A stretch of DNA of 35,480 nucleotides from Pseudomonadota bacterium. Lineage in GTDB: Bacteria > Desulfobacterota > Desulfovibrionia > Desulfovibrionales > Desulfovibrionaceae. The translations under genes and the position numbers were made by a program. Location of the stretch: NCBI GenBank assembly GCA_018816865.1, contig JAHIUW010000024.1, positions 1 to 35,480 of the forward strand. Reading direction: 5' to 3'. How positions within the stretch are numbered: position 1 is the first letter of the stretch; the number at the start of each line of letters is the position of its first letter. The notes under the pieces were generated by a model. The model did no database searches. It was not told where the DNA came from and was given only the letters and a program-made list of their open reading frames with translations. Positions 1 to 35,480 of this stretch are shown here, piece after piece.

Positions 1-87
1 AATGGCAGGACTCCGAATCAGGTCTTTCTGGACGGTCTGCCCAAGGATGAAAAGACCAAGGAAAAGGCAGCCAAAAACGCTGCCTAA
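1..87 (+). CDS. transposase C-terminal fragment (DDE integrase type), cut by the window edge
   Basis: Frame 1 is open from the first base and ends at a TAA at 85-87, giving a 28-residue tail that begins NGRTPNQVFLDGLPKDEK and ends in a lysine/alanine-rich stretch. The NGRTP-x-x-x-F-x-DGL pattern is typical of the extreme C-terminus of IS481- or IS3-type integrase-core transposases, just after the catalytic DDE domain. The catalytic residues lie outside the window. The gene runs opposite to the pentapeptide-repeat frame it overlaps, which suggests that the insertion sequence landed in that gene. The family is judged from this tail only, so IS481 versus IS3 is undecided. Confidence 0.6.
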   Translation, partial: NGRTPNQVFLDGLPKDEKTKEKAAKNAA

Positions 88-138
88 AAATCACCCCGCC
101 AAGGGCGGCAAGTGTCAGGTAAATACTATCTCTGTACA
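1..138 (+). mobile_element. right end of an insertion sequence
   Basis: The transposase stops at 87. The following 50 bases contain a possible terminal sequence that, read inward from the right, begins TGTACAGAG and contains ACCTGACAC; TGT ends are usual for IS3 and IS481 families. The pentapeptide-repeat pattern on the other strand breaks down at the same place, so the boundary near 138 is inferred from two sides. The left end is outside the window, so neither inverted-repeat pairing nor a target duplication can be verified. Confidence 0.45.
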
Positions 139-967
139 AAAAGGACTGCCCATTATAGTGGATACGATCCAAATTAGCGTTTGAAAAATCTGTCTCGAAT
201 AGGAAGCAATCATCAAAATAAACTCTATGGAGTTTCGCTTCTGAAAAGTTAGTATTATTAATGTTCGATTCCTGGAAGTTAACTTCAAATAATGATGCTT
301 TTCGAAAGTTAGTTCTGTATAGTACTGCTTTTTTTATACTTGTATAATCCAGTATTGCTTCTTTAAAGTTTGATTCATCGAGTAGAGTTTCATCTAGGTT
401 GGCATCTTTTAAGTCAGCATTTTCAAGATTTGAATCATTGACTATTGCTCCTTGTAAGCTTGCTAGGATGAAAGATGATCCGCGTAAATCTGTATCAAAT
501 ATATGTGCATCATTAAGATTGGATTGGTTTAGATTTGAGCCGTGCATATCCGTGTAAAAAAATGATGTGTTTTGCATTTGAGATTTAGCAAGTATCGCTT
601 TTTGCAGCTGTGCATAATCAAAAATCGACCCTTGCAGATGTGCTTTTATAAATTTTATTTCTTGAAGTTGTGCATTTGTGAAGTCTGCTCCCTCCATATG
701 TGCGTGGCTTAGGTCCGCCCCTGCTAACCAGATGCCCCGAAGGTCGGGGAGAAGGCACCAGAATTTGGAAACTTCACGGTTTTCAAACTCTTGAAGGTTT
801 TCTTTTATCGCCACGAACAGTGCCGACTCCTGAGCCTCCGGACTCCAGATGTCGAATTCGCTCAGGTCGGGCCTGAATCCGGGGTTCTGCTTGCGCTGGT
901 CATACAACCACTCGTTCCAGTGCTCGACGCCTTGCAGCAGTTCTTTGACGTGATCAGGATTTGCCAT
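1..967 (-). CDS. pentapeptide-repeat protein, 3' end apparently replaced by an insertion sequence
   Basis: An ATG at 967 (preceded by AAAGG about 4 bases upstream) opens a frame with no stop before the window edge, at least 322 codons. Residues 1-85 form a soluble N-terminal region beginning MANPDHVKELLQG. From about residue 90 to 265 the protein is built of pentapeptide repeats with the A-(D/N)-L-x-x pattern (for example GADLSH, ENADLKDANL, FSNANL), which predicts a right-handed quadrilateral beta-helix. The last about 45 codons are antisense to the transposase tail and not repeat-like, so the native C-terminus is probably lost. The gene is markedly AT-richer than malQ next door, a sign of transfer. 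Function is unknown; such proteins range from gyrase-protecting factors to effectors, and nothing here chooses among them. Confidence 0.7.
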   Translation of the reverse strand, partial: MANPDHVKELLQGVEHWNEWLYDQRKQNPGFRPDLSEFDIWSPEAQESALFVAIKENLQEFENREVSKFWCLLPDLRGIWLAGADLSHAHMEGADFTNAQLQEIKFIKAHLQGSIFDYAQLQKAILAKSQMQNTSFFYTDMHGSNLNQSNLNDAHIFDTDLRGSSFILASLQGAIVNDSNLENADLKDANLDETLLDESNFKEAILDYTSIKKAVLYRTNFRKASLFEVNFQESNINNTNFSEAKLHRVYFDDCFLFETDFSNANLDRIHYNGQSFLYRDSIYLTLAALGGVIFRQRFWLPFPWSFHPWADRPERPDSESCH

Positions 968-1062
968 AGCCTTTGCGCTATCGCTTTGTGTACATCGTGG
1001 TCAAGTGAGGGGAGATTTTTTGAATTAGGAAATGAAGGTTTGGGGGGATGGGGAGAGGGAGT

Positions 1063-1119
1063 TTGAGGGAGAGGGGAAGGGAGACCTTTTTCCAAAGGGC
1101 CCCTTCCCCTCTCCCTCAA
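1063..1119 (-). terminator. long perfect inverted repeat downstream of malQ
   Basis: Two 19-base arms (1063-1081 and 1101-1119, purine-rich TTGAGGGAG... and its exact complement) surround a 19-base spacer that itself can pair (CCTTT with AAAGG). It lies between the malQ stop and the next minus-strand gene, where a terminator is expected. There is no clear T-run after it on the minus strand, so it may instead be a dispersed repeat that acts as an mRNA end. Confidence 0.5.
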
Positions 1120-1151
1120 TCCATTCTTTTCCCCCTCTTCCCCCCCCCTCT

Positions 1152-2648
1152 CTACTCCCGTCCGTACAACTTGGTCAGGTCCAGCAGGCGTTCGCAGATC
1201 TCCGGGGTCAGGCTGCCCTCTTTCATGCGCCAGTGCCAGTTGCCCATCAGGTTTCCGGGGCGGTTCATGCGTGCGGAGGCCCCGAGGCCGAGCAGGTCCT
1301 GCACGGGGATCACGGCCAGACGCGCGGGCGAGGCCAGTGCCAGGCGGATCAGGTCCCAGTGCAGGTCGTCGGAGGTCAGGGAGCGGCCCAGGTACCGGGA
1401 CAGGCGGTCGCGGGTCTCGGCATCGGCTTCCTCGTCGTACCAGGCCTGGATGGGATTGTTGTCGTGGGTACCGGTGTATACCACGGAAAACGGTTCGATA
1501 TTGTGTGGGGCGTAGGGGTTGCTGGGCAGGTCCTCGCCAAAGGCGAAAGCCAGGATCTTCATGCCCGGCAGGTTGTAGGCGCGCATGGTCTCGCGCACGT
1601 CCGGGGTGATGACCCCCAGGTCCTCGGCGATCAGCGGCAGGCTGGGGCGCGAGGCGTACAGCGCGTTCAGAAACTTGCGCGCGGGCGCGTCCACCCACTC
1701 GCCGTTCACGGCGGTCTCCTCGCCTGCCGGGACCTCCCAATAGGCGACCAGCCCCCGGAAATGGTCGATGCGCAGGAAATCGAACAGCTCAAGATTGCGG
1801 TTGATGCGATTGAGCCACCAGGCAAAGCCGTCCTTTTCATGTTGCTCCCAGTCGTAGATGGGGCTTTCCCAGAGCTGGCCCGTGGCGCTGAAATAGTCCG
1901 GCGGCACCCCCGCCACCACCGTGGGCACAAAGTCTTCGTCCAGTTTCCAGAGTCTCGGGTTGGCCCAGAGGTCCGCGCTTTCCAGGTCCACGTAGATGGG
2001 CATGTCCCCGAACAGGGTGATGCGCCGTTTGCGGCAGTAGGCCCGCAGGGATTCCCACTGGTTGGCAAAGACCCATTGCAGGAACTTGGCGCGCAGGATC
2101 TCGTCCCCCAGGTCCTGGCGGGCGCGGATCAGGGCCTCGGGGTCGCGGTCGCGCAGGGGGGCGGGCCATTTGGCCCAGGGCGCGCCGCCCGTGCGCTGGC
2201 GCAGGGCCGCAAACAGGGCGTAGTCCTCCAGCCAGTGATAGTTCTCGATGCAGAAACGCTGGAAGTCGGGTTCTTCCTCGGGGATGAAGGCGGTGTAGGC
2301 CTTGTTCAGCAACGGTTCCTTCCAGGCGGACACGGCCCGGAAATCCACCGAGTCCGAAGGAAATGCGGGGTGCGGGCTGATGTCCTCGGGGTCCAGCCAG
2401 CCGTCCTCCACCATGAATTCCAGGCTGATCAGCAGGGGGTTGCCCGCAAAGGCGCTGATGGAGTGGTAGGGGTCGTTGTGCGAGGCCAGGGCCGTGGGCG
2501 TGAGCGGCAGAAGCTGCCAGACCTTTTGCCCTGTCTGCTCCAGGAAATCGGCGAATTCATAGGCCTCGGGGCCAAGCCCGCCGATGCCCCGGGTCGAGGG
2601 CAGGCTGGTCAGGTGCATTAGTATTCCGCCAGAGCGTAGTTCCAACAT
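1152..2648 (-). CDS. malQ: 4-alpha-glucanotransferase (amylomaltase)
   Basis: A 498-residue cytoplasmic GH77 enzyme that transfers alpha-1,4-glucan segments between maltodextrins, releasing glucose. The N-terminus has the family signature (GILMHLTSLPS, GGLGPEAY). The three catalytic acids are visible: nucleophile Asp295 in LRIDHFRG, acid/base Glu342 in LIAEDLG, and Asp396 in GTHDNNP. Their spacing is nearly that of Thermus amylomaltase (293, 340, 395), and the length fits the short bacterial form without the E. coli-type N-terminal extension. The start is supported by AGGAGGC about 5 bases upstream. It lies 334 bases downstream of the trehalose synthase-maltokinase gene on the same strand, so the pair plausibly handles maltose and glycogen-derived oligosaccharides, though the gap and hairpin between them argue for separate transcripts. 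Confidence 0.95.
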   Translation of the reverse strand: MLELRSGGILMHLTSLPSTRGIGGLGPEAYEFADFLEQTGQKVWQLLPLTPTALASHNDPYHSISAFAGNPLLISLEFMVEDGWLDPEDISPHPAFPSDSVDFRAVSAWKEPLLNKAYTAFIPEEEPDFQRFCIENYHWLEDYALFAALRQRTGGAPWAKWPAPLRDRDPEALIRARQDLGDEILRAKFLQWVFANQWESLRAYCRKRRITLFGDMPIYVDLESADLWANPRLWKLDEDFVPTVVAGVPPDYFSATGQLWESPIYDWEQHEKDGFAWWLNRINRNLELFDFLRIDHFRGLVAYWEVPAGEETAVNGEWVDAPARKFLNALYASRPSLPLIAEDLGVITPDVRETMRAYNLPGMKILAFAFGEDLPSNPYAPHNIEPFSVVYTGTHDNNPIQAWYDEEADAETRDRLSRYLGRSLTSDDLHWDLIRLALASPARLAVIPVQDLLGLGASARMNRPGNLMGNWHWRMKEGSLTPEICERLLDLTKLYGRE

Positions 2649-2748
2649 GGTGCCTCCTGTCGGCCGTCCATGAATAGCCGTCTGCGTCGTTAAGTGAATT
2701 GTTAGCGAGTCTACGAGCTTACAAGACCTTACGCCTTAGGTGTGCTGC

Positions 2749-2801
2749 GGGAAAGTGAACTCTTCACGTCTGCTCTCATACGCTTCGGATTTCACTTTCC
2801 C
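2749..2801 (-). terminator. inverted repeat downstream of treS
   Basis: Perfect 11-base arms GGGAAAGTGAA (2749-2759) and TTCACTTTCCC (2791-2801) with a 31-base spacer. It lies in the 334-base gap between the treS stop and malQ start, about 180 bases beyond the treS stop, so it could end the treS transcript. The loop is long and there is no obvious T-run, hence modest confidence. Confidence 0.35.
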
Positions 2802-2808
2802 TTGGGCC

Positions 2809-2886
2809 TTGCATCCGACCATCCCTGAACATCCTTGGGGGAAAGTTAGCAAATCGCTAAAAGGTTGCATCCGACCATCCCTGAAC
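2809..2886. repeat. 22-bp direct repeat pair in the malQ-treS gap
   Basis: The 22-base sequence TTGCATCCGACCATCCCTGAAC occurs exactly at 2809-2830 and 2865-2886 (period 56). A related GCATCCGACC string appears in the palindromic repeat near 33,380, so this gap probably contains decayed members of the same intergenic repeat family. No convincing gene is seen in 2649-2982. Confidence 0.6.
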
Positions 2887-2982
2887 GGCCTCTCAATCAG
2901 AAGCGTTGCCAAAGGTTGAAGGTCGTTTCTGAACGCCCTTGGTCTGTCCCGTCGGCCAAAAACACAATCCGTTTCGTTAGCA

Positions 2983-6357
<3,375 letters not shown>

Positions 6358-6563
6358 GAAGGGTCTCCATCCGGGTCTGGGGAATTGTAAAACCTAGAAC
6401 AATCATACAGCAAAGACGCTTGGAGGCAAATTTGGGCGGGCATTGCGAGTTTGCCCGGGGTTTCAGTCGGGGCGCAAGGGGTGCGCAGCGTGCCGCGTCG
6501 CGGGCGATGATTCGGGCGCAGCAGCGGGTCGTGGCGGCGGGCCGTGCTTTCAGGTCAGGAAAT

Positions 6564-6631
6564 GGGATTGCGGGCTGTAGTCAGGACGCGGGATTGCGGG
6601 CTGTAGTCAGGACGCGGGATTGCGGGCTGTG
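6564..6631. repeat. 26-bp tandem repeat, about 2.6 copies
   Basis: The unit starting GGGATTGCGGGCTGTAGTC recurs with exact 26-base period at 6564, 6590 and 6616, the last copy partial. It lies in the 468-base gap 6358-6825 between treS (start at 6357) and the end of glnA. That gap otherwise shows no gene; it contains the treS upstream region and the glnA terminator. Confidence 0.8.
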
Positions 6632-6752
6632 GCCCGGGGCGAGTTCCGGCATGTGTGCGGGAGCCTGGGCCTGGCCCGACGTCTGGAGGGGGTCATGACC
6701 GGCGGACTTGGAGTGCCCTGGGCAACGGGGCGGGCCTTTGGGGGCCAAAAGG

Positions 6753-6792
6753 CGCAGGCCCCCGGAGGGATTGGGAGCTCCGGGGGCCTGCG
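6753..6792 (-). terminator. rho-independent terminator of glnA
   Basis: Perfect 15-base GC-rich arms (6753-6767 and 6778-6792, CGCAGGCCCCCGGAG and its complement) with a 10-base loop, 33 bases past the glnA stop. On the minus strand the stem is followed closely by CTTTT. This is the strongest terminator in the left third of the window. Confidence 0.8.
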
Positions 6793-6825
6793 TTGTGCAG
6801 TGGAAGCAGGGCGTGATGAGGCGCC

Positions 6826-8172
6826 CTACAGCACAGGCAGATACTTTTTGATCTCGTATTCCGAGACGTGGACGCGGTACTCGTCCCACTCGGCCAGCTT
6901 GTTCTTGACCAGGTTGGCGTGCAGGGACTCGCCCAGGGTCTCCTTCATCAGTTCCGAGGCCTCAAGCTCCTTGGCGGCCTCGTACAGGGAGCCGGGCAGG
7001 GCCTCGATGCCGTGGGTGTCCATGTCTTCTTCGGTGAACTTGAAGATGTTCGCTTCCACGGCCGGGGGCAGCTCGTAATTCTCTTCGATGCCCTTCAGGC
7101 CCGCGGCCAGCTGCACCGCAAAGCAGAGATAGGGGTTGGCCGCCGGGTCCGGGCTGCGCAGCTCGATGCGCGTGGCGTTCTCCTTGCCGGGCTTGTACAT
7201 GGGCACGCGGATCAGCGCCGAGCGGTTGCGCTGGGCCCAGGCGATGTACACCGGGGCCTCATAGCCGGGCACCAGGCGCTTGTAGGAGTTGACCCACTGG
7301 TTGGTGACGCAGCAGAATTCCCGGGCGTGCTTCAACAGTCCCGCGATGTAGGATTTGCACTCCTTGGACAGGCAGTTGGGGTCCTTGGGGTCGAAGAAGG
7401 CGTTGCGGCCGTTCTTGAACAGGGACTGGTGGACATGCATGCCCGAGCCGTTCTGGCCGAAGACGGGTTTGGGCATGAAGGTGGCGTAGCAGCCATGCTT
7501 GCGGGCGGCTTCCTTGACCACGACCTTGTAGGTGGTGGCGATGTCGGCCATGAGCAGGCCTTCGTTGTAGCGCAGGTCGATCTCGTGCTGGGAGGCGGCC
7601 ACCTCGTGGTGCGAGTATTCCACCTGGATGCCCATGCGCTCCAGCGAGAAGATGATGTCGCGGCGGATGTCGTTGCCCATGTCCAGCGGCGGGGCATCGA
7701 AATAGCCGCCCGCGTCCAGGGGCACGGTGCCCTTGGAATCGGCGAACAGGAAGAACTCCAGCTCGGGGCCGACGTAGAGGGTGTAGCCCTTCTCCGCGGC
7801 CTTGGCCAAGACCTTCTTGAAGATGTAGCGCGGGTCGTTTTCGTAGGGGGTCAGGTCCGGGTTTTTGATGTCGCAGAACATGCGCGCCACCGGGCGTTCG
7901 GTGGGCCGCCAGGAGACCATCTGGAAGGTTGTGGGGTCCGGGATGGCCACCATGTCGGATTCCTCGATCCGGGTGAAGCCCAGGATGGAGGAGCCGTCAA
8001 AGCCCATGCCCTCCTCGAAGGAGGCCTCCAGCTCGTTGGGGGTGATCTGGAAGCTTTTCAGGGTGCCCAGCACGTCCATGAACCAGTACTGGATGAAGCT
8101 GACATTATAGTCCCGGACGGCCTTGAGCACGTCGTCGGCGTTTTTGCAGTTGAAAACGGGTGTGGTTTCCAT
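6826..8172 (-). CDS. glnA: glutamine synthetase type I, alpha-like
   Basis: Cytoplasmic dodecameric enzyme joining ammonia to glutamate with ATP. The chosen start (METTPVFNCKNADD) has GGAGG five bases before it and gives 448 residues, the normal length for the Bacillus/archaeal alpha class; an in-frame ATG at 8229 would add 19 residues unlike the family. Signatures are present: GFDGSSI, the metal ligands in GPELEFFLF, the ATP-site GSGMHVHQS, NRSALIRVP and ELRSPDP. The C-terminal region has no NLY(D/E)LP adenylylation site and no beta-class insert, so control by GlnE adenylylation is unlikely. No glnB or ntr gene is adjacent; it stands alone with its own terminator. About 500 bases upstream are non-coding and contain a palindromic repeat. 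Confidence 0.96.
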   Translation of the reverse strand: METTPVFNCKNADDVLKAVRDYNVSFIQYWFMDVLGTLKSFQITPNELEASFEEGMGFDGSSILGFTRIEESDMVAIPDPTTFQMVSWRPTERPVARMFCDIKNPDLTPYENDPRYIFKKVLAKAAEKGYTLYVGPELEFFLFADSKGTVPLDAGGYFDAPPLDMGNDIRRDIIFSLERMGIQVEYSHHEVAASQHEIDLRYNEGLLMADIATTYKVVVKEAARKHGCYATFMPKPVFGQNGSGMHVHQSLFKNGRNAFFDPKDPNCLSKECKSYIAGLLKHAREFCCVTNQWVNSYKRLVPGYEAPVYIAWAQRNRSALIRVPMYKPGKENATRIELRSPDPAANPYLCFAVQLAAGLKGIEENYELPPAVEANIFKFTEEDMDTHGIEALPGSLYEAAKELEASELMKETLGESLHANLVKNKLAEWDEYRVHVSEYEIKKYLPVL

Positions 8173-8489
8173 GTCTTCCTCCGTGAGTTGGGTTCCGTGG
8201 TTGGACTCCGGAATCTTGATGTTATTCACAAATCTGACAAACGGTTTCGCACACCCTGCTCAGTCTTTCAAGGGCAATGCCAGAGGGTGATGCCGATGGA
8301 ATTTCAACTGATTGGGCGAAAACTGCGCAGCATCGCCCTGGGTCTGATTTACAATAATGAAAGAGAATCAATGGCTGGGTCCCATGTCTTGACAAATTTG
8401 GAAACTGATATTCGTCAATCGTTGCCGTGGGGCGAGGATTTCTGCAGTAGGAAACCTACGATATGTGACTCGCGTCTGTCCAGTTTTTG

Positions 8490-8620
8490 CAGGTCGTTGA
8501 AATTCTCCCGCTGGCTTTGTTGCTGCAAGCCGTTTCAAAACCTCGCATAGGTCCACTATGCGTCGGTCTTGAACGACTTTTGCGCCGCGCCAGCGTGATT
8601 TTTGAACGGCCTGTGAAGAG
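8490..8620 (+). repeat. imperfect palindromic intergenic repeat, copy A
   Basis: A 131-base unit beginning CAGGTCGTTGAAATTCTCCCG and ending AACGGCCTGTGAAGAG. Its ends are complementary (about CAGG-CGTT with AACGGCCTG), and inner segments GTTTCAAAACC and GGTCTTGAAC also pair imperfectly, so it can fold into one long hairpin. It is nearly identical to copy B at 9688-9816 (same orientation; I estimate close to 90% identity by eye). The core TTGTTGCTGCAA recurs at 33,182. It lies between glnA and the PflX-like gene. Confidence 0.85.
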
Positions 8621-8672
8621 GGGGGGCAAGGTGACACCGGTAATATTTTTTGGTGAGGCCGGATTGGGCGGT

Positions 8673-9635
8673 TTATTGTGGGTCCAGGCGGTCCGCGAGA
8701 AAGCGCACCAGCCCATTGCTGTATTTGTCCAGACGGGTGATTCCTTCCCTGCGGGCGGCTTCGTGGGCCTGGGCAATCTCCGTGGGGCTCACGGCCCGGG
8801 CCAGTTGCGGGAACTCGTGCGCCCGACCGCAGGGCCGGTACTGACCCATGATATTGACGTAGGTCTGCCGGGATAGCCCGGCCAGAAAGCCCATCCAGCC
8901 CTTGGTGCCCGCCAGTCCGTGGGGCAGCACCAGATGGCGCACCAGCAAGCCGCGCAGGGCCACGCCGTTGTCGTCCAGGGCCAGGTCCCCCACCTGGGCG
9001 TACATGGCGGTGATGGCCTCGCGGGCGCGGTCCGGGTAGTCGGTGGCGTGGCAGAGGCGCGCGGCAATGGTGGGGTCCCAGAATTTGGTGTCGGGCATGT
9101 AGATGTCCACGAGGCCATCCAGCAGGGCCAGGGTGCGCAGGGCCTCATAACCCCCCGTGTTCCAGACCAGGGGCAGGGTCAGGCCGTCGGTCACGGCCAG
9201 GACCAGGGCCTCCAGAATCTGCGCGGCCACGTGCGAGGGCGAGACCAGATTGATGTTCAGCGCACCCCGGCGCTGCAACTCCAGCATCATCCAGGCCAGC
9301 TGGTTGGGTGCGACCTCGGTGCCCTGTTCGCCGCCGTGCTCGGGCCCGCGGCTGATCTCCCAGTTCTGGCAGAACACGCAGGCCAGGTTGCAGCGCGAAA
9401 AGAAGATGGTGCCCGAACCGTGCTGGCCCACCAGCGGTTCTTCCTCGCCCCAGTGCAGGTCGAAACTGGCCACTCGCGCCAAGCGCCCGGTGCCGCAATA
9501 GCCCACCTCTTCCGCCAATCGGTCCACGCCGCACTGCCTTGGGCACAGGTCGCACGCGGCCAACCGTGCGACTGCTTGTTCGGCGCGGCGGGCCAGTTCG
9601 CCAGAGTGATAGAGCGTGAGATAGGATGGATGCAT
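8673..9635 (-). CDS. PflX-like radical SAM protein (COG1313 type)
   Basis: A 320-residue iron-sulfur protein. The radical SAM cluster ligands are Cys82, Cys86 and Cys89 in CNLACVFC; an extra cysteine group (CDLCPRQCGV) near residues 27-34 and a GYCGTG segment precede it, as in the PflX group related to pyruvate formate-lyase activases but of unknown substrate. GTIFFSRCNLAC, LVSPSHV, VWNTGGYE and VDIYMPDTKF fit this family. I chose ATG 9635 (GGGAG nine bases upstream): a longer frame starts at 9746, but its first 37 codons lie largely in the palindromic repeat and read like repeat sequence elsewhere in the window. Repeats flank the gene on both sides. No partner glycyl-radical enzyme is near, so the substrate cannot be inferred. 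Confidence 0.88.
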   Translation of the reverse strand: MHPSYLTLYHSGELARRAEQAVARLAACDLCPRQCGVDRLAEEVGYCGTGRLARVASFDLHWGEEEPLVGQHGSGTIFFSRCNLACVFCQNWEISRGPEHGGEQGTEVAPNQLAWMMLELQRRGALNINLVSPSHVAAQILEALVLAVTDGLTLPLVWNTGGYEALRTLALLDGLVDIYMPDTKFWDPTIAARLCHATDYPDRAREAITAMYAQVGDLALDDNGVALRGLLVRHLVLPHGLAGTKGWMGFLAGLSRQTYVNIMGQYRPCGRAHEFPQLARAVSPTEIAQAHEAARREGITRLDKYSNGLVRFLADRLDPQ

Positions 9636-9687
9636 AGGATGAAACTCCCACTGGGAGCATGGGACGTCAAGTCGAGTTAGCGAGGGG

Positions 9688-9816
9688 CAGGCCGTTGAAA
9701 TTCTCCCGCGGGCCTTGTTGCTGCAAGCCGTTTCAGAACCTCGCATGTCTACTATGAGTCGGTTTTGAACGACTTTTGCGCCGAGCCAGCGTGATTTTTG
9801 AACGGCCTGCGAAGAG
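9688..9816 (+). repeat. imperfect palindromic intergenic repeat, copy B
   Basis: A 129-base close relative of copy A with the same orientation, upstream of the PflX-like gene. The ends CAGGCCGTT (9688-9696) and AACGGCCTG (9801-9809) are exact complements; the centre contains ACCTCGCATGTCTACTATGAGTC. Since the minus-strand ORF extension of the neighbouring gene begins here, this copy explains the spurious longer reading frame. Confidence 0.85.
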
Positions 9817-10832
9817 AAGTTGAGGCCCTGCTCGATCCAGTCTCTGTCTTTTTGTAACTATTGGGTTTCTCGGCTTGGGTAGGGATTATCGGCCCATGGC
9901 CGATCCGCAGGACGAACTGCGTTCGGCCTGCCTTGGAGCGGCAAGGGCCACCCCGGGCCATGCTTTATGGGAGAAGGGCTGAGAGACGAACCCGGAGATT
10001 GTCCCCTTTAAGCGCATGAGATTTCACCTCAGGGGGTGATGGGATTCCAAAAAGTACCCACCGCGTATTTGGGAACCTAGTCCCTGTCATGTTTTCCTAA
10101 CATGGCGGGGACTTACTTTTAGTTATCATTGGTAATCTCAGCTCATTTATGGCGATTATGGAACAGAATTCACACATTTATTCACACACGGCAAACTAAA
10201 AGAACTCAATTATTTAAAATGATTATAGTGATAATATAAAGTTGTGTCAACACGGAAGGTCAATGCCGCCGCTAAGCTTGCGGCGCCGATGAAAGGATAT
10301 TGCTCTTCCTGTCTGGTTTCGAAGAGAAGACTCGGAAGCTTCTGGATTTCAGCAGTGTGGCAATATACTGATTTTATTTAAGTATTTCTTTTTAGCGTGT
10401 TCTTCCTGTTTGAAGAGTGACCTAGCATTTTGACCCGGCTTCAGCAAGAGCGAAGATGCCGCTTAATTATTATTCAGAGGTAATGGGATGGACCCTTCCC
10501 TTTAAAAAAGCTCTTTGGTTTTTTGCCGGGGCCAGCTTAAGCTGGCACCAAGTTTGTACATAACGTACAAGCTAAATCGTAAGGAAGCGTGGACATCACA
10601 TTACCTCTATACAAAAGGTGTTGCCGAGCCTACCCGTTGGTCGAACTCATTTATTGCTCACCATAAATATCATAAAGAGTAAGATCTTTTGGAAAAATGA
10701 GACGCGCCAAGCAAATTTGACTACAGCCAAATCTGCTTTTCTGTGAAAAAACAATCCTGGCCGGATAAAAACGACCTCCTCAAACGTTGTCAGAGTGAAG
10801 ACACACCAATACACCGACCAAAGGAGATTGAC
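9817..10832. other. about 1 kb of AT-rich non-coding DNA at the left edge of the island
   Basis: No reading frame with a credible start or codon pattern is seen. The first about 200 bases resemble the flanking GC-rich DNA, then base composition drops sharply from about 10,080. It contains several hairpins: AGTCCCTGTCATGTT (10079-10093) with its near-complement at 10099-10113 followed by TACTTTT; CGCCGC/GCGGCG at 10267-10285; a 16-base perfect palindrome GCCAGCTTAAGCTGGC at 10531-10546; and TTGTAC/GTACAA at 10554-10570. It probably holds the promoter and a long leader for the glycine-rich protein/ECF operon. I recognise no known riboswitch. Confidence 0.6.
10476..10608. repeat. 133-bp imperfect inverted-repeat element
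   Basis: AGAGGTAATGGGATGGAC at the left end is complementary to GGACATCACATTACCTCT at the right end (16 of 18 positions, the outer 10 exact). Between them lie a 16-base perfect palindrome and a TTGTAC-N5-GTACAA dyad. It may be a small non-autonomous element or a large RNA hairpin in the leader of the following operon; the sequence cannot decide. Confidence 0.55.
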
Positions 10833-11369
10833 ATGTTGCAGATCACACAAATCACAGAAACTAGTTCCAACGGAATGCTCCAACGCGCTTTGGCAATATT
10901 GTTGTCGGGCATAATGATGCTTGCAATGGTATCCATGCCATACGGATTTAGCCCTGATACCCAAACGTTCTCCGCATCCGTAGCCTTTGCTGGCAATGGC
11001 GGTGGCGGTGGCGGCGGCAATGGAGGCGGTGGCGGCGGCAATGGCGGCGGCGGAGGCGGTGGCGGCGGCAATGGCGGCGGCGGTGGCAATGGTGGCGGTC
11101 CTGACGGCAGTAATGGCCCCGACGCAAGCCACGGTGGTGGAGGATCTCAGAATGGAGGTTCCACAAAGGCAAGTCAGGGTGGAAGCACTACTGGCGGTGT
11201 CAAGGCGGGCAGCGTCCAAGATCTGACCTCTATCGATCCTGAAGAAGAAGCTAGTTTGGTTGGTCACTGGGGCGACACTGTGCAGACACGGGACCAACAG
11301 CAGGCCAGAACCCAGAGCCAGGAAATGGAGCAGCAGGGTGACATCGAGAATCAGGAAGAGACACAATAG
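10833..11369 (+). CDS. exported glycine-rich low-complexity protein
   Basis: 178 residues from ATG 10833, placed by AAAGGAG six bases upstream; an earlier in-frame start at 10743 lacks this. Residues 1-54 look like a long signal sequence: a hydrophobic core ALAILLSGIMMLAMVSM and a likely cleavage after SVAFA. A run of Gly and Asn (about 55-90, mostly GGGG blocks broken by N) follows, then a Ser/Gly/Thr-rich stretch and an acidic, Gln-rich tail without membrane anchor. The codons are GGC-rich tandem repeats, prone to length variation. It is the first gene of a probable operon with an ECF sigma factor (25 bases on), anti-sigma factor and lipoprotein, so it may be a surface or matrix component controlled by them. 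No homologue recognised. Confidence 0.8.
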   Translation: MLQITQITETSSNGMLQRALAILLSGIMMLAMVSMPYGFSPDTQTFSASVAFAGNGGGGGGGNGGGGGGNGGGGGGGGGNGGGGGNGGGPDGSNGPDASHGGGGSQNGGSTKASQGGSTTGGVKAGSVQDLTSIDPEEEASLVGHWGDTVQTRDQQQARTQSQEMEQQGDIENQEETQ

Positions 11370-11393
11370 CTAAAAGACAAATAGCAGTGCACT

Positions 11394-11966
11394 ATGAAGA
11401 TACTGAGCTTCAAACGACTTAACTTGGATAAAATGGAGAAGGAGGTGCTACGGCAAGAGCTGGTAGCCCTCCTTCCCCGACTTCGTCGTTTTGCTAGGGG
11501 GCTGACTAAAGATCCAGTCATTGCGGACGACCTGGTTCAAGATGCGTGTGAGCGCGCCCTTGAACGGCTGGACCAGGTCCGCAAAGGCACGCGCTTTGAC
11601 AGTTGGATGTTCCGGATCATTCAAACCCGATGGATTGACTGTCTGCGCAAGAAAAAAGTCCGCTTCGAACACCTCTCCTTGGTCGGAGACAAAGACAGTT
11701 CGGATTCCATCGTAGACGGAAGTACAGGCAGTCCAGATGAAAATATAGACATCAAACGAGCATTAAAAACGTTGCCTGATGACCAAATCTCAGCTGTCAT
11801 GCTGGTATGCATAGAGGGATACTCCTATTCCGAGGCGGCCAAAATTTTGGAAGTTCCATCTGGGACAGTGGCCAGCCGGGTTGGACGGGGAAGGATACAA
11901 CTTGGAAAGGTACTCTTTTCAAGGGCCGAGGGAGAACGTAACGAACAAGAAGTTCGAGAGGAGTAA
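11394..11966 (+). CDS. ECF-family RNA polymerase sigma factor
   Basis: 190 residues. Sigma region 2 spans about 20-85: LVALLPRLRRFARGL, then DDLVQDACERAL (core-binding and -10 recognition) and FDSWMFRIIQTRWID. A short linker leads to region 4 (about 125-180) with TLPDDQISAVMLV and the helix-turn-helix YSYSEAAKILEVPSGTVASR. No region 1 or 3, so it is an ECF type. ATG 11394 has no good ribosome site; ATG 11433 (MEKEVLRQEL) gives a length closer to the family and may be the true start. It ends two bases before the anti-sigma gene, whose GAGGAG lies in its last codons, so the two are translationally close. It presumably directs RNA polymerase to its own operon; no typical ECF promoter could be assigned with confidence. 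Confidence 0.93.
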   Translation: MKILSFKRLNLDKMEKEVLRQELVALLPRLRRFARGLTKDPVIADDLVQDACERALERLDQVRKGTRFDSWMFRIIQTRWIDCLRKKKVRFEHLSLVGDKDSSDSIVDGSTGSPDENIDIKRALKTLPDDQISAVMLVCIEGYSYSEAAKILEVPSGTVASRVGRGRIQLGKVLFSRAEGERNEQEVREE

Positions 11967-11968
11967 CA

Positions 11969-12601
11969 ATGACTCACGAATACAATAGAATGGAATTACA
12001 GGCATATCTGGACGGTGAACTCGATAGTGTCGGGATGGCTGAAATAGACTCGCTGATTGAGCGGAGTATAGATGCGCAAGCCTATGTGCTTGAAGCCTCT
12101 CGAAGCACCGCCTGGCTCAAAGCCGAAATGAATGCCGTGCTGGCAGAAGATATCCCTGAGCGGCTGTTGGAAACAATCAATGCTCCGACCCGCTATCAAC
12201 AAAAGGTAGGATTTCCCAGAATGCTACAGGTGGCTGCTGCCATCGTGTTACTTTTTGTAGGCTTAGGAAGCGGTATGCTGCTGGATCGCGGTGAACAGGC
12301 CATACCATATGGCATGGTTGGCTACATCCCGGCCAGCTTCACCCCTGTAATTGAAGATGCCTTGGAGAATTCCCTGCGCAGAACATCCAAGGAATGGCAG
12401 GCCGATACGGGCGACCTTGCTGTCACCGTGACCCCAACTATGACATACAAAGATAATAGTGGAACATACTACCGCGAGTACCACTTGGACTTACGCATCG
12501 GCGAGGAGCGTCGTCAGATAAATGGATTGGCGTACCGGACCTCAGAGGGGCAATGGAAGACAAGCGCATTGTACTTCAACGAAAACAACAACTTAATATA
12601 A
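11969..12601 (+). CDS. membrane-bound anti-sigma factor with a periplasmic surface-antigen-like domain
   Basis: 210 residues. The N-terminal part (1-75) has the anti-sigma hallmark LQAYLDGELD followed by helices, but no HxxxCxxC zinc motif. One membrane helix lies at about 86-105 (MLQVAAAIVLLFVGLGSGM), putting residues 106-210 in the periplasm. That part (IEDALENS, KEW, VTVTPTMTY, GTYYREYHLDL, LAYRTSEGQW) follows the pattern of the RT0821/17-kDa surface-antigen family: a W-x-n-TG strand, VTP-x-x-x-Y, G-x-Y-x-R-x-(F/Y) and a final G-x-W. The downstream lipoprotein ends in the same kind of domain. This suggests the domain senses or mimics an envelope component to release the sigma factor. Assignment from context and topology is strong; domain identity is from pattern only. 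Confidence 0.82.
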   Translation: MTHEYNRMELQAYLDGELDSVGMAEIDSLIERSIDAQAYVLEASRSTAWLKAEMNAVLAEDIPERLLETINAPTRYQQKVGFPRMLQVAAAIVLLFVGLGSGMLLDRGEQAIPYGMVGYIPASFTPVIEDALENSLRRTSKEWQADTGDLAVTVTPTMTYKDNSGTYYREYHLDLRIGEERRQINGLAYRTSEGQWKTSALYFNENNNLI

Positions 12602-12620
12602 TACTAATTGAGAGACACAG

Positions 12621-13544
12621 ATGATGACTAGCAGCAATTATACAACTCGTTTTTATGGAGTAGTCCTCATACTTATTGCGACTATGGCGATTGTAGGGTG
12701 CAACAAAACAGTTGTGCCGGAAATGCCATCTGCTGAGCTGCCCACATACGAGGTCGGAACAACCTACATCTATGCTGATGGTAAGAGGGAAACCGTTCAG
12801 GCCGTATCCAGCAATACGGTTACCTGGGTCGACAACCAAGGGAACGTCTCCAGCGGCCCAACAGACATCATTTACCCGCGCGCTAAATGGGAAACCCAAA
12901 CATACGTAGGGGAACGTCAATTCACGACGCGATACAACATGTTCACAGAAGACCGTTCTTCCCTGTGGCCTTTGGAAGAAGGCAATGAGTTTTATTTCAC
13001 CGAAAAGGGAATTTGGGGGGGGAAGAACGGTACCATGAAGGATTATACGGTTCGCTGGAACTGCGACGTTGTTGGCAAAGAAAGGGTTAAGGTTTTGGCT
13101 GGCGAATTCGACACCTGGGTTATCAGAGGTAGACGTTTTTCCCCATCAATGTATCGGTATGAGACGAAAACCTGGTATTATGCCCCTGCGATCGGGCTCG
13201 CCGTATTGGAAGTACGTCAACTTACAGATAAAAAGAAACCGATTCTAAAGGAATTGGTAGCAGTAGTACCATCGACGAAGAATCTCCCGACCGAGGTCCA
13301 CAAGGCTCTGACAGACAATCTTCAGCAAGCGCTGGAATTCAACAAGTCCGGAAAAAGCAGAGTATGGACAGACGCAACCACGGGGCTGAGTGGAAGTACT
13401 ACGCCCACAGGAACATTCAAGCTAGATGACGGAACTTATTGTCGCAATTACACGCAAAATGCATTCTTGAAGCATGGCTCGCGAACCTATTACGGTATGG
13501 CATGCCGCAACGCGAAGGGCCACTGGATCACCCCCCAGCAATAA
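12621..13544 (+). CDS. exported lipoprotein with C-terminal 17-kDa-antigen-like domain
   Basis: 307 residues. A hydrophobic N-terminus ends in the lipobox IVGC with the lipidated Cys at 27 (26 if ATG 12624 is used); the residue after it is Asn, so outer-membrane sorting is likely. The middle (about 45-225) is a beta-rich region of unrecognised family, with strands such as TYEVGTTYIY, DYTVRWNCDVV, LAGEFDTWVI and TKTWYYAPAIGLA. The last about 70 residues (ALEFNKSGKSRVW, TTPTGTF, GTYCRNYTQN, YYGMACRNAKGHW) match the RT0821/17-kDa surface-antigen pattern, with the two cysteines of that family. It closes the ECF operon, 19 bases after the anti-sigma gene, and a bidirectional hairpin follows. It may be the ligand, substrate or output of the ECF system. 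Confidence 0.8.
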   Translation: MMTSSNYTTRFYGVVLILIATMAIVGCNKTVVPEMPSAELPTYEVGTTYIYADGKRETVQAVSSNTVTWVDNQGNVSSGPTDIIYPRAKWETQTYVGERQFTTRYNMFTEDRSSLWPLEEGNEFYFTEKGIWGGKNGTMKDYTVRWNCDVVGKERVKVLAGEFDTWVIRGRRFSPSMYRYETKTWYYAPAIGLAVLEVRQLTDKKKPILKELVAVVPSTKNLPTEVHKALTDNLQQALEFNKSGKSRVWTDATTGLSGSTTPTGTFKLDDGTYCRNYTQNAFLKHGSRTYYGMACRNAKGHWITPQQ

Positions 13545-13570
13545 ACCCCCTGTTTAACCCAAAACAAAAA

Positions 13571-13600
13571 AAGGACTCCGATTATTTGTCTGGAGTCCTT
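13571..13600. terminator. terminator of the ECF operon
   Basis: Nine-base arms AAGGACTCC (13571-13579) and GGAGTCCTT (13592-13600) around a 12-base loop, 26 bases beyond the lipoprotein stop. An A-run precedes the stem and a T-containing stretch follows (TTAACTTTCTT), so it could work in both directions. Confidence 0.75.
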
Positions 13601-13611
13601 AACTTTCTTGC

Positions 13612-13664
13612 GGTGAAGCTGGAAGGAATCGAATCCACGACCTCTTGAATGCCATTCAAGATGC
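13612..13664 (-). tRNA. decayed 3' half of a tRNA-Ala(GGC) gene, likely attachment-site remnant
   Basis: Read on the minus strand this contains an intact anticodon arm (CTTGA-ATGGCAT-TCAAG, anticodon GGC), a variable region AGGTCG, a T-arm with a TTCGATT loop but poor stem pairing, and the acceptor 3' strand CAGCTTCACC. The 5' half (acceptor, D arm) is absent. It resembles the 3' half of deltaproteobacterial tRNA-Ala(GGC) with a few substitutions, from my memory of such genes. Tyrosine recombinases typically integrate in tRNA 3' ends and leave such copies; two recombinase genes begin 0.6 and 2 kb to the right. It is not a functional tRNA. Confidence 0.6.
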
Positions 13665-14248
13665 GTGATCTTCATGGAGATGCACTCGTCGTATTATCGA
13701 GAAAAGATGACGACTGAAACAGAAATCATCCTTCAAAACTTGCTTAAGCATTTTCTGGCGTGATATGCTTAATGCATAACCACAGGTTGATTCTGTAATA
13801 CATAGGAGGTAAAACGCACTAAGGCGCGTTCATAAGTTTTGACGAAAGTCTAAACTGATGAACGCATAAACTGGCACTAACGTGCCGAAACATCTAATAC
13901 TTCTTTGCCGTTCATTTCCAAACGGCAGACATTCACATCCAAACGCCAGCTGAAACGCAGCACCCGCCATCGGACAAACGGTAGATACCTATAAATCTAT
14001 CGTTGCCCAAATTCCCCCATGGTCATCATTATATGCGCAGGACGAACGAGCCTGCGTGATGACACCCCTTATTAAATGGATTTCTTGAATTTCTCATTCA
14101 GTGGGAAACGGACATTGATTTGTTCCGCTATCGGTTGTTGCGTGGCGCATTTACGCGCCATAGGCAGGTCATTTTCTGGCGAACAGAAAAGGTCCGACCT
14201 GCTTTGTCCCAGGGCACTGCCCTGAACTATTATTGAAGGAGAAGTTCA
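13665..14248 (+). other. hairpin-dense non-coding leader before the first recombinase
   Basis: 584 bases without a credible gene (one 18-codon ATG frame at 13,707 is the only small candidate). It holds at least five short strong dyads: GGCAC/GTGCC at 13873-13886, TGCCGTT/AACGGCA at 13906-13927, TGGCGC/GCGCCA at 14143-14160, a two-part stem GCAGGTC and TTTTCTG with their complements at 14164-14202, and CAGGGCA-C-TGCCCTG at 14210-14224. The last lies just ahead of the recombinase ribosome site (GAAGGAGAAG) and could be an operator. The region may also carry recombinase binding sites; none was identified. Confidence 0.5.
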
Positions 14249-15208
14249 ATGACAAAATCCATCAGCTTGGTATACGGCGCGAACAGGGCAACCCTGTCCG
14301 GTCCGCGCTCGAAACAACACAGAATACGGCAGAACGCCAAAGTTTTTGCAAAAAGACTAAAAGAAGCAGGATATGGGGTCCGTAAATGGTCTAAGATATC
14401 CAACAAACATTTTTCGGCAGTGGCTGACAAAATGAAAGAAAATGGCACGGGTGACGGGCGTATAGCAGAAGTGTTCTCTGCAGCCCGTCACCTGTGCGAA
14501 ACATATGGCAATACAGGCATTAGCCCGACTAATAATGTCTTCGACGTCAGGCGCGGAAGCATTGCCAACGCTAATAGTAAAGCGGTTGCCCCCGCCTTTG
14601 TGCAGGGGGCAATCGACAAGCTGGCAAACGAGGTCAAGTATGAATACGGGCCGCGAGCCGCTGCACAGATAAGATTACAGTATGAGCTCGGATTACGCCG
14701 AGAAGAAGCAGCCAAAGTTGATCTGATCAGCGATTGGGACCGAGAAAGCTGTAGTCTTCATGTCCAGTATGGGACAAAAGGCGGCAGACCAAGAACGCTT
14801 TACAACCTGTCGTGGCAGCAGCAAGAAGCATTGGAAAAAGCACTACCATATGTCAGTCAATCTGACAGGCCCGGAATACACAACCTCATGCCTGAAGGTA
14901 TGGGCGACAAGTGGCAGGAGAAACTGTCTTACGCGGCTGGATTGTGCGGCTTCACGAAGAAGGAGAGCGGTTGGACGCTCCACAGTAATCGGCACGAAAG
15001 GTTCCACCGCATGTACGTCGATCACACTGGATTTCTGCCTCCCAATCAGCATGAGTCTGTGGAAGCCTTTCAACAGGCCGCTCAAAATGCGGCAGGGGAT
15101 GAATGGCCTCGGCTGGATGCTGAAGCGCGTGACGCCATTGAAGTTACTGCCGGCCATTCTGCCGGTCGCCGGGATGTGTCTGACGCTTATCTTGGTTGTA
15201 GTCATTAA
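14249..15208 (+). CDS. tyrosine recombinase, phage-integrase-like (Integrase_1 type)
   Basis: 319 residues. An N-terminal helical DNA-binding part (about 1-115) with KVFAKRLKEAGYGVRKWSKI precedes a C-terminal catalytic part. The active-site set can be traced: Arg150 in GLRREEAAKV, a beta-hairpin lysine in GTKGGRPR, His245-x-x-Arg248 in LHSNR, His303 in AGHSAGRR and the nucleophile Tyr314 in DAYLGCSH, close to the C-terminus as expected. The overall pattern fits the Phage_integr_N/Integrase_1 group found on integrative elements rather than lambda-type integrases. Start: ATG 14249 with GAAGGAGAAG seven bases upstream. All residues needed for activity seem present, so it may be functional. A second, unrelated tyrosine recombinase lies 0.4 kb downstream. 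Confidence 0.85.
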   Translation: MTKSISLVYGANRATLSGPRSKQHRIRQNAKVFAKRLKEAGYGVRKWSKISNKHFSAVADKMKENGTGDGRIAEVFSAARHLCETYGNTGISPTNNVFDVRRGSIANANSKAVAPAFVQGAIDKLANEVKYEYGPRAAAQIRLQYELGLRREEAAKVDLISDWDRESCSLHVQYGTKGGRPRTLYNLSWQQQEALEKALPYVSQSDRPGIHNLMPEGMGDKWQEKLSYAAGLCGFTKKESGWTLHSNRHERFHRMYVDHTGFLPPNQHESVEAFQQAAQNAAGDEWPRLDAEARDAIEVTAGHSAGRRDVSDAYLGCSH

Positions 15209-15210
15209 TC

Positions 15211-15238
15211 AAAGCCCCGCCATTTTGTGCGGGGTTTT
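15211..15238 (+). terminator. terminator of the first recombinase
   Basis: CCCCGC and GCGGGG (within AAAGCCCCGC...GCGGGGTTTTCT) form a compact GC stem with an 8-base loop and a following T-run, starting two bases after the recombinase stop codon. Confidence 0.8.
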
Positions 15239-15250
15239 CTTGTGGGAACA

Positions 15251-15335
15251 GGTTGAAGAGTGAGATTGACTCGTCAATCTCGCTCTTCAACCATCAGCCC
15301 TGTTTATCGTCTTGGAGACGACAAACAGGGCTGAT
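15251..15335. repeat. two adjacent long hairpins
   Basis: First hairpin 15251-15292: GGTTGAAGAG-T-GAGATTGA, loop CTCG, then the complement with a single T/G mismatch, so a 19-pair stem. Second hairpin 15293-15335 abuts it directly: ATCAGCCCTGTTT and CGTC pair with GACG and AAACAGGGCTGAT. They have no sequence in common. They separate the first recombinase from the excisionase-like gene and follow a normal terminator, so a simple terminator role is not enough to explain them. Confidence 0.8.
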
Positions 15336-15458
15336 TCTGCATCAAATGGAAAATATCCGTGGTCTCTTCCTTGTGCTCAAAGGTTCTGCTGTGCTTAAAC
15401 TGAAGGGTTGGCTGAGTTTGCGGGCGTGATTGCCCGATGAAAATGACAACCCGGAAGA

Positions 15459-15797
15459 ATGATGACCTTTGACACCGATCTGAAGACCCGCGTATTATTT
15501 GCCAAGGACGTTGCTGCGTTCTTGGGCAAAAGCGTTGACTGGGTCTACGACAATGCCGAAGCAATCGGCGGCGTAAAATGCGGTGGGTCGTGGTTCTTCC
15601 CGAACGAGGAAGATATCTATGACCGTTTATTCCAAAGCCGGGAAAGGGTACCGGTACGATTTCATGGTAAAGGGCAAGCGCCACACCAAGGCGTGGTTCA
15701 AAACAAAACGGGCCGCAAAAGCGGCAGAAGCCGAAAAAAGGAAGGAAGTAAAAGCACAACTGGCGATGGAAGCCCAGGGCGACATGGCCTTGCTTGA
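15459..15797 (+). CDS. excisionase-like helix-turn-helix protein
   Basis: 112 residues. Residues 12-60 form a winged helix-turn-helix of the excisionase/HTH_17 type: LFAKDVAAFLGKSVDWVYDN, a GGVKCGGSWFFP wing, then EEDIYDRL. Such proteins bind DNA near att sites and steer the integrase toward excision, or act as repressors. The remaining about 50 residues are basic and low-complexity and lie in an alternative frame of the next gene, so they may be an accident of overlap. GGAAG stands just before the ATGATG start. The overlap of 179 bases with the integrase is unusually long. Confidence 0.68.
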   Translation: MMTFDTDLKTRVLFAKDVAAFLGKSVDWVYDNAEAIGGVKCGGSWFFPNEEDIYDRLFQSRERVPVRFHGKGQAPHQGVVQNKTGRKSGRSRKKEGSKSTTGDGSPGRHGLA

Positions 15798-16698
15798 TCT
15801 GCTGAACCTGCGCTTGGATTACTTGCTGGACCGCGCATATTCCGAGTCGCATTACAAGAAGACCAAATATGCTGCTCAACGGCTGTTGGATTATCTGGGC
15901 AATGTAGCGTGCAGCACCATCACCCGCTTGAAGGCCGATGAGTTTCTAATGGCTTTGGTAAAGGAAAGCACCCCTGTTGCCGGCAACAACGATCTAAAGG
16001 TCCTTCGGGCATCGTTTTCCTGGGCCATGAAACGTGGGCAGCATTTCATTCAGAACAATCCCTTTGCGGGGCTGGAAACGTTTCCCAATGATAAGCCTAA
16101 GGAAAAGAAACGGACTCCGACGAGTGAAGAACTGGATCGTATCATCGAAGCAGCCAAGCCTAAGCACCGTCCTTACTTGTGGGTATTGCGCGAAACCTTG
16201 GCCCGTAGCATCGAAGTGCACCGACTCAAATGGAAACGGGTCAACTTCGAAAAACGGTACGTCGAGCTGAAGACGTTCAAGAACAAAAACAGGGAACCGG
16301 TCTTGCGTGAAATCCCGATGACGGACAAGCTGTATGAAGTCCTGTTGGACCTGTACAAAAAGCGTGACCCTGACAAGGAATGGGTATTCTGGCACAGGTA
16401 TTACAATGCCAAGACCCGCAGTATGGAAGAAGGTCCGTACAAGCGTGGCAGATATACCATGCTCCAAAACACTTGCAAACGGGCCGGTGTGGATTACTAC
16501 AGCTTCCACCGCTTCCGAGCATCAGGTGCATCCGTCATGGACAACCATGGCGCCTTGCTTCCAGGTATCCAACGTGTCCTTGGACATGCCGATCGTCGAA
16601 GCACGGAAATCTACCTGGAAAAACTCCGTGACGTCGAACGTGACGCCATGGATGTCTACGAAAGGGAAAGCCGCAAGGATGACAATAAGGTCGCGTAA
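15619..16698 (+). CDS. int: site-specific tyrosine recombinase (phage-type integrase)
   Basis: 359 residues from ATG 15619, which has GAGGAAG upstream and begins an arm-site-binding domain (YSKAGKGYRYDFMVKGKRHT); a frame start at 15583 adds 12 residues without support. A SAM-like core-binding domain follows (about 55-155, LLDLLNLRLDYLL to WAMKRGQHF), then the catalytic domain. Catalytic residues: Arg196 in LARSIEVHRL, lysine in LKTFKNKN, His297-x-x-Arg300 in SFHRFRASG, His323 in LGHADRRS and nucleophile Tyr332 in TEIYLEKL. Architecture and length are normal for a phage or genomic-island integrase, so it should be active. It partly overlaps the excisionase-like gene in another frame and is followed by its own terminator near the right edge of the low-GC region. 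Confidence 0.93.
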   Translation: MTVYSKAGKGYRYDFMVKGKRHTKAWFKTKRAAKAAEAEKRKEVKAQLAMEAQGDMALLDLLNLRLDYLLDRAYSESHYKKTKYAAQRLLDYLGNVACSTITRLKADEFLMALVKESTPVAGNNDLKVLRASFSWAMKRGQHFIQNNPFAGLETFPNDKPKEKKRTPTSEELDRIIEAAKPKHRPYLWVLRETLARSIEVHRLKWKRVNFEKRYVELKTFKNKNREPVLREIPMTDKLYEVLLDLYKKRDPDKEWVFWHRYYNAKTRSMEEGPYKRGRYTMLQNTCKRAGVDYYSFHRFRASGASVMDNHGALLPGIQRVLGHADRRSTEIYLEKLRDVERDAMDVYERESRKDDNKVA

Positions 16699-16732
16699 CA
16701 AATCCACACACGCGGTTCACACACAAACACAA

Positions 16733-16764
16733 AACGGGTTGCAGACATCAGTCGGCAACCCGTT
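16733..16764 (+). terminator. terminator of the integrase gene
   Basis: Perfect 10-base arms AACGGGTTGC (16733-16742) and GCAACCCGTT (16755-16764) with a 12-base loop, followed by GAAAAC. It lies 35 bases past the integrase stop. Around it are several CACACAC strings (16704-16732, 16791) that could be recombinase arm sites, though this is only a pattern. Confidence 0.7.
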
Positions 16765-17027
16765 GAAAACTGAAGGAAAGAGCCGGTAGTCACACACAAA
16801 GGTCGTGGCTATTCCAAAGGGGGTTCAGGGGGCTTGCCCCCTCAGCCCCTTTGGGCGCGCCGCAGGCGACCATCCTGGGCTGACCCCTGCCCTCCCCGCG
16901 ATTCTGACCTGCCAATCTTCCCTCTTTTTGGGTGCGCCGCAAGCGGACACGTTGGTCCAACCACAGACGGCCTCCGCCGCAGGCGGTCCTCCATCGACCA
17001 ACTCCCTTCTCATCTTGTACAACGAAA

Positions 17028-17053
17028 AAGGCCCCGACTTTCGCCGGGGCCTT
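17028..17053 (-). terminator. terminator of the envelope operon
   Basis: AAGGCCCCG (17028-17036) and CGGGGCCTT (17045-17053) form a perfect 9-pair stem with an 8-base loop, 33 bases past the stop of the giant protein gene; on the minus strand TTTTTCG follows. The gap 16,790-17,027 is GC-rich again, has no gene with coding character, and probably contains the right boundary of the island. Confidence 0.85.
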
Positions 17054-17085
17054 GTGCTTTCCTTCAACCGGACGCTGTGCGGGCT

Positions 17086-20000
17086 CTAGTTGGTGCGCAC
17101 GTTGGTCGTGCCGTTGCTCTGCACCGCGTACTTGATGTTGGTCGTGAAGATGGCCGATGCCGGAGGCGTTTCGCTGGAACTTAAGATCTGCATCTTGCCG
17201 TAGAGGCCCTCGGTGGTCTTGAAGGCATAGACCTTGCCCGCCACGATGGGCTCGCCGGCAAAGGCCCCGTAGCCGCTTGTGGGTGCCGTGGTCAGGCCGT
17301 CGAAGCTGCTGGACACTTCCTGGATGGTGGAGGTGTTCTGGCTCCATAGGATGTTACCCTCGAAGCCCAGGTCTGCCGTGCCCGAGGCGGGTTCGGACTG
17401 GGCACCTGTCTCGAAGTCGATGCAATCCGAGGGAGCGCCGGTGTCCGCCACAATGGAAGCGGTCTGCACACTGATGGCCGAGCCGCCGCTGACCCCGCCG
17501 CTGTCCTCGGTGTCGCCCGCGCCGGGCTGTGTCGCCGTGCGCTCATCGCGCGCCGTGCGGACCTGATCCACCACGTTCTGCGACAGGCCGCTGGCCTCGG
17601 CGATCTCGGGCGAGAGGGTGGCGTACAACAGGTTGCCGCGCATGTTGCTGATCTTCATCAGCCCGTCCTCGGGCACAAAGGTCATGGTGGTGCGGCCCGT
17701 GGTGGTCTGCTGCTGCCCTGTGGAGCGCGGGATCTGCTTCTTGTCCCACTTGGTCTCCACCGTGGCGAAGCCCTTGCGCACGTCGATGCGGTTGACGAAG
17801 ATCTTCAGCTGGATGGCGCTGAACATGTCGAAGTCGAAGCGCACGCCTTCCTCCAGGAAGGCGCGGTTGCCCAGATAGTCGCGCGAGATGAGCTGGCCGA
17901 AGGCTGCCGCGCTCTGGGCCTCGTAGGCCTCGGCCAGTTCCTTGATCGCATTCAGCACCAACTGGGTGTAGTCCACGTTCTCGTAGACCACCCAGGCGTC
18001 CTGCAGCAGCTTCATGTACACATCGTCTTTGCCGGGGCCACGTTTCAGGCGCAGCACGAATTCGTAGCGCTGCCCCGCTGCGGGCAGGAACTCGAAGCCG
18101 ATGTCGCGTGAGACCTGCATCTCGTCCCAGGTGCGCCCGGCGTCGAGGGACAGCAGCATGGCTTCCACGCCCTCGATCTCCGAGAGGCGGGCCGTGACGC
18201 GGATACGGCCGTTGTCCAGTTCGTCACGCGAGACCGTGATCTGGCGCTCGAAACCCGTGACCGCCCGGGTGTTCAGGCGCACGTCGCTGATATAGAACAT
18301 GCTCTGGGCGGCCAGGTCATGGGACTCGGCCAATGCGGCTGCGTTTGCGGCATCCAGGGCGGCTTTGGCGGCGGCCTCGCGCTCTGCGGCGCCCGCGGCG
18401 TTGCGTTGGGCCTCCAGATAATTGGCGCGCATGGTGATGGACTCGTCCAGGAGTTCCAGCAGCTTGGCGTAGGCCTCGCCTGTCTCGGACTCGCGCAGGG
18501 CGTCGTCTTCCAGATTCAGGGTTTGGTCCTCGCTGTACCAGCCGTTCTTGGCCTGTCTCAGGGACTGCGGGACCAGCTTGGCGATCTCGTCCAAAGTCTC
18601 TGTCCAGCTCTTTTCCTTTTCGTAGTTCAGGTCTTTGGCCTTTTGAATGGCCTGCTCCACATCCTTTTTGTACATGGGCGCGGAGTGATACATCATGTTG
18701 TCGTCCGTGGCCGGGGTGACGTGACCCATGTTCGAGGCCTGTTGCGCCCATTTGACCACACCCGGGAAGCTCCTGGCGATGAAGGACCACTCCTTGTAGG
18801 CCTGCAGCTTGACCAGCCACTGCTGGCCGAATTTGGTCAGTTCCGTAGAATCCATGTAGTGCGGATAGGGTTCCATGAGCGCACCCTCGCCCGCGTCATT
18901 GAGATAGACATAAGGACTCAACTCGCCGCGATCGTCGGAGCGCAGCATCCGTTCGTGCTGGCTCAGATTGAAGATGAACATGGTCATCTCCATTTCCTTG
19001 GGGGCCAGATAGCCGATGTCCTGGGAGATGTTGTTGTTATTGGTGCGGATGGCGCGTTCATGCTGGGTGATTCTTGACTCCCAGTTGGGCAGATAGCCGG
19101 TCCAGCCGTTCAGGGCATTGTTGATGGCCGTTACCCGTTTGTCGATGGCCTGCTCGGGGTCATCTCCTCCGTAGCCGAAGGCACTGAAGTAGCGCAGTTC
19201 CTTCGAGCTGGGCTTCGTCCACAGCCTCCATTTGGCTTTCATGGTCTCCAGTCTCTGTCGGCTGGCCTTCAGGCGCTGGCGCTCGTTGTTCATGGTTTCG
19301 TCATTGATCATGCCTTGCATGGTCAGGACTCGTGACTTGATGGCCCGGGGGACTTCGGTCAGGCTTTTCACCTCGGGGAATGTGCTGATGGCGGTATAGG
19401 TGCCCAGTTCGTATCTGGGAGGCCCCTGTTCCCAGAACGGGGGGCTGAGGGCCTCTTCCATCTGCTGCAGGAAACGGTTGTATTGATCCCATTTGCCGCT
19501 GGCGTAGCTGGCGATGTCGTAGAAGGGGCCACCCATGGCGCTGAGTCGGGAGACCTCGGCCGCCAGCCAGGCTTCGTCTTCGGCCTGAAACCGATTCAGA
19601 AGCGTGGAAGCTTCACCGAGATACATCGCCTTGTTCTTGTTCTGTTCGCCCAAGGCGCTCAACTCGTCCATCATGCCGTCATAATGTCCTTTGATTCTCG
19701 TTTGGATATCAGTGCGGGCCTGGGCGATGGCCTCGCTGGCCAGTTCGAAGCGGCCGGTATTGTAATGCTTGAGTACCTCGGCTTCGACCCCGGTCATGAG
19801 TCCTTTCTCGGTGTCAATATTGTAGCGCTGGGCCATTTTCATGACGAGGTCGCGATTCTGGACGGCATCGATGGGCTGTTGCTGCAGATAGTCGGGCAGC
19901 GGATCGGGAAGCTTGCCCGCCTTGCGCAGTCGCTCTACGATTTGGCGGTCGAATTCGTTGCTCTCTCTGGTCGCTTTATCGTGTTCCAGCGCCCATTTGT

Positions 20001-21276
20001 CCTTGATCTCATCGAGGATTTTCTCGGCTGCGTCCAATCTGTCGCGGACCTTTTCCAGCAACTGGTACCAGCGGTTGCTTTCGGCTTCCAGCTCCGTGGA
20101 CAGCCCGACATCGATGTGCATGGCGCTCTCCGAGGCCCGCTTGAGACTGGTCACGATGCCCCACAGTTCCTGGGTGCTATTGGAGAGGATCGTGAACATG
20201 GAGGCCTTTTCCTCTTCTTTTTTCGCCTCCATGGCCTTTTCAATGCGTGCTTCGTAGGGGGGGAATTGGGCTCTGCTTTCTGCAAGCTGCTTCTTGAGCT
20301 CGGGCAGTTTCTTTTTGGCTTGTTCCCGCATCATGTACAGGCCCTGCAGGCGAGGCAGGTCGTTGCTCACGAAACGGCCCATGCGCTGCGCAAAGTCCTG
20401 GAACTTGGCCAGCTCCTGATCCATGCGCATCTGGCGGTAGCGGACCATGGCCTGCTTGTTGACGTCGGTCAGCAGGGAGCGGATCCAGCCCCGGGCCACG
20501 TTCTCCAGCTCCCCGGTGAGCGCTGTCACCTCGTCGGCCTGTTTGGTGTCCACGCCCGAACCCACGGCCATGGCGCCCGAGAGGTACTGGCTCCAGGTCT
20601 GTTCCGGCCATTCCTGGCCAAGGGCGGTGGTCACATAACTTTTGACCAGGGCCCGGGTCCCGGCATTGGTGACTACGTAGTCGCGGAAAAAATAATCCAC
20701 TGTGGCGGCATTGACGTTGATCTGGGCCGGGGCATCGGCGCTGGTCTCGCCGATGACCATGCGGTCGTGCTCCACAATGCCGTACAGGGCCTCGATGTCG
20801 CGTGCCGCGCCCGTGGATTGGACCAGCAGGTGTGATTCGTACGCGGCCTTGGACGCAGCCCAGATAGCCGAAACAGCCGGGTTGTTCAGCTTGCCCACGA
20901 TGGCGTCGGTGCTGGCGATGACGGCCTGATCGTAGTTGCCGGCCCCCAATTGCGAGGCCACGTTTTGCACCGTGGCGATCATGTCCGTGATTTCGGTGAC
21001 CTTGTCGTTCAGCTCGTTGTAATTGTCCACGGCCTTGATGGCGGACCAGCCACCCAACTGGCTCATCACCCAGTTCGAAATTTCGTCCTTGGCCACATCC
21101 TCGGCGGCCTTGGCCACGTTCTTGCTCTCGGCCGTGGCCTGCGCCAGCGACAGACCAAGGCCAGCGACGGTGTCGGCTTTGGGGCCGGCGAAGGCGGGCG
21201 CTGGGGTAAGGAGGAAGGACAGGCACAGGAACAGCACAAGGGCCTGAGTCGCGGAGAGACGGCAAGAATATCTCAT
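17086..21276 (-). CDS. giant exported protein of unknown function with an NTF2-like domain
   Basis: 1396 residues. Residues 1-30 are a signal peptide (hydrophobic core ALVLFLCLSFLLTP, cleavage after AFA). From 31 to about 980 it is mainly helical with coiled-coil-like stretches (REQAKKKLPELKKQLAESRA near 320; alanine-rich EAQRNAAGAAEREAAAKAAL near 955) and no further membrane segment. At about 990-1080 is a beta-rich, Ig-like part. Residues about 1105-1215 are an NTF2-like fold clearly similar to the whole of the small protein encoded upstream (AEAY, FGQLISRDY, VETKWDKK, GLMKISNMRGN). The last about 115 residues form a separate beta-rich domain with CIDFETGAQ and KVYAFKTTEGLYGKMQI. A GAGG site precedes ATG 21276. 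It follows the NTF2-like gene by 20 bases. No known function recognised; an extracellular or periplasmic scaffold role is inferred from size and partners. Confidence 0.85.
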   Translation of the reverse strand: MRYSCRLSATQALVLFLCLSFLLTPAPAFAGPKADTVAGLGLSLAQATAESKNVAKAAEDVAKDEISNWVMSQLGGWSAIKAVDNYNELNDKVTEITDMIATVQNVASQLGAGNYDQAVIASTDAIVGKLNNPAVSAIWAASKAAYESHLLVQSTGAARDIEALYGIVEHDRMVIGETSADAPAQINVNAATVDYFFRDYVVTNAGTRALVKSYVTTALGQEWPEQTWSQYLSGAMAVGSGVDTKQADEVTALTGELENVARGWIRSLLTDVNKQAMVRYRQMRMDQELAKFQDFAQRMGRFVSNDLPRLQGLYMMREQAKKKLPELKKQLAESRAQFPPYEARIEKAMEAKKEEEKASMFTILSNSTQELWGIVTSLKRASESAMHIDVGLSTELEAESNRWYQLLEKVRDRLDAAEKILDEIKDKWALEHDKATRESNEFDRQIVERLRKAGKLPDPLPDYLQQQPIDAVQNRDLVMKMAQRYNIDTEKGLMTGVEAEVLKHYNTGRFELASEAIAQARTDIQTRIKGHYDGMMDELSALGEQNKNKAMYLGEASTLLNRFQAEDEAWLAAEVSRLSAMGGPFYDIASYASGKWDQYNRFLQQMEEALSPPFWEQGPPRYELGTYTAISTFPEVKSLTEVPRAIKSRVLTMQGMINDETMNNERQRLKASRQRLETMKAKWRLWTKPSSKELRYFSAFGYGGDDPEQAIDKRVTAINNALNGWTGYLPNWESRITQHERAIRTNNNNISQDIGYLAPKEMEMTMFIFNLSQHERMLRSDDRGELSPYVYLNDAGEGALMEPYPHYMDSTELTKFGQQWLVKLQAYKEWSFIARSFPGVVKWAQQASNMGHVTPATDDNMMYHSAPMYKKDVEQAIQKAKDLNYEKEKSWTETLDEIAKLVPQSLRQAKNGWYSEDQTLNLEDDALRESETGEAYAKLLELLDESITMRANYLEAQRNAAGAAEREAAAKAALDAANAAALAESHDLAAQSMFYISDVRLNTRAVTGFERQITVSRDELDNGRIRVTARLSEIEGVEAMLLSLDAGRTWDEMQVSRDIGFEFLPAAGQRYEFVLRLKRGPGKDDVYMKLLQDAWVVYENVDYTQLVLNAIKELAEAYEAQSAAAFGQLISRDYLGNRAFLEEGVRFDFDMFSAIQLKIFVNRIDVRKGFATVETKWDKKQIPRSTGQQQTTTGRTTMTFVPEDGLMKISNMRGNLLYATLSPEIAEASGLSQNVVDQVRTARDERTATQPGAGDTEDSGGVSGGSAISVQTASIVADTGAPSDCIDFETGAQSEPASGTADLGFEGNILWSQNTSTIQEVSSSFDGLTTAPTSGYGAFAGEPIVAGKVYAFKTTEGLYGKMQILSSSETPPASAIFTTNIKYAVQSNGTTNVRTN

Positions 21277-21296
21277 GGGGTCATATCCTCAAGGGA

Positions 21297-21737
21297 TTAG
21301 AAGGGGTTGTCGCCCCGAGTTTGTGTCAATTTCCACAAGCCGTTCTCGGCGCCGAAGACGAAGACCGTGAGGCCGTCGGTCTTGGTCTGGCCTGCGGCGG
21401 TCTGGGCTTTCTTGTTCCAGCGCACGGTCACGGTCATGGTCTGGTCCTTTATCAGTACCTGCTCCACGAAGAACTCGAACTGCACGGCCTGCTCGGACCT
21501 GGCGGCCTGGTCCATGCGGTTCAGGTAGTCCTGACGCTGTGGGCTGAAGTCCTGGGAGACGAGATGGGCGAACCCGGCGCGGCTGCCGCCTGCGTAGGCG
21601 TTCAGCAGTTCCTGGACCGCGGCCCGCGCCTGGTCCTCATGGTCGGTGTGCAGGGCCGGGCCCGTAGCGCAGGCCGGGGCGACCCACAGCAGGGCCAGCA
21701 GCAGCGTGGCCACGAGGGGCAGAGTCGGGTGTTTCAT
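21297..21737 (-). CDS. small exported NTF2-like protein
   Basis: 146 residues with a signal peptide (LPLVATLLLALLWVAP, cleavage after ACA). The mature part is one NTF2/SnoaL-like domain: helices VQELLNAYAGGSRAGFAHLVS, then strands VQFEFFVEQVLI, MTVTVRWNKKAQ, LTVFVFGAENGLWKLTQTRGD. The same order of elements occurs inside the giant protein at about 1105-1215 (for example FGQLISRDY, VETKWDKK, GLMKISNMRGN), so the two arose by domain duplication or exchange. NTF2-like domains bind ligands or protein partners; no catalytic residue set is evident. Its ATG overlaps the stop codon of the barrel gene by one base (TGATG), and the giant protein gene starts 20 bases after its stop, so the three genes form one operon. 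Confidence 0.85.
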   Translation of the reverse strand: MKHPTLPLVATLLLALLWVAPACATGPALHTDHEDQARAAVQELLNAYAGGSRAGFAHLVSQDFSPQRQDYLNRMDQAARSEQAVQFEFFVEQVLIKDQTMTVTVRWNKKAQTAAGQTKTDGLTVFVFGAENGLWKLTQTRGDNPF

Positions 21738-23479
21738 CAGAAGTTGCTCACGAGTTTGAGGGAATAGCGGGCCTCGGAATAATCGTTGCCTGCGCTGTCG
21801 TATTCGTAATCGTTGTGCTCGCTGCGCAGGCTGAGCACCGTGTTGCGCTGCTCGGCCAGGCGGTAGGCGAATTCCAGAAAGCGGGTGTTGATCTGATAGT
21901 CCTGGGCCGTGCCCGTGTTGGCTGCGTCCTGCAGGTTGTAGCCGAAGTTCATGCTCAGCGGCTCGGCAAGGGCGTAGCGGCCATTGAAGGTCAATCCGTG
22001 CTGCATGTCCTGGCCTTCGGTGCCGTAGTTGTCACGCAGGTTGCCGGTGTATCCGGCGGACAGATACAGGCGGCGGGCGAAGACGTCGAAGTCGCGGCTC
22101 AGGTTGAAGCCGTAGCGCCAGAAGTCCTCGTTGTCCACGGTCTGGGGCCGGGCCGTGAAGTGCCGGAACTCGCCAAAGGCGCTGACGTTGGCTTCCCAGA
22201 GCTTGTCGTTGACGCTGGCTCCCAGGGTCACGGTCTTGGAGTCGGCGGTGTTGGCCTCGTCGTTGGAATCCTTGGCCTGGTTGTTGAGGTAGGTGCGCAA
22301 CGAGAAGTTGCGGCGGGCCTCCAGGGGGCGACTCATGAGCGACAGGTACTGCTCGTTGTAGCGGGTGCGGTAGGCCTTGTCGCTGTTCGGCAGGTCGTCC
22401 CAATACCAGTTCTGCGTCAGGGACAGGGTGTGGGCCGCATTGATGCGCCAGTCCGCTGTGATCTGGTGCTGCTGCTTGTCGCTGGAGGCCGAGCCCACCA
22501 GGGTCCGGAATTCCGGGTCCACGCGGTAGGCGAGGTAACGAACGCCCAGAAGATTCTTGTAGCGGTAGCCGGGCATGATCCGCAGCGCGGTGCCGTAGAT
22601 GCGGCGGTCCACGACGTCCTCGTCCTCGATGTAGCCGCTGCGGGCCAGTTCGAACACCAGGGACGCGCCGTTGCGCAGTCTGAGTTCGCCGTCGATGCCC
22701 GCCACGTTGTTGTCCTGGTCCGTGGCTCCGGGGTCGTTCTCCAGGGAGGCGGTGTCGTCGTCCACGGACACGGCCTGGACGCCGATGCGGCACAGGGACA
22801 CGGAGGGATGGTCGGCAAAGGGCGTCAGGTCGACCTTGGCCCCGTAGATGTCGCGTTGGTAGAGGCCTTTGCCGGATTCGTACGTCCGGGCCACAACGGT
22901 CTTGGTCTGCAGCCAGTCGGAGAGGGTCAGCTCCGCGTTGGCGCCCTCAAGGCTGGCGCTCATCACGAACTGGCTGAAGTCGGTGTAGAAGTCGCCGAAC
23001 TCAAACAGGTTTTCGTTGTTGGAGACCGCGAGGTTCAGCTGCTTCAGGACCACGGCGTTGCGCGACTCCATGCGTTGGTTGTCGGTCTTGCGCAGGTTGG
23101 CCTCGCCCTGGAACTGGTAGTCCGAGACGAGTTTCTCGTAGACCTTCAGGTCCAGCTCCATCAGGTGGTCCTTGTTGTCGTCGCGATAGAAGGACTTGGC
23201 CTGGTTGCCGCGGACGCTGGTGTAGTCGCCCTGCAAAGCGACGCGACCGGTGATCATGCCCGAGCGGTCCTCGCCGTATTGGCCGTAGGCCCCGAAGTCC
23301 ATTAGATCGTTCAGGCGTTGCTGCATGGGGAAGGAAGGGGTGACCTTGGGAGCCGCTCCTCCGTCTGTACCGTTGCCCAGAAAGATGATCTCTGCGGCCA
23401 AGGCCGGGAAGACGGAGCTTGAAAAGAGCATGACCAGGACAAGAATAAACAGTCTTTGGACGACGTGTGCTGTTGGCAT
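21737..23479 (-). CDS. outer-membrane beta-barrel protein
   Basis: 580 residues. A signal peptide (LFILVLVMLFSSSVFPALA) is followed by a short non-barrel segment and then, from about residue 60, many alternating amphipathic strands with aromatic girdles (VYEKLVSDYQFQGEANL, NLFEFGDFYTDFSQFVMSA, YGFNLSRDFDVFARRLYLSA). The final residues YSLKLVSNF end in Phe after an alternating pattern, the recognition signal for the BAM machinery. No TonB box or plug domain, and no adhesin or porin family recognised. It is the first gene of the operon with the NTF2-like protein and giant exported protein, which points to a membrane pore or anchor for them. The start has no strong ribosome site. Its upstream region 23,480-23,780 is AT-rich and probably carries the promoter. 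Confidence 0.8.
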   Translation of the reverse strand: MPTAHVVQRLFILVLVMLFSSSVFPALAAEIIFLGNGTDGGAAPKVTPSFPMQQRLNDLMDFGAYGQYGEDRSGMITGRVALQGDYTSVRGNQAKSFYRDDNKDHLMELDLKVYEKLVSDYQFQGEANLRKTDNQRMESRNAVVLKQLNLAVSNNENLFEFGDFYTDFSQFVMSASLEGANAELTLSDWLQTKTVVARTYESGKGLYQRDIYGAKVDLTPFADHPSVSLCRIGVQAVSVDDDTASLENDPGATDQDNNVAGIDGELRLRNGASLVFELARSGYIEDEDVVDRRIYGTALRIMPGYRYKNLLGVRYLAYRVDPEFRTLVGSASSDKQQHQITADWRINAAHTLSLTQNWYWDDLPNSDKAYRTRYNEQYLSLMSRPLEARRNFSLRTYLNNQAKDSNDEANTADSKTVTLGASVNDKLWEANVSAFGEFRHFTARPQTVDNEDFWRYGFNLSRDFDVFARRLYLSAGYTGNLRDNYGTEGQDMQHGLTFNGRYALAEPLSMNFGYNLQDAANTGTAQDYQINTRFLEFAYRLAEQRNTVLSLRSEHNDYEYDSAGNDYSEARYSLKLVSNF

Positions 23480-23867
23480 GGCGGCCTATTCTCGAAGGAG
23501 GTGCAGGTTGATACGGAGTACGCGAGTTGTCGGGTCAATAGTAATGAAGGGTTCTTAACACTGCTTTACTCATCTGGTCCATACCCTGCCAATAATACGT
23601 TGATATGTTTCAAATGTCGGCTTGTAGCAGGCTTTTTTTTGGAAAAGAACAGATAATGCATCGTTTGTTTGGCTGTGTTTTGCACCGCAAAACTCTTTCT
23701 GGAGTGCACTGCCTGAGGGCATGACGGCAGCGGGAGGGTCAAGTCCTGAACACTGTGAGGGCCTAGGCACAAAACACTTGAACCCCGGATAGATCCGGAG
23801 TTCGTTTATGGAAAAGCAAGTGGTGGAACGGTGTTGCCAGACGTTGGGAAAAGGCCCGGGGGTTGGT
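23480..23867. other. intergenic region between the envelope operon and the ABC operon
   Basis: 388 bases with no credible gene. It should contain the promoter of the minus-strand envelope operon in its left, AT-rich half. Near its right end AACCCCGGAT (23781-23790) and ATCCGGAGTT (23793-23802) form a 9-of-10 pair stem with a 2-base centre, a weak candidate for the end of the ABC transcript. Confidence 0.5.
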
Positions 23868-24620
23868 TCAGGCCCTGGCCGGGCCGTGGGCGAGGAGATT
23901 CCGGCATGCGGCCTGGATGGTCGCCAGTTCCGGGGAGTGCAGATCGCGGGGTCGGGGCAGCGGGATGTCGAACCCCGCGAGGAGGCCCTGGCCGTGTTTC
24001 AGCAACAGGATGCGGTCCGCCAGTTTGGCGGCCTCGGCCACGTCGTGGGTGACCATCAGGATGGCCGGGGTGAACTCGGCGTGCAGCTCCAGAAGCAGGT
24101 CGTGCATCTCCTCGCGGGTCAGGGCGTCCAGGGCCGCAAAAGGCTCGTCCATGAGCAGCAGGCGCGGGCGCATCACCAGCACGCGCGCCAGGGCCACGCG
24201 TTGGCGCATGCCGCCCGAGAGTTCGCGCGGCAGCCGGTCCAGGCTGCCTGCCAGGCCCACGCGTTGGAGCATGGCGGTGGCCTGGGCGCGGCGTTCGCGG
24301 CGTGGGACCCCGGCGGCCTTCAGGCCGAAGGCCACGTTCTGCTGGGCCGTCAGCCAGGGAAACAGGGCGTCTTCCTGAAAGACCACGGCCTTGTCCGGTT
24401 CCGGGGTCACGGTGGGTTGCCCAGCCAGGCGGACCTCTCCTTCGTCGGCGCGACGGAAGCCGGCCAGGATGTCCAGCAGCGTGGTCTTGCCGCAACCGCT
24501 GACCCCGATGAGCGCCACGATCTCTCCCGGGGCCAGGGCAAAAGAGACCCCGGCCAGCACCGGGGCTTCGGGCTGTGCGTAGTGGGCCGTGATGCCTTGG
24601 ACCTCCAGCAGGACGCTCAT
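23868..24620 (-). CDS. ABC transporter ATP-binding protein, NitT/TauT type
   Basis: 250 residues, the ATPase of a SsuB/TauB-like importer. Walker A is GVSGCGKTT (about 39-47), the Q-loop is in VVFQEDALFPW, the ABC signature is LSGGMRQRVALAR, Walker B is LLLMDEPFAALD and the switch histidine is in LMVTHD. Start ATG 24620 overlaps the permease stop by four bases (ATGA), which indicates translational coupling; an ATG nine bases earlier is possible. Last gene of the radical SAM/SBP/permease/ATPase operon. The substrate is not shown by this subunit. Confidence 0.94.
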   Translation of the reverse strand: MSVLLEVQGITAHYAQPEAPVLAGVSFALAPGEIVALIGVSGCGKTTLLDILAGFRRADEGEVRLAGQPTVTPEPDKAVVFQEDALFPWLTAQQNVAFGLKAAGVPRRERRAQATAMLQRVGLAGSLDRLPRELSGGMRQRVALARVLVMRPRLLLMDEPFAALDALTREEMHDLLLELHAEFTPAILMVTHDVAEAAKLADRILLLKHGQGLLAGFDIPLPRPRDLHSPELATIQAACRNLLAHGPARA

Positions 24621-25417
24621 TCTCGGCATCTCCTGGCGCTGACAAAGGTCAGGCGCAACAGCCCCATCAGCAGCCGGTCGCAGGCCAGGCCGATGAGCGC
24701 GATGACCACGATGCCGCCCATGACCATATCCACCCGGCCCAGCATGCGTGCGTCCATGATGGTCGCGCCCAAGCCGTCGGGTACGCCGGTCAGCTCGCCC
24801 AGGACCAGATAGGCGAAGGACAGGCCGAGCCCCAGCCTCAGTCCGGCCAGGATGTGGCTCATGCCCGCGGGGAGCACCACCTGACGTAGCAGCCCCGGGC
24901 CGGACAGACCCAGCATGGCCCCTGCCCGGACCAGGGTGCCCGGGACCGAAGCCACGCCCGCGGCGGTGTTCAGGTAGATGGGGAAGAACGCGGCCAGGGT
25001 GATGAGGAAGACCGTGGTCCGAAAGCCGATGCCGAACCAGACCAGGGCCAGGGGCAGCCAGCAGATGCCGGGCACGGCCCGCATGGAGTCCACGAATCCG
25101 GCTAGCAACTGTTGCACGGGGCGCAGACGGCCCGAAAGCACCCCCAGGGGCAGGCCCAGGGCCGTGGCCAGGCCGAAGCCGCAGCAGATGCGCCACAGGC
25201 TGGCCAGGGTGTCGCCCGCAAAGCGCCCGGCATAAGCCGCGCTGCCCGGCTCGCCCAGGACGTAGATCCACAGGGTCCGGCCCACGGTGTGCGGGGGCGG
25301 CAGCATATACGCGGGCGTGAACCCGCCATAGCTCAGCAGCGCCCAGACCCCGAGCAGGAAGAGCGGGGCCGCCACGGGCAACAGGATTCGCAGGGGTTGG
25401 GCGGTGGGACTGGTCAT
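24617..25417 (-). CDS. ABC transporter permease, NitT/TauT type
   Basis: 266 residues with about six membrane helices (LRILLPVAAPLFLLGVWALL at the N-terminus; FLITLAAFFPIYL; MVMGGIVVIALIGLA near the end). The inner-membrane permease loop that contacts the ATPase is visible as the EAA-like segment in VRAGAMLGLSGPGLLRQVVLPAGM. This layout is that of SsuC/TauC permeases, which work as homodimers. Start ATG 25417 overlaps the stop of the binding protein by four bases; the longer frame from 25630 is only antisense/alternate-frame extension. Transport direction is import by family. Confidence 0.93.
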   Translation of the reverse strand: MTSPTAQPLRILLPVAAPLFLLGVWALLSYGGFTPAYMLPPPHTVGRTLWIYVLGEPGSAAYAGRFAGDTLASLWRICCGFGLATALGLPLGVLSGRLRPVQQLLAGFVDSMRAVPGICWLPLALVWFGIGFRTTVFLITLAAFFPIYLNTAAGVASVPGTLVRAGAMLGLSGPGLLRQVVLPAGMSHILAGLRLGLGLSFAYLVLGELTGVPDGLGATIMDARMLGRVDMVMGGIVVIALIGLACDRLLMGLLRLTFVSARRCRE

Positions 25418-26355
25418 GGGGTGCGCTTGTGGGCCTTGACGAATTGCAGGTCGATCAGGGCCCCGTAGTCGGGCTCGGCCTCGATGACGCCCAGGGCCAG
25501 CATGCGCTTGCCCAGGGCGCGGACCCGGCCCAGGAAGGCCTGGTCCATGTCCCAGGCCAGTTCCATGTTCGGGGCGGCCAGGCGCAGGATCTCGATGTCC
25601 GTGCCGAATCCGGCGGCGCGCCTGAGCCACTGGTCGGGGTGGGCGCGCAGATGCTCGGTGGCCTTGGCGTGGGCGTCCACCAGGGCCTGGACGCGCTCGG
25701 GGTGCTCGGCGATGGTCCGGGCCTGCACCAGCATGCCCGCGTTGATGCTGCCCACGGTGTCGTCGTAGTAGGGCTGGGCCAGGATGTGCCCGAAGCCCTG
25801 GCTTGCGGCCAGGGACGGAAAGGGCTCGCCCGACAGGAAGGCGTCGATGTCGCCCCGGGCCAGGGCCATGCCCATATCGAAGAAGTCCACCCGGGTCAGG
25901 CGCACGTCCTTGGCGGGATCGAGTCCGCTGCGGGTCAGGGTCTCGCGCAAGAGGATTTCATGCATGGTCCCGGGCACGTAACCGATGCGCCGTCCTTTGA
26001 GGTCGGCCACGGACCGGACCGGGCCGTCCTTTTTGACCACCAGGGCCGAGCATTTGTTGCACAGCGCCGCCACCACCACCACGGGTTCGCCGCGCGAGGC
26101 CGAGGCGATGGCGTGGGCCAGGGTGGTGCCGCACATGTCCAGGCTGCCCGCCAACAGCGCGGACTTCTGGTCCGCGGGGTTGGTGAAGGGGAAGACCTGG
26201 ACCGGATGGCCGGTGGCCTGCTCATAGAAGAAGGGCTGGATGGTCTGGGCCGTCTTCCAGGTGCCCACTTTCCAGGGCTCGTCCGCCCTGATCGGGGCGG
26301 CGGTGGTGAACAGGATCAGCCCGCACAGGGCCAGCAGGGCGATGACGGTGCGCAT
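25414..26355 (-). CDS. periplasmic substrate-binding protein, NMT1/TauA-like
   Basis: 313 residues with a signal peptide (VIALLALCGLILFTTAAPIRA). The mature part follows the NMT1/SsuA/TauA fold: WKVGTWKTAQTIQPFFYE, a KSALLAGSLDMCGTTLAHAIAS stretch typical of the first lobe, DLKGRRIGYVPGT and RGDIDAFLSGEPFPSLA. These proteins bind small organic molecules such as sulfonates, nitrate, or thiamine-precursor pyrimidines. An unusual CNKC pair occurs near residue 99. It starts three bases after the stop of the BioB-like radical SAM gene, with GGAG upstream, so the enzyme and importer are made together. The ligand may be a precursor or product of that enzyme; the sequence cannot identify it. Confidence 0.9.
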   Translation of the reverse strand: MRTVIALLALCGLILFTTAAPIRADEPWKVGTWKTAQTIQPFFYEQATGHPVQVFPFTNPADQKSALLAGSLDMCGTTLAHAIASASRGEPVVVVAALCNKCSALVVKKDGPVRSVADLKGRRIGYVPGTMHEILLRETLTRSGLDPAKDVRLTRVDFFDMGMALARGDIDAFLSGEPFPSLAASQGFGHILAQPYYDDTVGSINAGMLVQARTIAEHPERVQALVDAHAKATEHLRAHPDQWLRRAAGFGTDIEILRLAAPNMELAWDMDQAFLGRVRALGKRMLALGVIEAEPDYGALIDLQFVKAHKRTP

Positions 26356-26358
26356 GGC

Positions 26359-27423
26359 TCAGCTCCTCAAGGGGGCGTAGAGGTCGGAGGGGCAGGGGCC
26401 GGGCGCGTGGAGCCTGGCCTCGGGGCCGAAACAGTTGGACGGCAACAGCGGGTCCAGGCCCATCTCGTCCAGGATGCGCGCGCAGCGGTCCAGGTCCGAG
26501 CCGCGGCCCTTGGCCGAGTCGGCTTGAAGGTCGCGCGGGCTGGAGCCGCATTCCGGGAAGAACAGGTTGGCCCCGGCCAGGAGCGCTGCGGTGTTGGGCT
26601 CGTGGGTGCAATGGGCACGCGGCACATCGCCCATGACCAGGCGGCTGACCGCGACCATGCGCGCCATCTCCCGCTCATTGATCATGCCGTGGGGCTCCAT
26701 GGGCGAGCCCGGGAAATTGATGCGGCGCATGACCCCGGAATAGGTGGCCCCCTGCTCGCGGGCGAAGACCATGAGTTCGGCGATCTCGCGCTTCTGATGC
26801 TCGGGTCCCACGGGCTCCACGCAGTTCATCCATTTCAGGCCCAGGTCCCTGAAGACCTGCACCGTGTGGCGCCGGGCCTCGGGCTTGAAGGGGGTGTCGC
26901 GGCCCTCGCCCAGGCGCACCGCGTGGTAGCAGCCCACGAACCCGGCCTCCAGCAGGGCCTCTCCTTCCTTGTGGCTGATGTCGCGGGTGTTGGCCACCAG
27001 GGGCACGGAGACGGCGGCCTTGAGGTATCGGCCGCACTCCAGGAGTTTCTGGAAGCCGTAGGTGCCGGTGGTCATGATGTTCAGGGCGTCGGCGCCCTTG
27101 GCCTCGGCGTCGCGGGCCCAGGTCAGCACCTGTTCGCGGCTGAACTCCACGGGCTCGGTGAAGATCCCGGCGCTGGGGGTGAGCGAACAGAAACGGCAGT
27201 CGAAGCGGCATTGCTCCACGTTCAGCCCGATGTGGTAATGGCGTTCGCCCTTGTTGCCGAAGGTCAGACGCGTCATTTTGGCTGCGGCCTCCATGAGCGC
27301 GTAGACCTCGCGCGAGCACAGGTCCAGGGTCAGCAGGTGTTCGGCCTCCTCCACGGTGAGTCCGTCCATGGCCAGGGCTTTCTTGATGAGTTCGTCGACG
27401 GCGGGCGAGATGGTCCAGGACAT
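26359..27423 (-). CDS. BioB-family radical SAM protein
   Basis: 354 residues. The radical SAM cluster ligands are Cys72, Cys76 and Cys79 in CRFDCRFC. The protein follows the biotin-synthase fold: an N-terminal helical part with VEEAEHLLTL, a GLNVEQ strand, NIMTTGTY, VANTRDI, RRINFPGSPM and a C-terminal FFPECGSSPRD, near the place where BioB-like enzymes (also HmdB and LipS types) have a G-x-N-P-R-D segment. True BioB has a second cluster with conserved cysteines and an arginine that I cannot confirm, so it is not called BioB. Start ATG 27423 has AGGAG five bases upstream; a longer frame reaches 27480. First gene of the operon with the importer. Substrate unknown; sulfur insertion or methyl/heterocycle chemistry are the options suggested by relatives. 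Confidence 0.87.
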   Translation of the reverse strand: MSWTISPAVDELIKKALAMDGLTVEEAEHLLTLDLCSREVYALMEAAAKMTRLTFGNKGERHYHIGLNVEQCRFDCRFCSLTPSAGIFTEPVEFSREQVLTWARDAEAKGADALNIMTTGTYGFQKLLECGRYLKAAVSVPLVANTRDISHKEGEALLEAGFVGCYHAVRLGEGRDTPFKPEARRHTVQVFRDLGLKWMNCVEPVGPEHQKREIAELMVFAREQGATYSGVMRRINFPGSPMEPHGMINEREMARMVAVSRLVMGDVPRAHCTHEPNTAALLAGANLFFPECGSSPRDLQADSAKGRGSDLDRCARILDEMGLDPLLPSNCFGPEARLHAPGPCPSDLYAPLRS

Positions 27424-27693
27424 GGGGCTCCTAGTGTGTTGAAGGTTGTCCGCATGGGGGGCGGCCCAGGAATCGGCCAATGGTGGGGGGCCTGGGCGAC
27501 AGAACCAAATCAGACTTACTCAGTTATGTCCAGATGGGTTGGGAAAATCAATGCTTACGTGAAGTCTCGATCAAGGAAACCGATGCAAGGGGGCTCGCTC
27601 GCGCAGGGCGGCGGTATCGGGGGTGGTCGTGGGGGTGTTCAGGGGGCTCTTGGGGGAAAAGCTGCTGGGGGGATGTCGGTGCGGGCAAAAAGA

Positions 27694-27722
27694 AAAGGCT
27701 CCGGCGGTGGACCGGAGCCTTT
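27694..27722 (-). terminator. terminator of tRNA-Leu
   Basis: AAAGGCTCCGG (27694-27704) and CCGGAGCCTTT (27712-27722) pair perfectly over 11 bases with a 7-base loop, eight bases past the tRNA 3' end on the minus strand; TTCTTTTTG follows the stem in that direction. Confidence 0.88.
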
Positions 27723-27730
27723 GAATTCGA

Positions 27731-27817
27731 TGGTGCCGAAGGGGAGAGTCGAACTCCCACAAGGTTGCCCTCACTAGGTCCTGAACCTAGCGTGTCTACC
27801 AATTCCACCACTTCGGC
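27731..27817 (-). tRNA. tRNA-Leu (anticodon CAG)
   Basis: Minus-strand cloverleaf of 87 bases including an encoded CCA. Acceptor GCCGAAG pairs with CTTCGGC; D arm GTGGTGGAATTGGTAGACAC; anticodon arm CTAGG-TTCAGGA-CCTAG with anticodon CAG; a long class II variable arm (TGAGGGCAACCTT) as required for leucine; T arm GGGAGTTCGACTCTCCC. All stems pair. Confidence 0.97.
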
Positions 27818-27830
27818 AACAGGAGAAGTG

Positions 27831-27859
27831 TGTTTATCCTTCCAGGTTTTGTTTGGCAA
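27831..27859 (-). promoter_or_regulatory. sigma-70-type promoter of tRNA-Leu
   Basis: On the minus strand TTGCCA (27854-27859), a 17-base spacer and TAAACA (27831-27836) lie 13 bases before the mature tRNA. The same -35 sequence and spacer length precede tRNA-Phe at 34,550, which supports both. Confidence 0.65.
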
Positions 27860-28004
27860 GATGTTTTTTGATAATAAAATTTCACATGGTATTCCAGTTG
27901 GTTGGGGAGGCGGAAAAAGGGCCTGTTTTCGTTGCTTGAAGGGCGCGCGCATTTGGGTTAGCTAAAGCCCCTGCCAGGGTGACTCTTGTATTAAGGAAAA
28001 AGAG

Positions 28005-28946
28005 ATGATCGTCGTTCGAAATCTGGATGAGCTGCAGGGCACGTTGCGGGGGGCGTGTGTGACCATCGGCAACTTCGATGGGGTGCACAAGGGCCACCAG
28101 AAGCTGCTCGCCCGCACGCGCGAAAGGGCCTTGGCCTCCTCGGCCGAGTCCGTGGCCGTGACCTTTGATCCGCACCCGATGAGCGTCCTGGCCTGCGGTC
28201 ATGCCCCGCCGTTCATCACGCTCATCGACCAGAAGCTGGAATTGATCAGCGCCCATGGCCTGGAGATCTGCGTGGTCCTGGAGTTTACCCGGGCCATGGC
28301 CGCGCTGGTGCCCGAGGAGTTCGTGAGGCAGTATCTGGTTGAGGCCCTGAGCATGAAGCACATGGTCATCGGCTACGACTACGCCTTTGGCAAGGGCCGC
28401 AAGGGCAATTACGAACTGCTCACGGCCCTGGGTCAGAAATACGGCTACGGTGTGGAGCGTGTGGGGCCATACATGCTGGACGACGCCGTGGTCAGCTCCA
28501 CCCGCATCCGCGATCTGATCAAGGCCGGCAAGGTCTGGGAGGCGCGTCCGCTGCTGGACCGTTTCTATACGGTCAAGGGCGAGGTGCAGCACGGCGCCAA
28601 CCGTGGCGGCAAGCTGCTGGGCTTCCCCACGGCCAATCTGAAGCTGATTGACGAACTGTTCCCGGCCACGGGGGTCTATGCCGTCTGGGCCACCCATGAG
28701 GGTCGGACCATGCCCGCGGTGGCCAATATCGGCTACAACCCCACCTTCGGCAACGCGGCCCTGTCCGTGGAGGTCCACATCCTGGACTTCGACAAGGACA
28801 TCTATGGCCGCGAGCTGCGGGTCCAATTCGTGCAACGCCTGCGCTCCGAGAAGAAATTTGAAGGTATCGACGAACTGAAGACCCAGATCGGCCACGACAT
28901 CGAACTGGGCCGGACGATCTTGTCCTCTTCCCAGGCGCAACCCTAG
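28005..28946 (+). CDS. ribF: bifunctional riboflavin kinase/FMN adenylyltransferase
   Basis: 313 residues, making FMN and then FAD from riboflavin in the cytoplasm. The N-terminal adenylyltransferase domain has the nucleotidyltransferase motif TIGNFDGVHKGHQ (about 20-32), VTFDPHP and the SSTRIRDLI motif near residue 165. The C-terminal kinase domain (about 180-300) has GGKLLGFPTANL, the NIGYNPTFG strand-turn and the helix preceding VQFVQRLRSEKKF. Length is normal. ATG 28005 follows AAGGAAAAAGAG. The ClC gene starts nine bases after its stop, so they may share a transcript. Confidence 0.96.
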   Translation: MIVVRNLDELQGTLRGACVTIGNFDGVHKGHQKLLARTRERALASSAESVAVTFDPHPMSVLACGHAPPFITLIDQKLELISAHGLEICVVLEFTRAMAALVPEEFVRQYLVEALSMKHMVIGYDYAFGKGRKGNYELLTALGQKYGYGVERVGPYMLDDAVVSSTRIRDLIKAGKVWEARPLLDRFYTVKGEVQHGANRGGKLLGFPTANLKLIDELFPATGVYAVWATHEGRTMPAVANIGYNPTFGNAALSVEVHILDFDKDIYGRELRVQFVQRLRSEKKFEGIDELKTQIGHDIELGRTILSSSQAQP

Positions 28947-28955
28947 GCCAGCACC

Positions 28956-30770
28956 ATGAGCATCATCACCTACATCCAGAACCTGTATCGGAACGCCTCC
29001 ATGCGTTGGCTCGCCATTTCCGTGGTGGTGGGCCTGGCCTCGGGTCTGGCTGCGGTGCTGTTTTTTTTGGGCGTCGAATATTTCAAGCACCTGTTCCTGT
29101 TCCAGTTCGCCGGTCTGTCCCTGCCCGCGCCCGCGGGCGAGGAACTCTTTCACGGCGCCGAGCCCGGGGTCTTTCGGCCCTGGCTGATCCCGCTGATGAC
29201 CACCTCCGTGGGGCTGCTCACGGGCTGGCTGGTGGTGCGCTTCATCCCCGAGACCATCGGCGGCGGCACCGACGGCACCGACGCCATGATCAACTCCTTC
29301 CACAACAAGGAAGGCCGGATCAGGCCCCTGGCCGCCCTGATCAAGGGCCTGACCGCGGTGCTGACCATCGCCACGGGCGGCAGCGCGGGCCGCGAGGGTC
29401 CCATCTCCCAGATGGGCGCGGCCATTGGCGCGTGGGTCTCGGATCGTTTCAAGTTTTCGGCCAAGGAGCGGCGCATCCTGCTGTTGGCCGGTGCCGCCGG
29501 CGGCCTGGGGGCCATCTTCCGCGCCCCTCTGGGCGGCGCGCTGACGGCCATCGAGGTCATCTACAAGGAGGATTTCGAGTCTGAGGCCGTGCTGCCTTCG
29601 GTCGTGTCCTCGGTCATTGCCTACTCGGTGTTCACCTTCTTCTTCGGCAACGAGCCCATCTTCGGCATCCCCAAGTTTCAGTTCTCGAACCTGATGGAGC
29701 TGCCCTTCTACGTGCTTCTGGCGGCGTTCTGTTCGTTCACGGGCTGGATGCACGTGCGGACCTTCGAGTTCTTCAAGTTTCGGGTCTTCGAGCGCATCGC
29801 CGCCAGGACCAACGTCATCCTGACCATGGGCCTGGGCGGCGCGGCCATGGGCACCATGGGCATGCTCTTCCCCGAGGTGCTCAGCGGCGGGTATGGCTGG
29901 CTGGAACTGGCCATCAACGGCCAACTGGCCCTGTCCCTGATGCTGGCCATCCTCTTCGGCAAGATCCTGGCCACGGCCCTGACCATCGGCTCGGGCATGA
30001 GCGGCGGCATGTTCGCCCCGGCCCTGTTCGTGGGTGGTATGAGCGGCGGCGTGGTGGGCAACCTTGCGCACCGCTACTTCCCGGACATTGTGACCCAGCC
30101 GGGCGGCTACGTGCTGGTGGGCATGGCGGCCTTCTTCGCCGGGGTGGCCAATGCCCCCATCGGACCGCTGATCATGGTCTGCGAGTTGACCGAGGGCTAC
30201 GGCCTGCTGGCCCCGCTGATGCTGGCCAGTGTGCTGTGCATCAGCCTGGGCAAGCGCACCGCGCTCTACGAGCACCAGGTGGAGAACAAGTTCGAGAGCC
30301 CGGCCCACGTCCAGGACATGACCATCAATATTCTGGAGTCCCTGAAGGTCCAGGACTACTTCCGCCCGGGCCGCGTCACGACCCTGGAGGAGGGCACCAC
30401 CCTGAAGGCCATGACCGACATCATCGCCAACTCCAACGAGCTGTACTTCCCGGTGCGCAACCACGAAGACCGCATCACCGGCATCCTGGGCGTGAAGGAT
30501 GTGCGCAAGGTGCTGTTCGAGTCCTGCCTGTTCGATCTGGTGGTGGTGCGCGACCTGGCGGGCAAGCCCGCGACCTTGAAGCCCATGGACAATCTGTACA
30601 CCGCGCTGATGAAGTTCGTGGACACGGCCTATGGTCAGATTCCCGTGGTGCATCCCGACGACCCCGACGTGATCCTGGGGCTCATCAATCGCGAGGATGT
30701 GTTCAAGGCCTATCGGACCTCCATCGACGACATCGCCGTGGGCGAGAACATCTGCTATCTCAAGGATTAG
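28956..30770 (+). CDS. ClC-family chloride transporter with CBS domains
   Basis: 604 residues. About 440 residues of membrane domain carry the ClC selectivity motifs: GGGTDG in place of GSGIP, GSAGREGP with the gating glutamate, and GSGMSGGMFAPALFVGG. Two C-terminal CBS domains follow (about 455-525, from VQDYFRPGRVTTLEEG; about 530-600, from VVVRDLAGKPATL), which usually bind adenine nucleotides and regulate gating. Whether it is a channel or an H+/Cl- exchanger depends on the proton glutamate, which I could not place. No good ribosome site precedes ATG 28956, which fits coupling to ribF nine bases upstream. The 305 bases after its stop hold no gene, only a weak CCCGCC/GGCGGG hairpin (30933-30955) and the CpxR box. 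Confidence 0.93.
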   Translation: MSIITYIQNLYRNASMRWLAISVVVGLASGLAAVLFFLGVEYFKHLFLFQFAGLSLPAPAGEELFHGAEPGVFRPWLIPLMTTSVGLLTGWLVVRFIPETIGGGTDGTDAMINSFHNKEGRIRPLAALIKGLTAVLTIATGGSAGREGPISQMGAAIGAWVSDRFKFSAKERRILLLAGAAGGLGAIFRAPLGGALTAIEVIYKEDFESEAVLPSVVSSVIAYSVFTFFFGNEPIFGIPKFQFSNLMELPFYVLLAAFCSFTGWMHVRTFEFFKFRVFERIAARTNVILTMGLGGAAMGTMGMLFPEVLSGGYGWLELAINGQLALSLMLAILFGKILATALTIGSGMSGGMFAPALFVGGMSGGVVGNLAHRYFPDIVTQPGGYVLVGMAAFFAGVANAPIGPLIMVCELTEGYGLLAPLMLASVLCISLGKRTALYEHQVENKFESPAHVQDMTINILESLKVQDYFRPGRVTTLEEGTTLKAMTDIIANSNELYFPVRNHEDRITGILGVKDVRKVLFESCLFDLVVVRDLAGKPATLKPMDNLYTALMKFVDTAYGQIPVVHPDDPDVILGLINREDVFKAYRTSIDDIAVGENICYLKD

Positions 30771-31008
30771 CCCCTCGTTCCCCTGTCTTCCTGCCCTTTG
30801 CGGGTCGGCCTTTGCAGAGCTGGCCCCCGTGGCCCGGGTGGTTTTCATGCGCGCCATCCTTCTCCCTTCGCCTCACCTCATCTCTCCCCCCGTTAGTTGT
30901 TTTTTCGTTGCCCTCTTGTCTTTGAATCCTTGCCCGCCTTGGCGCTTAGGGCGGGTGTGTGGGGGCATGCAATGCAGCCCGCGATGTCGGTTCCCGGCGC
31001 GAAAAGTT

Positions 31009-31023
31009 GTAAAAAAGGGTAAA
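31009..31023 (+). promoter_or_regulatory. CpxR-type box upstream of the two-component genes
   Basis: GTAAA-AAAGG-GTAAA is an exact match to the E. coli CpxR consensus GTAAA-N5-GTAAA. It lies 52 bases ahead of the response-regulator start, a suitable place for autoregulation. A single motif of ten fixed bases can arise by chance, but its position before a CpxR-like gene is telling. Confidence 0.6.
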
Positions 31024-31075
31024 TCGTCGCCCGCTGCGGTTGCCTGCCCTGTATGGGGACGGCTATAGCATTGAC

Positions 31076-31774
31076 ATGGAACGCACAGTACTTGTCATCG
31101 ACGACGACTCAAAGCTTCGGGCCCTGCTGCGTGAATATCTCGAGGGTTTCGGCATGACCGTGGCTCAGGCACCGGACGGCAACAATGCCTGCGAGGTCGT
31201 CAGGTCGGTGGCCCCGGACATCGTGATCCTGGACGTGATGATGCCCGGCAAGGACGGCATCGAGGTCCTGCGCGACATCCGCAGCGAGTCGCGCGTGCCG
31301 GTGATCATGCTCACGGCCCGGGGTGAGGACTCGGACCGCATCGTGGGCCTGGAACTGGGTGCGGACGACTATCTGCCCAAGCCCTTCAACCCGCGCGAGC
31401 TGCTGGCCCGGATGAAGGCCGTGCTGCGGCGGGTGGAGGAGGCCCCTGAACAGACCGAGATCTGCATTGGCGCAATCGAAGTCGGTGGTCTGAAGCTTGA
31501 CCTCTCGCGTTCCGTGCTGCTGGTGGGTGACTGTGAAGTGACTTTAGCTTCCACGGAATGCCGTCTGCTGGAGGTCTTCATGCGCCACCCGGATCAACCC
31601 CTGTCCCGCGATCAGCTCATGGACAAGGTCTGGGGCAAGGCCTTCGAGGCCTATGACCGCAGCATCGACGTGCACGTCTCCAAGCTGCGGGCCGAGCTGA
31701 AACCTTACGCCGAGCATGCGGACCGCATCATGACCGTCTGGGGCACGGGCTATCGCTTTCGGAGCGACGGATGA
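31076..31774 (+). CDS. cpxR: CpxR/OmpR-family response regulator
   Basis: 232 residues. Receiver domain 1-120: acidic pocket Asp9-Asp10-Asp11, phosphoacceptor Asp53 in VILDVMMPG, Thr80 in MLTARG, Lys102 in LPKPF. The C-terminal winged helix (about 130-230) has STECRLLEVFM, the recognition helix region DRSIDVHVSKLRAEL and the VWGTGYRF wing, so it is an OmpR-type DNA-binding regulator. The start at ATG 31076 fits the family; a longer frame from 31040 adds unsupported residues. ATGA overlap couples it to the kinase. The upstream GTAAA pair supports calling it Cpx-like and suggests autoregulation; envelope stress is the inferred signal. Confidence 0.93.
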   Translation: MERTVLVIDDDSKLRALLREYLEGFGMTVAQAPDGNNACEVVRSVAPDIVILDVMMPGKDGIEVLRDIRSESRVPVIMLTARGEDSDRIVGLELGADDYLPKPFNPRELLARMKAVLRRVEEAPEQTEICIGAIEVGGLKLDLSRSVLLVGDCEVTLASTECRLLEVFMRHPDQPLSRDQLMDKVWGKAFEAYDRSIDVHVSKLRAELKPYAEHADRIMTVWGTGYRFRSDG

Positions 31775-33156
31775 GGCTGCATTCCGTCTATACCAAGCTC
31801 TTGATCTCGTTCGTGACGGTGCTGGTCCTGGCCATCGTGCTGGTGGCCGGATGGTTCACCTGGATGTTTTACGGGGTGGTGGAGGACGACGATGCCTTCG
31901 ACATTCGGGCCCAGGCCGAACTGGGCAAGCTGCTGATTACTGAGACCCTGCATGCCGCTCCGGATGTGGCCCCTGCCGACAATCCCCGCCTGCTGGAGGC
32001 CCTGCGGTCCATGGCCGCGCTTTACGAGGCCAGCATCTGGCTGGTGGACGGTCAGGGAGAGGTCCTGGTCAAGACCTTCGACGGCCCGCTGCCGATCATC
32101 GACCCGGAGCGCCATTTCGATCTGCAGGGCGTGACCATCAGCAAGGACGTGGACAGCGAGAAGCATCGGGTGGACGTTGCTCTCGACCTTGGGCGCTGGG
32201 GCCCGGCCACTTTTCACGGCCTCTTCCAGGACCGCGAGGAGCCGCGCGAGGTCGGCCTGAAGTTCTTGAAGGGTCTGCTGGTCATCGGCCTGGTGGTGGC
32301 CCTGATGATCCTGCCCATCTCGCGGCTGATCACGGCCCCTGTCCGGCGCCTGCAGACGGCGGTGCTGGAATACGCGCGCGGCGACTTGGCGCGCCGGTTT
32401 CCCCTGTGCTGCAAGCACAGGGACGAGATCGGCGAACTGGGGCAGGCCTTCAATGTCATGGCCGACAGTCTGGAGAACATGATCCGGGGCGCGCGCGAAC
32501 TGGTGGCCAACGTCTCCCACGAGCTGAGAAGCCCCCTGGCGCGGTTGCGCGTCTCCGAGGAGCTGCTGCGCGAGCACGCCGAAATGATCGCTGCCAAGGG
32601 TTGCGAGCGGCATCTGGACAGCATCCGCGAGGAGGTGGAGCACCTGGACGGGCTCATCGGGCGTATCCTGGAGCTGTCGCGTCTGGATCTGCGCGAGGCC
32701 GAGCGGCGGCCCGAGCCCGTGGACCTGTCGGGGTTGGCGTTGCGCGTCAGTGAGCGTTTCGAGATGACCGTCCGGCGCGCCGGGGTCGAGCTGAAGGCCG
32801 ACTTCGGGGCCGGGGCTGTGGTCCTGGGCCAGCGTGTGGACCTGGATTCCGTGCTCTCCAACCTCATGGACAACGCCGTGAAATTCTGCCCCGAGGGCGG
32901 GGTGATCGAACTTTGTGTGCGCACCAGCGCGGGCCGGGCTGTGGTGGCTGTGACCAATACCCACGACCCGTTGCCAGCCGACGAATTGGACGCCATCTTC
33001 CGGCCGTTCCACCGGGCCGGAGGGACGCGCGCCGAGGGCTTCGGTCTGGGGCTGGCCCTGGCCCGCAGGATCGTGGAGCTGCATCACGGGAGCATCGAGG
33101 CCAGCAATACCGAAACGGGGCTGCGGGTGCGGTTTGAGCTCCCCCTTGCTTCATAA
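31771..33156 (+). CDS. cpxA: CpxA-like sensor histidine kinase
   Basis: 461 residues. Membrane helices at about 10-33 and 168-186 bracket a periplasmic sensor of about 135 residues (SIWLVDGQGEVLVKTFDG). A HAMP domain (ITAPVRRLQTAVLEYARGDL) leads to the HisKA domain with phosphorylated His250 in NVSHELRSPLARLR, then the HATPase with N box NLMDNAVKF, a G-box FGLGLALARRIV and the ELHHGSIEA strand. Family and partner match CpxA. It overlaps the regulator stop by four bases. The coding region ends directly at a palindromic repeat (first copy begins at 33,155, two bases before its stop), so the repeat forms the 3' end of the transcript. Confidence 0.93.
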   Translation: MRLHSVYTKLLISFVTVLVLAIVLVAGWFTWMFYGVVEDDDAFDIRAQAELGKLLITETLHAAPDVAPADNPRLLEALRSMAALYEASIWLVDGQGEVLVKTFDGPLPIIDPERHFDLQGVTISKDVDSEKHRVDVALDLGRWGPATFHGLFQDREEPREVGLKFLKGLLVIGLVVALMILPISRLITAPVRRLQTAVLEYARGDLARRFPLCCKHRDEIGELGQAFNVMADSLENMIRGARELVANVSHELRSPLARLRVSEELLREHAEMIAAKGCERHLDSIREEVEHLDGLIGRILELSRLDLREAERRPEPVDLSGLALRVSERFEMTVRRAGVELKADFGAGAVVLGQRVDLDSVLSNLMDNAVKFCPEGGVIELCVRTSAGRAVVAVTNTHDPLPADELDAIFRPFHRAGGTRAEGFGLGLALARRIVELHHGSIEASNTETGLRVRFELPLAS

Positions 33157-33277
33157 ACTGCTGAAAAACAACCCTCTGCTTTGTTGCTGCAACCTCTTTG
33201 GAATCTCACGTATGGTTGAATACGCTGCGATTTAAAAGAGGTTTTGCGTCTCGCATCTGGCCGCTTTTGAGCAGTTT
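33155..33277 (+). repeat. imperfect palindromic intergenic repeat, copy C
   Basis: A 123-base unit whose ends AAACTGCT and AGCAGTTT are exact complements. It shares with copies A and B the core TCTGCTTTGTTGCTGCAAC-, a central ACGTATGGTTGAATACGCTGCG turn and a TTTTGAGC end. It begins within the last codons of cpxA. Confidence 0.75.
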
Positions 33278-33296
33278 CTGAGCGGGGTGCCCCTAA

Positions 33297-33410
33297 GCAG
33301 TCGTCTGCTTTGTCGCTTCGAAAATACAAACTCTTACATATGTTCAATATGCTGCGAGCTTGAATTTTTCTTGCTTCGCGCATCCGACCGCTTTTGAACT
33401 CCCTGCGAAG
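33297..33410 (+). repeat. imperfect palindromic intergenic repeat, copy D
   Basis: A further member, starting near GCAGTCGTCTGCTTTGTCGC, with centre CATATGTTCAATATGCTGCG and right end CGCATCCGACCGCTTTTGAAC. It follows copy C by about 20 bases; boundaries are approximate. Confidence 0.65.
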
Positions 33411-33483
33411 AAAGGGTGCTTTGGCATGATGCTGTGTTTGCCATGCGTGCCAGTATAGATCACCATTCCTCACAGGTTAAGTA

Positions 33484-33555
33484 CTGCATCTGCCTGCTTT
33501 TGAGCCGTTTCAGGGAAAGGAACTGAAAAGCAGCCATCTGCTTTGTTGCGATAGG
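33484..33555 (+). repeat. palindromic repeat fragments, copies E
   Basis: A right-end fragment (ATCTGCCTGCTTTTGAGCCGTTTC) is followed at once by a left-end fragment (GAACTGAAAAGCAGCCATC and TGCTTTGTTGCGATAG). They look like two truncated members of the same family joined together. No gene is present between 33,157 and 33,669. Confidence 0.5.
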
Positions 33556-33561
33556 AAGATC

Positions 33562-33596
33562 AATCCCTGCGCATGTGTTTGCCCTGCGCAGGGATT
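33562..33596 (+). terminator. strong terminator-like hairpin after the repeat cluster
   Basis: AATCCCTGCGCA (33562-33573) and TGCGCAGGGATT (33585-33596) pair perfectly over 12 bases with an 11-base loop, and TTCGTTTTTGG follows on the plus strand. It would stop plus-strand transcription coming from cpxA before the convergent msrA. Confidence 0.75.
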
Positions 33597-33669
33597 TTCG
33601 TTTTTGGTCTTACAGCCGGGAAGATATGAACACTCCACGATGAGGGTGTTCAGGGATGGGCAGCGAATC

Positions 33670-34275
33670 CTATTCCGCTCCCCACAACTCCTTCAGGCGC
33701 TTGTCGCGGCCGCAGCCGAAGCGGTAGTACTTGTAGCGGATGGGATTGCGCTGGTAATAATCGAGGTGATAGTCCTCCGCGGGCCAGAAGGGGCCTGCGG
33801 GGGTGATCTCCGTGACAACGGGGCCGGGCAGCTTGCCTGACTCCATGAGCTTGTTCCTGGATGCCGTGGCCAGCAGCATCTGGTCCTCGGTCAGGGGGAA
33901 GATGCCCGAGCGGTATTGGCTGCCTCGGTCGCAGAACTGGCCGCCCGCGTCCGTGGGGTCGATATTTATCCAGAACACGTCCAGCAAGGTCTGGTAGCTG
34001 ACCTTGGCGGGGTCGTATTCCACGAGCATGGCCTCGGTGTGGCCGGTGCCGCCCGCAGAGACCTCCTGGTAGGTGGGGTTGTCCTTGTGCCCGCCGGTAT
34101 AGCCGGAGGTGGTGGAGATCACGCCGTCCAGTTCGTCAAAGGGATGCTCCATGCACCAGAAGCAGCCGCCTGCGAAGATGGCCTTGGCCGGGGCTGCGTT
34201 CGGGGTCCCTGTTTGGGCGTAGGATGCTGTGGTCATGGCCAGTAGTCCTCCGATGAGCAAGAGTAGTATCTTCAT
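33670..34275 (-). CDS. msrA: exported peptide methionine-(S)-S-oxide reductase
   Basis: 201 residues. Residues 1-20 are a signal peptide (ILLLLIGGLLAMTTASYA), so the enzyme repairs oxidised methionine in the periplasm instead of the cytoplasm. Catalytic Cys38 is in GGCFWCMEHPF; the substrate-pocket residues are in the following strands, and YTGGHKDNPTYQEV, GHTEAMLVEYDP, GGQFCDRGSQYRSGIF and the EDYHLDYY helix complete the family pattern. A CGRDKR tail may hold the resolving cysteine. AGGAGAAAG precedes ATG 34275. It is convergent with the cpxRA operon and stands alone; no msrB is seen. The periplasmic site goes with an envelope-stress theme but there is no direct regulatory link. Confidence 0.95.
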   Translation of the reverse strand: MKILLLLIGGLLAMTTASYAQTGTPNAAPAKAIFAGGCFWCMEHPFDELDGVISTTSGYTGGHKDNPTYQEVSAGGTGHTEAMLVEYDPAKVSYQTLLDVFWINIDPTDAGGQFCDRGSQYRSGIFPLTEDQMLLATASRNKLMESGKLPGPVVTEITPAGPFWPAEDYHLDYYQRNPIRYKYYRFGCGRDKRLKELWGAE

Positions 34276-34549
34276 GGTCTTTCTCCTTTCAACCTTCAGG
34301 ATAAGGCCTGCACAGGAAAAAGGAAACTGCCGGGGTGGGATTTGCCTGGTCGCGTCCGGGGGGCGGAGATCGGGGCACAGGCGGAAACGACCGGGGGAAC
34401 GGTGGGTGCCGATTTGTCCGGCCGCAGAGGGGGTTCCAGGTTCGCTGACCCGGCGGGCCGGGGGGGATCAGGGGCAGGTAGTACAGGACTGGGGGCAGTA
34501 TCCCTGGGCAGTTTGGCCCGCAAAATGTACGGGCAGAGGAAAAAAGGGC

Positions 34550-34578
34550 TTGCCAATCGCGCCTGGGTTGGCTAATTA
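34550..34578 (+). promoter_or_regulatory. sigma-70-type promoter of tRNA-Phe
   Basis: TTGCCA (34550-34555), a 17-base spacer and TAATTA (34573-34578) lie 14 bases before the mature tRNA. The same elements and spacing precede tRNA-Leu. The rest of the gap 34,276-34,549 shows no gene. Confidence 0.7.
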
Positions 34579-34592
34579 ATCGCTTCCGCAGT

Positions 34593-34668
34593 GCCGGGGT
34601 AGCTCAGTTGGTAGAGCAGGGGACTGAAAATCCCCGTGTCGGCAGTTCAATTCTGTCCCTCGGCACCA
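34593..34668 (+). tRNA. tRNA-Phe (anticodon GAA)
   Basis: A 76-base cloverleaf with encoded CCA: acceptor GCCGGGG pairing with CCTCGGC (one G-T), D arm GCTC-AGTTGGTA-GAGC, anticodon arm GGGGA-CTGAAAA-TCCCC with anticodon GAA, variable GTGTC, T arm GGCAG-TTCAATT-CTGTC. A terminator follows at once. Confidence 0.97.
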
Positions 34669-34677
34669 TTAGAAATC

Positions 34678-34712
34678 AAGGCTCTCGAGATTAACGTCTC
34701 GGGGGCCTTTTT
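34678..34712 (+). terminator. terminator of tRNA-Phe
   Basis: AAGGCTCTCGAGA and TCTCGGGGGCCTT form a stem with a few mismatches and a 6-base loop, followed by TTTTCG. It starts 10 bases past the tRNA. Confidence 0.8.
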
Positions 34713-34868
34713 CGTTGTGGGCGATTTGTACAACCCCTGTGTAACTTTTATGATCAAAGAGACGTTAGTTTTTTCTGGGAAGTCTGCCTACATTTTGATG
34801 TGACTTATCGTTGGCAGAGCCTATACCGAATATAATATAATAATATAATAGCGAAGACGTGTAATTAG

Positions 34869-35480
34869 TCTGGAGGTGAACTCAGGTGGGGTTGGTATAC
34901 TGTTTCCCATTTGAAACGGCTAATCGACGAGAAATACTTGCGTCAGCCGGACTATGGCTCTCCACGCATGACCGATTGGCTGCGGGGGAAGGGGAATGTG
35001 GTGAATCCCAAGCGGGTGGCGCGACTCATGTGCACGATGAGGATCCAGGACATCACGCCGGGGCCGCACACGAGCAAGCCCTTCAGGGGACATCACATCT
35101 ATCCGTACCTCCTCAGGGGCAAGGAAATCGACCATGTGAGTCAGGTTTGGAGCGCGGACATCACGTATATCCCGATGTCCCGAGGGTTCATGTATCTGAC
35201 GGCGGTGATTGACTGGCACAGCCGGTATGTGTTGGCCTGGGAGTTGTCCAATTCAATGGGATGCCGGTCCTGCGTCTCGGCCCTGGACCGGGCATTGACG
35301 CACAGAATCCCGGAGATATTTAACACGGACCAAGGCGCTCAGTTCACTAGCAAGGAATTCACCACTGCCTTGCTCGACAAGGGTGTCGCCATCAGCATGG
35401 ATGGCCGTGGGCGGGCGCTGGACAACGTGTTCATTGAACGGCTTTGGTGGACGGTCAAATATGAGGATGTGTACCCGAAA
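34869..35480 (+). pseudogene. IS3-family transposase (OrfB), 5'-truncated and cut by the window edge
   Basis: After a stop at 34866 the frame is open to the window end (204 codons). It has no sensible start codon and lacks the about 50 N-terminal residues of OrfB, entering at HLKRLIDEKYLRQPDYGSPRM. The following integrase core is well conserved: IYPYLLRGKEIDHVSQVWSAD with the first catalytic Asp, YIPMSRGFMYLTAVIDWHSR, FNTDQGAQFTS with the second Asp, and DGRGRALDNVFIERLWWTVK with the Glu. So the catalytic DDE residues are present but the protein is broken at the 5' side, unless the N-terminal part is joined by frameshifting, for which the upstream AT-rich DNA gives no sign. It lies just after tRNA-Phe and its terminator. 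Confidence 0.85.

Follow-up and report, generated by a model that had tools for sequence, protein, structure and literature searches.

A three-gene envelope operon with a shared NTF2-like domain points to a possible outer-membrane assembly in Desulfobacterota and Elusimicrobia

As judged from sequence comparison, the combination of an outer-membrane barrel, a stand-alone Ig-NTF2 or NTF2 protein and a giant protein with a C-terminal NTF2-like domain recurs in Desulfobacterota and Elusimicrobia. One operon of the window (the whole 35,480-nucleotide stretch of DNA analysed here) encodes this combination in three genes. Our best explanation, held tentatively and a little short of even confidence, is that this operon belongs to a dedicated outer-membrane assembly not described so far, whose giants would dock at the barrel via their NTF2-like domains and would be displayed at the cell surface. 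No described system of this kind was found among the matches listed in the open-licence full-text literature.

The three genes lie on the minus strand and encode the barrel (21737..23479, 580 aa), the small NTF2-like protein (21297..21737, 146 aa) and the giant (17086..21276, 1396 aa). They form a tight operon; the sequence-only reading had described them as an operon, and the open reading frames were found where it had placed them: the barrel/small gene junction reads TGATG, stop and start having one base in common, and 20 bases separate the stop of the small gene from the start of the giant gene. The gene order, the overlap and the gap are all identical in the one sister species compared (G001), whose proteins are 82% (barrel), 81% (giant) and 66% (small protein, over 128 residues) identical to those of the window, with dN/dS values of 0.16, 0.23 and 0.36, respectively. 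All three products start with a hydrophobic N-terminal segment of the signal-peptide type, and the sequences of the small protein and the giant support Sec-type export. The terminator that had been proposed 3' of the giant gene corresponds to a hairpin with an 11-pair stem (17028..17053, minus strand), a consensus match only; 13 terminator-like sites were found in 9 kb against 7.8 expected, so this hairpin is weak evidence taken alone. A sigma-70-like promoter candidate upstream of the barrel gene (23592..23620, minus strand; 9/12 matches) is likewise a consensus match only. A mobile-element origin of the operon was rejected: the flanking neighbours are common to the sister species, and an integrase stretch there is found only in the window.

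Sequence comparisons confirmed that the domain shared by the small protein and the giant is homologous. BLASTP aligned giant residues 1100-1215 with the small protein at 28% identity (E 6e-13). An independent profile, in which 12 Ig-NTF2 proteins from named relatives were aligned and the genus of the window was left unrepresented, matched 4 of the 539 six-frame segments from the window and 34 kb of G001. These were the giant (E 4.5e-27 and 5e-29) and the small protein (E 5.9e-6 and 8.9e-9) of each species, and a chance similarity of the two NTF2 regions was rejected on this basis; the profile similarity that the sequence-only reading had named as a check of its claim is present. The segments it had singled out (AY/FGQL-like, V-x-W-x-KK and G-L-x-K...RG) were found in both proteins, as AY..FGQL / AY..FAHL, V.TKWDKK / V.VRWNKK and GLMKISNMRG / GLWKLTQTRG.

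The model of the giant's domain (residues 1101-1215) has the NTF2 alpha+beta cone fold, with 101 residues aligned to an NTF2 design (Z 13.3, rmsd 2.1) and natural NTF2-like proteins at Z about 12; the fold comparisons, here and for the barrel, cover the families in the listed match tables only. By its sequence homology to this domain, the small protein is NTF2-like (residues about 34-143). In Pfam, it scored under the cut-offs of DUF4440 (19.5 bits against 25.2, E 0.0013) and SnoaL_3 (13.1 bits against 22), and the giant matched neither. The nearest curated model for the small protein was NF051431 Rv0361_Cterm in NCBIfam (E 7.4e-7, 29.4 bits against a cut-off of 37), described as a membrane protein family; we know of no barrel or giant that is part of it. 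In the PDB, the small protein matched PLL lectins over repeated stretches of about 20-30 residues; these matches were judged spurious. The fold of the shared domain is common to the NTF2-like superfamily (DUF4440, SnoaL, CaMKII association/hub domain), but here the sequence scores remain below curated cut-offs and the module sits near the C-terminus of an exported giant; the modelled likeness of the giant's domain to the CaMKII hub would be one of fold only.

The giant starts with a helical N-terminal domain (20257..21036, minus strand; residues about 81-340) that sequence comparison and the model indicate is conserved in distant giants; residues 13-338 are 39% identical to the giant of Desulfobacula L083. 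The helical body claimed previously was predicted as such, with low confidence (mean pLDDT 52.5, most of the body below 50). An Ig-like domain (17977..18270, minus strand; residues about 1003-1100) precedes the NTF2-like domain (17632..17976, minus strand; residues about 1101-1215), the Ig-NTF2 profile spanning residues 1003-1223. BLASTP and the profile Cbeta, which includes a row from the window, delineated a C-terminal beta domain (17089..17421, minus strand; residues about 1286-1396). In some relatives, this domain also occurs in Ig-NTF2 proteins that stand alone; BLASTP matched it to one of 440 aa at E 4.3e-8. Unlike in many relatives, the whole Ig-NTF2-beta module, often a separate protein elsewhere, is part of the giant in the window, and the stand-alone protein there consists of an NTF2 domain only. 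A simple late fusion of a giant gene with an Ig-NTF2 gene is weakened as an explanation, since 8 of 10 Elusimicrobia-type giants adjacent to a barrel end in Ig and NTF2 domains.

The giant had no NCBIfam match at E 1, and PDB sequence searches with the giant and with a profile of the C-terminal domain (CTD) of foreign giants returned nothing convincing. An HmuY-like identity of its beta domain, suggested by a resemblance only, was dropped: Pfam gave no match of this kind for the giant at E 10 or for one relative at E 1. The Ig-like region of relatives matched Big_7 below the cut-off and, in two L048 proteins, Mo-co_dimer above it (24.3 and 26 bits against 22.7). PADLOC gave nothing for the window proteins, and in relatives no assignment was based on the weak NCBIfam/PADLOC matches to LmuB (E 0.00032), to SorT on the Ig region (E 0.00082) and to the CIS13 family (E 0.00088, well under its cut-off). 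G140 matched residues 318-458 of the giant at E 2.3e-4; with no barrel, Ig-NTF2 or CTD match around it (L055), this was taken as coiled-coil similarity.

The barrel ends in the Phe residue reported by the sequence-only reading. Its AlphaFold2 model, built from a 21-row alignment, has 26 strands at a mean pLDDT of 61, a moderate confidence that leaves the strand number uncertain; regions 21-100 and 461-580 were poorly predicted (pLDDT below about 55). On this model, the barrel is probably very wide. Its fold matches include FimD, PapC and MtrB; the largest listed were FimD (Z 17.6, 377 residues aligned) and MtrB (Z 17.1, 458 residues aligned), with OprD-type porins close behind (Z about 16, about 300 aligned) and AlgE also listed. 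Homologues of the barrel were recovered by profile search, and PDB sequence searches with the barrel and its profile found nothing convincing. None of the scanned barrels and giants, from the window or from relatives, reached a curated Pfam or NCBIfam cut-off, in agreement with the earlier statement that no system of this composition was known.

Using the CTD of foreign giants (Desulfobacterota, Elusimicrobia), 25 loci were fetched. A barrel gene and an Ig-NTF2 gene were found within 10 kb on the same strand in 21 of the 25. The order barrel, Ig-NTF2 protein, giant seen in the window was kept in all 10 loci of the Elusimicrobia kind (the label is Elusimicrobia or Elusimicrobiales for 9 and just bacterium for 1). 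At their C-terminus, the foreign giants have a domain of about 121 residues, which is NTF2-like by profile-profile comparison (E 7e-7 and 4e-7). Within a cluster it is 43-80% identical from giant to giant, even where no similarity was detected in the rest of the two proteins. Such similar end domains on otherwise dissimilar giants are expected of a common partner. The CTD profile of the foreign giants missed the window giant (no match in G000, nor in the window at E values up to 10); the link between them runs through the Ig-NTF2 proteins and the profile-profile comparison. Six weak CTD matches (G180, G188, G290, G312, G391 and G410; E 1e-5 to 7e-4) were left out. In the 10 genomes searched with each profile (E up to 0.001), one cluster per genome held the 23 Ig-NTF2 places without exception, and likewise the 18 CTD places. 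The domain therefore has the look of a component of one apparatus, and a general sorting tag was rejected for these genomes.

The three parts did not always occur together. In a phylum sample of 395 genomes, 18 held 20 barrel places, of which 16 adjoin an NTF2-type gene, 1 lies at a contig edge and 3 lack such a gene. The giant was not found in the genomes of 10 of the 16 barrel-NTF2 loci, nor in 12 of the 18 barrel-bearing genomes. The former count argues against an obligate three-part apparatus, and the latter suggests that the barrel-NTF2 pair does something without giants. Counted from the giants, the co-occurrence that had been put forward as a check was strong (21 of 25 loci complete). 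A giant without a barrel, named earlier as a case that would speak against the reading, was found in 2 of 24 genomes. Each is a MAG; one is Syntrophus SW.3.55 (L077), the other an Omnitrophota-labelled record (L075, a 3.7-kb contig).

We propose that the signal peptide would take the giant across the inner membrane, where its NTF2-like domain may pair with the separate NTF2 protein; dimers and rings are common among NTF2-like domains, the CaMKII hub being one example. This pairing would dock the giant on the wide barrel, which would then anchor the long helical body, most likely for surface display as an adhesin or scaffold. A bolder version, which we regard as possible though rather unlikely, is a new class of export and anchoring apparatus in Desulfobacterota and Elusimicrobia. 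In it, a stand-alone Ig-NTF2 adaptor and a barrel of about 26 strands would read the NTF2-like end domain as a docking or sorting tag, delivering one to four giants per self-contained cluster to the surface. Among the observations counted against docking, NTF2-like domains are also common as small-molecule binders and enzymes, the OprD-type porin matches are close, and the Syntrophus MAG giant was found without a barrel.

A rival reading, which we consider unlikely, is that the system takes up or expels a molecule that is small or hydrophobic. The barrel would then be a channel, the NTF2-like domains periplasmic binding or enzymatic pockets of the SnoaL or ketosteroid-isomerase type, and the giant a periplasmic scaffold holding them near the channel. 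SnoaL2 and ketosteroid-isomerase-like proteins are among the fold matches of the giant's NTF2-like domain, OprD-type porins and AlgE are among those of the barrel, and the 10 barrel-NTF2 loci without a giant found also fit. However, a barrel of about 26 strands exceeds typical diffusion porins, and the 43-80% identity of end domains on dissimilar giants of one cluster is explained by a shared partner no less well than by a shared ligand.

Equally doubtful is a tether spanning the periplasm, in which the giant would be a helical rod that never reaches the outside. Through the barrel and the NTF2 pair, it would connect the outer membrane with either the cell wall or the inner membrane. This reading is favoured by the long helices, themselves predicted with low confidence, by a further stretch of moderate hydrophobicity that many giants have in their N-terminal part and by the lack of a Pfam adhesin domain on the giant. 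Pfam found no peptidoglycan-binding domain on it either, and a very wide barrel would be unnecessary for a tether.

MtrB is a barrel of 26 strands, as stated in PMC7198977, and the barrel model (pLDDT 61) has as many. A sheath of the MtrAB type, with part of the giant's N-terminal helical domain permanently plugging the barrel as a sleeve rather than an exporter and the rest projecting to one side, would draw on MtrB having the most aligned residues among the listed fold matches and on that domain being, of the whole body, what distant giants conserve best. We consider it improbable. The Z score of MtrB is nearly tied with that of FimD and close to those of the porins; unlike in MtrCAB, the CxxCH haem motif is absent from all three window proteins; no scanned barrel has an MtrB-type Pfam match; and barrel-NTF2 loci occur in which no giant was found. 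Least probable of all is a lack of joint function, in which an old NTF2-like gene would have undergone duplication and fusion within an envelope operon and co-residence would reflect shared regulation only: the low identity of the two NTF2-like domains and the faster evolution of the small protein relative to its neighbours would fit, but two phyla show the combination, in differing gene orders, and each genome has its matches in a single cluster.

The proposed docking assembly has partial parallels among known systems. SprB, a cargo of type IX secretion in Bacteroidota, is a giant protein, and NCBIfam holds models of T9SS sorting domains. None was found on the window giant (no NCBIfam match at E 1), and no scanned barrel had a PorP-type Pfam match. 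PMC9143113 reports the SprF barrel bound to the adhesin SprB; the likeness to this type B CTD and PorP-like barrel would be that of an exported cargo whose C-terminal domain is held by its own outer-membrane barrel. In contrast to type IX secretion, the end domain here is NTF2-like and there is an additional stand-alone NTF2 protein. Chaperone-usher systems (FimD, PapC) are similar in having a large barrel and Ig-like domains in partner proteins. Here, however, the partners are NTF2-type proteins and giants, not pilins, and the resemblance is of fold only: in Pfam, none of 21 barrels matched the Usher family at E 0.1, and PapD-type chaperone or pilin genes were found neither in the window operon nor among 29 scanned cluster or neighbour proteins of relatives. 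Autotransporter or two-partner translocator barrel families were likewise absent from the window proteins (Pfam), and 1 of the 21 barrels matched IAT_beta (E 0.031).

If the docking assembly is real, it would be a further outer-membrane system, complete in itself, with a barrel and a giant that stay below every curated Pfam or NCBIfam cut-off in the scans performed, and an NTF2-like domain would serve as a docking module for giant exported proteins. The system would span sulfate reducers, Geobacter relatives, syntrophs and Elusimicrobia. It would supply a role for giant proteins that are now without one, and in the genus of the window the set has just three genes.

The minus strand of the window carries the three reading frames, the one-base overlap (TGATG) and the 20-base gap that the sequence-only reading had described as an envelope operon: a barrel (21737-23479, 580 residues), a small NTF2-like protein (21297-21737, 146 residues) and a giant (17086-21276, 1396 residues). 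A candidate hairpin terminator lies 3' of the operon on the same strand (17053-17028). The window itself may be of Desulfovibrionaceae-like origin. In the sister species, G001, these genes recur with identical order, overlap and gap; identity is 82% for the barrel, 66% over 128 residues for the small protein and 81% for the giant. The corresponding dN/dS values of 0.16, 0.36 and 0.23 indicated selection on each of the three genes. The small protein has a cysteine at residue 23 (21669-21671), close to the end of the signal peptide, where its counterpart in the sister (17474-17914 of stretch L011) reads GATGCAG; a non-canonical lipoprotein signal is possible.

The neighbours flanking the operon are common to both species, and two extra stretches of the window, at about 10050-16812 and about 23637-27678, do not align with the sister at this place. 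The first contains genes for an ECF sigma factor (11394-11966) and for a surface-antigen-type protein of 17 kDa (12621-13544), two integrase-type genes (14249-15208 and 15583-16698) and a 210-residue product without a Pfam match. The second, in which ABC transporter genes were recognised by eye, lies between the operon and a tRNA-Leu gene (27731-27817), in place of which the sister has two. Elsewhere in the window, a single chain of 1124 residues (2983-6357) combines an alpha-amylase-type protein with a maltokinase N-cap domain, and a 991-residue frame (27882-30857), for which Pfam gave nothing at E 1e-5, is 67% identical to the sister.

The proposed sharing of an NTF2-like domain between the small protein and the giant was upheld by two comparisons. 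Residues 1100-1215 of the giant are 28% identical to the small protein (single BLASTP comparison, E 6e-13). To avoid circularity, an independent profile was built from 12 Ig-NTF2 proteins that came from named relatives outside the genus of the window, and was run on 539 six-frame segments covering the window and 34 kb of G001. Only four segments matched: the giant of each species (E 4.5e-27 and 5e-29) and the small protein of each (E 5.9e-6 and 8.9e-9). This profile covered residues 1003-1223 of the window's giant, indicating that the NTF2-like domain is preceded by an Ig-like domain, which was absent from the earlier list. Behind the NTF2-like domain stands a beta domain that also terminates some of the relatives' stand-alone Ig-NTF2 proteins (E 4.3e-8). 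The model of giant residues 31-1230 was poor overall (mean pLDDT 52.5, pTM 0.26); within it, residues 1103-1214 are predicted to adopt an NTF2 fold (Z 13.3, rmsd 2.1, 101 residues aligned with an NTF2 design; Z about 12 with natural NTF2-like proteins), and the top Foldseek match of this domain was a CaMKII hub domain (E 3.6e-4).

The barrel model, based on a 21-row alignment, has 26 strands, with a mean pLDDT of 61 and a pTM of 0.51; pLDDT falls below about 55 at residues 21-100 and 461-580. FimD and PapC were the top Foldseek matches (FimD E 9.7e-9), and comparison by VIA gave Z 17.6 for FimD (377 aligned), 17.1 for MtrB (458 aligned) and about 16 over about 300 residues for OprD-type porins. 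The safe reading of this model is a predicted large-class barrel, several known barrels scoring closely. A Pfam scan of 21 barrels gave no convincing match (best E 0.0088), and no CxxCH motif was found in the barrel, small protein or giant of the window.

In other genomes, clusters with strong matches to the C-terminal domain (CTD) of foreign giants encode giants of about 1000-1400 residues that have some 121 terminal residues in common, 43-80% identical within one cluster. Some giants of the same cluster have no detectable similarity beyond this domain, as for the 1173- and 1055-residue giants of locus L042 (end domain 80% identical) and the 1044- and 1292-residue giants of L044 (64%). Profile-profile comparison identified the CTD as NTF2-like, both against the window set (probability 92, E 7e-7) and against the stand-alone relatives without window rows (probability 93, E 4e-7 over 81 columns). 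The CTD profile alone did not find the window's giant in its own genome (G000), and run on the window it gave no match to the giant up to E 10; the link is therefore one of family level, not of close similarity.

Scanning named genomes with the CTD profile gave 25 loci in 24 genomes (L079 and L084 belong to one MAG), from Syntrophorhabdaceae, Syntrophus, Smithellaceae, Desulfobacula, Geobacter, Desulfuromonadaceae, unnamed Deltaproteobacteria, Elusimicrobia, one unlabelled bacterium and one record labelled Omnitrophota, which is probably a stray contig. The expectation that giants occur together with a barrel and an NTF2-type gene held at 21 of these loci, where a barrel and an Ig-NTF2 gene adjoin the giant on the same strand, but not for the giants of L075 and L077. 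L075 is a 3.7-kb contig whose MAG yielded no barrel; L077, from a 2.6-Mb Syntrophus MAG with no barrel found and nothing within 10 kb, stands as a counter-example if that MAG is complete. L079 and L084 lie near contig ends, with the barrel on another contig of their MAG. The profiles were partly built from counted sequences, so that these counts, and those from the barrel side given below, show adjacency and not independent discovery. In ten loci (L086, L088 and L090-L097; nine carry the label Elusimicrobia or Elusimicrobiales, and L093 just bacterium), the order barrel, Ig-NTF2 protein, giant matches the window in all ten, and the giant terminates in Ig and NTF2 domains, again as in the window, in eight. 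Genome-wide searches (E up to 0.001) placed all 23 Ig-NTF2 matches of ten genomes (G000, G001 and eight of the 24) and all 18 CTD matches of ten of the 24 in one cluster per genome; the number of CTD giants per cluster ranged from one to four in those encountered.

Counted from the barrel, an NTF2-type gene was adjacent at 16 of 20 places in 18 genomes, one of the 16 being a partial match at a contig edge (G212). The G211 barrel lies at a contig edge, and three places had no adjacent NTF2-type gene (G183 and one of two each in G148 and G212). Giants adjoin the barrel in five genomes, and in a sixth, G370, they lie on a different contig; none was found in 12 of the 18 barrel-bearing genomes, nor for 10 of the 16 barrel-NTF2 loci. 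The system is mostly missing in near relatives: among 297 genomes of the order, the barrel profile matched three, namely the window's own, G001 and G098, and the giant as query matched the same three among 99 relatives. In G098, from another family, it matched only a 206-residue NTF2 protein adjoining a 553-residue barrel, with no giant nearby. In a phylum sample of 395 genomes, the window's own included, some part of the giant matched in 19, the barrel profile in 18 and the CTD in 11, strongly in five of them; the window's genome is not among the 11. Another lineage (L125 6600-10694, L124 3-3293) combines a longer barrel (about 645 residues) with a bare NTF2 protein and with a larger protein that bears NTF2, possibly a further variant without giants.

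The surroundings of these clusters vary. At L048, a barrel with two Ig-NTF2 genes adjoins an ECF sigma factor gene, a weakly zf-HC2-like product and, beside the sigma factor gene, a subtilase-family protein (679-3465); L049 and L050 resemble it by ORF list only. Positions 496-5504 of L074, upstream of the giant, contain a TonB receptor, a YfiR/HmsC-like protein (from the scan of the contig that also carries L041) and a CHASE8 hybrid histidine kinase, and L073 products resemble these in size and sequence start by ORF list. TPR proteins occur inside or beside the cluster at L042 (13804-15033), L044 (13552-14829), L082 (5877-6752), L083 (2335-3510) and L096 (3257-4816). In the related genomes of L041, L043, L073, L074, L076, L078 and L080, a secD-/secF-like gene pair directly follows the cluster (ORF lists, by eye).

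Genes, domains, conservation and co-location are matters of observation. Scans of Pfam and NCBIfam and a full-text search of open-licence papers indicated that the system is undescribed, its novelty being the composition of the gene set. The nearest working analogue is SprB, held by its barrel SprF (PMC9143113); the scans done, however, place none of the parts in that family.

Dissimilar bodies, a conserved end domain, a barrel and a stand-alone copy of that domain in one cluster give the appearance of a docking module. NTF2-like domains dimerise or form rings, as in the CaMKII hub. Taken together, these points led us to propose pairing and docking, and we infer docking, threading and display of the giant: its NTF2-like domain would pair with the stand-alone NTF2 protein, this pairing would hold the giant at the barrel, and its helical body would probably be displayed outside the cell.
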